In this document: one piece after another, positions 1-64,000 of the stretch | Layout of the letters: each line of letters begins with the position of its first letter | Numbering within the stretch: the first letter of the stretch is position 1 | Source: Bisporella sp. PMI_857 | Taxonomy: Eukaryota; Ascomycota; Leotiomycetes; Helotiales; Helotiaceae | DNA length: 64,000 bases | Direction of reading: 5' to 3' | Assembly: GCA_021307315.1 (NCBI GenBank) | Contig: JAJSPD010000062.1 | Span: 1-64,000, forward strand | Made by a program: the position numbers and the translations under genes | Notes under the pieces: generated by a model | Database searches by the model: none | Seen by the model: the letters and a program-made list of their open reading frames with translations, nothing else | Told to the model about the DNA's origin: nothing

Positions 1-100
1 TCATGATAGAGATAAAGATGATAAGCATTTCCAAAACTATAAAGAACCCTATGAAGAAGAGTACATCCCTGAGAGCTTTTTAAATGACAAATTTCAGCCC

Positions 101-376
101 TTATCTTATTTCCCCCAGAGCGAACTTTATTAACGAGCCAATATTTCGATGGAAATTGCAAAACTGGTTGAAAGCAAGTCTTTCACGAAATTTGACGTCT
201 TGGATCGTATGCCTAGAGATAAACCTTTGAATAATCCACTCAAGCGTTTGACTATCCTCTGCTATTACTGGAATACTTTCTTCACAGTCCACTATTATAT
301 CTATATCGACATAATTCCATAGAAACTTAATCATTTCAAGCTGGGAGTTATAGCCCAGCGGCCTGCTTACGGGCAA
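101..376 (-). CDS. unassigned ORF, possibly decayed C-terminal part of a STAND-type gene
   Basis: A 91-codon open frame with no family I recognise. Its start (MPVSRPLGYNSQLEMIKFLW) looks like the edge of an ankyrin-type helix pair, and it lies 0.5 kb downstream of, and on the same strand as, a SesA-like N-terminal domain gene, so it may be the surviving tail of the same locus. No domain motif or catalytic residue can be pointed to. The window edge is 100 bp away, so a continuation outside cannot be excluded. Low certainty that it is a real gene. Confidence 0.25.
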   Translation of the reverse strand: MPVSRPLGYNSQLEMIKFLWNYVDIDIIVDCEESIPVIAEDSQTLEWIIQRFISRHTIQDVKFRERLAFNQFCNFHRNIGSLIKFALGEIR

Positions 377-895
377 ATAATCAGGAGATAGTCGATACGG
401 AATAATGTTAATTACATGATAACTTTCTGCACGTTAGCGTATCCAAAAGACAAAATGTCGTTATATCGACTTACTAATCGTCATCTATAAAGTTTGGATC
501 CATTCCGGCATCTATAAGCTATTTACAAAACTCAATATTGGAGTATCGCATTCCGTACTGCAGATTCGACAAGGTTTAGAGTTTAGGAAAGGCCGAGGAA
601 GACATTATAACTTACAAAAAATAGCGAAAAGCCATTGGGTGCGGTGTCATGTATTGTGGCTTGCCCACTTAAAAGCAACCTTTTAACTTTTTGTACATCG
701 TTTCTCTTCACAGATTCTATAATTGGCGAGTCCTACGGAACGGTATTATAGTAACGTAAGCTAAAATTGATAGAAGAAAAAGTTTTGCTGTAATACAGCT
801 CCTAAACATGACTATTGAACCAGGATACTGCGTTGAAACTAATCCGAGCGATAAGCTTTTTCTGCGTTTTAGCTACTTTTCGACGTTTTTTCGTT

Positions 896-1602
896 CTATA
901 TTGCTTTTTTTCGGGCATTTTTTTTAAAACTATCTAGGATCGCCGTGTCATGACTCGGAACCTGCGTTTGACACTGGCAAGAGAGGCCTAGAAACGAAGC
1001 AGGAGTTGCAGACGGTAACATTAGTTCCTGTAAATGCTGGACTTCTTTCCGAAGACTTGATTCCCAAAAACGCTGTTTCTTTTGCGCAGCTTGATTCCGT
1101 GCTCTTTAATCAGTTAGAATTCGATACGCTTTGAGGACATTAAGAATAAACATGCTTTCACTACTATTCTGAGTACGTACTCTATAAGTGTCTGCTTAGA
1201 AAGTATAAGCATAAGCTGAGCGCTGTGTAAGCTATTTTTTATGCGATCGATCGAGTCCTGTTTTAAAACAAATTTCATTGAACCGATTACTTTCCGCTTC
1301 TCAATATTACTGTTAACTTCTTTGACAACTCTGTGAAGAATGTCTGCTGCATTTTGGCAAAGGCTCAAACACTCCTTTACTGATGATCCCGGAAGATCAT
1401 CAAGTTGTTCTATTTTGTGTGCTGTCGCAATGTCCGTGAAAACGTGATTTAAAAGGTCTAGTTCGTCAATGAAACGTTGGACGTTCTGGGGTGCTTCTTT
1501 GATCGAGATCGCAAAAGCCTTGAGCTTCACAATTCCTTCTCCAATTTGCACGCCAAGAGATACAATTCCTGCCACTGCGGCTGCTACTTCAAAGCCGGAC
1601 AT
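896..1602 (-). CDS. SesA-like / STAND N-terminal domain protein, two exons
   Basis: Starts at MSGFEVAAAVAGIVSLGVQ, the usual opening of fungal STAND N-terminal helical domains (SesA-like family). An upstream in-frame ATG at 1659 adds a hydrophobic leader and is less likely. Exon 1 is 1602-1181 and exon 2 is 1103-896, with a 77-bp intron (GTACGT donor, CTGATTAAAG acceptor, phase 2). The model gives about 209 aa: an amphipathic helical bundle over residues 1-140, then a charged, probably coiled stretch (NQAAQKKQRFWESSLRKEVQ). Such domains sit N-terminal of NACHT or NB-ARC modules or stand alone as cell-death effectors. No nucleotide-binding domain follows in the next 800 bp, so this is either a stand-alone effector or a truncated NLR. 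Confidence 0.6.
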
Positions 1603-2109
1603 CACTATTATGAAGATCAGGATTACTTTCTCAGAAGAAAACATACATAGAACGGACATAATACGCCAGACGAAGGGAATGAAAGTCTACAACAGATTGA
1701 GGCGCCCGTTGATGATTTCAACACAGAAAATTACAGCCACAAAGGTCGTGACTAGGTCTAGGCTCTGCTGCATCTCGCTCTTAATCATGGTTCAACTACG
1801 GGTAAGATCAACCCACGAAAATTGTGTTACCCGAACAAAGCCCCAGGATTTCCCAGAGAACCGACTTTTACAGGATACAAGTGTACGATTGACCAGGGAT
1901 GCAACCAAAGTTAATTTACTGTAATAAAGCATGATCAGCTAGCAATGCAATAAAAGTAAGCCTTGCAATTATGCCTAGAGGTATGCAATGTTCAAAAAAG
2001 GTGGTCCCTTCTGCTCGCTTCGTGATCGGCGGACTAGGATAAAGTATTGACTGCAGTGACGATGATAAGACAACTGAGGAAATTCCTTGGCTACATCAAA
2101 CTAGGCCGA

Positions 2110-3150
2110 CATTAGATGTGAATTGTCGTAGATTCAGAGGCGGGACTTTGCTATTCGGGACTGGGCGGAATCGTACTGCGGTAGATTTGTAGCATCAGAT
2201 TTACACAGGTTCGAACGAGCCAGAATAGTCAAACTTGTCAAAAGTGGATGGCGCAAGGCAGGGAAGCTAAAATCTGTTGCAGCCGAAAAGGTCAGCGAGC
2301 TGTGCGACATGGGTGTAGAATCAAGGCGTAATCGATGTTGGAAGAAGTGCTCGAAAGCGTCGGCGGATATACGAATTGTTTGATGAATGGTTCCAAGAGG
2401 GTCCCGCTGCAACAGGTAAACGACTTTGGAATGGCAAACGAATGCCTTGAGCTTTTAAGAGGCCCTGAAACCTTTTGGCTGTAGTGCATCTCAGACCTGC
2501 ACATGCTTGACTGCCCACTTCACCTTGAGATGAATGCTGAAAATGAGTGGTTAAAACTTCTGTTACACAGCTATCGGGCACCTCGGCAAGGCGTTTTTTA
2601 TATTAGTGCACCATTGCAAGGCCGGTACCTTTGAGGGCTTTGCAGCTGATGCGGTTCGATGTTGTTGTGCAGATCAAGTTTTTAACGGACTCTCAAGCAG
2701 GAGCATATGTGATAAACAAAAGAGAGATAACATTCAGCACACTCTCCCCACAACAGATCCGTTATGAGACCCGACTACATCAAAGTGGGTAGCCCCACAG
2801 CGGCGCAGTTCCGTCAGGCTTGGCCTCGCATCACTGATGACAGTAATCTCCCTCTGTATGGTTTCCGCCGCTGCAAAACCATATATCTCATTAACCTCTG
2901 CTTTCACAAAGATGAAATTGCGAAGCTGGATCATTTTATCTACCAGGTAGGTCTCTGTTTAGAGCACGAATCGTCAGCCCGCGACAGATTGGGATTGAAG
3001 CCGAGCAAAACTGACTCCAACGTCCCATATGTTGAGGAAACCATCACACGAGGGCTGGTCTTGCAGCCCCGCTATTTGATACAGCAGTGTGATATATTGA
3101 ACTTCACCGCCGCACCAATGCCTACAGTATTGGCCATCCAAACTTAAGGA
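2110..3150 (+). other. possible decayed coding region, family unknown
   Basis: Open stretches on + read like protein, for example around 2145-2330 (RDFAIRDWAESYCGRF...) and 2764-3147 (127 codons containing LINLCFHKDEIAKLDHFIYQ). They sit in different frames with stops between them, and I recognise no domain. This may be a fragmented gene or chance reading frames. Overlapping minus-strand frames at 2134-2581 look like shadows. Confidence 0.2.
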
Positions 3151-3705
3151 TGCTTCACTCCAATGGTTGCCTAATCGACATGTCAACCAACCGGAGCGGG
3201 GTTTTATTATTCCGTTATGGCCTCATCACGTGATTATGGCATATGAGACAAAGCAGAAGAACTGCGGGGATAGCCGCTTGGTGAGATTTCCAGATAAGTG
3301 GTACACTAAGATATGATGCTATTGAGAATCTACTATAACAGGTAGTGAGAAGAAATCTTCAAATATTCAAAGACCCTTTTAGTAGCCTTTTGTTTCTCCA
3401 ATTTCTTCAAATCTCTCACTTTTATGACACTTTTTATTCTTTCTCCGCTGTTCCAGGGGTATGCCGGACCCAGTTTTTGCCCTTTATTTAGGGGGGATAT
3501 CAAAAGAATGTGTGACCCACCATTATGTATTGCTGGGAGGAAGGGCAAAGGACACACGCTGGCGTAAACGTGCGTGCCGTTTGTGCCGATGCCGATGCTT
3601 GGCGCTCTTTCTTTTAGCGAAAGTCGAACATGCTGCCATCACAGTGTTTTCTCAGTGGGTTCTTTGGCATTTAAACTCCACTTGCCGACTCAAGCGTGCT
3701 GAGAG

Positions 3706-5241
3706 ATGTCTACCAATACCGATTCCACATCGTTCAGACCTCTCTATGGTTCCGACGCCTCCCTGCAGTCAGCGCAAGGAACGGATGCTGCGTGCGACCT
3801 CATTACCTTCCTCGCGGTCATCCAAAAGCTGAAGATCGACATTCTACCAATCACATGGCAATCAGTGCCGCAGCCAATTGGAGCAGGAGCGACGGGCGTG
3901 GTTAATGAGGCCTTGATCAACCTTGGCACAAGCTTTGCTTTCAAACGCGTTAGGAAGGAAGAGGGAGAAGCTGAGAAAGGAATCATCCAGGCTCTCATTA
4001 GCGAAGTCATCGTTCTTAGTCACCCATCATTACGGAAACACCCCAATATCGTTAAACTACATGGGGTCTGCTGGGATGTTGCATCAGACGGCAGTATCTG
4101 GCCGGTTCTAGTGTTTGAAAAGGCACAATACGGAGATCTTTACAATTTTATAACACTACCAATAGGGAGAGAACTATGCATTACCGAACGATTAAAGCTG
4201 TGTGTGGATGTTGGCACTGCAATCTTGGACATGCATTTCAACAGTAAGTCATTGGTAGGCCAACAAGCACTTTAGCAAAGCGCTGATACTATTTCAGAGA
4301 TCATACATGGGGATGTCAACCCCGAAAATATCCTGGTTTTCAAAGATGGCACCGGCGCGTACACAGCAAAGGTGACGAACTTTGGATATTCAACCAAGTT
4401 TGAGAATGAAGATGAGTTCTTTCACGTACTGAAGTCGTCGCCTTGGAGTGCACCTGAACACGTTCGTGACAAGTTTACGCCGGCTCAGACGCAGAAGATG
4501 GATGTCTTCTCGTTTGCTATGCTCTGTCTCTGGGTAGTGTTTGAACAGTACCTCTCAGGGATTGTGCCATTTCCCCAGGAAGCGCATTGGGCGGAAAAAT
4601 ATTTTCAAGGGAAGGAAGGGAGACATCTGAGCAAGAGAATCCTTGAGGACCTAAAGCAGAGAGACGAGCTAGTGATACTCTCCCGACAGCTCATTATGGC
4701 CGAGAGAGATCTGGACGATGACAGGAAGCAAGCGCTTGAAAGATTCTTCTGTGCATCATTGACCTGCAATCCTAATGAACGAGAGACCAACTTCAGCCAG
4801 TCATTGAGTCGCCTAATATCACATCAGCATGATTACACTTTTCAGCTAATAGGACCGGAAAATTATGGATTCCAGGTGTAAAACTACAGTTTTGAGGTGA
4901 GTACCATAATATCATTCTAGATATTAAATTAACGGATTCAGATTGTACTGTCGATAGATTCTCTATATCAGGCAGACTGTCGAGTACGACGGTATATTAG
5001 ACACCTCCTGGAAAATCGAATACTTGCCGCTGGATCGGATTCCCATCTAGAGTATTTGGATCAAAATCTTGCCTTTCAGCTCGCAGTCTGCTACATGATT
5101 GGGTTTGGCGGGTATAGAGATGAGCCAAAGTCCTTAGAAATGCTACACAAGAGCAGAAAATCTAAGCAGGAACTCAACGAGACTATATATAGGATCAAAT
5201 CGGTACAAGGCGATGGCAAAGTGCTTGCCGGAACGGCTTAA
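3706..5241 (+). CDS. protein kinase-like protein with atypical active site and C-terminal helical tail
   Basis: Three exons, 3706-4243, 4298-4875 and 4942-5241, give 471 aa. Intron 1 (54 bp) has a GTAAGT donor. Intron 2 (66 bp) uses a GTGTAA donor whose retention would create an immediate stop. Kinase landmarks in order: glycine loop IGAGATGVV (about 62-70), lysine in FAFKRV, catalytic-loop HGDVNPEN, VTNFG in place of DFG, SAPEHV as the APE motif, DVFSFAML helix F. The loop keeps the catalytic Asp but lacks the usual Lys, and the Mg-binding Asp of DFG is Asn, so weak or absent phosphotransfer is likely (inference). The third exon (SLYQADCRVRRYI..., AFQLAVCYMIGFG) matches the repeat-like tail usual in fungal kinase proteins of this type. 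A NLR-rich neighbourhood suggests a signalling role. Confidence 0.8.
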
Positions 5242-5315
5242 ACTAGTCTGCTAGCCCTAGGTAATATCTCCTCCATTGCCTCGCTAATTAATACTGTAAG
5301 AGTGGTAAATTAGGA

Positions 5316-5594
5316 GTGGCAGAGGCAGAGATAAGGCGGGAGATTCGAGATATAGAGCATATCTTTAGGAAGGATAGTTATATGTGGATGGTTAATGCTA
5401 ACAAGCTATCAATGATATGTCAGGCCGATAAGCGATGGAAGGAGGTCGAAGAGCTAGAGGTGCAAGTGACGAAGAGAGGAAAGAGGGTACTTGGAGAGGA
5501 GCACAGTGAAGGAAATAGTATCGTGATATTTAGTAATATCGAGTCTCGAGACATACGAGATCGACTTTTTGATACTACGCTAGTATTAGTATGA
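5316..5594 (+). pseudogene. TPR (kinesin-light-chain type) repeat fragment
   Basis: An open stretch contains RWKEVEELEVQVTKRGKRVL followed by GEEHSE, one recognisable 42-aa TPR unit of the kind found in fungal NB-ARC-TPR proteins (compare the gene at 19486). The expected next helix (DTLxSMxNLA) is missing and the frame runs into AT-rich sequence with no further units. It is best read as a relic of a TPR gene. It could have been a distal part of the kinase gene just upstream, but no splice solution joining them is visible. Confidence 0.45.
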
Positions 5595-5639
5595 GATATC
5601 TCGTAGGCACTAGGATTAGTATGAAAATTTGATCTCATT

Positions 5640-6397
5640 CATATTGGCGAGAATACTATGATATCGTGCCAAGGCCGAAATGCGGCTCTGCAGATAAAAC
5701 GTACATAAATTATCGAGGATTTCTGCTCCTTGTCATCACCAACCTCCTTTTTTTGCATCACAACACCATCACCAATATTCCTTTTTGCTCCTTTTATACG
5801 CCACTACAAGGTTCCTGATACAATTAGAAACGAAAACCATGCTATCAAAAAGGTCATACAAAGTAGCCGGCCCGCAGAAAGGCTTCCTAAGCAATAGAGC
5901 TGTTGAACCATAGTTCCTGAACGCGTCAGTGGCCTTACTGAATGAAAGTCGACAATATTACCAGATTCTGAATTTTTCGGTGTTTTAGATATTCGAAAAT
6001 AGGTCGATTTTGAGTGTAAAACACCCCATATTTGGAAATACAATGGCGCGGCGGATCGAGGCGGAAATGAGGCTATTACAGCGCATTTTGCTATAGGCAT
6101 CGCGCTTGTAGCTATTGCTATTTTTGGTACGAATAGATGATTTCAATCAGTCGGAAACCTTGAGGATAATGATGATTCCTTGAAAGGAGGCGCGGCATGA
6201 TTGATTTGAGTTTTGAGAAGTAAGAGATTCTCGTAACCTTGCAAATTGGCCGCAATTGTGTATACAAACCTCGACCCTTCTTTTCTTTCAATTTAGTATC
6301 ACTCCTGACGCTTTCGCGACGTTTTCAACGACCAATAGCAAGCTGGAGGTAGAAGGATCTGCGAGGTCAATAGCAATCCCTTTTCTTATCTTTCATA
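5640..6397. other. intergenic, no gene seen
   Basis: I see no convincing reading frame or repeat. The 98-codon minus ORF at 5804-6100 resembles no known family. Confidence 0.5.
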
Positions 6398-6542
6398 TCG
6401 CAAGGATTGTGGGCCCTCTACCATCTATATAACTACCTGGCAATAGGCCGTAGCTTAGAAGAATCAACGATTATCAAAACCACACCAGCAAGAGCGTAAT
6501 CATAGCTACTACGCCTTTTGCTACGTGGTAGGTATTCCAACA
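6398..6542 (+). repeat. truncated solo LTR, family B
   Basis: Matches the 3' three quarters of the LTRs at 13941, 26578 and 30823: TATATAACTACCTGG, the CCAGCAAGAGCGTA block, TTTTGCTACGTG and the end GTATTCCAACA. The TGTTGGAATGCATG start is missing, so it is 5'-truncated. No target-site duplication can be tested. Confidence 0.65.
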
Positions 6543-7059
6543 GTCAGCTTCCACCACCGAAAAGTGTGAAATTGATGATAAACGCAGCTCTGGTTGTTAC
6601 ACGCAGGTAACAGGCTTGGGGCCCACCAGGGGCCTGAAACTCGGTAAGCCCGCTTACATAGAGAACCCTGCGGGTCGCCCGGATCATGAGGATCAGAGCA
6701 GTGATCCAGGTAATCCGAGTGATCTGGACCAAGTGATCTGGAAACCACGAAGGTTCTATAGAAGTAGATAGCATTTCCTAAGATAGGAGCTTCATGCTCA
6801 ACTCAAATGGTATTCTTTATAGCATAATTTGATCCATTCACCCTACGCGATATACCTCCTTCTACCCAGACATACAACCCACGGACTAGATCTTCTATCT
6901 CTATTGGCCAGTGGCTGATAAGACCCTAACACTGATGTGTGTAATCACCAAGTTAATCTAAATCTCCAGTTCGTACACCGCGATGATAAAAGCAGAAAAG
7001 CGTAGTTGTGTAGGTATTGCAAAAAGGCGTACAGAGAGACGGGCGGGACCAAAACATTC

Positions 7060-7222
7060 TGTCACTCCCTCCTCGAGCAGTGACCCGTATTAGCCGAGCC
7101 CTCAGAGCACCTCACGTATATATAGCCCGCTTTCCTCAAGCCCCTCTTCCTTCCTTAGCTTTAGATTCTTACATATTATTCCGTCGCTGCCCACTGTATT
7201 AGACGCACAGCGAGTGCCGTGA
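7060..7222 (+). repeat. possible LTR-like element, third type
   Basis: A 163-bp segment runs from TGTCACTCCC to GCCGTGACA, has a TATATATA box in the middle followed by a pyrimidine-rich stretch, and so has the same design as family A LTRs. The 5-bp flanks do not match, so insertion is not proven. Confidence 0.3.
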
Positions 7223-7382
7223 CAATTGCGGCTTAATCACAATCAGTTAAGCCAACCTACAAGTTTTCGATAGCAAAATGCGTAGTGATTAAAGAAACTA
7301 GATATAAATTTAGAGATCTCAAGTTCAGAGTAAAAAAAGTCATCCAGTGTTGAGATTTTCGCCTCGCAGGGATGTCGGTTAT

Positions 7383-7632
7383 TGTAACAACTCAAAGCGA
7401 ACAGGGATCTCGATCCGTAGATCTCAGGGAGAAGGACCCAAAGGTATGAACGACTATCAATTGTTATAACGAAGAGAACAAGCTACAGGCAGAAGAAGGG
7501 AAGGAAAGCAGTGCTTTATAGACAGGAGACCGGCCAGGGGCCAGTGTAAGCGAGCCCTGTGGTGTCAGTGGCCGAGCCCTAAAAGGCCGAGCCCCAAGAG
7601 GCTCTAAGCGAGATAGGGCCAGGGCTGTGACA
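7383..7632 (-). repeat. solo LTR, family A, with 5-bp target-site duplication
   Basis: Runs from TGTAACAACTC to GGGCTGTGACA, 250 bp, flanked on both sides by GTTAT (7378-7382 and 7633-7637). In the sense direction (minus) it begins TGTCAC and carries a TATA-like box and then a C/T-rich run, as the plus copies at 45659 and 46329 do. No internal retroelement coding sequence accompanies it, so it is a solo LTR left by recombination. Confidence 0.9.
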
Positions 7633-7998
7633 GTTATACGTAGCCTGGCATACCATGAAATATGTTCCCCAATCATCAAAGATGAGGCCCGCGCAAGCCT
7701 CACCGATACTGAGACAACATCACCCAAATTTCGCGATGCGCAGCCTTTTGTGATATCCTTCCGCGATGTTATTTGGACCGCCTGCAGGCAACATTACGCT
7801 ACAGCGATACCACTATACAATATCATCGAGGCGCTCGACGGTGTCGATTGCGTGGTGAGTAATTATCGTGAGGTTATAGGGTTCCTGTAGGACCTGAAAG
7901 GAACACTCGAGCTTTTGCAGCTTATCACAACCTGTGATGCGTACCCTACCTATGCCAACGAGATCCTACAGCAGGTGCAACTATCTTTCAGTGTGTAG
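7633..7998 (+). other. coding-like fragment adjoining the LTR, family unknown
   Basis: The frame reads well from the LTR junction (YHEICSPIIKDEARAS..., VISFRDVIWTACRQHYATAI) to a TAG at 7888-7890. The same frame then continues coding-like (DLKGTLELLQLITTCDAYPT) to another stop at about 7998. One interrupting stop plus an LTR at the 5' edge suggests a disrupted gene. I do not recognise the family. Confidence 0.35.
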
Positions 7999-7999
7999 A

Positions 8000-8670
8000 A
8001 AATGATCGTTTCTGGCTGTAGTAATGTGCTGTTCTGTAAGGGCAATCTTGAATCCTCTGTTCATCTTTTCCATCACTTGCGCAAGCGTACAACTTCGAGG
8101 TTAAGAGATTCAGCCTGAGCTCGCAGAGCACCTCCATCGAGAGCTCGAGGACGTTGGAGGGCGTTTTCAGAAGTAATTGAGCACTGGCTCTCCTGAAACC
8201 TGTCCGTCCAGTGGAGGAGGCTGCTACACTTACTATGATGAATTGAGGTGTGTTTGCCAAATATGGTAAAGTATGCCTGCATAACTGTGGCCGAGGCTGG
8301 AGCACCCCAGCATAGCCACCCTTCAGTGGGCGGCTTGAACCAGAACGAATCAATTAATCGACACCAGATGCTTCAATGTTGAATTTGACAAATTTGACAA
8401 CAATTTTAACAAGTCACATCGTCCGAAAAATTGAGACACAAAATACTGAAATGCACGTCCTACTTGGTGCCTAGCTTACATCCCCTCCCTCGTATGCGGC
8501 CATTGTACTGTTCTGGTGATTCAATTGGTCCGGGTTAGGTGAGACTGGACACCATCTCGGCGACACTTGCACACATGATCAACAAAACGCCCGACTTTGT
8601 TAAACCTTCCCTCCTACCTTTCATCCAAAACTATTGCACCAGCTCTCCCAGCATATCTCTTTTTCCAACA
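8000..8670. other. upstream region of the NACHT gene, no gene seen
   Basis: Only weak overlapping minus frames (8073-8353) are present, with no domain. 8400-8670 is the likely promoter and leader of the NLR that starts at 8673. Confidence 0.4.
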
Positions 8671-8672
8671 CG

Positions 8673-11600
8673 ATGACCTCGATACCTGCAAGGCCCCGCA
8701 CGTGAGTATCTTTGACCTTCACTAGGAGACGAGGCTCTGCTGACTTTCGCCCGATGTCAAGTAACGATCTCTGGGCGCGTGCAGCAGCCAAGCTTAGTCA
8801 CGAAGACAGAAAAAATATCAACTTCAGCTGCCCTGACAAGCTTAAAATCCTATCAGACTTACACGAGCTTACTGAAACTTCTAGGCAAGAGTGTATCAAT
8901 AAACGATGGCGTTATAAGAGAAAAAGTGGGGAGACCGTCATTTTCGTCGACTTATTCGGCAAAGTTATCAAGTGGGTTGATCTCTTCAAGCAAGTTGGGG
9001 ACATAGTTGTTCAATATGATCCGGTTCATGCTGCACTTCCCTGGGCTGGTGTGCGATTTCTTTTACAGGTTTGTAGCATTCAATTATTAAAAAAAAAGCT
9101 GCTAAAATGTTCCCAGATCGCGGTCAACGACTTCAATAAATTTTCTTTCGTGATCGAAAGCGCAGAATTGATAGCGGAACTCATTTGTCGTTGTGCTATA
9201 TTCGAAGATGTCTACTTGCAGCCCTCTTCCCCTGTTGGCGATGAGCTTCAGAGAGCTCTGGTCAATTTGTATGTAGCGGTCATGGTTTATCTTTCGAAGG
9301 TAAAAGGCTATTTTGATCAGAATCTCGCAAGTCAGTTAAGTTCTCCAATAGCAGGACGTCAGCTGATAGGTTCAACAGAGCGTGCTTTAAAGAGTGGACT
9401 TCTTGCGATATCAGACCTTGAAACATCCTTTAGCGCAATTGCTCCTGCACAAGAGATTGTTGACCGTTGCTCAAATATAGTCGGAATGCGAGGTCTGATG
9501 TAAAAGAGTATCAAAAGGCTAAGTTGCTGACCAAAGTCAGATCATATTGAAAAGCACAAAGAGCTTAAAGAACTTCTCGGCTGTATTAATAGTCCACTTA
9601 AACGATTGACTGAGGATTTTAAAAGATTTAAAGATGGATTTGAGAGCAAGTTTTTACTTTAGTACCCAGAAAAGTGGCTTACAATCTCTAGCATCAAAGC
9701 GAGCGGAGATTCTTTTGTGGGTATCGCCAGAACCGTATTTGCAACATCACGAGCAGTCAAAAAAAGAAGCCCTGTCCGGGACTGGGCAATGGCTACTTGA
9801 GGATCCAATTTTCGACAGGTGGAAAAAAGAAAGCGTGCCTTCTATCCTCTGGCTCCATGGGATCCCGGGTTCCGGTAAAAGCAAGTTGGTGTAAGTGCAA
9901 GTTACATACCTGAGTTTTGAGATTGCTGACTGCAATAGATCTATTGTTATTGAAGATGCTGATAAAGCTTTTAATGCCGGTCAAAGCCCCCCTCCAGTAT
10001 TTTTCTACTGCTCACGAAACAGCGCTGAGCCTGCACGTTCAAACCCAGATGCAATTGTCGCCAGTATCGCCCGACAGTTATCTAGCCTTCAACCCGGGCT
10101 TCCTTTACTACCGCCAATGGTTGCAATCTATCGGAAACGAGAAGCCGAAGGGTATGCTTCGGGTTCATTGCGTATTGACGAGAGTCGTGCACTTATTATC
10201 CAGCTTGTTGAGCATTACCCAATGACAACTATTGTGATTGATGCGCTCGATGAATGCGATCCAGAAAATCGTGCGGACCTATTAGAAACTTTGGAAGCCG
10301 TCCTTCGAGAGTCATCAAACTTAGTGAAGATTTTTGTGTCAAGCCGCAATGATCAAGACATTGTTTTGCACCTACAAAACTACCCGAACCTTGAGCTTTC
10401 ATCTGACAGAAATAACAACGACATCGCTTTATTTGTTCGGGCTGAAACCAAAGACCTTATTCGGAAACGAAAGTTGCTGCATCTAAGTATAAACAAAAGT
10501 GAATTGCAGGAGGCTATTGTTGAACAGGTCACAAAAGGTGCTAATGGCATGTGAGCTTCGCTTAAGTTCCGTGAGCTTTTATTTGCCGCTGACATGATTA
10601 TACCAGGTTTCGCTGGGCTAGCATGCAACTGCTAAGTCTTTGCGCCGTGAAAACCGATAAAGCCGTTCGAGAGAGGCTTGGACAACTGCCACCAAAACTA
10701 GAAGACTTCTATCTCGAACTGTATAAAAGATTGACTAGTAGCGCTGCGGATGCCGATCGCGAAGTCACTATCAATGCATTTAGTTGGCTACTCTGTGCGC
10801 AAAGAACATTGGCTTTTTCGGAATTCCTTGCTGCACTATTAATAACACTACGCCGACCTGTCAATCGATTAACTAAAGAGCACATTTTAGAGATATGCTT
10901 TAATATAGTAGTTTTTGATTCAACGTTAAATATATTTCGATTTGCACATTTATCAGTACGAGAATTTTTGGAGAAGCGACCAGAATACAGCAGCAAAGTA
11001 ACAAGCACTTTAGCTGCAGAAAAATGTCTTTTAAAGATCAAACGTTTTACTTCCAACAGTGGGCAAGCTTCGTTCGGCTCAGCTCTTTTATACGATTTCA
11101 GCAAATATTCGAATTTTTACTGGGCTATGCATTGCCAATTAGCAGCTGATGAAAGGACTTGTGGAATATTAAAGGACTTTTTCGTTTCTTTCCTTTCTAA
11201 AGAATCAAATCCAAGATCAGCTGTTTCTATATAGACCAGTTACATCCAAAAGCTGCTATACAACGCAGTTGATTGGACGGTATACATAAGATTACAAGAC
11301 ACTCAGGCTACACAAGGAATTACTCTTTTCATCGCATGTTGTTTCGATTTCCCCGAAATCGTAAAATGCCACGAGATGGTCCAAATCGATATTCTAAACG
11401 ATAATGGTTTTACGGCATTAGAAGTTGCTGTGAAGTATGGTAGCTGTGGAGTTATTTCCGTCCTAATAGATAATAAGCTTATGCCGATAAAAGAGAAGGT
11501 GATACAAGCAGCGGCGAGGAACGAGGAGAGCGGGAAGGAGGTGATGACGCTGCTATTTGAGCAACGCGGAGCAGATGTAATCGTAACAGAGGCAGTGGTG

Positions 11601-13898
11601 AAAGCAGCGGCCGGGAATAGTAGGAATGGGAAAGAAGTAATGACGTTGCTGCTTGAGCAACGCAGAGCGGATGTAGTTGTGACAGAAGCGGTAGTGAAAG
11701 CAGCGGCCAGGAATAGCGGGAACGGGAAAGAAGTAATGACGTTGTTGTTTAAGCATCGCGAAGCAAATGTAGTTGTGACAGAAGCGGTAATGAAAGCAGC
11801 GGCCGGGAATCGGGGAAACGGGAAAGAAGTAATGACGTTGCTGTTTAAGCATCGCGAAGCAGATGTAGTTGTGACAGAAGCGGTAGTGGAAGCAGCAGCC
11901 AAGAATTGGGGGAACGAGAAAAAAGTAATGACGTTGCTGTTTGAGCATTGCGGAGCAAATGTAGTTGTAACAGAAGCGGTAATAAAAGCAGCGGCCGGGA
12001 ATTGGGGAAACGGGAAAGAAGTAATGACGTTGCTGCTTGAGCAACGCAGAGCGGATGTAGTTGTGACAGAAGCGGTACTGGAAGCAGCGGCCAGAAATTG
12101 GGGGAACGGGAAAAAAGTAATGACGCTACTGCTTGAGCAACGCGGAGCAGATGTAGTTGTAACAGAAGCGGTAGTGGAAGCAGCGGCCGGGAATAGTGGG
12201 AACGGGAAAGAAGTAATGACGTTGCTGCTTGAACAACGCGGAGCAGATGTAGTTGTAACAGAAGCGGTAATGAAAGCAGCGGCCGGGAATCGGGGAAACG
12301 GGAAAGAAGTAATGACGTTGCTGTTTGAGCATTGCGGAGCAGATGTAGTTGTGACAAAAGCGGTGGTAAAAACTGCGGCCGGGAATCAGGGAAACGGGAA
12401 CGAAGTAATGACGTTGCTGCTTGAGCATCGCGGAGCAGATGTAGTTGTGACAGAAGCGGTAATGAAAGCAGCGGCCGGGAATTGGGGAAACGGGAAAGAA
12501 GTAATGACGTTGCTGTTTGAGCAACGCAGAGCGGATGTAGTTGTGACAGAAGCGGTAGTGGAAACAGCGGCCAGAAATTGGGGGAACGGGAAAGAAGTAA
12601 TGACGCTACTGCTTGAGCAACGCGGAGCAGATGTAGTTGTAACAGAAGTGGTAATGAAAGCAGCGGCCAGAAATAGTGGGAACGGGAAAGAAGTAATGAC
12701 GTTGCTGCTTGAACAACGCGGAGCAGATGTAGTTGTAACAGAAGCGGTAGTGGAAGCAGCGGCTAGGAATGGCGGGAACGGGAAAGAAATAATAACGCTA
12801 CTGTTTGAGCATTGCGGAACGGATGTAGTTGTGACAGAAGCGGTAATGAAAGCAGCGGCCGGGAATCGGGGAAACGGGAAAGAAGTAATGACGTTGCTGC
12901 TTGAACAACGCAAAACGGATGTAGTTGTGACAAAAGCGGTAATGGAAGCAGCGGCCGGGAATAGTGGGAACGGGAAAAAAGTAATGACACTTTTATTTGA
13001 GCATTGTGGAGCAGATGTAGTTGTAACAGAAGCGGTGGTAAAAGCTGCAGCCGGGAATTGGGGGAACGGGAAAGAAATAATGACGCTACTGCTTAAGCAA
13101 CGCGGAGCAGATGTAGCTGTGACAGAAGCGGTAATGAAAGCAGCGGCCGGGAATCGGGGAAACGGGAAAGAAGTAGTAACGTTGCTGCTTGAGCATTGCG
13201 GAGCAGATGTAGTTGTGACAGAAGCGGTAATGAAAGCAGCGGCTGGGAATAGTGGGAACGGGAAAAAAGTAATGACGCTACTGCTTAAGCATCGCGGAGC
13301 AGATGTAGTTGTAACAGAAGCGGTGGTGGAGGCAGCGGCGAGTAATGAAGAAAGCGGGAAAAAAGTGATGACGTTATTGCTTCAAAATAGAGGGGACGAG
13401 GTCCAGATTACTGAAAAGGTGATCAAGGGCGCCGCAACAAGTGGGCAAGAAGCAGTTTTGAGAATTATCGAGGAATACTTTAAGGTCTTGCCTGGTAAAG
13501 AGAACTGGTTATTACTTGCTCAGTTATACAACGCAGCGAAAAATGGAGACGAAAAAGTAACCCGAAACTTGTTAGTACAAGGAGTTGAACCCGACTTTAA
13601 AAACCCAAGAAATATTTCTCCTTTTTAGATAGCATCAACAAACGGGCATTCTGCAATAGTTCAGTTACTTCTCAATACCAAAGCAGTAGATGTCAACGTA
13701 AGAAGCACGGCTGGGCGGTCTCCTCTTTTTTGGTCTGCGGCGTGTGGCTATGAAGACATTGTACGGCTGTTGTTAGAAGCCAATGCAGATTCCGCCTTCG
13801 TAGATGAGGATGGACAAACTCCGCTTTCAATGGCTAAGCAGAATGGGCACGGCAAAATTGTCGAGATGTTGGCGGGTAGATTAGAAAGTTCTAAATAG
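8673..13898 (+). pseudogene. NACHT_N-NACHT NLR with about 20 near-identical 32-aa repeats and C-terminal ankyrin repeats, interrupted by stop codons
   Basis: The proposed start at 8673 is followed by a 60-bp intron (8702-8761), then the NACHT_N-type domain (NDLWARAAAKLSHEDRK..., QYDPVHAALPWAGVRFLLQ). Further introns: 9069-9116, probably 9480-9536, 9891-9938 and 10551-10606. NACHT landmarks: Walker A LHGIPGSGKSKLV, Walker B TIVIDALDECD, sensor region VKIFVSSRND, and a winged-helix-like part with RFAHLSVREFLEKRP. A tandem array of 32-aa units follows (about 11490-13400), then ankyrin repeats (SAIVQLLLNT, GYEDIVRLLLEA). Three defects: a TAG at 11232-11234 and another at 13626-13628, both in an otherwise continuous frame and both where Trp is expected (SI-W-TSYIQKLL, SPF-W-IASTNGH), and a frame break near 9640-9680 that no normal intron repairs. 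Family role: nucleotide-driven sensor of non-self controlling cell death. This copy is probably inactive unless the stops are bypassed. Confidence 0.85.
11488..13400 (+). repeat. tandem array of about 20 x 96-bp coding repeats
   Basis: The period is exactly 96 bp: the block CAGAAGCGGTxxTGxAAGCAG recurs from 11588 to 13316, a distance of 18 x 96 bp. The unit encodes VVTEAVVKAAAGN-x-GNGKEVMTLLLEQRGAD (32 aa). Units are nearly identical at the DNA level and differ at a few positions (AAAGN/AAARN, LLLEQRG/LLFKHRE/LLFEHCG). Because the period is a multiple of three and few stops occur, several antisense frames also stay open for more than 100 codons. In fungal NLRs such high-identity repeats are the ligand-binding, fast-evolving part. 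Confidence 0.9.
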
Positions 13899-13940
13899 TC
13901 CGAGCTACCAATTATACGATTACATACTAGATACAGCCAC

Positions 13941-14123
13941 TGTTGGAATGCATGTAAATAGTTTCACGCAATCCACCGGATCACGGGAATTGTGGTTTTC
14001 TACCACCTATGCTTACCTAGCAATAGGTCGTAACTTAGAACCTAATAACAAAGAACCATAATCACACCAGCAAGAGCGTAGTTACAACTACTACACCTTT
14101 TGCTACGTGATAGGTATCCGACA
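13941..14123 (+). repeat. solo LTR, family B
   Basis: A 183-bp segment from TGTTGGAATGCATGTAAATA to TATCCGACA, matching 26578-26760 (reverse) and 30823-31005. It lies between the ends of two convergent NLR loci. The flanks (GCCAC / AGTAG) show no target duplication, so one end may have recombined. Confidence 0.8.
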
Positions 14124-14191
14124 AGTAGAAAGTGGAGAAAAGAAAGTCACAATACTTCCAAGCAAGCATTTGAGGAGGTAGCACATTTCTT

Positions 14192-16086
14192 CTACTTTTC
14201 ATGTGTGAAATCCGCGGAAATCAACTGCCGAAGAACAGTCGGGTAAATCCCACCAAGGTTCTTTTCTGGCGTATGAATAATACTGCTGCGTATCTCTAAT
14301 ACCATATTCAATCTCTTTGTAGCAAATCGTTTCCCGTCATGAATAAACCGGCATGCGGTCGCCGCCCAGATAAACAACCCACTTGAATGATCGACCTGAC
14401 ACATAACAATATACTCCCCTGGCCATACAGCACCGAGATATTGTTCACTAGAAATGAGCTTTAGACTGTGCTGTAGGAAAATACGAAGGCCGTGGTTCAC
14501 AATTAATAGTGATATGAGGTAAAGTACAAAGTCCTACCGCTCCTCACCTGAGATCAGACGAAAGCCGCATCGTATTGGCGTTCCGGGTCCGCTTGTTAAA
14601 AAAATTCGAAGCCGGACCGGCTTGGACGATCGAGACTCAGCTAAGAGCTGTAGGATTATTCAAACGTGCTCCTCTCCGTCACATTCGTCAAGAGCATCGA
14701 CTATCAGCACATAGCAGAGCGGAGACGAGCCGCTACCCAGCCTTGACAATGGACCGATAATTAGCTGGCACCGCTGATCGCGGAGAGACAGGCTCGCAAC
14801 GTCTTTGGCAACAGCATCGGAGATATGTTGTCGAAGAGACGGGATATTGTTTGCGAGCTGCACGGCAATGCTTGTAAAGAACTTGCTAGCGTAGCTTACA
14901 TCCCCACCGCCTCTGGCGAAGAAGAAGCCGGCCCAGGACGATTTTCTTCATAGTATTTACGGGTGACAGCGCGCGTAATCGTCGACTTTCCCGTGCCGGC
15001 TAATCAATTAAGCCAATAGATGCACCGTGCATTATTTCCACCGACCCAGTCATATATCTCTTATAGCAGGTCGGCTCGGTCCTGGGGAGGCAAGTAGACG
15101 CATGTTGTGTTAAATGAATTGAATCGCGCATCTTCAGCATATGGAAGATGTTCAAGTAGGTCGAGCCCTGAATGTCTGATTAGCGCTCGGCCCTTATACA
15201 TTTCTCGAGCCTTTCTCTCGTGCTACGAATTGATTGATGTCAGGTGCACCTGGGAGACTAAACAGGACTGAGTAGTCCTTGCGCCTGTCCTTCACTTTTC
15301 AGATTATTCTTGACAACATCGGTAGGAAATTCATACTTGAAATTTGATAGCTAGCTACCACATTCATTAACTACGAATCATTTACATCATGACTACGACC
15401 TAGAAGGCTTACCATTGTTATTGTTATTGGTGGTAATGAACTGATTGCCTGGGCCGTTATTCTGATTGCCCGTACTATTATGGTTATTTTGAGTCCCACC
15501 GCTGGTATTATTATTTTGAGCGCCACTTCCATAGTGCGCGTACGCATAGGTCTACTCAAAGTCACCAGATAAGGGAGGCTCCATATCAGCCACCTCCTCA
15601 ATAGCCTTTGCCAGCTGGTATTTCCCCCTAGGTGTCGTTACTACTGGAAAGCTTGTTGCCAAGAGTTGCAGGTCGTCCAAATCCCTCCAACTAAACTTTC
15701 TACGCGCCGCCCACCCTTTCCAATCGTCCGTGCAGCTTTTATATATCGATCCCATCTTGAGTCGCTCTCTTCTGGTATCAACTTTTCAAAAGCTCCCGCA
15801 GGTGTTTAGCTTGAACTTGATAATCCTCCAAGGTAGGTAGGTACCAATGCATTCTTTATCGTCTCATCTGCAGCGTTGCGGATATACCTTTCCGCATATT
15901 CAAGAAGCTTCGAGATGACGGGGAGTTTCGTTGCTGACTTCTTGAAATTTGTTGGGAGGCCCGCTTCGTCTTCGACTGCCTCGTAAATTTGCTGGTGGCA
16001 TCGATGATTGTAATGATAGAAGGGATTCTGCCAAGTACAAGACTTGCTTCGCCGATGCCGGACAAAATTGCGGAATTACAGCTCAT
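14192..16086 (-). pseudogene. decayed NACHT-NLR with SesA-like N terminus and Asn/Gly-rich linker
   Basis: Read from high to low coordinates: SesA-like start (SGIGEASLVLGRIPSIITII, about 16070-16010), a second helical block (DDLQLLATSFPVVTTPRGKY, about 15700), and an Asn/Gly-rich linker at about 15550-15410 (YGSGAQNNNTSGGTQNN, then STGNQNNGPGNQF). Then come the pre-NACHT block DLLEHLPYAEDARF, Walker A LAGTGKST with an adjacent TGA, QLANNIPSLRQHISDAVAK, Walker B YVLIVDALDECDGEE, and the downstream motif SGLFIWAATACRFI. Defects: stops in the linker start, before and at the P-loop, and a frameshift after it. No WD40, TPR or ankyrin part remains; the gene stops about 70 bp before the LTR at 13941. 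The linker resembles sigma/prion-like motifs of fungal NLRs (inference). Confidence 0.8.
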
Positions 16087-16099
16087 ATGAGTTAGAAGC

Positions 16100-17012
16100 A
16101 GTGATCACAAATTCGGAAGAAATTCTTACAGGGCTGATGCGCACAGTGACTGCTAAAGCACAGAAGTCTGGTTAGTTCGGTATAAGAGACATAGAGAATA
16201 ACTGCGAAACCAATCCGGCTACACAGGCGAAAGAATAATAATGCGGCTGATAGACTGTGTTGAACATGCGATGGTGTGGAGGCAGGAAATGAGAAGGACA
16301 GTGAGGTGAGAGAATCTGAGGAAGTTCAAGTAAGATTGGGTTGTGGGGGCACATGCATAATCACCAAAGCCTTAAAGAGTCGAGCTGCAATCTAGCCGCT
16401 GGCCATCTGTGTGGATGAATACTGGCATAAAGAGTTGGTGCTGCTGAGCCTAAAGAGGGGAAGATCCAAGTCAGGAGCAGCAGAAGGCCGACCATTCTTT
16501 GACGAGTGCTGGGGCTCGATCTGCAAGGTACTTAGCAAGTTACGCACCTTCTGTCGCAATAGCACCATATTTTCTTCAACCATTGCTGCTTGGGCCGTGG
16601 ATGATGGAGACCCCGATACAAACGCTGGGTACTAACGTGTGGCAGCCCACAGCGCTGTGTTCCATGGTGGGGCAAGCATACTTCTGGTGGATAGTCTGGA
16701 GTAACGATTCAGCCACAGCCCCTGCTGGAGGCCCTGGTCTTCCGCCCCCACCCTCATTAATCAGTGGGAGTCGGCCTTGTCCCCTTCCACCTCCCTGTGG
16801 CCTCAGCCAAACCACTCATGAAGCTTTCGGCTTCTGAACAACAAACTTTCGTGCTTTCATCTACAACTACACAACAAATTTTATTGCCAGAAAGGTTTAT
16901 GATGGTGTTAACTACGCTTGATCCCGTAGGCGGTGAGCCGGGTAGAGTATTAGCACACACTTTGGAGTATGTAGGACCTAGTTCATATCGACGGCGCTAA
17001 TTATGTTTTGGC
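16100..17012. other. intergenic with weak frames
   Basis: Several overlapping frames of 60-110 codons occur (16392-16960) but none has a recognisable domain. 16764-17000 (+) may hold the poorly conserved N terminus of the SesB-like remnant that follows. Confidence 0.35.
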
Positions 17013-17312
17013 AGTATCGTTGTTTTACACGGGCTTAACGGTGATCCGCTTTCTTCGTGGACTCATCCAGTGACAAAAGCATTCTGGCCGCAAGATTTCC
17101 TGCCTTTGGATATCCCCGAGGCACGTGTGATGACTTTCGGGTATAATCGCATTTAGCAATACGACGGCAGATATTGTGGATCACGCCCGGGATCTTTTAG
17201 GGAGTCTTCTTGACAAACGAGAAATAGATGAAGAGCAGCGGAGACCGATTATATTTATCGGACACTCTCTTAGGGGCATTGTTGCGAAATATCTTGCCTG
17301 TCTTCTTGGTGT
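17013..17312 (+). pseudogene. SesB-like alpha/beta-hydrolase remnant
   Basis: The translation shows IVVLHGLNGDPLSSWTHPVT, FWPQDFLPLDIPEARVMTF, GYN, a stop and frame change, then ADIVDHARDLLGSLLDKRE and RRPIIFIGHSLRGIVAKY. This is the lipase-like SesB family that serves as an NLR N-terminal domain or as a separate effector. GHSLRG contains the expected nucleophile Ser (GHSLGG in relatives). The gene ends after this motif, and the His/Asp parts of the triad are absent. It sits next to a sigma-motif gene pair, where SesB-type effectors are typically found. Confidence 0.75.
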
Positions 17313-17319
17313 AATCTGG

Positions 17320-17850
17320 CAGCTCTGCCAATTGCAAAAAGCCTGAACTTTTTCCTTATTGTTCAAATGTCTTCGTCCCATTTAATCAAATCAACGATAT
17401 TGGCATGTGTCCTTCGAACAGTCCATGATCCGCATCCGCATGACTCTACCAAATTTAGTTGCACGATCTCTTACCTCCTCGTATTGCTCATACGTTTTCG
17501 GAAGGACAATTAGCATGTCCCTGAAGCCAGCGCGCGTTACGAGTCCAAACGACAGAAAGGGATCTCTCAATGATGGGATCGTTAATATAATTCAGAGTGT
17601 AGTAGCAAATCCTACCACAGGGGCTACAGCACAGGTCCAGCCACATCTCCACAGTGGGGTACTTTAGGGGAGTAGGCTCTCTCAATGCGTGAACGACCAG
17701 CAAGGGAATTTATAAGCATTCATGACAGGATGAGACTGTGGCTACTGGTAGTATAGTCTTATCAACCTAGGCCAGGGTCAGTAAACACATTATTGATCGG
17801 CCGCCAAGATGCAGATTTCACATATTTGATTTCTGCCAAAAGTGATTCCA
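17320..17850. other. no gene seen
   Basis: Short opposing frames at 17407-17667 (+) and 17488-17703 (-) show no known domain. If the minus-strand sigma gene continued through its GTAAGT site at 17855, its next exon would lie here, but I find no conserved continuation. Confidence 0.35.
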
Positions 17851-18260
17851 CTTACTCCCCACTGATATTCACAGCTTGAAAGCCCGAGTTCTGAGCACCG
17901 AACGTCACCGTGGTTGAACCGCTCTGGTTCGCGGCTTTCGCAACAGCGTCTTCCTGTGCTATAAACAGCAACTCATCCAGTAGTTTCTGCGACGCTTACG
18001 CTCTTTTGAATTGTTCTTCAAGTTGTCTCAATGCCTCAGTTTTGCATTCCTTGGATCCAGCATCTTCGTCATCATCGCTGCTGAGGTTCAGCGCTTCCAG
18101 CTTGTTCTCTAACACTACCAGCTGTCGATCCGGCTGTAGTAATAGCACCCTTAACCTCAATTTGTTTTGTAGATATCGTCTTCTTGATCTATTCCGTGAT
18201 GTGGCTATGGCGAACGGAGCTGTGTCTGTGAAGGCAAGGTTAGCTCATGTTCCGCACGGG

Positions 18261-18485
18261 TGTAACAACTCAAGGCGAACAGGGATCTTGATCCGTGGAT
18301 CTCAGGTGGAGGGACTCAAAGGTATGAACGACTGTCAATTGCTATAACTAAGAGAACAAGCTACAGACGGAAGAAGGGAAGGAACGCAGTGCCTTATATA
18401 CAGGAGGCTGGCCGGGGCCAGCGTAAGCGAGCCCTGTGGTGTCAAGGTGCCAAGCTCTAAGCGAGACAGGGCCAGGGCCGTGACA
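18261..18485 (-). repeat. solo LTR, family A, inserted in the HeLo-like/sigma gene
   Basis: A 225-bp segment from TGTAACAACTC to GGGCCGTGACA with a perfect 5-bp duplication ACGGG (18256-18260 and 18486-18490). The host sequence on either side is the same HeLo-like coding region, so the insertion postdates the gene. Confidence 0.92.
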
Positions 18486-18662
18486 ACGGGAACGAGAGTT
18501 CCTTACAAGGTCGCTACATGACAACGGAATTAATAGTGAGCTCGCAGTTTGAAAGCTGCTCTGACATAGCCTTGATTTGCCCTTGGTTGAAGAATTCTAC
18601 ATTTGCTCGATCTTGCAACGCTAGTTTTCCATTTTCTGAGGGTCTAGTCCGTCGCTGGAGGT

Positions 18663-19005
18663 TGTAACTACTCAAGGCGAACAGGGACCTCGATCCGTAG
18701 ATCAGGGAGAAGAACTCAAAGGTATGAAGGCTATCAATTGTTATACCGAAGAGAAGAAGCTACAGATAGAAGAAGGGAAGGAAGGCAGCGTATATATACA
18801 GGAGACTGGCCAAGGGCCAGCGTAAGCGAAGCCTTGTACAGTAGGGTGCAAAAAGTGTCGACCCCCCCTGCTAGCGTGACTGCATATACGCAGTTTCAGG
18901 GCTGCAGTTTTAAATGTACGCATTTTACTCCCCTGAAGCAACCGCGCTAGCAAAGGGGGGGTTCGACACTTTTTGCACCCTACTGTAGTGTCGGGGGCCG
19001 TGACA
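18663..19005 (-). repeat. solo LTR, family A, carrying a nested MITE
   Basis: Begins TGTAACTACTCAAGGCG and ends GGGGGCCGTGACA. Removing the nested 147-bp MITE and its extra TA leaves about 194 bp, similar to the other family A copies. Flanks GAGGT / CTAAA do not match, so the original duplication has decayed or one edge was rearranged. Confidence 0.85.
18839..18985. mobile_element. 147-bp MITE with about 30-bp terminal inverted repeats, TA target duplication
   Basis: Ends are CAGTAGGGTGCAAAAAGTGT and its reverse complement. The inverted repeats are near-perfect over about 30 bp (CGACCCCCC against GGGGGGTTCG at the inner edge). TA occurs on both sides (18837-18838 and 18986-18987), and the LTR reads through as in other copies once the element is removed. 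TA plus CAGT-type ends points to a Tc1/mariner/pogo-superfamily non-autonomous element. It is too short to code for a transposase. Confidence 0.9.
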
Positions 19006-19313
19006 CTAAAAGGTTCTTTCGAGCCTGCGAGAAAGCAGAACCTCGTAGTATAGTATGATATAATACAAGATTGCGAATTTTGCCGTGATACGTATGGCTA
19101 TTTGAAATCTCATATTACGTGGGGTATAGCATTCGATTTTAGGAGTCAATATATCGTGATAATACTAGTTCCTTCATTGTCTTCCACCAGGCACTTGGCG
19201 GTTTTAGGCGCAGCCTTAGGCTGCTACAAATCTTCTAGGGGTAATCGTGTGCCGTGCAAGGCTGGCACAATAATGCCCACGGCACTAGCGGTAATACTAA
19301 GCGGATCAGCCAT

Positions 19314-19485
19314 TTATGTGTGTTGATGACAGAAGCAGGCGTAAAACGAAGACCTAAACCTGGAGCCAGGGCTTTAGAGCCGCCGTTCAATTTGATTGGA
19401 GGGTAACCTCGGGCCATGGCGGCTGGGGGATCGTGGGACACACTCAGCTGCTGTAAACATCTCATCGCAAAACTACTCTGCTGCG
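19314..19485. promoter_or_regulatory. 172-bp shared upstream region of a divergent effector/receptor pair
   Basis: This is the only DNA between the start codon of the HeLo-like/sigma gene (19313, -) and that of the sigma/NB-ARC/TPR gene (19486, +). It must hold both core promoters and 5' leaders, so co-regulation is likely. I see no clear TATA box. Confidence 0.45.
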
Positions 19486-22400
19486 ATGGCATCCACGATA
19501 TCTTTTGGCGCCAACTCTGGGTTCCAAGCCGGGACAATCAACGGTCCGGTTAATACTGAGTTTCATAACCATGCCCCTCCTGGTGAGTTGCAAAGGGTTC
19601 AAGCTGGCGGACGCTAACGACGGCCCCACCCCAGAGCGATTAGAGACCCCACCGAACCCGTCAGTCGTCATACCATTCAGTCGCGACGCAGACTTTGTCG
19701 AGCGAGGGATAATACTTGATCAAATCTACCAGAAATGCGCTGTCTCAGGGTCTCGAACTGCGCTCGTTGGCCTAGGCGGCGTCGGGTGAGCCTAAACCTT
19801 TCTGCCATGCACATGGCTAACGGCTGCTAAGCAAGTCACAACTCGCCATCGAATATGCGTACCGAACTAGAGACCTGTCGTCAGAAACGTGGGTATTCTG
19901 GGTCCACGCAAGCAATGCCGCACGGTTTGAGCAGGGCTTTCGAGATATTGCAAACTATATCAAGATTACCGGGCGGCGGAATCCACAGGCCAACATATTC
20001 CAGCTTGTGCACGACTGGCTGCGCAATCATAGGAAGGGAAAGTGGGTTTTTATACTTGACAATGTAGACGATGCTAACTTCCTCGTCAAACCTCAAAGCA
20101 CCGGTCAGGATGGGCAAACGAATGGCGTAAGCAATAGGGACTTACGACCGCTCGTGTCATACCTTCCACAATGCCCGAATGGATCGATTCTCATAACAAC
20201 ACGGAGCAAAGATGTGGCTCTCAAGCTAGTTGAACAGCGCGACATTATCGCAATCGAACCAATGAGTAAGCCAGATGCGCTAACGCTCTTGGAGAAGAAG
20301 CTAGAATGGCACGACGACGGAGATAACGCTATTAAGCTCGCTGCGGCACTCGAGTTCATGCCGCTTGCCATTGTTCAGGCTGCTGCATACATCTCCCAAA
20401 GGGCACCGCGCTATTCCGTGCGAAAGTACCTCCAGGACTTTCGGAAGAGCGATCGGAAGAGAACTAGTCTCCTTAACTATGAGGGTGAACAGCTCCATCG
20501 AGATTGGGATGCGAAGAACTCTATCCTCATTACATGGCAAATATCATTTGATCATATCCGTGAGATAAGACCATCAGCCGCGGACTTGTTGTCGCTTATG
20601 AGCTTTTTTTGACCGGCAAGGAATTCCCGAGGTTCTGCTAAGTCGAGACGAGCAGAAAAACTCGTGGCAAAAGCAGAAAGAGAGCAACGAGAATAACTAT
20701 GCTAATATCAGTGCTGGCTATAGTGATGAAGAAGAAGACAGTGCATCACAGTCTAGCGTGAGTAATAGATTTGAAGATGATGTCTTGGTCCTACGAAATT
20801 ACTCGTTCATCTCTGTTAATACAGACCACACAACCTTTGAAATGCACGGACTGGTGCAGTTGGCAATGCGAGAATGGCTTAAAGCTCATGAGCAGCAAGA
20901 GAGGTGGAAACAGCAATTTATTAAGAATCTTGATGTAGAGCTCCCAACAGGAGAATACGAGAATTGGGTAAAGTGCCAGACGCTTTTCCCGCACGCACAA
21001 TCGGCAGTAGCACAGCAGCCGGAAGACCAAGAATCATTAAGAGACTGGACTTCGATATTATGTAAGGCAGCATGGTACGCATGGAGAATGGGAAAAGGGG
21101 TAGAGGCGGAGAAAATGTCGGTTCTGGCAATGAAAGTTCGAAAGAGGATCCTCGGTCGGGAGCATAATGATACGCTAAATAGTGTGGGAATGGTAGGCTT
21201 GGCGTACCAGCTTAGGGGTCGGTGGGACGCTGCCGAAGAGCTATTTGTGCAAGTGATGGAGACTCGCAAGAAAAGGCTCGGCAAGGACCATCCACACACG
21301 CTGACCAGCATGACCAACCTGGCGTCAACGTACAGAAATCAAGGTCGGTGGGATGCTGCTGAAAAGCTAGAGGTTCAAGTAATGGAGACGAGCAAGAAGA
21401 AGCTTGGCGAAGACCATCCAAACACCCTGACCAGCATGGCTAACCTAGCGTCGACGAACAGAAATCAAGGCCGGTGGGATGCTGCCGAAAGGCTAGAAGT
21501 GCAAGTAATGGAGGTGAGCAAGAAGAAGCTCGGCGAAGACCATCCTTCCACGCTGACCAGCATGGCCAACCTGGCGTCAACGTACAGGAATCATGGCCGG
21601 TGGAGCGCTGCCGAAAAGCTAAACGTGCACGTAATGGAGACTCGTAAAAAGAAACTCGGCGAGGACCATCCTTCCACGTTAAATAGCATGAGCAATCTGG
21701 CGTCGACGTACAGGGATCAAGGCCGGTGGGATGCTGCCGAAAAGCTAGAGGTGCAAGTAATGGAGACTCGCAAGAAAAAGCTCGGCGAGAATCATCCACA
21801 CACGCTGACCAGCATGGCCAACCTGGCATCGACGTACAGAAATCAAGGCCGGTGGGACGCTGCCGAAAAGCTAGAGGTGCAAGTAATGGAGACTCGCAAG
21901 AAAATGCTCGGCGAGGACCATCCTTCCACGCTGACCAGCATAGCCAACCTAGCGTCGACGTACGGGAATCAAGGCCGGTGGAACGCTGCCGAAAAGCTAA
22001 ACGTGCACGTAATGGAGACTCGTAAAAAGAAACTTGGCGAGGACCATCCTTCCACGTTAAATAGCATGAGCAATCTGGCGTCAACGTACAGGAATCAAGG
22101 TCGGTGGGATGCTGCCGAAAAGCTAGAGGCGCAAGTAATGGAGACTCGCAAGAAAAAGCTCGGCGAGAACCATCCACGCACCCTGACTAGCATGGCCAAC
22201 CTGGCATCGACGTACAGAAATCAAGGCCGGTGGGACGCTGCCGAAAAGCTAGAGGTGCAAGTAATGGAGATTCGCAAGGAAAAACTCGGCGCGGACCATC
22301 CAGACACGCTAACCAGCATGAGCAATCTGGCGTTTACGTGGAAAGGGACTGGCAAAGAAACCGAAGCTGTAAAACTTATGGTGGAATGTATACAATCCCG

Positions 22401-22533
22401 AAAATGTGTTTTAGGAATTGGTCATCCAGACACCCTATTATCTTGCACAGCTTTGGCTGCATGGGAGGCCGAGCAAGATATTGTTGTATTTCGAGTTCAA
22501 AGGACTGTGGCCAAGATCGATGGATTGGATTGA
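19486..22533 (+). CDS. NLR: sigma motif - NB-ARC - TPR repeats, with a one-base frameshift in a T run
   Basis: Exons 19486-19582, 19635-19785 and 19832-22533; the introns are 52 and 46 bp with CTAACG branch sites. Residues 1-25 carry the sigma motif ISFGANSGFQAGTINGPV, matching the end of the divergent gene. NB-ARC: P-loop VGLGGVGKSQLA (about 77-88), Walker B WVFILDNVDD (about 153-163), SILITTRSKDVA, and the GLPL-like motif FMPLAIVQAA. After LLSLMSFF the frame breaks in a run of seven T at 20604-20610; with six T it continues DRQGIPEVLLSRDEQ and on to the end, giving about 982 aa. Residues about 505-965 are 11 units of 42 aa (RWDAAEKLEVQVMETRKKKL, then GEDHPxTLTSMANLASTYRN), the superstructure-forming sensor. 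Family role: ligand binding to the TPR drives oligomerisation, and the N-terminal motif templates amyloid folding of the partner effector. The extra T may be a real lesion or a sequencing error. Confidence 0.88.
21098..22480 (+). repeat. tandem 126-bp TPR-coding repeats (about 11 units)
   Basis: The 42-aa unit is repeated without spacing, with very high DNA identity. Units carrying EKLNVHVMETRKKK occur three repeats apart (about 21604 and 21982), each followed by a unit with KLGENHP, which shows a block duplication of three units (378 bp). Long antisense frames (for example 245 codons at 21440-22177) are a by-product of the periodicity. Confidence 0.88.
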
Positions 22534-22559
22534 TTTGTGAAGCGTATAGTACTGTACGA

Positions 22560-22985
22560 CATTAGTACTGTATAAATACGTGTTGAGCAAATAATAAAGC
22601 TAATGATTCGTACAGTATGAGTAGAGCATTGACGCCACTTTCGCATCTCAAACTTGCTAGTTTTGATAGAGCAGGGCATGGCATGGTTGAGGATTAGGAA
22701 GTCGAGAGGTCACATAAATACCCTGGAGGTTGCAAATTGTTGGGATGCTTGGTACGCGAGGTCTCAGGAATGATTCAGCTCGCTGATATCTGGCAGGCGA
22801 TGATTCATCCCTTCATTGCGCCGAGAATACCACGAAGACTAACTCTAATGTACAGTAACCGGTCGCGTGGCCAGTGCGAGCTGCCTCAAGAAACCTATTC
22901 AAACTGAAGAATAGAGCAATGATTTATTATTCCTTTTGCAGCAATCTAATCTCCGCAACCAGCGTTTTAGTACTTCAGCACCACT
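22560..22985. other. intergenic, no gene seen
   Basis: I see no domain-bearing frame or recognisable repeat between the NLR stop and the transposase fossil. Confidence 0.45.
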
Positions 22986-22989
22986 GGTG

Positions 22990-23610
22990 CTCTTCATGGC
23001 TTTAACACTTCGATCATCTGCGCCACTTCTGGCTCTAGCTCTGCTCACCTCCTTCTAGCGCAGCACTTTTTCGCTTCCGGCCACGCTTTCCCGTACCATT
23101 TATAACCTTTTTCGCAGCGCGCTTTGCTTGTGCTTCCTCGATATCTTCATGGCTCATTACTTTCGCTTTCTCAAGTACTACTGACTTAGTTGATCAGCGA
23201 ACTTTGGCTTCGTTATTTATTCTGGTTAACATTGAATTTGATCATGGAGGAGGAGGGCACGTTCGGCAAAAGATATTTAGGCGGCATTAGTGAGCTTTTG
23301 TACACACTTCTGTAGGCGCTGTATACTCGTTTTATTAAGCGTATAAGCATCTTGCTTGATAAAATTATGCAGCGAAGTAAAAGCCTTTGCTAAATTAGCG
23401 TTACGGGCGTTTGCAATACTTTGTTTTACAGACAAGTACCTGCTTTTATTTTATCGGCTTCTGGGACAGTTAATTGAGCGGGGGGCTTCGATATAGCTCT
23501 AAGTACCTTTTCTGGGTTTAATGGAAACAAAACCACTTGCAGCCTTCATGGTTAGCACATGACCAGCTCGCCTGTGTTCCTTAATTGGGACTAGTGGCCC
23601 GTGGCCTGAG
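22990..23610 (-). mobile_element. pogo/Fot1-type transposase fossil (C-terminal part)
   Basis: Reading the minus strand from about 23560: LFPLNPEKVLRAISKPPAQL, TVPEADKIKAGTCL, then after a frame change IANARNANLAKAFTSLHNFI, KQDAYTLNKTSIQRLQKCVQ, a stop, ISFAERALLLHD, and finally AKVMSHEDIEEAQAKRAAKK and GTGKRGRKRKSAALE. This is the region downstream of the DDE domain in fungal pogo/Fot1 transposases, including the basic KRGRKRKS tail. Several stops and frameshifts make it dead. The catalytic core and the terminal repeats are not visible here. Confidence 0.8.
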
Positions 23611-23619
23611 AACTTGACT

Positions 23620-24480
23620 TAGCCGACAGCTCCCGAGTTTTTACTTTTTCTCCTTAGTTTAGTTTGTTGTATTGAAGCACCTACAAACCGCCTTTCCAGG
23701 CTCTAGGGCCGTTTTCGTAACAAATGCTGTGTCCGCCGCACTAACGCACTCAAGACCGAGATAAAGGCCAAAGTAATCACAGCAATTGTAACCCCTTAAT
23801 CCACTTCGCGTTTTGGATGGTCAATTTCAGGTCCCGTAATTTTCGACAAAAGCTTGCGCGTACTCGATTGAGGCTTTTAGGGAATTGCGTCTTGCCGCTA
23901 AATGCTCTTGTACCAATTGAGCCCACCAAGCTGGATAGGATGACCATTTATCATACATCTAACCCAACATCCGTCCCTGAGTGGCGAGGAACCTACCATG
24001 GCGAGAAGAACTTAATGTTTAGGAGTTTCAAGTTTCCCCCTCGCGAGTATATAGGGCTATGTCTAGTGTGCCGTTGTTCTTCAGCCGCTCCCTTATAAGG
24101 ATTCGGCTTGCGGTAAAAAAAAAATTTGCGGTTTTGATTATGCTGGCGATCCTCCCCGTCGACGGTGTCGGAAGCTGCTTCGTTGTTCCCCCTTGCTCTG
24201 TCACGAATATTGACTTGTCTCTGATTTTCGGGGCCACGGCACGAAAGTTCGACCAAGAGAGAATATGGCTTCAAGGCTTGAAAACACAGAGCAGAAGAAT
24301 ACCCACATATCGAGTTTATCCGGACAATGGACACAAAAAAACACTAAGCATCTTGATAAGCGGGAAGGATTTATGGCGCTTATATAATGTCGTATTTACA
24401 CGATGGTAACTTAGTAACATCATATTTTACAGACATTATACCGAGTTTTTATAGAGTGTGGTCTTCTTCTAGAAATTTCC
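23620..24480. other. no gene supported
   Basis: Frames of about 90-116 codons on both strands (23817-24409) overlap one another and show no domain. The upstream part may be further decayed transposon sequence. Confidence 0.35.
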
Positions 24481-24662
24481 ATGAGCAGCAACGTGAGCCA
24501 CGTGGCTGCTCTCGTATCTGCTTGTAACCTTGCGCACTCGCCCGCCTCGCTTTCTTCACTCTTCCTTAAGCAGGCATGGATCGATTCCAACAATCAGCTT
24601 CTTGATCTTATCCAAAACCAAATTCGTCTTCTTCGAATCCAAAGCGCGCCTCATGTTCGGCG

Positions 24663-26997
24663 CTACGATAAACTAGCAATACGATCCAACTTCTTCATAA
24701 TCTCCTGTTCTGTTGCTCTCTGCACTCTCAAAGCAATCGCTGCTTTCTTCTCCCCAAAATATTTAGGACTCTTTACAGCATCCATTCTCAGGCACTGCTC
24801 AACGATATCATGGAACGAATCGCCGCACGCAAAGGCAAATTGCTGCAAGCAAGATCCAGACTCCGTAATGTCCAATGGGAAGCCTGTGCCCAACGGCATA
24901 CCTAGCAGCCAAGGCTGTATTTCTCGAAGCGCAGATGGCTTGGCCGTTGCTAGATCCTCCAATGGCACTACATCCTCAATTCGCTTCCACAGTGCGACTT
25001 CAATCATTAAGACACCTAGACTGTAGATGTCATATGACTTGCGAGATTTGCTATCCGCTTGACTGGATTGCGCATTCGGATGGCGATAGATGTCCTTGCG
25101 TGGGTCAAATCCCGGCTTCTCTGTCAATTGATCCATGATGCTAGGCCGGGACAGCTCGAAGCCAGACAAGAATGGCTCGTTGAGACTTGGTAATTCGGAC
25201 GAGGAGAAAAATAAAATATTGTCTGGCTGTAAGCCCTTGTGCAGCCAGTTAACTGCATGGAGGCTGTGAACACAACGAGCTAATACGGCACACAACGCTA
25301 GGCGCGCGCCGAGCGATAGACGCGGTCGTTGTCCAAGCAAGTCTCGAAGGGTAGCGATATTGGACTCCGTACCATGGATCAACGGTTCGTCAAATACAAT
25401 ACCAAACCGGGCCGCATTATCCGTGTGAAGAATCTTGATATACCCCAAACACCGTGCTGCTCTGAAGCCTTTTGGTTTCGCTGAGCGAAGAAGATTCGTC
25501 AGGAGTCCAATCCGCCACTCTACTTGCTCATCAGCGGCGATAGGACCAATGGCTGGAGTGTCCTTCCACTCAATCCAAACTCTCCTACCCCGGTAAGTAG
25601 TTCGCGTCCGCTGTTGAAGAATTCCAGCCTCAGGTGCCACTTCAGCAAAGTCAAAGTCGCCTAGTGATAGCGGGGCTATCGATAAACTTACTGTGGTCTG
25701 AAGTGGCGACGGTACTGTTGCTCAGATTGTTGATTTTGGTGAACTGAATCTTGATATTTGCAAGGCGTCTAAAATAGCTCTCCTTCTTCTGCATCACCGT
25801 TTGTTGTGCAACTGCCTGAGGCAATGCATTGTTCTCAAGGTTGGGGGTTCCAGCAGGGATATTAAGCTCAGATTCTGCTGCCGGAGCTGGCGCCTGAACA
25901 AGAGCTGTGAGGTCCCCGATGTCGTTACGAAGCTGTAGGATCTCCAAATACGCCGTGCTCATTGAGTCCTGCAATCTCTGGAGTTGCGAGCTGTCCAATA
26001 GCGATACAAGGAATGTGTTCAGACTATCTAGTTTCAAAATGAGGTGTTCAAAGACATCTCTGTCCACTGCCGCCCAAACGAGACGTTTTGGCTCCATCAC
26101 AATCGTCCGCAAATTCTTGGCTGTCTGCGTGATGCTCTTCCCTAATCCGCGAACACGCTTTGTAGCTTCTGCTCTCTTGCTGGCTGGCTTCTCTCTCTCA
26201 AGTTGTGTATAGTTGCTTATTGTAATACAGAGAAAGCTCGTCGGTCGAGCTCAGGACACGAGTGGTCGACCCAATTGACTGGACTGTGGGCCACCTCCTG
26301 CTCATATTTGCCGTTTGCCGCTGCAAAACTCTCGAACAATAGCTTAACCTCTGCAAGGATAGCTAACAGTAATGGTCTGTTGACTTGGAGTGTGCTGCGG
26401 ACTACTCCATCTACATTCAAAAGGCCAGCCTCGAGTGCGAAGTTAAGGAAACGCTGTTGTTCGATGTGAAGACGCACAAGAAGGTAGCGATGAGTTTGGG
26501 GTAGGTCTACTGCTTCGCGATAGAGTTTATAGCCTGCAAAATATTAGCTCGTTCTCCATATTTTTGGGGTTTCTACCTGTCGGAACACCTACCACGAAGC
26601 AAAAGGCGTAGTAGCTGTGACTACGCTCTTACTGGTGTGGTTCTGATATTCGTTGATCCATTCTAAGTTACGGCCTATTGCCAGGTAGATATATAGATGG
26701 TAGAGGACCCACAATCCCTGCGATATGGAACGTGTGAAGCTATGTACATGCATTCCAACACTACCTTTGATGCATTCATCAGTGAGTAGTAGTAGTAGTT
26801 TTATTACGCCCGGCTCAGCCTAGAGGGCTCTAGTCTATATTACGTAATACACTTCCTTCGGTTTCCAGTGCCTCCTTCAGCCCATACAAAACTTCCTCTG
26901 CCAATATTTTCCAATTTCAGTAACACATATCAGTGAGTTGTATGATAAGGGACGTGACACCAACCGCGGCGCCAAGAACGGAGAGTGGGTCTACCAT
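24663..26997 (-). pseudogene. HeLo domain - pseudokinase protein, probably disrupted
   Basis: Start at 26997 (MVDPLSVLGAAVGVTSLIIQ). The HeLo domain resumes at 26533 (GYKLYREAVDLPQTHRYLLV, RLHIEQQRFLNFALEAGLLN). The gap is an intron swollen by a solo LTR. A frame break lies near 26217-26250 and another near 25690; in the appropriate frames the sequence continues QTAKNLRTIVMEPKRLVWAA, YLEILQLRNDIGDLTALV, then IAPLSLGDFDFAEVAPE. The kinase-like part (25640-24663) has YRGRRVWIEWK, NWLHKGLQPDNILF and FLSGFELSR. HKG replaces HRD and SGF replaces DFG, so catalysis is not expected. HeLo domains are membrane-toxic helical bundles and the kinase-like domain is probably regulatory (inference). The two frame breaks look like indels, though unusual introns cannot be excluded. 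Confidence 0.75.
26578..26760 (-). repeat. solo LTR, family B, with 5-bp target-site duplication, inside an intron
   Basis: A 183-bp segment from TGTCGGAACACC to GCATTCCAACA, flanked by CTACC on both sides (26573-26577 and 26761-26765). It lies between the two N-terminal exons of the HeLo-pseudokinase gene. This is the reference copy for family B: the perfect duplication fixes the LTR ends. Confidence 0.92.
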
Positions 26998-27467
26998 CGC
27001 ACAAGAAACTTTGGTGGGGCGGCCTTTCACATCACAATAGCTATTAACCGCTGCGATCGCGCACTTGTTATGCTGGCTTTCTTTGGTAAAATAGGCAAAG
27101 ACTGAAGTTTGCAAAGATGCCGCGTCGGTGCACCCATCAGAAACGTCGTCATTTTATTACGGCGGTAGCAGAGCCAACCAGCTCGAAGGCTGCACGGCAA
27201 CCGTGCCACCGCCATCTCAGCCTTGTGCGAAAGGAACGTTCGCGGGCACCTACTGGCGGAAGCCCAGTCTTCCACCATCAGAAGATTGCTTCAATGCTCA
27301 GTGAATGCGGATGGATTATTCCTCCTTACACAGATATTAAATCTAGCGAGCTGAGACTACAAGCCTTTATATATCCCCGTTGATACCGCCATCCCTATCC
27401 AAGCCGCAATCGCCTCTATCCTCCAAGCTATCCAACGAAAGCGTGCATTAGCATCTGCTGGGTACGA
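26998..27467. promoter_or_regulatory. shared upstream region between HeLo-pseudokinase and TPR-kinase genes
   Basis: The two start codons face away from each other across 470 bp. The right part (27365-27467) contains coding-like sequence in the direction of the TPR-kinase (DTAIPIQAAIASILQAIQRK, RALASAGYE) in another frame that ends at a TGA overlapping the start region. This may be an upstream exon or a former N terminus. Confidence 0.35.
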
Positions 27468-30400
27468 ATGATGTTCCAGAACAGTAAAAGGAAAGCAGGA
27501 GAGAAAGAATACAGTCTGGCAGTCACGCTCGACAATCAGCAGAAGTACTCCGAGTCAGAGCAGCTGTTTCGACAGTCGGTTCAGCAACGGGAGAAAGTGC
27601 TAGGTGCCGAACATAAAGACACGCTTTGGAGCAAATACAGGCTGGCATTTACGCTTCACGAGCAGCAGAAGTACCCCGAAGCAGAGCAGTTGTTGCGACA
27701 GTCGGTTCAGCAACGAGAAAAGGTGCTGGGTGCCGAACATGAAAACACGCTTGAAAGCAAATACAGGCTGGCATTTACGCTTCACGAGCAGCAGAAATAC
27801 CCCGAAGCAGAGCAGCTGTTACGAGAATTGGTTCAGCAACAAGAAAAAGTGTTAGGTGCCGAATATAAAAACACTCTCTGGAGCAAATACAGGCTGGCAC
27901 TTACGCTACACAAGCAACAAAAGTACCCCGAAGCAGAGCAGCTGTTCCGAGAATTGGTTCGGCAACAGGAAAAAGTACTAGGTGCTAAACATGAAGACAC
28001 GCTTTGGAGCAAATACAGGCTGGCATTTACGCTTCACAAGCAGCAGAAGCACCTCGAAGCAGAACAGTTGTTGCGGCAGTCGGTTCAGCAACGGGAGAAA
28101 GTGCTAGGTGCCGAACATGATAACACGCTTGAAAGCAAATACTTGTTAGGGTTTACGCTTCATGAGCAGCAGAAGTACCCCGAAGCAGAGCAGTTGTTAC
28201 GAGAAGTGGTTCAGCAACAAGAAAAAGTGTTAGGTGCCGAATATAAAAATACGCTTTGGAGCAAATATACGCTGGCACTTACGCTTCACAAGCAACAGAT
28301 GTACCCTGAAGCAGAACAGCTGTTGCAGGAATTGGTTCAGCAACAGGAAAAAGTGCTTGGTGCCGAACATGAAAACACACTCTGGAGCAAATACAGGCTG
28401 GCAGTCACGCTTCACGAGCAGCAAAAGTACCCCGAAGCAGAGCAGCTGTTGCGAGAATTGGCTCAGCAACAAGAAAAAGTGCTAGGTGCCGAACATGAAG
28501 ACACGCTTTGGAGCAAATACAGGCTGGCATTTACGCTTCACAAGCAGCAGAAGCACCTCGAAGCAGAACAGTTGTTGCGGCAGTCGGTTCAGCAACGGGA
28601 GAAAGTGCTTGGTGCCGAACATAAGAACACGCTTGAAAGCAAATACGCGTTAGCATTTACGCTTCACGAGCAGCAGAAGTACCCCGAAGCAGAGCAGCTG
28701 TTGCGGGAGTCGGTTCAGCAATGGGAGAAAGTGCTAGGTGCCGAACATGAGAACACGCTTAAAAGCAAACACACGCTGGCATTTACGCTTCACGAGCAGC
28801 AGAAATACCCCGAAGCAGAACAGATGTTGCAAAAGTTAGCTCAGCAACAAGAAAAAGTGCTAGGTGCCGAACATGAAGACACGCTTTGGAGCAAATACAG
28901 GCTGGCAGTCACGCTTCACAAGCAACAGAAGTACCCCGAAGCAGAACAGTTGTTGCGACAGTCGGTTCAGCAACGAGAAAAAGTGCTAAGTGCCGAGCAT
29001 AAAGACACACTTTGGAGCAAATACAGGCTGGCAGTCACGCTTCACGAGCAGCAGAAGTACCCCGAAGCAGAGCAGTTGTTGCGGGAGTCGGTTCGGCAAC
29101 GGGAGAAAGTGCTAGGCGCCGAGCAGGAAGACACACTCGCAAGTGAAGAACTTTTACAGAAAGTGATTCTCGCCCGAGCATCGTCAGCCACGTCCAGTCC
29201 ACGCGCGGAAGCCATTCTAAGCCGCCTGGGCGACTTTTTTGTTGAAGGCACCGAAAGGCAAATAGTGTACAGCGACTCGGAGATTAAACAAGTGTCTCTT
29301 CTATTGAGCCAAGTCAACGCCCGATGGAGCAAGGTTCCGCGAACGTACATTACTCTTCGGACTATCAACTGCCTGGACCTTCTTGACGCCTTTATCGACC
29401 TAGGCTTCTCCGACCACTGGTTTCCCGTTACTGAGAGGAGCCTTCCATACTGTCTACATCCCAGTCGGTGTGCACAGTTTGTGGCAGCTCAAAGCCTGGT
29501 AACGACCAAATCTCTAGACCTTGAGAAAGGCGATAAAGGACAACATCGCAACTTCCGTCACGACGAGTCTCTTCCATTCGAGGAAAAAGGTATTCTTGGC
29601 ACTGGCGGGTTTGGGCAAGTTGACCGGATCCTTAGCTTAATCAGTTTCCGAGAGTACGCACGAAAGCGGGTGCCTCGGAGCATGATATTTGGCGGACGCA
29701 GAACGGAAGACGTTAAACGATTCATTAATGAGATTGAGGTCTTGAAGCACTTGAAGCACCGCCACGTAGCGGAGTTTGTTGGTAGTTATACCGATCCAAA
29801 GTACATGGGCCTGATCATGTCTCCTGTTGCCGAGATGGACCTGTCCACCTACCTTGCGTGCGCCAATTCAGCCAGACACAAAGAGCTACGCACTTTCTTT
29901 GGCTGCCTGGCAAGAGCGCTCGAGTTTTTGCATGGGAAAGGCATTCGACACAAGGACATCAAACCTAGCAACATCTTGGTGCATGGCGGGAATGTCCTGT
30001 TTACGGATTTTGGACTGGCATTTGACTTCATGGATGCAGAAGGCAGCACTACGGTTAGTATAGTAAACGGGATGACGCCGAAGTATTGCGCGCCTGAAGT
30101 GGCTAACCATGAACCTCGGAACACGTCGTCGGATATCTGGAGTTTAGGCGTCGTCTTTCTCGAGATGGCTGCGGTGCTCAAGGGCAGAGCGGTTGAGTTC
30201 ATTTACGAGTTTCTTTCAGAGCATGGGTCGCGGCAGGCTTACGTGCGCACGAACCCCGACGGCTTGCGTGAATTACTTGCAAATCTCAAGGAAACAAACT
30301 ACCCGACGGACAACGTTGTGTTGGTATGGATTCAGGGCATGTTAATAATACAGCAAACCCTGCGTCCAACAGCAGCCGCACTAATGGCATCTATCACTGC

Positions 30401-30482
30401 GGCAGGGGAGAGCGGCAATAGAGGCCTCTGCGGAATATGTTGCATGTTGCTAGATGACCTTTTAGACGACTTTGATAGTTAG
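27468..30482 (+). CDS. TPR-repeat Ser/Thr protein kinase fusion
   Basis: One uninterrupted frame of 1004 aa. Residues about 24-570 hold 13 consecutive 42-aa TPR units of the kinesin-light-chain type (QQKYPEAEQLLRQSVQQREK, VLGAEHKDTLWSKYRLAFTL). After a 130-aa linker the kinase domain begins at about 700: glycine loop LGTGGFGQV, lysine in YARKRV, NEIEVLKHLKHRHV as helix C, catalytic loop IRHKDIKPSNILV, FTDFGLAF, CAPEV, SDIWSLGVVFLEM. All key residues are present (HKD rather than HRD, Asp retained), so it should be an active kinase. The layout, a fast-evolving superstructure repeat attached to a signalling module, parallels NLRs but with a kinase output. The partner could be the divergent HeLo-pseudokinase next door (inference). 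The true N terminus may lie in upstream exons. Confidence 0.88.
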   Translation: MMFQNSKRKAGEKEYSLAVTLDNQQKYSESEQLFRQSVQQREKVLGAEHKDTLWSKYRLAFTLHEQQKYPEAEQLLRQSVQQREKVLGAEHENTLESKYRLAFTLHEQQKYPEAEQLLRELVQQQEKVLGAEYKNTLWSKYRLALTLHKQQKYPEAEQLFRELVRQQEKVLGAKHEDTLWSKYRLAFTLHKQQKHLEAEQLLRQSVQQREKVLGAEHDNTLESKYLLGFTLHEQQKYPEAEQLLREVVQQQEKVLGAEYKNTLWSKYTLALTLHKQQMYPEAEQLLQELVQQQEKVLGAEHENTLWSKYRLAVTLHEQQKYPEAEQLLRELAQQQEKVLGAEHEDTLWSKYRLAFTLHKQQKHLEAEQLLRQSVQQREKVLGAEHKNTLESKYALAFTLHEQQKYPEAEQLLRESVQQWEKVLGAEHENTLKSKHTLAFTLHEQQKYPEAEQMLQKLAQQQEKVLGAEHEDTLWSKYRLAVTLHKQQKYPEAEQLLRQSVQQREKVLSAEHKDTLWSKYRLAVTLHEQQKYPEAEQLLRESVRQREKVLGAEQEDTLASEELLQKVILARASSATSSPRAEAILSRLGDFFVEGTERQIVYSDSEIKQVSLLLSQVNARWSKVPRTYITLRTINCLDLLDAFIDLGFSDHWFPVTERSLPYCLHPSRCAQFVAAQSLVTTKSLDLEKGDKGQHRNFRHDESLPFEEKGILGTGGFGQVDRILSLISFREYARKRVPRSMIFGGRRTEDVKRFINEIEVLKHLKHRHVAEFVGSYTDPKYMGLIMSPVAEMDLSTYLACANSARHKELRTFFGCLARALEFLHGKGIRHKDIKPSNILVHGGNVLFTDFGLAFDFMDAEGSTTVSIVNGMTPKYCAPEVANHEPRNTSSDIWSLGVVFLEMAAVLKGRAVEFIYEFLSEHGSRQAYVRTNPDGLRELLANLKETNYPTDNVVLVWIQGMLIIQQTLRPTAAALMASITAAGESGNRGLCGICCMLLDDLLDDFDS
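27540..29160 (+). repeat. 13 tandem 126-bp TPR-coding repeats
   Basis: Units recur every 126 bp. A variant carrying QQKHLEAEQLLRQSVQQREK appears in units 5 and 9, both followed by similar neighbours, which indicates a block duplication of four units (504 bp). The last unit (EDTLASEELLQK) diverges into the linker. Confidence 0.85.
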
Positions 30483-30822
30483 ATGCAACTTAAATTGGAT
30501 TTAGTAGCACTTTTCTGTAGAGGTTTTTTGATCGAGCTGTTACAACTTTGATAGCCCTAAGTCTAAGAGATACTATGCTTTACACTGCTGTGATTGCGGT
30601 CTATGGTGACTTCTCTGTTGCAAACTGTAATACGGAACAATATTCACCTAATTCCATCGTCTTATTTTTATGCCTTATACTTTCCAATTTGTTCTTCCGT
30701 GACTTTGAACTGCCGCTGGCTCAATTGCAGAGCGTTTACGCTTAACGCTTCGCAAACTCTATCTCCTATACTAGGGTCTTTCCTATAACACTTTTTCTAC
30801 ACTTGGACGATGCCTTTGTAGC

Positions 30823-31005
30823 TGTTGGAATGCATGTAAATAGCTTTCACGTGATCCACCAGATCACCGGAATCGTGGGACCTCGTTCTCACCACAACTC
30901 GCGTAGCTTAGAACAATCAATCAACGAACAACCAGAACCACAATCACACCAGCAAGAGCGTAGTCACGCTATTACGCCTTTTGCTACGTGATAGGCATTC
31001 CTGCA
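30823..31005 (+). repeat. solo LTR, family B
   Basis: Begins TGTTGGAATGCATGTAAATA and ends GCATTCCTGCA, about 183 bp, with the same internal CCAGCAAGAGCGTAGTCAC and TTTTGCTACGTGATAGG blocks as the other copies. The last bases differ from the TTCCGACA consensus and the flanks (GTAGC / CCGTA) do not match. Confidence 0.8.
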
Positions 31006-31009
31006 CCGT

Positions 31010-31860
31010 AGGCAACCGACAGTAGCTTATCACTTTTGCCGTGCTAATCACAGTCAATCTCGTAAATTTTCGAGCTCTGCTTTCATTGTTCTCTTCGAAC
31101 AAAAGCCTATTCTTGTCGAGAAGAAGAGCACACTTATGTTGTTTGACTTCGTTGCGTAATAATGTTTCGCGATCAAGGCCAGTGTTGGTGCAATTCAGCC
31201 CCGTGTCAGCCACATTCCTGAAGCTTGCCAAATGATTATATAAGTAAAATTATATCGTAACTTAAGTTAATTATTATAGAAGATGCGGGGCCGTTTCGCA
31301 CTAGTGAAAAATCGTTGGTCGCTTGACTAGAGGTACTGATCCACGTGGCAACCTTGCATGAAGTCTGCATGCCACAGCGGCCATAAGGCTGATGACGATT
31401 TCCCTGCATGGTAGCGAGCCCTTAAAGCTCAGATAAGTATCAGGGGTGATAAAAGCTCGATGGTCGCGCTGTGGTGAAGGAATTCTGAATGCGCTATAAG
31501 CGGAGACTTTCGCAAATCAGGTGGGAGGGCTCAGTGTGTTCAGGAGTGGCTATAAAACACAACTTATACACAAATATGGGAAATGTCGACGTGTGCACAG
31601 AGTCAGAGACCCAAAGTCAAAGTACCCATCATTTTTCTTGGTATATGGGTGCCTTTGCAACCTGTGCACTTCGGGTTAAAGTTTGAGCTTTTTCTGTGTT
31701 TACATCGTCTCACACAAAATCCGCATTTCTCGTTGGCGATTGCTGGTATCGCTGCACTTTTGATGGTTGGTTGTAAATGATTTGAGAATGAGAGCAGGAT
31801 TACGGATTAATTCGGATCGGTTGATTCTAGTTATTGACAATGCCTCTGCGGAGGTTTCAG
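31010..31860. other. intergenic, no gene supported
   Basis: Only frames of about 65-95 codons without domains. The region is AT-rich in parts. Confidence 0.4.
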
Positions 31861-32520
31861 AGAGATGCCTCTGGATGCTATCAACGCAGGCTTGATCGAC
31901 CTGTCCGCTAGTAATATTGGACAGCTCCTTGAGCAGGTGTGTAGAGCTTCTATTATTAACAAGAACGTATATTATACATATCCAAGCTTAAAGGAGACAT
32001 TAGAGTTGATCTGTAAGGGTAGACTTTCTGGTGGCATCTTCCCCCATCGCGGACGTGTTTGCAGAGAAGAAGCAAGCGGACAACATTGCAGCTTTGGACC
32101 CAGCTATTTCAGTGTGGGGCTCTGTTCCGTCATACCAAAGCCACTTCTTACCAAACTAAAGATCCGATCCCTTTTGGAACTTCACTTCGATTCTCCACAC
32201 CTTGTTGCACGGATAGTTCTTGCTCTAATCCTATACGCAGATAAAGACAACAACCCCTGTCTATCACGACACAGTCGGTCGTCTACCTGCTTAATGGCGG
32301 CAAGTATCCCGCTCTTTTTAATTGATACCAGTATCGTCTTCACCGCTATGTAGCGCAAGCAGCAGCCGAGTATAGGGAGCGGAGAATTCGTCAGCCGTTA
32401 TGGAAGCATTTGGATGCGGGTATAAAGATCCTTGGATAGCAATGTAGACCGCCACTTTTGCAAGAAGTAAACAAGTTGTGTGTGTGATAAATAATATAAC
32501 TGGGGAAATCGTGACGGAAG
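31860..32520 (+). pseudogene. decayed coding region, family unknown
   Basis: Protein-like stretches in two frames: MPLDAINAGLIDLSASNIGQ at 31865, then ADVFAEKKQADNIAALDPAI at about 32050, and from about 32262 SVVYLLNGGKYPALFN, a TGA, YQYRLHRYVAQAAAEYRERR, QPLWKHLDAGIKILG, a TAG, QCRPPLLQEVNKLCV. The two stops would each be explained by Trp (TGG) changed to TGA or TAG. I do not recognise the family. Confidence 0.35.
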
Positions 32521-33093
32521 ATTTCTGTGCGATGTTCCAATGGGCCTAGGATTGACCAGCGCCAAGGGAGCCAATTTTGCACCGGGACCCACACCGATTT
32601 CATGACTAATAAGCGAACTTACCCCAAACGGTATGGTGATATTCCGATCCGCTTTGGTTCAGCCAAGATAATGGAGATCAAAATCCACATTGGAGCAGGC
32701 CAAAATGCCTCAAGTCACGGGTTCCGTCAAAAATCCCTCAGGCTTCTGACGGCCGGAGATGAGTACTGGTAGCCTTTAATGCGAACCAATCTTAAGGATA
32801 GTTTCCCGCATCACCAAATCAAAAATCATGGAAATATCTGAATCGCAATATGGCCACCTTTTGGGGCATGAAACGTGGCGCAACGCTTGTTGAGAGGGAA
32901 GAAGAGCAGATATTCCTTCCACATGAGGAACGAGCCGAGGAAGATGAGGGAACACCATTTCACTGGACAATGAATCAGCCTCGCTCAACCAGCCCTCTTA
33001 CTTCTCTACCTGTGTACAAAAATATCCACTTGTAGGCTTCCCCGTACGTGATTATATTTCTGGGCTATAAATCTAGTCCAAATTTGGAGTTAC

Positions 33094-35260
33094 ATGAAGG
33101 CTAACCATTGCATCTACAAAGAATACGCCGGAAAATTCTGGCTACCATCGGTACGGTACTGTCTTGCGAGCAGGCTCGTTACTCCAGAAGGCACTGCCAG
33201 TACAGAACCATGGACCCTAACATTATTCTTAGACAATCCGTATACCATAGAACAGCTGAGCTCTCCAAGCATCAACCTCTCAATCGTCCAACCTCTGGTG
33301 GACAAGTTTTATGATCCTCATGATGTATCAACAGGTACTAATAACATACGCCTCACCTATTCTTCAATGGCAGGGCTCATGATATGTTTGTGGGGTAGTT
33401 TATTCTCTGCTAGTCAATCGAGTGCAATTTCTCCACGAGCGGTCAAACCACGCTCATCACCAAAGTGTCAATGTTACTCGAGCTTTGCTCTGCGAGCTGG
33501 TGGCGAGCAAGGTCTTGCAACGCCATGATGTCGGTAATTCAGGATCGGAAACGTTGTTGCTGCTGGGCAAAATCCTTGTAGCCGACTTCGACCCATTTCA
33601 GGGCGCCCCAGATGAAGTTACACAGGACAATGGTCAGTCCGTTTCTTGGGTGGCCGGAGAAAGAGAAGGATCTGGAATGAAGTCCACCACGTTAGAACTG
33701 GCCATAATTTCTGAGAGCAAATCCTTCTTGAGTTCCTCTGCTTGCCAGAAAGTGGTCGATGCAATACACAAGGGGCGAGTAATCTATACTCCCTTCTCCC
33801 CTATCGACATTCTCCCAGACCATTATAAGCATAGACCGATATCCATTTACGATCCGAGGAAAGCTCCTTTACTCAACCAATATCGACTCATTGTACCGCG
33901 AACACGATACATCCTAGAAGTCTGCCAGTTCGGCTTGCTGTTACTCTTGTACCTTCTCGTAATGGTTAACCGCGATGGCGTCAATTTCAATAGCTACGAG
34001 CTAGGATTCTGTCTCTACGCTTTCGGATGGGTGCTGGACCAATTCGCCTCAGTGCTAGAGCATGGATGGCCAGTTTACACGCAGAATCTTTGGTCCTTTC
34101 TAGATGTCATTTTTGCTTTCACCTATGGAATTTATCTCATCCTTCGGATCTGCGGCATGACAGCTCACAACGCCGAACTAAGTCAACTGGCGCTGGACAT
34201 ATTGACGACCGGAGCGCCCGTCCTTGTACCTCGACTAGCATTCAACGTCATGTCCAATAATATGCTTATTGTCGCCCTGAGAGAAATGATGGCGGATTTT
34301 GCGATTCTCTCCCTCTTGGCTATGTGGTGCTCCGCCGGATTTCTTCTTGCCATGACATGGCTGAGTAACGGTCTTCATAGCCCAACGACAATCTCAAAGT
34401 GGATGTTGTGGGTGTGGTTTGGCTTGGACGGAACTGGCATTGAGAAGTCCGCCGATTTCCACAAGGTTCTTGGCCCACTCCTTATGATCACCTTCGCGTT
34501 TCTGGGGAACACTCTATTCCTCACCCTCCTTGTGGCTATGTTGAGCAATGATTTCTCTACGATTGTTGCCAATGCCACCACTGAGATTCAATATCGACGA
34601 GCTGTTGTAACCTTCGGAGGCGTTAAGAGCGATTCCATATTTGCCTACCAACCCCCCTTCAATATCATGGCAGTTTGCCTGCTGTTGCCTCTGAAATTTA
34701 TGGTCTCACCTCGGTGGTTCCACAAGATCAACGTCGCTGCCATTCGAACTCTCAACGCGCCGTTGCTGCTTATAATTTGTCTCTACGAGCAGAGATACCT
34801 ATGGAAAGACACCAAGCGGAAAGAGTTCATGCCATCAGGACGACGTCGTCTTGACCTCCGGGGCGTCTCTAGATTCTCTGTCTACAGTGGCATACGGGCC
34901 GTATTCGACAATGAGGCATATGAATCATCACTTCAGGATTCGCTAGATTTCAGCAAGTCATCCATTAATATCGACAACAGATTTCTAGCGGTCCACGAGA
35001 ACTACCCGAAAGGATCACCCAGAAGTAAAATTACACGCCGGAGACAAAGGAGCCGCAAGCCCCTATACGTACCTCCACACAACGTCTCACCTTCTTTCAG
35101 GACCAGGAAGGAGTTTACCCAAAGATTTGAGGTTCTGGAGTCATCAACGAGAAGGATTGAAGATGCGGTTCGCATGCTATGCGACGGGTTGGGTGAGTCT
35201 AGAAAGCGCGGCATAGAGCTAGAGGTATCAACAACGGACCGCGAGAGCACGAAGGGATAG
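33094..35260 (+). CDS. YVC1/TRP-like cation channel
   Basis: Exon 2 (33399-35260) follows a 64-bp intron (33335-33398). Exon 1 ends ...PLVDKFYDPHDVST and splices in frame to VYSLLVNRVQFLHERSNH. The N terminus before about 33240 is uncertain, so the start at 33094 is provisional. Hydrophobic segments in order: CQFGLLLLLYLLVMV, LGFCLYAFGWVLDQF, FLDVIFAFTYGIYLIL, a fourth at TTGAPVLVPRLAFNV, FAILSLLAMWCSAGFLLAMT, a pore-loop-like SKWMLWVWFGLDGTG, and a sixth LLMITFAFLGNTLFLTLLVA. The tail is basic and ends in a coiled-coil-like stretch (RFEVLESSTRRIEDAVRMLC). In fungi this family releases Ca2+ and other cations from the vacuole or is found in other membranes. It leads a run of three ion-homeostasis genes. 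Confidence 0.78.
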
Positions 35261-35872
35261 ATATTAATCACCAGAAGCTAAACTGGGGACATGGGGATAG
35301 AATAATCTACGGGGATAGTTTAAGGCAAATTGATGTTCTATTTCAAAGTGAAATAATCCTTGATCTGCTTGAAATCATCAAAATCTCTAATTCTCGCGCA
35401 TGAAAACAGTGTTGCAGTCCAGCCAAAACTGAAAACACATTATGGAAATAAGACCCAAATTAATGTCAAGGCTCTCTATACTTTATTTTTGCGCACTATT
35501 CATCCTAGAGCAGCGACAAAGTTTGTGGCATTATGGTCTTGCTTGAGCGGGGTAGAAAATATGGGGCGATAGGGAATTAATAGACAGTGGAGCAATTTCT
35601 GTTGGTCGAGGCCGAAATGCCTCAACCCTCATCAGAAGTCTTGGTTATCACACCGTAAATATCCCGTGGCCGTGCCGCGCGCACATGCAGTGGAGCATTA
35701 GAATTACCCAAGGAGCAATCTCGTAAAAGATGAGCATTTATATACTCTGTAGTACCAACCCCAAACGCACATTCGTGACTCATATTGCATTGAATTTGCA
35801 CCCACGATAGCCCTAAATGCTGTACAAGCTGATACTTTCGTCTACCATTTTCGACTACTCCTGGGAAAAGTG

Positions 35873-36959
35873 ATGAGTAGCCAAACTTCTATCGCTCCAG
35901 CGAGAACACTAGCTTCTGCTCGGAGCGAAGATGGAATCTCCCGCAACAAAAAACGCTTCAAAATTCATCCAAACGGCAACCACGAGCATCACCTCGTCGA
36001 TCCTAGAACCAAGGTTGGAATATCCGAAAACTTGCTCAACTCTATCAGGGCAAAATGGCAGAGGCAACAAGATCAGAACGTAGAAAAGGTAAGACACTTG
36101 TCTGGTTCGAGCGATAAATCAAGCTGACCTCTGTGATAAGGGCGAGCAACCGGGATCGTCCTCAAATAACAAGCCGACCGATCGTGAGAAATATGGCAGA
36201 GGCGGGGAAAGCGTTGGGTATGGAAGATCCGGTGACGTGAGACTATCACGCAAAACGAGGCACGACAACAAGGGAGCGGTGTGTTACGCCATAAAGGAAC
36301 ACCAGCGAAGGCGTCGGGAAACGACAAGGGCGTACCGAAACCGTTCTACGACGAGCTTTTGCATCTCTTCATGCCTCGAACACCACAACGTAATCAACAT
36401 CCTCGATCTCATCCAAGACCAGAACGGCAATTACTGCGAGGTGATGGCCTTCTGCGACGGCGGCAACCTTGCAACCCTCATCCTGAGGAGCGAGAAACTT
36501 GGGGCGAGGGAAGCGGACTGCTACTTCAAGCAGCTCCTGCAGGGTGTCGAGTATCTGCATACCATGGGAGTGGCACACCGCGATCTCAAACCAGAAAACC
36601 TGCTGCTGACGAGCAAAGGCGTTCTGAAGATTGCGGATTTCGGAGAGGCGGAGTGCTTCCGCTTGCCTTGGGAAAAAGGGGCTCGTAAGAGCAGCGGTCG
36701 CTGTGGCACTATTCCGTATATCGCACCCGAGCTGTACCTAGACGATGAGTTTGACTCGCGCTTGGTTGACGTGTGGGCTACAGGAATGATATATATGGCT
36801 ATGAGGACTGGAAAGCTTCTTTGGGCTGCGTCGAGGAACCAGGACAGTCATTATATGAGGTATTTTGGTGACCGGAAACGCCAGTCTGGGTTTGGACCCA
36901 TCGAAAGGTTAGAAAATGTAGGGCCACAAAGCCTCTTCAGGCATTCTTGGAACGATTAA
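35873..36959 (+). CDS. HAL4/SAT4-like Ser/Thr kinase, short C terminus
   Basis: Exons 35873-36088 and 36141-36959, with a 52-bp intron (GTAAGA donor, CTGACC branch site, AAG acceptor), give 344 aa. The kinase domain starts in exon 2 with a glycine loop of the form GYGRSGDV and the lysine in YAIKEH. Then EYLHTMGVAHRDLKPENLLL, LKIADFGEAECFRLPWE, GTIPYIAPELYLDDEFDSR and VDVWATGMIYMAMRTGKLLW, which are hallmarks of the fungal HAL/NPR kinase group that controls K+ uptake and salt tolerance. All catalytic residues are present. The protein ends at GPIERLENVGPQSLFRHSWN, some 40-50 residues earlier than relatives, which continue through the last helices, so the C lobe may be truncated. Neighbouring channel and Na+/H+ antiporter fit an ion-homeostasis role. 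Confidence 0.85.
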
Positions 36960-36964
36960 AGCGG

Positions 36965-38090
36965 TGCTGACCATAGTTTACCGCTAGGGAAATTGTCGTA
37001 GCATTATATATGCGATCTTGGACCCTTCACCTGTACGCAGACTCACTGCCTCGCAAGTACTAACATCTCGTTGGTGCTCTGAGATACAGCTGTGTAATGC
37101 GGGGGCGAATGAATGCTGATATCCCGTACAGGTCAGGTTATCCATAGCCCGCTTGCTGTTGTATTTGGCTGACATATCTGTTGGAATGTGTTTAGTATTA
37201 TTTTGTTTTCCCTTTTGCTCTGGCTCTTCCACCACTAGATGGAGGCCTGACACGGACCGCGGCTTGGAACTTCATTGCGACAGGTTTATTCATTGAGCTT
37301 GGGGGTTATTTTGAGGCGGAGTGAAATTTAGCATTTAAGCTCCTCTTTTTATCGGCGGAAGACACGTTTAAACAACAAATCTGGTCGAGAACTTAAGTGT
37401 AAGTGGTTGATTTTCTTATCCAGGAAGGTGGGGGAGGTGTAGGGATGATACTCTGCTGTCGAGGGGTCGCTAATATTATGGGGCTTTCATCGCTGTGGTG
37501 AGAAATCTAATGCCTAGTTAATGAACCTCGATTTTCTTTCGCCATCGTCCGCACTCAGAATCGGAGATTGAGCACGCGTTTGCAAGGTAAATTGAACCTA
37601 ATTTGAGTTGTAAATCTCACACAAAACGCACACAGGTACTTTTAAGGATGGCTGTGATATGCGCACCTGAACAAAAACGACGTGTAGTGAGCCTCGTGTT
37701 CCCTGAACATGCCTAAGCGAGTGCTGGATTAGTGACTGTGATTGGACTCTTTACAGTGGGCTATCTCTGGCGTGTGATCGTTCCGATAAGACATGATCAC
37801 GAATCACGCTGTCACCCACTGGCTCTCCCCTGGAATACTGGTATCAAGCATTAAATTCAAAACGGCCTTAAGTCCCTACAGAAATGCAAAAAACTATTCT
37901 TCTCGAACCCCCTGGTATTACCATCCCCGTTACCACTGAATTTGCTTGCCCAAATACTTTTATCACGTCCAAATAGCCAACATTTCTGTGCAGCTCTTTC
38001 GCGCGGTATGAGCTGATGTTGAGGGTGTGTTTGTACTCTTGGTTGACCACCCGAGAGGTCAATTATCACCTTTTATTCGTAGTCTCTCAT
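36965..38090. other. intergenic between HAL-like kinase and antiporter
   Basis: About 1.1 kb without a supported frame, likely terminator of the kinase and promoter of the antiporter. No repeat is recognised. Confidence 0.5.
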
Positions 38091-38094
38091 CAAC

Positions 38095-39822
38095 ATGCCT
38101 ACCTTCGCCCCAACAAGCTTCAACACTGTGTGCTGGGTGCTTGGTGGCTTCGTCACGCTCTTTGGTCTGGTATCCTATCTTTTCAAAGAGAAACTCTACC
38201 TTTCTGAGGCTTGTACGTGTTCATACTATTAACGGGGTTCACCAAGGCTTACTTGTTGTAGTGATCTCATTGCTAGCTGGAGTTACGTTCTCCCCATATG
38301 GTTTGAACTTTATAGACCCACTGAACTATGCTCAAGGTTCTATCGCCAACCTCAATGCTATCACCCTCAACTTCAGCCGCCTTGTCCTCGGCGTGCAGCT
38401 AGTCCTCACTGGTGTTCAGCTGCCCAGTCGATACCTGAAAGCCGAATGGAAGTCACTACTAGTGTTACTTGGCCCAATAATGACTTGCATGTGGCTTTTT
38501 AGTAGCGTGGCTATTTGGGCAATGGTTCCAAACCTTTCTTTCCTGCATGCCTTAGCTGTCGGCGCGTGTGTCACACCGACAGATCCCGTCCTTAGTAGCG
38601 GCATAGTTAAGGGCAAATTTGCAGACAAGAACGTCCCTAAAGGCCTTCAAAAGATCATCATCGCAGAGTCCGGAGCAAATGATGGTCTTGGATACCCCTT
38701 TCTGTTTTTGGCTCTCTACATCATCAAATATACCGGTGAGGGGAACCTTGGGCAAACAAAAGGGACCCAGGAGGCCATGCGTCTTTGGTTTGGGGAGACA
38801 TGGGTATATGTGATCTTGCTAAGCGTAGTATATGGTACAGCCATAGGCTGGATCGCAAGAGAACTTCTCCACTGGACCGAGGAAAAGAATTTTGTCGACC
38901 GAGAAAGTTTTCTGGTCTTTGCTATCGCATTGGCCGTCTTCACCGTTGGCGGTTGCGGCTTCATCGGTAGTGACGACTTACTAGCCTGCTTTATTGCTGG
39001 TAATGTGTTTACGTGGGATGACTGGTTCCGCTTGAAGACTCTCGACGATTCTCTACAGCCTACGGTTGATATGTTGCTCAATCTTTCCATCTTCATGTGG
39101 TTTGGTGCCATCTGCCCATGGCCGAAATTCCTAAACAACGACATCATTCCCATACACCGCCTTATTGTCCTCGGCGTCCTTATCTTATTGCTGCGCCGCC
39201 TACCGGCAGTATTTGCTTTGCGCAAATTCATCCATCAAATTGAGGAGAAGCGCCAAGCGGTTTTCATGGGATTCTTTGGCCCAATTGGTGTCGGCGCCAT
39301 ATTTTACCTGTATACCGCCCTGGACTTCCTAGATGGAGTAACAGACCAGAACGGTCTACAGCGCGCCGATGTTGTGGTCCTTGCGGAGGCCATGACTATT
39401 GTAATCTGGTTCCTTACAATCTGTAGCATCGTAAGAATTCATCCACTGCGTTCATTGATATCATGTGATGCTAACCATTATAGATTGTTCATGGCATCAG
39501 CATACCCCTTGGCAAGATAGGCTTCCATCTTCCCCGGGCTTTGTCGCAAGCATTTGATTCTACCAGAAATTCCGAATCCCGGCCGTTCTGCGTACTGGAG
39601 TGGATAGAGCCAGAAGTGGAGGGCCGTTCCAAATGGCGCCAAATATTTGGCTTGTCGACTCCTAGGAGCTATTCTACTTTAGCCTCGGCTTCGACCAGTC
39701 CAAGCTACTATATTGAAGGCTCTGTTATTCCCGGAAATGGCTCGGAATCTACACCCTTGAATGGATCTACCAGTCCTACAACACTGCCTGCTATGCCGTA
39801 TGGGACAATTCGCCTCGAGTGA
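38095..39822 (+). CDS. Na+/H+ antiporter, Nha1/Sod2 type
   Basis: Three exons, 38095-38212, 38262-39430 and 39484-39822 (introns 49 and 53 bp, CTATTAAC and GCTAACC branch sites), give 541 aa. It starts MPTFAPTSFNTVCWVLGGFV. About 12 hydrophobic segments are present. Signature motifs: ACVTPTDPVLSSGIVKGKFA and IIAESGANDGLGYPFLFLAL, the latter containing the conserved acidic pocket (ND) needed for cation exchange. Further matches are FIGSDDLLACFIAGNVFTWD and FFGPIGVGAIFYLYTALDFL. The cytosolic tail (112 residues, Ser/Thr-rich) is short compared with budding-yeast Nha1 and closer to Sod2. Role: Na+/Li+/K+ export in exchange for protons at the plasma membrane. An intact gene. Confidence 0.93.
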
Positions 39823-39829
39823 GCAGTAA

Positions 39830-42440
39830 ATGAGATCATGAAGCTCGAAGTTGGTCAATATATAAACCTATGGATTCCATTAGTCAGCTTCTAGTACTCT
39901 CTGCAGAGCCATCCCTTCGTGGTGACCCCAATCACCCGTTGAAGTATGAAGCTGCACTCCGATCAGTGCATCCTGAACCTACATTGCTAATAGCTCGGAA
40001 ACAGCTAATAACTCGAAATACCTAAGTGCGAAGACCGCAATCGGCCATCACTAGCATCCTTCTACAGCACAACATGTTAGTCACCGCTCCAGCAAGAGAT
40101 GATAAGCATCCCTTTCACATTGATGAGGAAATGCTTTGCGACTGCTCGTTACTCCTCCTTTGCTCGCTCAGAAGCAAGTTCAAGAAGACTGAAGAACGGG
40201 TTGAGCTTCTGGAGTTGCTTAAAGTTGCGGGGTAAAATGCAGCTGTGGCGCCTGGGGATGCATTTTTCTCTGCGGGGTGCATCTTTCTTCCAAATTCTGG
40301 GGTTGATGTCAAGGAAGGGGTCATGCTTGGCACTGCGCGCATTACCGGACACAACATCAAAGACGTTTCAACTTGAACGTCTAAATCATATAAAAAGGCC
40401 TCTACCTTCTCCTCCAGTGCTCTTGAATCACATCTGCAATAACAGAATTCCACTCTATCCACATTCTCACTTCATCCCTCAGAAGAACTGCACACTGCCA
40501 CAGAACAACAACTGTCCTCCGCCAAATAGATACAATCTCAAATTTTCTTCAAACACGCCTCAGCCGGGGGGCTTGGCGGCTTAAAATCGCGGGGAAAGGA
40601 CGATGCTGACCTTTGTGGCTGAAATTGCCCAGCATCCCGGAACTTTTTATCCAATAGGGCTACACTTGTCGTTGCCAACAAATTTGACCTCCATCTTTCG
40701 GATATTTATTTTATTTTGTCCCACCAGCCGTATGATCCACCAGCCCCGGGCACAATTCCGGATCTATAAACATCATGGCTATACCAGCCCAGGTGACTCT
40801 AATAATTCCCCATGCAAATCTACCCAAACCAAATACATCTTTTCCTCTTTGTTTTGATGCGGATCAGATTCCACAAGAACAGTAGCCCGTGTCCAGCCAT
40901 TGGCGTTCTTTGGCGCACACCTGCAGTACTTCCTCTAAAAATGACATCGTCACACGCCTAACAAGCAACATATCTCGTGAGCTGAGGATTGCGAGGAATT
41001 CTGTACAGATAGTATCCCGCCAGTGTAACTGCTGAATTGATGACTTTGGATTGAGCTCTCAATTTCCGCTTCTAATATATAGCACATACTGGCAATATTC
41101 AGATGCACTTCATGGGTGTGCTACAGGAGGACTGGGGTTCGGATATGATCATCGGTTGACAATCACGCACGAGCTTCGAGTCAATTCCTTGTGCGCATAT
41201 CCTCTTCTTGAGCTGAGCCACTCCCATTGGTCGCAGTTGATTTATTGCTTCTCCTGAGTTTTAATAGACTACCTATGGGAATCATCAAATAATAAATGCC
41301 TCCCACCACGCTCTAAACACTTTCAAATCTCCTCCACAAACCCAACCTCTACTAAGTTATCAAAGGGAATATTCATGCCCGTCATCTTTGTCTTGCTACT
41401 CTCCCGAATCCACAAGAAAGCCATCAACAGAACTCTCCTAACAATATTTGCCCCTTCCTTGATCTTCATTTGCTCTTTGCCTATAACCACTCATGCAATC
41501 ACGTAACACAATAGCATAAGAATGAAATCAACCGCATTGCACCGGTACTTTCCTCTATATGTACTTCCTTCGAGCACTGAAGCAATAAATGCTCTTGATT
41601 AATTAGATCAAACCCCCCCCTCCTCCTCTCTCTCTCTCTCTCTCTCTCAAGTTTCGTACTTATATGTCGTAGTTACATCACGTGATTCACCCCATAACTT
41701 CGAGGGTGAATATCAACTTGCTTTGCCAACGATAAGATTTTGACCTTCCAGCTCAACTCCTCCTCCATTCTTTCCCAACCTACAACTTTACAACCACAAC
41801 AACAAACGACCTTCAGAGCTTTCGATTTCCCTCAGAGGAGTATCCCGAGGACCCAATCAATCCTTTATTCGATTCCCAGTTCCTTAGATCTTTTTGCGAG
41901 AACCAAATTCTAACTGTTCACCTTCAGAGTCACCCTCTGTATTTCGACCCTTTTTTGCGTTGAACCTTTCCGTTGATTTAACTATATCGAAATATATAGG
42001 TCGTACAATAGTTAATAGGTTCTCAGTACGAGGAAATCGAAAGTATTCCTCTCTGAAAGAATGTTCACTTCGTTGACGTTGCGTAGATCAATCTCCAGAT
42101 CAACCTTTCCACTCACCTTCCGAATCACGATCTCTTCGAACCATCTTTCGAGCCATCAGCGTTACCAACATAATTCAGAGCTAAGTCATATCTCTTTTGA
42201 TCATATTGCTAATTCCTGAATCCAGATTTGGCCTCGTTTCCCCCTCGAACTTACGCTGCATCTTTGCCGTCTTTGCGTGCAAGGTAACGAGCAAAGTGAA
42301 GCCTTGTAGTGTCAGCAAGGCTGCAACGCAAAGACCCGTAATCCTCAAATCTTGTTACTCGAATCCTTACGACGACATAAGTAGGAATAAGATCAAGACT
42401 CGAGCAGGACAACACAGCCATATCCTTCAAAGAACTCTCC
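39830..42440. other. long intergenic region with a probable leader at its right end
   Basis: No supported gene; the 161- and 115-codon frames at 40099-40584 overlap on opposite strands and have no domain. From about 41700 the DNA is C/A-rich (AACCACAACAACAAACGACC) like a long fungal 5' leader, ending near a small spliced ORF at 42450. Confidence 0.45.
41621..41648 (+). repeat. CT microsatellite next to a C run
   Basis: A run of eight C is followed by TCCTCC and about 22 bases of alternating CT. Such pyrimidine tracts are common in fungal promoters. Confidence 0.85.
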
Positions 42441-42449
42441 AAATCGGAA

Positions 42450-42568
42450 ATGACGCAACAAGGTAAGAAATCCTCCGTAGCTCACAAAATCGAAACAACA
42501 TGTCTCTAACATCATCGTAGCACATGCGAATCGTGGCATCAAGAGCAATAAGTCTGGAAAGACTTGAC
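42450..42568 (+). CDS. possible tiny spliced ORF (19 codons)
   Basis: ATGACGCAACAAG is followed by a textbook 58-bp intron (GTAAGA donor, CTAAC, CGTAG acceptor, 42463-42520) and then 16 codons to a TGA, giving MTQQAHANRGIKSNKSGKT. A long leader-like region precedes it. It may be a real micropeptide, a uORF, or the head of a decayed conidiation-6-like gene: ASKKSPLPPREAVLENEAVE just before 42784 faintly recalls that family. Speculative. Confidence 0.25.
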
Positions 42569-42799
42569 AGATCAGAACCCAGCGCGACTACCTGCAATCA
42601 AACTGTACCAGTTGGCTTTAAGAACGTACACGCTTCCGCCTGTACTGATCTTCACCCTTCTGAATACAGTCACTGTGCAGCTTTCGGGTCGCTCCGCTGT
42701 TCTTTCAGGGCGGGGAGCACTGCCAGCAAGAAGTCTCCGCTGCCGCCTCGAGAAGCAGTTCTTGAGAACGAAGCGGTCGAGTAAAGTGTGCCATCCACT

Positions 42800-44120
42800 T
42801 CCCCTTTTTTCATGCTAACCGTCGTGTATTTAGAATCCTTAACCTTCGAATCATAACTGGCGGGTGATATTGAGCCTTGGTTGTCCCTTAGTTGTAGCAA
42901 TCTTTTACTTATAACCTACCTGCTTGGCGGTTATAAGGTGAGATACACCCACTTGATAGTCTGCCCAGTGTGCACACACTGTGCCAGCTTAGAGTGGTTC
43001 AACGTGTTGTCGTTGATGACAGCGTTGAAGTTGTTCGGCGCTAGTAGCTGTGCAATTGTCCCATACTTGATGAGATCTTCTACCCGTAGCCTACCTTGTC
43101 TGTTGAGCTTCGGCTGCTCTTGGCGGCAAGGGCGGAGATTCAACCACTGGAGGGTTTGCTTGGTGCGCAACGTATCATTAGCAAGCCTTAAAGTGTTTCA
43201 ATCGTGCTGTCGCTTCAAATCGTAGCAGCGTTGGAAAACCCAGGTAACTGCACAACGCGCATTCTACCTTAGTGGGGAACAGGTTTCCATGGATCGTCGA
43301 TCCTACAGTTCACTAGCTAGAATAGGAACCTCCAGGGCTTAGGCCAGCTCCCACGGCCCTCCGTAGATTGGCCCTACTGGTACCTGGATCTGGATCTGGC
43401 CATCTCTGGAGTCTGGATTCTGGATCCTGGAACTTTGGGTTGTAGATCCTTGTGTAAGGTTGACATGCTAACTAATACAGCTTCTTCAACAGTTAATCCA
43501 GCAATTCAACATTGCTGGAGCATTCATTCTCGTTGGCCTATCTTGGGGATTGCGTACTATCCATTGATGCGATGGTTACAGAAGCTCTTCCTTCCTGCAC
43601 CTATGAGTGTCTAGGCCACAGCTACGACCCCTACCCACGCAACGGGGTGCTGAATTGTGCGCGTCCTGGCTCACGAAAGGCAGAGATAGGGGAACTGTGG
43701 AAGTGATCGTCGCTGAGCTGGTGGGTAGGACGTATGGTAGTTGGTGACAACTGCCGCTGGCAACCCGGTTTGGGACCCGTTCTTTGTCGGCCAAGACTCT
43801 CTCTTTCTATAAAGGGGTTTCTAGGCCGATGGCACATCGATTTGTTCGTTTTTGAAGAGTTGTTAGTATTGCTAGTGTTGTTCGTATGGTTGTATAAAAA
43901 GTAATTGAAAAGTTGAGGAGATTTTAAGATAGTAAATCTAAGGAAATGAGTTACAAACAGCTTTTGCTTTGGTAGTTACTAGTCTTGCAAGCTGATTAGT
44001 TATATTAACTGAGCATTTTTATAAGTAAAATCTAGCTCTCGATCTTTAAATACGGTTGATTCCTTGCCTCTAAACTGCTCAAAGTCAAAAGAACTTTCAA
44101 AAAGCAACCCACTCAATGCT
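42800..44120. other. no gene supported
   Basis: Scattered frames without domains; probably old transposon sequence between the leader-like region and the LTR at 44126. Confidence 0.35.
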
Positions 44121-44125
44121 TTAAC

Positions 44126-44329
44126 TGTCATGGCCCTGGCTCTATTTCGCTTAGAGCCTCGCTTACACTAGCCCCTGGCCAGTCTCATGTATATAAAGCG
44201 CTGCTTTCCTTCCCTTTTTCTATCTGTAGCTTGTTCTCTTCGTTATAACAATTGATAGTCGTTTACACCTTTGAGTCCTTTTCCATAGGATCCACGGATC
44301 GAGATCCCTGTTCGCCTTGAGTTGTTACA
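44126..44329 (+). repeat. solo LTR, family A
   Basis: A 204-bp segment from TGTCATGGCCCTGGC to TTGAGTTGTTACA with the TATATAAAGCGCTGC box and the C/T-rich run. It lies at the 3' edge of a Helitron remnant. Flanks TTAAC / GTGGC do not match. Confidence 0.85.
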
Positions 44330-45658
44330 GTGGCGTCAACTTGTGAAAGATCATGACCTGGGCACCAGCGAGCCAAAAGCTCAAAATCATCTAATAGAGC
44401 ATCGTCTTCTTTTTCCAAATCCAGCTCAATATCGCTGTCATCGGACTCTGAGTTTTCGTCAGATACCGGGTCGGTATAATAGTCTGGAGGGTGAGAATGC
44501 GCCTGTACACAAGCCGAAAACGCGTCGCTGTAAGACCTGTAAACTTGCCCGTCAACCAAAAGTAAGTTATCCCATGCCGTAAACGGATGATGTAACATAA
44601 GCTTTACCCGGCAGTAGTCCGTATACTCAGGCGAGGCAGAGTGGCTTGAATACCGTGGATAATAGTTAATAACACGAAGCTTAGCTCGAGGCCGGCGTAA
44701 CTACTTGACCCAATCCCAGCCCCGTAAACACTCAAACAAAGAGAGATTAGCAAGCGCAAGATCGACCGAATCCTGACGCCGTTCTCGATATCGCCATAAA
44801 GTAGAACGCTGCGCGGAAACTTCTCCAGATTCAAGGAATACCAAATCCTTTTGTTGCTTTTCCGGGCGGCAGTCAAGATTTATAACTTGCCGAGTGGATT
44901 CTTGCACCGGAAGCTCTAATAGAATATGAGATACTTCTTGCGCAGACCAGTCGCGTTCTTTTATAAGTTTATTTCACAACCGGAAAACAAAAGACAGCAA
45001 AAGTGCGCAGTCATTAATATACAGAAGAATTTGGGCCTGAAACTTTGTGTATGACACCGAAGACTTTTCGGCTTTCGAAACGTATTCTTTTAAGTAGAAC
45101 AACACTGCGTGGATTGTAACAGGCGGCTGAATATCGGTATTGGTTAGCCGACTTAGCGTAATTACAGGTGCTACCTAGTTCGGAATAGCATGGTTTCGGG
45201 CCGGAGAAAGATCCAATTTTGTGGTTGATATCTTTAGTTACCACCGCAGTGTCGAATAGAGGTTTCGGAGGGAAAAAGACAAGTTGAAAAAGCTAACAAG
45301 CCTTTCTTTGCCTGTAAACAGTAGCTTCGGGTACAGGTGCTATGACGTTGAAGGCGATTAATCAGAGCCGTAAATTGATCTGCTGTGTTTTCTATATATG
45401 TAAACACAAAAAACCCTGGGTTCCGGGCATCTAGAAGCCGTGCTTAATTCGGGTTTTCCGCTGTAGTCCGCGCGCCTTAGTATCGAGCAAATTCCTCTAG
45501 TCTTGCAGGTGTATCCGGGTCAAGTTGAAGTGCGTCTGGGATCCAAAACAGCCCGTGAAAGTGACCGGACCCACGAGCTTGCCATTCTGAACGATCCCAT
45601 GAATCGGTAAACCTGAGAAACGTCTGGATAACATGCTGTACAAAAGCGGTACCGTAGT
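44330..45658 (-). mobile_element. Helitron Rep/helicase-type polyprotein remnant
   Basis: Minus-strand reading from 45658: FLRFTDSWDRSEWQARGSGH and FHGLFWIPDALQLDPDTPAR (Rep-like region; stop after EEFARY). Then EYVSKAEKSSVSYTKFQAQI, RDWSAQEVSHILLELPVQES, QVINLDCRPEKQQKDLVF and NLSLFECLRGWDWVK. Last, RVINYYPRYSSHSASPEYTD, LMLHHPFTAWDNLLLVDGQV, QAHSHPPDYYTDP and an acidic tract. Order and motifs match fungal Helitron RepHel proteins upstream of the helicase domain. Several frame changes and stops make it inactive. Solo LTRs sit at both edges. Confidence 0.75.
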
Positions 45659-45894
45659 TGTCACGGCCCTGGCCCTATTTTGCTTAGAGCCCCTTGGGGC
45701 TCGGACCTGGACACCACAGGACCTCGTTTACACTGGCCTCTGGCCAGTCTCCTGTATATAAAGCACTGCTTTCCTTCCCTTCTTCTGTCTGTAGCTTGTT
45801 CTCTTTGTTATAACAATTGATAGTTGTTCACACCTGTGAGTCCCTCTTCCTGAGATCTACGGATCGAGATCCCTGTTCGCCTTGAGTTGTTAGG
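45659..45894 (+). repeat. solo LTR, family A, with 5-bp target-site duplication
   Basis: A 236-bp segment beginning TGTCACGGCCCTGGC with TATATAAAGCACTGC inside; the end reads GTTGTTAGG instead of GTTGTTACA. Flanked by GTAGT at 45654-45658 and 45895-45899. It appears inserted into Helitron-derived DNA. Confidence 0.9.
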
Positions 45895-46328
45895 GTAGTG
45901 AGCGACAATGTGAAGGCACGCACGAGGCTGTAAACGACTTTGACAGAAATAGGGTCTATTATGCAGAGGATCTATTGGAGGATCCGCAAGGGCATCACAG
46001 CGATAGATTACGGGTTGTTGGGAGCGTTACAAGCCGGTGATAATATCCACAGTCCTAAACCGTAAATATATGTGTAAGAAATTTTCTAGCTCCTTGGCTT
46101 ACTTACGTAAGCCGATTCCTGACAAGTGTCACAGTCCTAGAGATCACGTGCATAACGCATCTAGCATTCAACTGCCAGATGTCGCGCCACAGCCGCGAAC
46201 GCTCATTGGTTCGCCTAGCTATGACCCTGGAACTGGCCATGGTTATATGAGGGCAGTTCCAGCAGTAGTTACACCTTTTCTCTTTAGTTTAGAATCTTCG
46301 TATTTGATACCTTACAAACAGCTATCAC

Positions 46329-46584
46329 TGTCACGGCCCTGGCCCTATCTCGAGCTTGGCCCCTGTTGCTACAGGGCTCGGCATCCCAGAGCTTGGCGAC
46401 TGACACTACAGGGCTCGCTTACACTGGCCCCTGGCCAGCCTCCTGTATATAAAGCACTACTCTCCTTTCCTTCTTCTGCCTGTAGCTTGTTCTCTTAGTT
46501 ATAACAATTGATAGTTGTTCACACCTTTGAGTCCTTCTACCTAGATCTACGGATCGAGATCCCTGTTCAGCTTGAGTTGTTACA
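46329..46584 (+). repeat. solo LTR, family A
   Basis: A 256-bp segment from TGTCACGGCCCTGGC to GAGTTGTTACA, the longest copy, with a duplicated GGCTCG-type block between the start and the TATA box. Flanks ATCAC / AAAGG do not match. Confidence 0.87.
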
Positions 46585-46589
46585 AAAGG

Positions 46590-47300
46590 AAGCACGTCTG
46601 TGACAGGCTGATAGTAACCTATTCAATTGACTATCACTGCTATATTACAAAGAGAATCAACATAAGGAGAGAAAGGGAGAATCCAGGAGATTACGGGTCT
46701 TATAACTAGGCCTGTAACGGGTCCGCTAGTACGTAACGGGTCGGTAGCTCCACAGAGGGTTCACGGTGGCAACGCGCTGTCACGTGTTTGCAACGAGAGC
46801 TGGCTCGTGCCGAAGGCACGTGCAGCCGAGTCATCCTTACGGGTTCAACCCGTCACAACGTCGGTTTCTAGAAAAAGAATAGGCAGCGTTGCAACTTGAA
46901 GACTTTGTACACTACAGAAAGAAGATGCCAAAGAAAGTTTAAGCTGTCATTGAAGCTAGAAAAGGGTATACAAAGTATTCATAGCCTCAAAGCTAGAAGT
47001 GACCTAATACCTTCTATCCCATTCCATGGCTACGACGCCTAAGAAGTTTAACATGACGTAATCGAAGGGTACATAGAACCTAAGATTGGGTCTTAATCCC
47101 CTCCCTACCATTTGAAAACGCCTCCCGAATCAGTTCGACTATGACGGGGTGATGATCCCAGTTATTTTCAAAGCGAACAATCTCTAAAGTAATGTCAAGT
47201 TAGCTTTAGCACAAAACGGCCCAGAGCACCAAGAGTGCCTGACTCTGCAAGCTTAGAAAGAGGGTAATACGCAAAACACGACCCACAGCCGTAGAAGATC
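46590..47300. other. no gene; short ACGGGT-rich segment
   Basis: 46709-46857 begins TGTAACGGGTCC and ends AACCCGTCACA with internal ACGGGT repeats, which could be one more LTR-like sequence. The flanks do not match. The rest has no supported frame. Confidence 0.3.
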
Positions 47301-47302
47301 CC

Positions 47303-48951
47303 CTAAAAGAAACTACCCTCCACGCCCTCAAGACCTCCGACCGCCTCGTTTCTCTTCCGTTTCCTCTCTTCGAGGTTCTCGATCTGCTGAGTAATGAAAT
47401 GTAGCTTTTGAAGCGTCTTCTCGCGGGCATCCAGAAGCGCTTGCTTAGCCTCATCAAGGGTGTCATATTGAACTGTAACCGTTTTGTCTACGGTCACCGG
47501 CCACCCCCCAGTGGTGATCTGCCGGAAAAAGCCTGAACAGAACTCTGGAAGAGGTGATGGAGAAGATTGGTTCAGAAGTTTCCCTCCGGACGGGACACTT
47601 TGTATCAATGCAGGGTCAATGACGCCATTCGAACCCAAACGACCTTCATTCGCCATCTGAGTTATCAGGATGTCTGCTGCATCTCTAGTCGTTCGATTGA
47701 TATCAATTTCTAGAGGCGAGTCCGAAAAAGTATACATCGAAGCCGCATCCAGGGAAGAGTTTGTTGTGTCCACGTCTGGTTTTTCTGGCCTAGAGCTAGG
47801 TTGATAATTGGTATCTACCGGTATATATGGATTCTGGAATCGTTAGCTTGGGCTATCTTCCGTAGCTAAAGAACTTGACTGCGCACAGTACACAATGCGA
47901 TTCCATAAGCCTTAGCGACGGGTGCTAGCTGCACTTCTATAGATGAGGACGCAATCTCTCCGTACGTAGCGGCATACCCGACACCTGCTTTGGCGGAATC
48001 TTTGGCGTAATCGTGGTAGACTCGTGCGCTCACTCTTGCTTCCCCATGGTTTTCTTCAAAATCGTTACCTGCCTCTGCTGTATTGTTAGTTGTTAGCGCA
48101 GCGCCTCCTTTTTCAAGTGAAACCACACTATTTGGCTCCTGAGTTTGGATTATCTCTGCGTGGAAACTGCGGATGTGATGGGCACGCTTCTCCCGTCGTT
48201 TGAAAGGTTCCGTGTGTTTATGACATGCTGTAATGGGACAAGGGAATAGCTCAATGGAAATTGGGTTGCCATTTATATCCTGTTTGTGTACTTCGGAGCA
48301 ATGTCTCTTCAGTGCTGGTGTATCCTTCATAGTCTTGGGCTCAGGACACTCCCAGCATATTTTTGGCTCTTTTGCCTTGCCTCCGAGAAAACTCCTGCCG
48401 TTAGCATATATATGAGAAAATAAGAAGCTAGAATCGCTACAACTATAATAAAGTATGGGTAGTCCGAATATGCACCACAGCGTAACCCACTTGGTCTTCA
48501 TTTCAACAAAACAAGCTTTTGCAGACTGCTCTACCATGAACATGTCACCTCTGTAGAGTCTACCTTTCGGCTCTCCAAATTTACTGAAATTAAATACTTA
48601 CCGAAGATTTTGGCCGTAATCGTGGATCATAACTACAGATGCATCTTGTGGTATCGGCGTTATTTCGGCCGTGCAAAACGCGCTAGACGCTTGATTAGTT
48701 TAAATTTGAAGGAAGAAGCAAGGCCCAAATACTTCGCATAGTCTGCTGGAAGATTCGAGCCCATATGTTCAGAAGGACTTGAAAATGCAAGCTGGGCCGC
48801 CTCAGGTGAGTCGAGCTCCTTGCACTTGTTCTTGTATGTGGTGCCCACGTTAACTTCAGCTTCTAGAAAAGGGCTCTCGTAGTCGTCGCGGCAGCTGGTG
48901 TCATATACAGTTTGTACTGTAGTCGCTGGGTAAGTCGGGTGGGGCTCGCTC
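47303..48951 (-). CDS. C2H2 zinc-finger-like protein, five exons resolved (5' end open)
   Basis: Consecutive phase-compatible exons: 48951-48733, 48682-48602, 48550-48491, 48394-47887 and 47833-47303; introns are 50, 51, 96 and 53 bp, several with CTAA(C/T) branch sites. Exon 4 encodes KICWECPEPKTMKDTPALKR, HCSEVHKQ and, after 14 residues, FPCPITACHKHTEPFKRREK, RAHHIRSFHAE: two C2H2-type fingers with conventional C-x2-C and H-x4-H-like spacing, suggesting nucleic-acid binding. The last exon ends in a charged coiled coil (ALLDAREKTLQKLHFITQQI). About 466 codons are visible; an acceptor at 48952 shows that at least one more exon lies upstream, possibly 49160-49240 or the gene at 49238. No family assignment beyond the fingers. 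Confidence 0.65.
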
Positions 48952-49237
48952 CTGGAAACATCATTTAGCAATCAAGAATACTACCCTAATCAACAAGAAG
49001 CTAGATAATAGCCAAGCCAGCCAGACACACGCCAAAGCTACATGTCCTTTAGTTAGTGACTTTCGTAAGAACTATTTCCTCTGATGAGCCTAGCATCTTC
49101 CCTCCTCAATCCATATCTCAAAGGAGCAATAATCTCGTATGTGATCTCGATCAAAATCCGTGTACCTGAGGAAAGTTAACGAAACTGCTTCATGGAAGAG
49201 AAATGTCGTTCGCACAGACCATCTTGAACCAAAGCTC

Positions 49238-50097
49238 CTATACGGAACAATTCCTATTCGTCGTCAATTGATCTATGATCTCCAAAGCCGCATCGAATTC
49301 TCGAATCTCTCCCAGACACTTCCCTCGCTCAGCCTTCAACACTGCAAGCATATGCTCGATGTTAGTATAAGTCATCTCTTGTTGAACTGCGCTACTGCCG
49401 ACTGTAGTCACTGTGTCGGTCTCTGATGGAGAATGTTCGAAGAGGCTCTCCTGGTCATTGCTGGATACCGAACTCATGTCATCTTCGTCTGAACGGCCGA
49501 GGTGCTGCCTCAGTCGACCATTTCGGGCGTAAGCCTCTGCATTATTTGGGTTGATGGCCCTGTTACGCCTCATAGCATAATCGAAGTGTTTTCCGAAATT
49601 GTCGAATGCAATTACCGAACGCTCATGTCTTTTTACAGTATACTGGAGTGCCGTTCTGCCGTGGCCGCCATCCGAATTACTAGCCTCACTATTCAATATA
49701 GTCCAATTTCCCATTTTATGGCCGGCAATTTTTTGGTGATATATGTCACCGGCTAGTTTAGTCATAGTGATATCGGATCTCCAGAGCAACAAGTCAATGG
49801 TTTCGAGGATTCCGGTATCAGACTCAAGGTCGTCTTCGAAGCAACTATCAACGAGTGCAAACACCCGATCGAAGAGGGTACCTATCGCAGTTAGGATGGG
49901 TTAGAGAAACGGTACTTCTGCCTACATATTTCATACAAACCCGAACCCCCCACATTGGCTTCAGCCAACTCCCCGACGGGCAGACTCTCGCTATAAGCTG
50001 CGGCTCCTATCACTACAGCGGATGTACTGTTGACCCCGGATTCACTTTCTGGTAGTATAGCGGGGCCAAAATGGTTATCCTGGCAGTGCGGTGCCAT
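49238..50097 (-). CDS. hypothetical two-exon protein, acidic/Ser-rich with C-terminal helix
   Basis: Exon 1 50097-49941 starts MAPHCQDNHFGPAILPESES. A 59-bp intron (49940-49882, CTAAC branch site) joins it in phase 1 to exon 2, which begins TLFDRVFALVDSCFEDDLES and runs to a stop at 49238, giving 266 aa. Visible features: a helical block (ETIDLLLWRSDITMTKLAGD), an acidic, Ser-rich stretch (DEDDMSSVSSNDQESLFEHS), and a C-terminal amphipathic helix (LAVLKAERGKCLGEIREF). No known domain. It may be the 5' half of the downstream C2H2 gene, or separate. Confidence 0.5.
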
Positions 50098-50229
50098 GAT
50101 ATAATCATGAATTTTGCCATGATTGGAAGGAGAGCTGGCGCTGCTGGAAGCACAAGAATCAGCATCGGAGCGTACAAAGCAAAGTTGCAATAACAATTCT
50201 AGCCATGCCAAAGGTGTCAAAAACTTTCG

Positions 50230-51960
50230 TCTATACAGGTGTTTAAGTCATAGTCACATCTCATGAAGGTCCTATCTATATTTTAAAGACGCTGATATTT
50301 CTTTCAAGCGTGCAAGTAGTTGTCGGAGAATTCAATTATATTGATAAGAAAGTGGCAAATACAATTCCTAGCAGCGAGACCCTCAAACGACCCCCTATAC
50401 AACCAAGGAAGACCCCCCGCAGCAGCTCCAGACCTGTTTCCCATCGATTACCTTTTGAATTGTCTCACTCGGCATGGCTGGCTGGCTGGCTGGCTGGCCT
50501 TTCAGAATGAAATGTTTTCACTTACCAGCTGGGTGAATGCATATCTACGTTTTCCACGTTGTCAATGTTGATTTTCTGTCTCTTTGCTGATGTCTTCCTC
50601 GTCGCAAATGTGACTGCAGGTGTAGTTACTGAAGTATGTCGTCAAATAGCCGAGCTGAAGCGCAAAGTTTTGATAGTAGGGCTGAAAATGCGAAGAAAGT
50701 AGGCACACGGAAGAATTTTGAGTTACAAACTTTGAGAGAAAACGGATGCTTATAGCTCAAATAATGGTTCGCAAAGCCGAACGACAAGCAGCGTCACAAA
50801 AGGCTTATGAGGCATCTGTAGGGCAATTCCAGGGCAATTCCAGGGCAGTTGCAGGGCATTAGCGGGGCATTAGTGGGGCAACCCCAACTCCAATTGGTTT
50901 GTGGCACGCCTCATCAAATAGCAGGACGACAATTGAATCGTACCAACCGCCCTATTTACATATATCGTATTGTAAAATGCATAGATCGTATACGTGGCAG
51001 TCGGGCAAGATATTCCATGGAGGGACTTTCTATAGCTATTCCTTAATCATGATATTAATGGTGAAAAACATATCATTTTACCATCCATTTCAAAGCTGAC
51101 ATTCGCTTATTTCGTCGAACCAGAATGCTGTGGGGCAAAGGCGCTCCAGGAGTGATGTGAGTGGCGTTTGCTTTGGCAAGGCTCTGTCGGATTTCCCATT
51201 TTGTGAATAACGTCCGTCCCTGGGTCGAGAGTCGCACCCTGTTACGAGACAAACCATAGGTACTTCGAATTCAAGCGGCTCTAAATCTTTGAACGCATCA
51301 AATGTTCTATATATTTTTATTTTAGTTATGTTGTATACCTCTCCCAAACACTCCTGACATATTAATCCCGAAAATTACGATCGCATCGTCGCCACCACCT
51401 TGAATTTATAAAGAACCTCCTTTCATAGTGTAATTAGACCTCTCGACCCGCGACACCACCATCAAGCTCTTTTAACCTTTTGAACTTATAGAGCCATTAG
51501 ATATGGATATCCGAGTTTCATTATAATGCTAAAAAGCCATTATCAATCTTGTGGTGGCCAGCGCGCGGTATGTTACAACTTTGCCACATAGGCGGATACC
51601 TCCTCCAATCAAACGATCAAGGATCTAGGTCAACTGCGTCGTGGTTACAGTAATCTCGGTAAAATTTATTGTATTTTATGTAATGAAGCCTATGGCTGCT
51701 AAACATGTAGCTGCGACGCTTGTGGCTACGTGTAAGTTCACGTTTCCCGACATCCTCCAACCAGAGCAAAAGGTGGCACTGTGCGCGCCAACAAAACCTG
51801 CCATCTTCTCCTTCGGCTGAGAGATGCTTTTGCTGCGACGAATTTCCGACTTTTCACTTCCGACTTTTCTTTTCTTTCAAAGTTTTGCTTTCTTTCAAAC
51901 TGTTTTGTCAAAAAAAGTGACCCCCAAGACGCTCTGGGAAAACGATGTAAATTACTTGCC
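50230..51960. other. intergenic with short tandem repeats
   Basis: No supported gene. A (GGCT)n run lies at about 50479-50500 and an imperfect GGGCAATTCCA / GGGCATTAG repeat at 50821-50880. Small frames at 50849-51347 have no domain. Confidence 0.45.
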
Positions 51961-51966
51961 ATAAGT

Positions 51967-52899
51967 ATGAGGGACATCAAGACAGAGATTATCAACACAG
52001 CGAAGCAAATCGGCGATCTAGTCGACTGGCTCATCTTGCGCCATGCACGGCCAGAGCCGTATAAGCCAACCATGTACATCGATCTCGAAGGCGTAAACCT
52101 TTCCCGTAAGGGCTCACTTTCCATCCTCACCCTTTTGATCGATACCGGTATCCCAACCATGCGCGTCTATCTTATCGATGTGTATTCGCTAGGTTCGCAG
52201 GCGTTCAACACCACTGGCGTCAAAAGGAAGACGCTAAACGATATCCTCCAAGACGAAAATATACCAAAGGTTTTTTTCGACGTTCGTAACGATTCGGATG
52301 CCTTATTTGCACATTTCGGCGTGGCACTACGAGGGGTAGAGGATGTTCAGCTTATGGAGAGTGCTACGAGGGCGACTACGAGTTCCAGAAAGTATTTGAA
52401 CGGCCTAGCCAAATGTATTGAGCAGGGTGTGCTATATGGCAGTGACCTAACGACCTGGAAGTTGGCGAAAGAGAAAGGGGGGCGATTGTTCAAGTCTGAG
52501 TATGGCGGTTCCTACAAGGTTTTTGAACAGCGCCCAATCCCCAACGAAATCATCTCTTACTGTGTTGGCGATGTCCAGTATCTCCCTATGTTGTGGAGCA
52601 GATTCCGGTCGAATACCGATAGGTGGCGAGACCTGGTTAACAAAGAGACCAAGAAGCGCGTCGAGGCGTCTCAGAAACCGGAGTACCAACCCCATGGCCC
52701 AGATAGGGCGTTAGCTCCGTGGAGCGAAGACCAGAATAGGATTTTGGATAAGTGGAATTACGTCCCTCCTCCTCGTGACTACTTCGATGAAGACGACAAC
52801 TGGGATTTCGACAAAGACAACGGTTGGGATGACGATGGTCCGACCAGCTGTAGGGACATCATCAACAGTTGTGACTATGACTATTACTATTCCGACTAA
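51967..52899 (+). CDS. DEDDy-type 3'-5' exonuclease domain protein
   Basis: Start chosen at the ATG at 51967 (MRDIKTEIINTAKQIGDLVD); the open frame extends upstream but that part is low-complexity and lacks an earlier ATG in frame. The product is 310 aa. Catalytic motifs: MYIDLEGVNL (D-x-E, motif I), FFDVRNDSDALF (motif II Asp), SYCVGDVQYLPMLW (Y-x3-D, motif III), as in the RNase D/egalitarian-like exonuclease family; the metal-binding acids are intact. The C-terminal tail is very acidic (DYFDEDDNWDFDKDNGWDDD). Likely acts on RNA or DNA 3' ends. No introns. An intact gene in the otherwise decayed right half. Confidence 0.85.
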   Translation: MRDIKTEIINTAKQIGDLVDWLILRHARPEPYKPTMYIDLEGVNLSRKGSLSILTLLIDTGIPTMRVYLIDVYSLGSQAFNTTGVKRKTLNDILQDENIPKVFFDVRNDSDALFAHFGVALRGVEDVQLMESATRATTSSRKYLNGLAKCIEQGVLYGSDLTTWKLAKEKGGRLFKSEYGGSYKVFEQRPIPNEIISYCVGDVQYLPMLWSRFRSNTDRWRDLVNKETKKRVEASQKPEYQPHGPDRALAPWSEDQNRILDKWNYVPPPRDYFDEDDNWDFDKDNGWDDDGPTSCRDIINSCDYDYYYSD

Positions 52900-52904
52900 G
52901 CCTT

Positions 52905-53842
52905 GGGGGCAGATCTCTGCATGTATTCGTACAATTAAAGTAGGTTACGACATTACAGAGTTCAGTTGCAGGCGGACCTTCCGCGTTTGCCTTTTACAGG
53001 GACAGCATCTCTTGTGTCTCAACAAAGTCCTAACGGCTCACCACTTTACGTTAGGTAGCGAAACTAGTTTCACACTTTAACACTCTATGGTTTTTATTTT
53101 TGGACCCACAAGTGCGGACACCAGAGTAATTGCGGCCTAGCCAATCCTTAGATCCCTGCATCCTACATTTAGGAGAGTGATACACGCCCTCCCCCCCCCC
53201 CCCTGTCTTTTTTCGACTTCCAACTTCAACTTCAACTTTTTGTTAAAAATATATACTAATATGGGGGGTCAGACACCCCCCAAACCCCCCGATACTAACC
53301 CTAACCCTAACTATTGAATTTACGTATTACTATAAGTTGAAAATATTTTTTAAACGGTTAATATCTCAAATACCATCAAAAAATGCCGATACTTCTGAAA
53401 TACCATCTTTTTTTTTACCTGGAGCCTATCGGGATGTTGTGACGGTATCTGTTCTTGCTCCCCTGCCACACTTATCAAGGGGTCCCTACAGAGCCCGATT
53501 TGGGTCCCCCCCTGGTCCAGTCCCACGTGACTTGGTGGAGTTATTTTGTGAATGGAAAAAGTAAAAAGGACGTAGGGTTTCCATTCTCAATGCGTTCGGG
53601 CATCAATATTGGATCTGAACGCATCTTTACATAAGCTGATTACGTACAGAAGTGTGATCAGAAATCACAGTGGCGGCTAATATTGCACGTGACTATCCTA
53701 ACAAGTAGCTAGGCAGTCCGTGGAATATAACCAACGTATTCGGCTCTGGATTCTTACTGTTTGACTGTTTGCAGGTGCGAATTCAATGGAGTGAATGAGA
53801 CTTGATTGAGGATCTCATAAGGAGAAAACCTCACTATATATA
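52905..53842. other. repeat-rich intergenic with a poly-C run
   Basis: Contains a C run at about 53190-53205, pyrimidine-rich CTTCAACTTCAACTT repeats, the CCCTAA block (separate entry) and no supported gene. Confidence 0.5.
53267..53352 (+). repeat. interstitial telomere-like repeat block 1
   Basis: CCCCCCAAACCCCCC is followed by ACTAACCCTAACCCTAAC and then a shared flank TTACGTATTACTATAAGTTG AAAATATTTTTTAAA. CCCTAA is the complement of the TTAGGG telomere unit used by most filamentous ascomycetes. The same block with the same flank recurs at 57395. Confidence 0.85.
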
Positions 53843-54380
53843 CAGTCGAAACTGTTTATATGAAAACTCCTTATATGAAAAACCTCTAGATATGGGAATG
53901 AAGGCCTGGAACAGTCGATTTTATAGTGGGTAGATGGGAAAACCTCTTTAAATGCATATGGGAATGAGATACAAGCTTTTTTGGTGCATTCCCATATAAG
54001 AATGTGGTGGGGCCTAAGTTCCTGTCCCCAGATTAGTTATTATATGATTGTCAGCACCCCTTAATTGAACAAAAATACTTTTATTTTGACCTTTTCTAAG
54101 CTTCATTATATGCTTTATCGAGAGCTAGAGAACCAATTATCCCAGGTGTACTAATCGCAGCACAGTTTAGAAGTCGAATAAAGGGCTATAATCCTACGAA
54201 TAAGAAGAAATATCGTTTACGCTAGTGGTATTTTAACTCTAATTTGGTGTGTATATCGCTGGAAGGTGCTTCTAGAATGCAGTATAATCTTGCTTACATA
54301 AGACCCCTTTACATGGGAAACCCCTATATATGGGAATCAGGACTTGGAACCAAGCGTTCCCATATAAACAGTTTCGACTG
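53843..54380. mobile_element. 538-bp non-autonomous Tc1/mariner-pogo-type element
   Basis: Terminal inverted repeats CAGTCGAAACTGTTTATATG and its complement, with TA on both sides (53841-53842 and 54381-54382). Sub-terminal TATATGGGAA-type motifs recur in both orientations. No transposase frame is present. The ends are typical of pogo/Tigger-like elements. Confidence 0.85.
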
Positions 54381-54566
54381 TACTAATAAAATGACTCTAC
54401 AGATAATTGTGGCAAGAGCCCATACCCGACGATCGGTGAGGTAGCTATCCGACGCTATGGGTGGCATGGGTGGCAAGCCATGCTGTAGAAAGTTGTATGT
54501 AATTTGGGTGTAAGAAGGAACGTAAGTGCTTTTATCTGAGCACCAACCAGAAGTCCAACGGTTACA

Positions 54567-56297
54567 CTAACCTTTTGAGTGATTATATTCCTCCCAGAAT
54601 AGCTGATAATCAGAAATGAGATCCAAGACGCTACTGCGCAGTTTCAGATAATGAATCGTAGTGGCATAAGTCTTCACCTGCTTACGCCCCCTTCGTAGCC
54701 GATTAACCACAGTTGTAAAATTGCCATGAGGATGTTGCCTATGCCTCGGCAAATTTGCCCAACAGTGGACCACGTTATGATCCAGCTGCACGTTACTGCC
54801 CCAATTGCATGCCCAAGTAATCTTAGGTTCTCCAGCATCGTTGCTGTATCGGAAGAGACAAGCATGCCCTTCGCCACCATTCCATATCTCCATAACCTCA
54901 AGTTTGGGCATAAAAGCAGCCGCCCGGCCTGCAGCTATTAGCAGCTTGTTGATCTTTCCGCGCCCTATCTCTGGATGCAGCAAACGTGATGTTAGAGCCA
55001 GCTTTCGAAGATTCTCCCATGGAATTACGTTCGAATTTTGTTCGTTGGTCGGCCAGAGGTTTGCGAAGAAATCTTCAGCATCCACAAGGAAGGCCGCAGA
55101 CAAATTCTCGAGGAAACGGCTAGACTTTGAGAGGGCTCTGCCCAAAGAAGGATTTGCACGCTTGGTGGATCGTTCCGGGTGAAGAAGTTTGTTGAAGTCC
55201 TCAAATATGTATAGTTCCCGGAGAGTACTCGGTAGGTTCCATGAAATTAGACTCTTGTAGTCTGCAATAGCAAGTTAGTGGAAGTGCTGCCGACATGTAT
55301 TTGTCTTTTTACGACAACATCTGGCAAGGAATGCGACTTCGACGTACTTTTCTCAAAGCATGACTGCTGCCGTGGATTTACATCATGCCATGCTTCGTGA
55401 CGGAGCCACCGAAGGCATGTGAAGGTCTTATAGAGTAGCTTGCCGAGGGAATTGGCCGCGATTTTCCGATAGAACTGTCGACGAATAAGCAGGCCCGTTA
55501 CAATCTCGACTTTTGGGAACTCCTGGAAGAACGCGGAGAATTCAGGAAGGTTAGAGTTGATAGTCAATGTTCCCATTATTCTCTGTTTTGATTCCAAGCT
55601 TATATCGTCCCGATGGCCGTTAACCCACCAATGATATGGGTCATTTAAGCTGTCAAGCCCAAGTTTGTCGGCCCGTAGCTTGTACGCTTCCCAATGTGTC
55701 TCCAAGTCCTTTTCTTCTTGGTACGGATAGTTGTGCTCGAGATGAAAGTCCCTGAATGCATGCTTAGAGTCGCTCGGGGAACAAGCGCCAAGTTCCAATG
55801 TCAGCCCTTGTTGGCGAAGACTCCCGGCGAATCCGGTCCACTTCGATAAGATAACTAACAAATTCCAGATAGCTGTGCTAAAGATATCGTTATTACTATT
55901 TAAGTCAGCGATAGCAGGATTGTGCTAACAAATGAATAGTGCAACAATAAACCAAATCAAGGACCGGGCAATGTTTTACTTACTTCCTGATTGTTTCGTG
56001 GTCCTCTTTTGATTTGCAGACTGTGCAGTCGTAATCGTTAAGCTTGACACGAAGGAACAGGTGCCCGAGGTAACCTCGTCTTTGTTTGGTACCCATAACT
56101 TGTTCAAGGTCAGATATGCGCTCTTGGTCGAGAACAAGTCGCTGAAAGTTCCTCTGTTCGAAGACCGGTTGCCACTCCCGGCAGACGCTGGCATAGCCGG
56201 CGAGGGCGTACTGTTCGGATTTGAACCTGTAATCCTCTGCTACCATTTCGAGGATCATCGAGCGAATCTCAGCCCGCAATCTCCTCCAGCGCCCCAT
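54567..56297 (-). CDS. F-box-like / DUF6546 family protein
   Basis: Three exons, 56297-55984, 55877-55348 and 55261-54567, join in phase to 512 aa (introns 106 and 86 bp). The N terminus (RAEIRSMILEMVAEDYRF, YASVCREWQPVFEQRNF) is F-box-like. The body carries the conserved blocks of a fungal-specific family: LELGACSPSDSKHAFRDF, DPYHWWVNGHRD, KVEIVTGLLIRRQFYRKI, CLRWLRHEAWHDVNPRQQ, ENLSAAFLVDAEDFFANLWP, MEIWNGGEGHACLFRY and the C-terminal IHYLKLRSSVLDLISDYQL. Presumed role: substrate receptor for an SCF-type ubiquitin ligase (inference from the F-box). No lesion seen. It lies between two telomere-like blocks. Confidence 0.87.
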
Positions 56298-56299
56298 CG

Positions 56300-57394
56300 T
56301 GAAAAACCCTTCAGAAGGATTTCAGGGAGACCTTGAGGGGAAGTTGAACTTAAAGATCAAAACCAGAAAAGCAAGGATAAGCGTGTCGGGTTCTTGGTGA
56401 GAAATAATTCCAAACTTTGAGCGGAAATAGTCAGTTTTAGGAAAGAAATCACATGTTACGCTTAAAGTTTTCTGGGCAGCTTAAACTTTTTTTCCGAGCC
56501 ATGAGCTAACCTTATTACATTAAACTACGATTCGTTGGGTCCATTACCCAAAACAACCTACTTAGAATGCGCGGCCTGGGTCCCGGATTGGACCACGAGT
56601 TATGGCCCAAAACTGGCCCTGAGGGACGCATCGAGAGCCTTGCAGCTCTTCCCCATGAGAAAGCTTATTATTAGTACAGTATGTAACTTCAAGCCGGTCG
56701 GCGGGAAAACGCGCTATATGCACTACGGCTAAAATAGGCAATGGTGTACCATTTTTGACCTGCCCGACAACCCACGTACGTCAACGCCATGCGACGCAGC
56801 GCAACGGGAACCGTGATATCGTCAGAAATTGCCGATTTCCAATGGCGTTTCCCCGAAACACATTACTTTTACGGAGAAACACCCGATTCAAAGATCCGCT
56901 ACAGTTATTTATAATCTGGGCTGCGACTACTTACTTTCGCGGCTACCGTCTGTTCCCGGTGCCAGAACGAGTAACCCAAACTGGAGCAAAAACTTACTGG
57001 TTGAGAAGCCAGTGTCTTCAGTCAGACTTTCAGGGTTGCATTAAGAATGCCGCCAGCCAAGTGGCGAAGACGGCTCTTGTCAAAACAACTCATTCCTGCT
57101 TTCATGTGTTTTCCGGTCGCTCTTGACGGGCTCTTCACCCATGCCGCAAGCTAGGCGTGTAAGGTGGCAGTTACCCAGGTCCTAATGGTCCTTCTCCTCC
57201 GTACCATAAGCAAGTGCAGGTACGACCATGGGCAAGGAACACTGCCATCTGAAAGTCCAGTTTCCCTCTCAAGAAACATAACAACAACGACGACGATAAA
57301 ATGCCGCGCCGAAGCCGCCGATTGGAGATCGTTGCTACCCGTCGGCTCGTCGCCGCCGCTCCTACAGTGCGTGCCTGCCGTGCTGCGGCCCGTA
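56300..57394. other. no gene supported
   Basis: Overlapping frames of up to 123 codons (56535-57409) without domains; GC-rich towards 57350. Confidence 0.4.
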
Positions 57395-57590
57395 ACCCCC
57401 CAAAACTAACCCTAACCCTAACGATTGACTTTACGTATTACTATAAGTTGAAAATATTTTTTAAAAGAAATCACATGACAGTAGACAATATCGCAAGAAA
57501 ACTGGAGAAGACAAGGGAGGGGGGGTCATGTAGTAAGAGGGAGGAGGCCGTGTATCACTCTCCTACATATAATGCAGAGGCCTAACCCCG
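57395..57590 (+). repeat. interstitial telomere-like repeat block 2 with inverted satellite
   Basis: CCCCCCAAAACTAACCCTAA CCCTAAC is followed by the flank shared with block 1 (TTACGTATTACTATAAGTTG) in the same orientation. About 70 bp further on, the segment GTGTATCACTCTCCTACA is the reverse complement of a segment at about 53159-53180. So one part is in direct and one part in inverted orientation relative to block 1. Confidence 0.8.
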
Positions 57591-57702
57591 ATTTTTAACA
57601 CGGGTCATTCTTTGATCATATTATCAATTTTGCACAACTCCAGATTGAGATGTCCTCTTCATATACCAGTCATAACTACAAGGAACGCAATGCTCATGTT
57701 AT

Positions 57703-59115
57703 ATGGGCAGCTCATATCCTCTATCCTTCGCTACAGTGGTGGTGAAGGGAGCCAGACTGGAGCTTCTTCCTGAACTTGGCACTGATAAAGACTTCAATGC
57801 AGATGAACCGGATGTTGAGACACAGAACAACATAATTCTTACTGCTTCTGTCGACTCAGTTCGTTCCAAATTTCTGGACTGTGTTGCGGAACTGCTATCT
57901 CTATCTAAAGGCTTGGATTTCGTGGTCTCTGCAGGACTGCGAGAGCCGGTAGAATACACTGAGTTAGATGTTGCGAGAAACGGTGGATTCACTCAGACTG
58001 TTGAATCTAAGACAGGAGAGCTGCTGGTTCAAGAGGGGAATGTATGGTATATTAGTCAATTACAAAAATATCTTACAACTGACGAAGGTATGCGCTTCGA
58101 CCAAGCCGATGTGTACCTGTACAGAAGACTGTACATCTGACTATATATTAAAAGGTATTTTTAGTACAGCTCTGAGTGGATTTGATTTAGTTGTCATTAA
58201 CTTTCAGCGCAATCGAGTCGACTACTGGATAACAGTAGCAAGAGAGTATATTGCAGCTCTACTCTCATCCCAAGACTACGAGGAATACCATAGTGCCGAA
58301 TATCGACAAGCTGCCGAAAATTGGATCGATTTTGTTGAATTGAATAAAAGGTAAGAGAAGCGTCAAGGGAAATGATCGTTCACAGTACCTACAAGCGTGT
58401 ATCCTCTAACGAAGTTTTTGAACTTTTACAAGTAATCTTCAATACTCACCAAGGCTTCGGATTATGGAGGATTCTTAAACTAATCACTAAACCGGTCCTC
58501 AATTCTCGCCTTCTTAAGCGCATAACACGTTGCTTTTACAACTTTCAAAAGGTCAAGATAAATCCACTCCAACCAGTGCCGAAAACACAGCTCAAAATGG
58601 GTATTGGTTGATATCGCAACTGCTTGGCCTCCCTATGCTCAGTCACTCCATTAGACTTTGAGCTTTCAAAACTTTACCTCTTCAATGAAAAGTTTAAACT
58701 TGATTGCGCACGAACCATAAGTAGCCATGCTGAGGTCCAGCTATTACTACATTATAAGAATAATAACATACTCACGCCAAGTATCGACTACTTTGGATGC
58801 AACAAGAAGAGTTTTCTGTTATATGAAGCTCTCCTCCAAACTCTACCTCGGCCAATATCTACCAGAGGACGTTATGGTATTTGTTATCCTCAGTCGGTAG
58901 TTCCATTCACGCAACCCAAGGATATTATGGATTCTCTATAGCTCCTAGAGAATGCCATCGTCAGTCGAATCAAGATGCACCTAACGGGTCAAGCTAACGG
59001 GGCATTTCTCCACCAAGTACCTCAGTCTACGGTCGCCTCAAATGTCCCAACTTCATCGCAGGAGGAGATTTCAAGGAAGGCGGGAATAATAAAATCTGTT
59101 CAAGAGAGTCGGTAA
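57703..59115 (+). pseudogene. OTT_1508-like deaminase, decayed
   Basis: Coding blocks in order: LSLSKGLDFVVSAGLREPVE and LDVARNGGFTQ (57880-58000); after a stop and frame change, LVVINFQRNRVDYWITVARE; then FNEKFKLDCARTISSHAEVQ, LLLHYKNNNILTPSIDYFGC and NKKSFLLYEALLQTLPRPIS (58680-58860). A TAG after MDSL at 58939-58941 is followed in the same frame by LLENAIVSRIKMHLTGQA and HQVPQSTVASNV. The HAE motif of the zinc-dependent deaminase is kept, but where relatives have a C-x2-C pair this copy has Phe and Tyr (SFLLYE), so zinc binding is probably lost. Stops and at least one frameshift mark it as a pseudogene, unless some are unusual introns. Confidence 0.7.
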
Positions 59116-59290
59116 ACACTTGCAAAGCAGCGCAGTATATTGTAAGCTAAATTCTCCATACGCATACTGTTAGTTTCTAGAAGCCAAATAATTCGTAAGA
59201 GATGGCCAAAATTCGAAATCAAATCTGAACACGGGGTCAACCCAAGACGCCCGAATTTCCAATTCTTGCGTAATATATAACACTTCGCCA

Positions 59291-60455
59291 GCACAATCGT
59301 GCTCGCGCTGCAAAATTTGCTATTATTGTTCACGCGAGTGTCAAGAGAGTGACTGGCCTTGTCATAAGATTCTGTGCAAGCAAATGCTGAGCGTGAGTCC
59401 TCAGCCATCTCCAAACTATAGGCTCGCCATATTTTCCCCGAGGCTGAGGTAAAATCAATCCTTGTCTGGATTGAGTGCTACCGTAAGGCTTCCTCAGACG
59501 GTGATTGGCATGGGATAGTGGAGTTCGAAACCGCGAATGCAGGTCCTCTCCTTGGAAAGGATGATCCACTCTCTGGAAGATTGAGGATCAAATACAGCCC
59601 TAAACGGCACAAGGTCCTTGGTTCCGGAACGGCTACCTGGTAGTTTAAGAAGGAGGGATACTGTATTGAGTTGGTTATCAGGGAAGCGTCCCTTAAAGAT
59701 GGATCAAAGCTTAATGGCAGTATCATGAAGTCAGCGAAAACATCAGGCACAGTGCATCATAGTTGGTCTGGTCCAATCGTCGCAATGAGACAGTTGCCCA
59801 ATGAGTTTCATGGATATCACTTTAGCGGACTGTTGACATATTATTGTCTATTTTGTCACCTATAACAGTTCTGAAGTACGGGAGATTATCAATCCTCAAG
59901 CCGCTCTCACTACACCCAAAGCCATCCGTGGTGTGAAGATCTGCTGCTATGTCGAAATTAAACTACATGGAACGGAAACGTTTGTGCCAATTGAAGTGCC
60001 ATACGTGCATCCACCGGCGGATCCTACGAGTCGGCAGTATCACCTATCTCAAAGATTCTTGGAAGGCCGCTCCAACTGTGGAAGTTTCTTGATATCTAAA
60101 TATGGCTCGACCCTCCCGGCTGGGATGAGAACATGCGTGTGGATAGAAATTCAGACGCTGCATTTTTAATGATGGAAGCCGATCCCAGAAAGGACGACTA
60201 GGGATGGGGACCCTTCTATTGGAACACGGATATTGGTAACGTGTTGGTCATTTATGATGACAAAACTGATCTTCTTATTGAAGAGCTAAGGCTGGTATGT
60301 TGTTTTTTACGACGAAAACTCCAGCCCATGTTCGAAGATGCTATGGGAATGGGGCTTGTTTCAAGGACGAAGGAAGAAGTCTGAGGTTCATTACGCGTGA
60401 GAATATGGAGAAATTTAAGAAGGAGACAGAAGATAACAAGGGAGCATTCGCTTGA
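59291..60455 (+). pseudogene. MYND-type zinc-finger protein, decayed
   Basis: The MYND finger is clear: SCSRCKICYYCSRECQESDW, PCHKILCKQ (59297-59380). After a frame change, LVWIECYRKASSDGDWHGIV, PLSGRLRIKYSPKRHKVLGS, a stop directly after ATW, FKKEGYCIELVIREASLKDG, HSWSGPIVAMRQL. Further on, AIRGVKICCYVEIKL, then WGPLYWNTDIGNVLVIYDDK, RKLQPMFEDAMGMGLVSRT, and in a shifted frame RFITRENMEKFKKETEDNKG. The order matches a fungal MYND family. At least three frame changes and two stops show decay. It follows the deaminase remnant in the same direction. Confidence 0.7.
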
Positions 60456-60459
60456 TACA

Positions 60460-61210
60460 GTACAGTATCGCAAATGGGAATATCGTCTTTGTAAATTGCC
60501 TATGAAATCTATGCGCCGATTTTCGCCCATGTCAGCTAAATCCTTTGGCAACAAATCAAACCCACTTTCGGCGCTGGCCGCCAAAGACCAGATGCAGGGA
60601 TTTGCTCTAGCGTATTTTATTATGGGTCCGCAAAATTAAAACAAAGAGTCAAGTGTGAAACTTGTTTCGCTTCTTACTGTACCATAGAACGATGACCCTC
60701 TTCAATTTTCAGACCGGCACCCAGGAGGAATCCGCCCTTGCAGAGATGGATAGATCGCCAACGAATTTTATGATGACTTTACAGTAGGATTCGAAATTGG
60801 CTTCGCAGTCCATAAACTCTGGTGTCCAGGTGTGGCCCACTATTACACCGCACTAGCATGAATATAGTTAGCTAACGAAGACCTTGCAGCATGACTCATC
60901 AGACGTAAAAGCGGGTATACTCCTAAATATTAATTATAGCCGCAGGTGTGATTGACAGACAACGCCTATGATCAATTTGCAACACTAAATCATTTATATA
61001 CACTACTATACAGTAGAAGGCGAATTCGGTGTCGCTAATTTTTAGTTAATTATTTTAGCGGGGCCAATTCTGCTGACATTTGTGGCTGTGCACCATCACC
61101 AGATGTGCTCCAAAGGTACCACTGCCACGTAATTGCATCACGAAGCCAGTCTTGTCCATTCTTACATACTTTCCTCAACTCCGCCAGAGGCAGCATTTTG
61201 TGTCAGCCGC
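60460..61210. other. no gene supported
   Basis: No domain-bearing frame; AT-rich around 60900-61060. Confidence 0.4.
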
Positions 61211-61214
61211 TATC

Positions 61215-61301
61215 ATGGCGCCGAAACTGGATGCTGCACAGCCTATTTTGATCAAAACATTATTGAAAGAAAAGTTTGAGACCATGCTGATGAAACGCTA
61301 G
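61215..61301 (+). mobile_element. N-terminal scrap of a Tc1/mariner-like transposase
   Basis: MAPKLDAAQPILIKTLLKEK FETMLMKR then stop. The opening resembles the helix-turn-helix start of fungal DDE_3 transposases (MAPKL-x-A-x-Q-x-x-LI). Nothing further of the transposase follows. Confidence 0.4.
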
Positions 61302-61727
61302 TGATATATAAGGCGTATAATTGATGCCTAAGATCTCTTAAGTAAACTCCTCTTCGATCTAGTGAACGACTTCTTGCTTGATTGAATGGCCTGCTCTTTT
61401 GAGCCGACGCCCATTTAGTAAACCTCACCTAGTTTCCTCTTCGATTGAGCGGATATCTCTACTAGCACTCCAACGATCTCTTGTGTGATGTAAACCTCAT
61501 CTTCCCTTCGATCAAGTAGGACGGTACTGCTTTAATTTCTTGATCGAATTGAAAGAAATCTGACCACCGTAGGTAGCTGCCCGAGAACAAGAAAATTTTC
61601 TTTTGATACAGAACGAATTCCATGTTAACTATGCGGCAACCAAAGTAGATTCTAACCACTCCTTTCAATAGACGCCACGCCTCCAAACCAACCTGTACCT
61701 AGAGCACTACAGGGGTTCGAGCTCTCA

Positions 61728-62377
61728 TCACATCACAACCGCAAGAAGATTGAACCCAGCCCAACCAACAAGGACGTTCCGTAAACCATTTATAGTACTA
61801 GTAGCGCCTACAGCACTGCTAGAAGAAGTAACATCCACACCAACCTGGCCAACTCCATTACTGACGCTAGTAAACTTTTCGGTCCTACTAAGACTATCAT
61901 CATCTTTGTCCAGTATATCATCGTCTCCAAAAGTGCACTGTTGCCCAGTGTTTGTTCTATCCGATTGGGCAAGATTGCAATTGCCAGAAGAAGTAGCTGT
62001 TCTCGCTATCTTGGTGCTAATTCGAGATCAAATTAGCTTGAAGTTCCTTTTGGTTGAATTCATGATAATTGTAATAATTAGAGAGTGGCTTACCTCGGAT
62101 TGTAACAAGCCACTTCACCATAATTTCGCGATAGGAGACACTGACTGCCGGAAGAACAGCATATGGATTCTGCATCATTTCGAAAGGCGGCATTGTAGAC
62201 CGGAGGATCTCTGTTGAAGTTGCTCAAACCAGTTTGGTGACATATTATTGCTTTCCCACCATCTGGCAAGTTGGGTTTGCAGACCTCGTCGATGTTATTC
62301 AGAGCATCAGCGAGGATGCAAACAGTAAAAACCAGTGCGGTCGAGATTAGAAAGATTGATCGTTGCATTATTGACAA
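61728..62377 (-). CDS. small secreted Cys-rich protein, probably GPI-anchored
   Basis: Exon 1 62377-62094, 77-bp intron (GTAAGC donor, GCTAAT branch site, AATTAG acceptor), exon 2 62016-61728, giving 190 aa (187 if the second ATG, MQRSIFLISTALVFTVCILA, is used). A signal peptide precedes a domain with eight cysteines: EVCKPNLPDGGKAIICHQTG, ESICCSSGSQCLLSR, EVACYNP, GNCNL, QQCTFG. A Ser/Thr-rich stretch (VDVTSSSSAVGATSTI) and a C-terminal hydrophobic tail (NVLVGWAGFNLLAVVM) fit a GPI anchor. Likely a cell-surface or effector-like protein; family not identified. No lesions seen. Confidence 0.72.
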
Positions 62378-62389
62378 TGATTTGGATTT

Positions 62390-63140
62390 TTATTTCGGAA
62401 GATATGGAAAATCGAATACAAGTGGGTAGGAAGAATACCGGGTGAAAGAAAGAGTAACTGAAGGGGAATTCGAGTTTAAATGTTTCCTAGACGTTCTCTT
62501 TACACTCACCCGTGCCAAGAATTCATCTGGCGCCTCGATGCATAATTGTTCTCATACCCAACACCTGATTGGCAGGATAAGATGAAAACTGAGCTCAACT
62601 GATACAAAATGAAGAGTGCAATAGCTATTTTTAACTGACAACCAAAAAATACAACTTCTTTGCTGTCATGATCGGCTAGTCGTTGATGGTTTGTGGTTAT
62701 TCTTGACGCTGAACTCGCGTTGCCGCTGAGGCTGAACTTGCGTTGCCGCTGAGGCTGAATTTACCAAGGTGGCTCTGCTATTCAGTAGACGAAGAGCCGA
62801 AGGTTTAAAGACAAGCTTGGATAAAGAGACTGGTAAAACTTGTGCTGGATCATTTATTGTAGACTTATTTTCGCCTTGAGAACCGTAAGTATGCATACTA
62901 GAGGTAATCGTTTAGTTAGCTTACGACATGAGATCCCGGTGGTGCCAAGAAGGGTAAACGAAGTGGCGCGAGCGCCACATTTTGTTAGAGTATGCTGTGC
63001 TTGACCAATCGTGATCTCTGGCCATTTGGTTGAATCTCTATGTTGGTAGGTGAGATCACGTGAGATTGGTTTTGTGGGTCCTGAATCAATGGGGGAGTGA
63101 ATAGGGTATTCGGTCACATGACCTACCTGTACCATACTAG
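62390..63140. other. upstream region of the secreted protein gene; small 24-bp duplication
   Basis: At about 62706-62758 the unit GCTGAACTCGCGTTGCCGCT is repeated once. The 76- and 93-codon minus frames (62666-63135) show no domain. Confidence 0.4.
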
Positions 63141-63301
63141 GGATCCCGGATAAGGACTCAAAGGTGTGAACGACTATCGATTGTTATAATGAAAAGAACA
63201 AGCTACAGATAGAAGAAGGGAAAGAAGCGCTTTATATCCAGGGGACTGGCCAGGGCCGAGCCCTAAGGGGCTCTAAGCGAGATAGGGCCAGGTCCGTGAC
63301 A
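63141..63301 (-). repeat. partial solo LTR, family A
   Basis: Shares ACTCAAAGGTGTGAACGACT through CCAGGTCCGTGACA with the other copies but lacks the 45 bp containing the GTAACAACTCAAGGCG end. Adjoins a second LTR-like segment in the opposite orientation. Confidence 0.75.
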
Positions 63302-63302
63302 C

Positions 63303-63487
63303 TGAACGTAGCGAAGTTTAAGGGCTTGCCCCTTTATAAACCTTTTAAAACTTCTCTATTCTCGAGCACAGCGAGGTTTGGGGGTTTGGGGGCCAGCCCC
63401 CATATAAAGCAAGCATTTTAGTCTAGCACGGGTTCTACACAACCCCTGATACACGGATCGAGATCCGTGTTCGCCTTAAGTTGTTAC
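63303..63487 (+). repeat. LTR-like segment sharing the 3' end of family A
   Basis: Ends with GGATCGAGATCCGTGTTCGC CTTAAGTTGTTACA like family A, and has a CATATAAAGCAAGC box, but its first 130 bp (TGAACGTAGCGAAG, AGCGAGGTTTGGGGG) are different. Either a subfamily or a chimera formed by recombination with the adjacent inverted copy. Confidence 0.55.
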
Positions 63488-63489
63488 AT

Positions 63490-64000
63490 TAGAACAAGCT
63501 CTACAAACTTTCCGGGGACAGAGCTTAAACATATCCCTTCCTTTTGTATTGAATCAGAACCGTGGCGACAATTCCACGACGCTATAGACGAGGTCTATGA
63601 AGATATAGGTCAAAGCCAAAGCCTGTATATACCACCAACTTCAGCTTTCAGCACATACTGACTGAGCTTACTTCTCTTTTAATTAGTTGATGTAACAAAC
63701 AGGGGGCTGCAGGAGGGATTGCAAAATAGCAAGTAAGGATATGTGATAAAGACACGTGACTGGCAATTACAAAAGTAATAGTATTGTATTGATATGAAAT
63801 ATAAGCCTTTGAATCTATGAAAGACTCAAGCTTGCACTCCTCTAAGGAGTTCTAGCTTCTTTTTATATCCTTTGGCTTTTGACTGTTCTGTATCCTTTAC
63901 CTACAGAGTAACCAAGCTTGTGACTTTAGTATCCCCGCAGGTACTCTAGCAGCTGAATCCCACGACAGTCTAGGTCATACGCCATCATAGTGGCTGCAAG
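63490..64000. other. window end, no gene seen
   Basis: A 64-codon frame (63467-63661) starts inside the LTR end and has no domain. Confidence 0.4.

Follow-up and report, generated by a model that had tools for sequence, protein, structure and literature searches.

Two divergently transcribed genes whose products carry the same short motif, one at its C-terminus and the other at its N-terminus, raise the question of whether their locus is an amyloid-signalling unit, to which class it belongs and whether this copy can still act. The locus lies in a 64,000-nucleotide stretch of DNA from Bisporella sp. PMI_857 (Helotiales; contig JAJSPD010000062.1, positions 1-64,000), hereafter the window. A broken HeLo-like effector gene runs on the minus strand (19313 to 17855), and the gene for an NB-ARC-TPR receptor starts at 19486 on the plus strand, the two start codons (19313 and 19486) being separated by a common intergenic region of 172 bp (19314-19485). 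The effector C-terminus (minus strand, 17855-17995) translates to ...SGSTTVTFGAQNSGFQAVNISGE followed by a stop, and the receptor N-terminus (plus strand, 19486-19583) translates to MASTISFGANSGFQAGTINGPVNTEFHNHAPP; both terminal sequences and the distance between the start codons are as the preliminary description gave them. We consider it very likely that this is a decayed copy of an amyloid-signalling unit of the HELLP/PNT1 type, the amyloid part of the reading being drawn by analogy.

In the window, the HeLo-like domain of the effector survives as fragments only, 69-72% identical to the effector of an intact paralogous pair elsewhere in the genome (C227). The first part of exon 1 (19167-19313), which holds the start of the domain, is 69% identical to its C227 counterpart and contains one in-frame stop (TAG), while the last part of the exon together with the intron edge (18491-18662) shows 85.5% DNA identity and a 72% protein match over 18517-18675. 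The exon 2 remnant (17836-18257; 76% DNA identity to C227) bears the motif and terminal stop at 17852-17902 and an internal stop at 17996-17998. Two repeated LTR-like units interrupt the gene, in agreement with the earlier proposal that the effector had been broken by two LTRs. The first (18261-18485; TG...CA), of a repeat family with similar copies at other loci compared, is flanked by a 5-bp target repeat, ACGGG (18256-18260 and 18486-18490), and occupies the position of the intron in the C227 paralogue. The second (18663-19005), also from a repeat family, lies within exon 1 with no clear target repeat seen, and is split by a nested MITE-like element (18839-18985) with inverted repeats of about 30 bp and TA on both sides, the arms of which (18837-18868 and 18956-18987) are 97% complementary.

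The receptor gene opens with a 97-nt exon ending in phase 1 (19486-19582; GTGAGT donor), which encodes the N-terminal PP-like motif. A second exon for the linker and the start of the P-loop (19635-19785) was read by eye, as were the introns at 19583-19634 and 19786-19831; public model P0128 matches 19631-19786. The main exon (19832-22533) encodes NB-ARC (E 2.7e-5) and then TPR (TPR_10, E 5.4e-148), with the TPR array at 21220-22333 comprising 8.8 copies of a 126-bp unit (42 aa), and the predicted NB-ARC/TPR architecture is therefore borne out. In the assembly sequence the frame is broken near 20610, within a run of T, and P0128 omits the stretch from ~20561 to ~20608. Furthermore, the receptor motif (FGANSGFQ) is one residue short compared with most relatives among the matches listed. 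Since no full-length effector can now be produced and the receptor frame is broken too, the window copy has probably lost its function or survives at most as an orphan receptor.

Two further divergent pairs are present in the same genome: that on C227, which is intact, and one on C135, where a dead effector adjoins an open receptor. Their start codons are 180 and 190 bp apart, respectively. The C227 effector matches the HeLo-like family PF17111 (E 7.4e-19) and has a first exon of 431 nt (phase 2); the scan of its receptor, whose first exon is likewise 97 nt (phase 1), returned DUF7779 and TPR, with NB-ARC itself not among the matches. A recent duplication of the three loci was considered and is not supported: the NB-ARC region of the window receptor is 76% identical to that of C227 and 71% to that of C135, dS among the three receptors is 0.74-0.94, and in a quick tree the nearest rows to the window and C227 receptors belong to other species. 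The C135 receptor is not displayed in this tree, which skipped 7 of the 120 receptors among the matches listed, contains 14 rows without an N-terminal label, has 44 weak inner branches out of 114 and includes a place where two long branches meet.

Beyond this genome, HeLo-like/NB-ARC-TPR pairs that closely resemble this one are found widely across Pezizomycotina, and the species concerned presumably span Leotiomycetes, Dothideomycetes and lichen-forming fungi. All 120 effector homologues among the matches listed carry PF17111 in precomputed annotation, as do all 55 effectors that were scanned (54 of the 120 plus the C227 exon; alignment A1), upholding the HeLo-like assignment. Among 58 scanned receptors, drawn from the 120 among the matches listed mainly for a motif-bearing N-terminus (alignment A2), DUF7779 was found in 58, NB-ARC in 57 and TPR_10 in 56. 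For 26 of the 120 effectors the contig is equal in size to that of a listed receptor and was taken as shared, giving 24 shared contigs; consecutive locus tags unite effector and receptor in five (Coleophoma, Trapelia, Leptodophora, Cadophora M221 and Arachnomyces). Hence the two genes are neighbours elsewhere, both in Bisporella and in public genomes, and the refuting condition set in the preliminary description, that they should never adjoin in other places, does not apply. The effector homologues are mostly 265-300 aa long, and the predicted model of one of them (P0005) consists of helices followed by a tail of low confidence (residues 241-276; block means 41-52), in which the motif lies. 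Fold comparison of this model returned no MLKL, HET-s or HeLo row among the matches listed, the top rows being unrelated helical proteins, and the effector sequence profile gave nothing below E 0.14 against the PDB.

By a loose pattern, the motif is present in 97 of the 103 public effector homologues of at least 240 aa and in 88 of the 120 receptors among the matches listed, so that its conservation at these termini, set beforehand as a test that could have refuted the pairing, stood. It might still be argued that short Gly/Asn/Gln-rich ends of unrelated neighbours are alike by chance, for the motif is short and the pattern by itself recurs at three other places when all six frames of the window are read. 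Set against this are the conservation among the 120 effectors and 120 receptors and a direct comparison of profiles built from public protein ends taken without selection for the motif: 92 effector C-termini matched 120 receptor N-termini with a probability of 96.6% (E 6.6e-10), whereas none of four controls, in which the wrong ends or the middle were compared, exceeded 0.2%. This unselected match, together with the divergent arrangement found twice more in the same genome and repeated adjacency elsewhere, argues that the sharing is not fortuitous, and a chance resemblance is hardly credible.

The preliminary description had labelled the motif sigma-type, a label that we replace: the motif appears to belong with the PP-like, or RHIM-like, class (Pfam Ses_B, equated with PP in excerpts of PMC8086366), although the Ses_B match here is below the cut-off. 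Ses_B was the sole motif-class match of the window and C227 motif pieces, with scores of 14.8, 14.9 and 17.7 bits against a curated cut-off of 23.2. A genome-wide Ses_B search (E up to 10) matched both C227 motifs and the C135 receptor motif, none above the cut-off; its top match was a place on C14, the window motifs themselves were not recovered, and 1 of 14 control genomes also gave a match. In the homologues, Ses_B was found at E up to 0.1 in only 20 of 55 effectors (best 3.4e-5) and 17 of 58 receptors (best 7.1e-5). Scans of the window and C227 effector pieces, and the 25 families listed for effectors, contained no HET-s motif family, HRAM profiles not being included.

A true sigma motif in a locus of the SesA/SesB/Het-eN type, known from the Nectria s-locus, would be suggested by a SesB-like alpha/beta-hydrolase relic lying upstream at 16642-17288 as a third member, and by sesA/sesB/STAND clusters that include TPR and NB-ARC members (excerpts of PMC3321046). 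Yet Pfam NACHT_sigma (PF17106, E up to 0.001) matches the Bisporella genome only on C59, C279 (twice) and C225, with no match on C244, C227 or C135; it is absent from the scans of the window and C227 motif pieces and from the 25 families listed for the homologues, where it could occur in at most one of 55 effectors and seven of 58 receptors. The effector is of family PF17111, and SesA, at E up to 0.1, matches no more than 11 of the 55 homologues scanned. Moreover, the relic matches a locus on C264 at about 80% DNA identity; read by eye, a nucleotide-binding-like stretch comes after the SesB-like part there, and the 1.5 kb examined showed no motif-like tail. Membership of the relic in the unit is therefore not supported, and the relic seems to belong to another receptor gene. 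We regard the sigma reading as very improbable.

By analogy with HELLP/PNT1, from which ligand binding, oligomerisation, amyloid templating, membrane attack and cell death are all borrowed, the intact form represented by C227 may work as follows. The NB-ARC-TPR receptor would bind a ligand via its TPR array and oligomerise via NB-ARC; the N-terminal PP-like motifs thus brought together would nucleate amyloid, and the receptor would probably switch on the likely cell-death effector through the shared motif.

It is also conceivable that the window receptor still works alone, or that an error of sequencing has simulated the frame break, and that the receptor signals in trans to the intact C227 effector, in which case the broken neighbour would be of no consequence. 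Across species, the similarity of non-cognate motifs nearly equals that of cognate ones, the C135 receptor remains open beside a dead effector, and non-adjacent signalling has been suspected (excerpts of PMC9815663). The three receptors show NB-ARC dN/dS values of 0.17-0.22, although pairwise values of this kind average a long history and do not show constraint after effector loss; the interrupted frame of the assembled window receptor and its shortened motif also weigh against this possibility, which we deem unlikely. Co-evolution of motifs within individual pairs was considered and not upheld, the signal being weak and carried by one pair (p 0.029 for 19 pairs; 0.17 without Arachnomyces). 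For this test, 18 of the 24 shared contigs contributed one pair each and the C227 pair was added; left out were the contigs carrying more than one effector or receptor (1366103, 2773041 and 3946001), P0063/P0239 (receptor model without the motif), P0088/P0205 (shortened motif) and P0109/P0199 (truncated effector). As three diverged PP-type receptors have been kept (C227, C135 and perhaps the window) and only one neighbouring effector of three survives, it is tempting to speculate, if rather doubtfully, that several receptors with different TPR sensors share a single executioner via a common amyloid motif, forming a network and not private pairs. With two effectors lost, one of them beside an open receptor, the three Bisporella loci offer a setting in which to examine whether a receptor depends on the effector next to it or can share one.

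Taken together, the gene order, domains, motif identity and conservation, intron positions, recurrence and disruptions, all established at the level of sequence, identify the locus as a decaying representative of a kind already known. Among the titles listed for such systems in Helotiales and for orphaned receptors or pseudogenes, none concerned the window locus; NB-ARC/TPR partners were already reported in 2012 (excerpts of PMC3321046). With its motif moved from the sigma to the PP/RHIM-like class, the locus falls among the HELLP/PNT1 systems, which have been studied by experiment.

Among known systems, HELLP/PNT1 of Podospora anserina comes nearest, being alike in domains and intron phases. 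There, a HeLo-like effector with a C-terminal PP motif adjoins a PP-NB-ARC-TPR receptor (excerpts of PMC7885112; for PNT1 also of PMC12881547). A TPR receptor was correctly foreseen in the preliminary description; the suggestion that TPR in place of WD40 or NACHT sets it apart is not sustained, PNT1 being built in this way. HELLP is 271 aa long, and the introns lie at nt 95-148 in PNT1 and at nt 429-475 in HELLP (Bardin et al. 2021, excerpts of PMC7885112), in the same phases as, and within one codon of, those of the window and C227 receptors and the C227 effector. TPR number varies in PNT1 from 4 to 10 (same excerpts), compared with the 8.8 unit copies of the window receptor. Conversely, P. 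anserina belongs to another class of fungi, the motif core is NxGFQAGxxN here and NxGxQxGxN in HELLP/PNT1, and Bisporella has three loci in one genome, two of them with dead effectors. In the hellp-sbp-pnt1 cluster of Chaetomium globosum the PP motif is likewise on a receptor and a HeLo-like effector (excerpts of PMC5485727 and PMC7885112), but no PP-bearing lipase was found at the window locus. The sesA/sesB/het-eN locus of Nectria haematococca resembles it in the clustering of effector and STAND genes and in a shared terminal motif, and differs in its sigma motif and other effector domains (excerpts of PMC3321046). Finally, in HET-S/NWD2 and HELLF/FNT1 (HRAM) the receptor N-terminus also templates the effector C-terminus, and FNT1 is, like the receptor described here, an NB-ARC-TPR protein; these systems differ in the doubled HET-s-type motif of the effector and, for NWD2, in a NACHT-WD architecture (excerpts of PMC7885112).

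The pair under study comprises a HeLo-like effector gene on the minus strand and an NB-ARC-TPR receptor gene on the plus strand; its matching termini, the 172 bp between the start codons and the LTR-like insertions were all found as the preliminary description had reported them. The receptor gene runs from 19486 to 22533, with two short introns located by eye (19583-19634 and 19786-19831) and a translated N-terminus of MASTISFGANSGFQAGTINGPVNTEFHNHAPP. It encodes an NB-ARC domain (E 2.7e-5, Pfam scan) and a TPR array (TPR_10, E 5.4e-148) built from 8.8 copies of a 126-bp unit. Its reading frame is interrupted in the assembly within a T run near 20610, and the public gene model of this receptor (P0128, 962 aa) omits the stretch from approximately 20561 to 20608, the encoded residues of which are conserved among relatives in an alignment of 58 receptors.

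The effector gene extends on the minus strand from 19313, where the N-terminus reads MADPLSITASAVGIIVPALHG, to 17855, where the C-terminus ends in ...STTVTFGAQNSGFQAVNISGE. Inside it lies an LTR-like unit bounded by TG...CA (18261-18485), flanked by the 5-bp target repeat ACGGG. Alignment to the paralogous effector on contig C227 of the same genome places this unit at the assigned intron position; therefore, it alone need not break the effector protein. A second LTR-like unit (18663-19005), recognized by repeat comparison and the same alignment, lies in exon 1 and carries a nested MITE-like element (18839-18985), which has TA at both flanks and inverted repeats some 30 bp long. In-frame stops are also present in the gene.

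Elsewhere in the window, a SesB-like alpha/beta-hydrolase relic at 16642-17288 shares about 80% DNA identity with a locus on contig C264, in which a SesB-like part is followed, by eye, by a nucleotide-binding-like stretch; no motif-like tail was seen in the 1.5 kb examined. Another STAND-type gene (9895-13625) combines NPHP3_N, winged-helix and ankyrin regions with 21 matched DUF7104 stretches, and a single open frame of 1032 aa at 27384-30479 encodes many TPRs and then a protein kinase domain, a combination that looks unusual.

The genome that contains the window, from Bisporella sp. PMI_857 of the Helotiales (Leotiomycetes), has the divergent arrangement at three loci, with both sides intact only on C227. 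Searching with the window effector tail recovered a single paralogue, that on C227 (67% identity, E 3.1e-10), where the minus-strand effector and plus-strand receptor are both open and their start codons lie 180 bp apart. The third pair, on contig C135, occupies 5121-6040 (plus strand) and 2653-4930 (minus strand) of the extracted locus C135:236000-245900, a dead HeLo-like effector broken by stops and frame changes standing beside an open PP-type receptor, with 190 bp between the starts; by eye, this receptor carries about three near-identical TPR units. The NB-ARC domain of the window receptor is 76% identical to that on C227 and 71% to that on C135. Pairwise dS among the three receptors is 0.74-0.94 and dN/dS 0.17-0.22, indicating old copies under long-term purifying selection, although this ratio is a long-history average that says nothing of constraint after effector loss.

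Beyond this genome, the C227 effector retrieved 222 public homologues, the best 120 of which were analysed; PF17111 is present in all 120, and the motif lies near the C-terminus in 97 of the 103 listed effectors of at least 240 aa. On the receptor side, a loose pattern placed the motif near the N-terminus in 88 of the best 120 of 1663 homologues. Some of the 32 pattern-negative receptors, that of the window among them, have a shortened or shifted motif, and others are truncated gene models or HET/SesA-type receptors. Profile-profile comparison of 92 effector C-termini with 120 receptor N-termini, made without motif selection, gave a match with E 6.6e-10 and a probability of 96.6%, whereas none of four control comparisons exceeded 0.2%; with motif selection the match reached 99.0%, compared with 0.2-15.4% for ten column shuffles. 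Within the 58 aligned receptors, picked mainly for motif-bearing N-termini, the N and G of the core never vary, and F, Q and another two G residues hardly do.

Adjacency is likewise recurrent. Taking an equal reported number of bases as a proxy for contig identity (organism names agree where given), 26 of the 120 listed effectors share a contig with a listed receptor, on 24 contigs, two of which are 3,872 and 11,468 bases long; when only contigs of 10 kb or more are counted, 25 of 80 effectors do so. Five pairs, from Coleophoma, Trapelia, Leptodophora, Cadophora M221 and Arachnomyces, have consecutive locus tags. The other 94 effectors have no receptor on the same contig among the best 120 of 1663, and many of them lie on short metagenome contigs.

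The preliminary description had assigned the motif to the sigma class. PMC8086366 gives Ses_B as the PP-motif profile and NACHT_sigma as the sigma profile. NACHT_sigma (PF17106) has four matches in the genome, one each on C59 and C225 and two on C279, none of them at the window pair, and the sigma label is abandoned. On C279 (17000-26900), two convergent open frames (3955-4596, plus, and 5103-5822, minus, within the locus) face each other tail to tail across about 500 bp, both ending in true sigma motifs. Ses_B (PF17046) is the only motif family matching the motif exons here: the receptor exon of the window scores 14.8 bits, the C227 effector 14.9 and the C227 receptor 17.7, against a cut-off of 23.2. 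The window effector tail alone had no match in the Pfam scan. When the whole genome was searched with Ses_B at E up to 10, matches fell on C14, both genes of the C227 pair and the receptor on C135; none reached the cut-off, the window pair was not recovered, and 1 of 14 control genomes matched as well. At E up to 0.1, Ses_B matched 20 of 55 effectors (best 3.4e-5) and 17 of 58 receptors (best 7.1e-5). Except for one extra residue ahead of the final N, the core NxGFQAGxxN fits the PP motif as described, both by the NxGxQxGxN core of PMC9815663 and by the G-phi-Q-phi-G that PMC7885112 presents as common to PP and mammalian RHIM. We call the motif of the window pair PP-like.

Related receptors elsewhere in the genome carry other N-termini. 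Those on C25, C240, C62 and C14 have NB-ARC identities to the window receptor of 75%, 64%, 53% and 52%, and by eye we take their N-termini to be HET-like (C25 and C240), SesA-like (C62) and SesB-like (C14). HET (PF06985) and SesA (PF17107) forms are also annotated among public relatives. In a quick tree with 118 rows, the PP label, set by pattern, needs 10 changes, at least eight forced by well-supported branches, compared with 12.5 on average for shuffled labels. It seems, then, that N-terminal modules are frequently swapped among receptors sharing one chassis, with the reservation that support is weak for 44 of the 114 inner branches.

Sequence comparison establishes the domains, shared motif, adjacency, conservation and disruptions of the pair. 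By analogy, ligand binding by the receptor TPRs would lead to receptor oligomerisation, amyloid nucleation and templating of the effector tail, with the effector helical domain then attacking the membrane. The predicted structure of P0005, a public homologue with 78% identity to the C227 effector, consists of helices followed by a tail of low confidence (residues 241-276, block means 41-52) in which the motif lies. The fold matches listed for this model include neither HeLo nor MLKL proteins, and the highest-ranking are helical proteins of unrelated kinds. It counts against private pairing that, across 19 pairs, cognate motifs resemble each other only a little more than non-cognate motifs do (p 0.029 by BLOSUM and 0.079 by identity; p 0.17 without Arachnomyces). 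The clearest joint change on both sides in that set is that of Arachnomyces, Q to E, with IG..N.PI (by eye).

The receptor-effector logic first proposed for the pair stands; the suggestion that a TPR receptor is unusual does not. As reported in PMC7885112, the neighbouring Podospora anserina genes PNT1 and HELLP encode a PP-NB-ARC-TPR receptor and a HeLo-like effector of 271 aa, and NB-ARC partners with TPRs were reported for HeLo proteins in 2012 (PMC3321046). The published introns occupy nt 429-475 in the reading frame of hellp and nt 95-148 in that of pnt1. In Bisporella, the first exon of the C227 effector measures 431 nt (phase 2), and the first receptor exon 97 nt (phase 1), both on C227 and in the window; phases are identical to those of P. 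anserina and positions lie within one codon. The C135 receptor has its donor site further downstream and a slightly longer motif exon. Since HELLP/PNT1 and the 2012 TPR partners are already published, the system is known, and the window pair is a further member of it, decayed in this copy.
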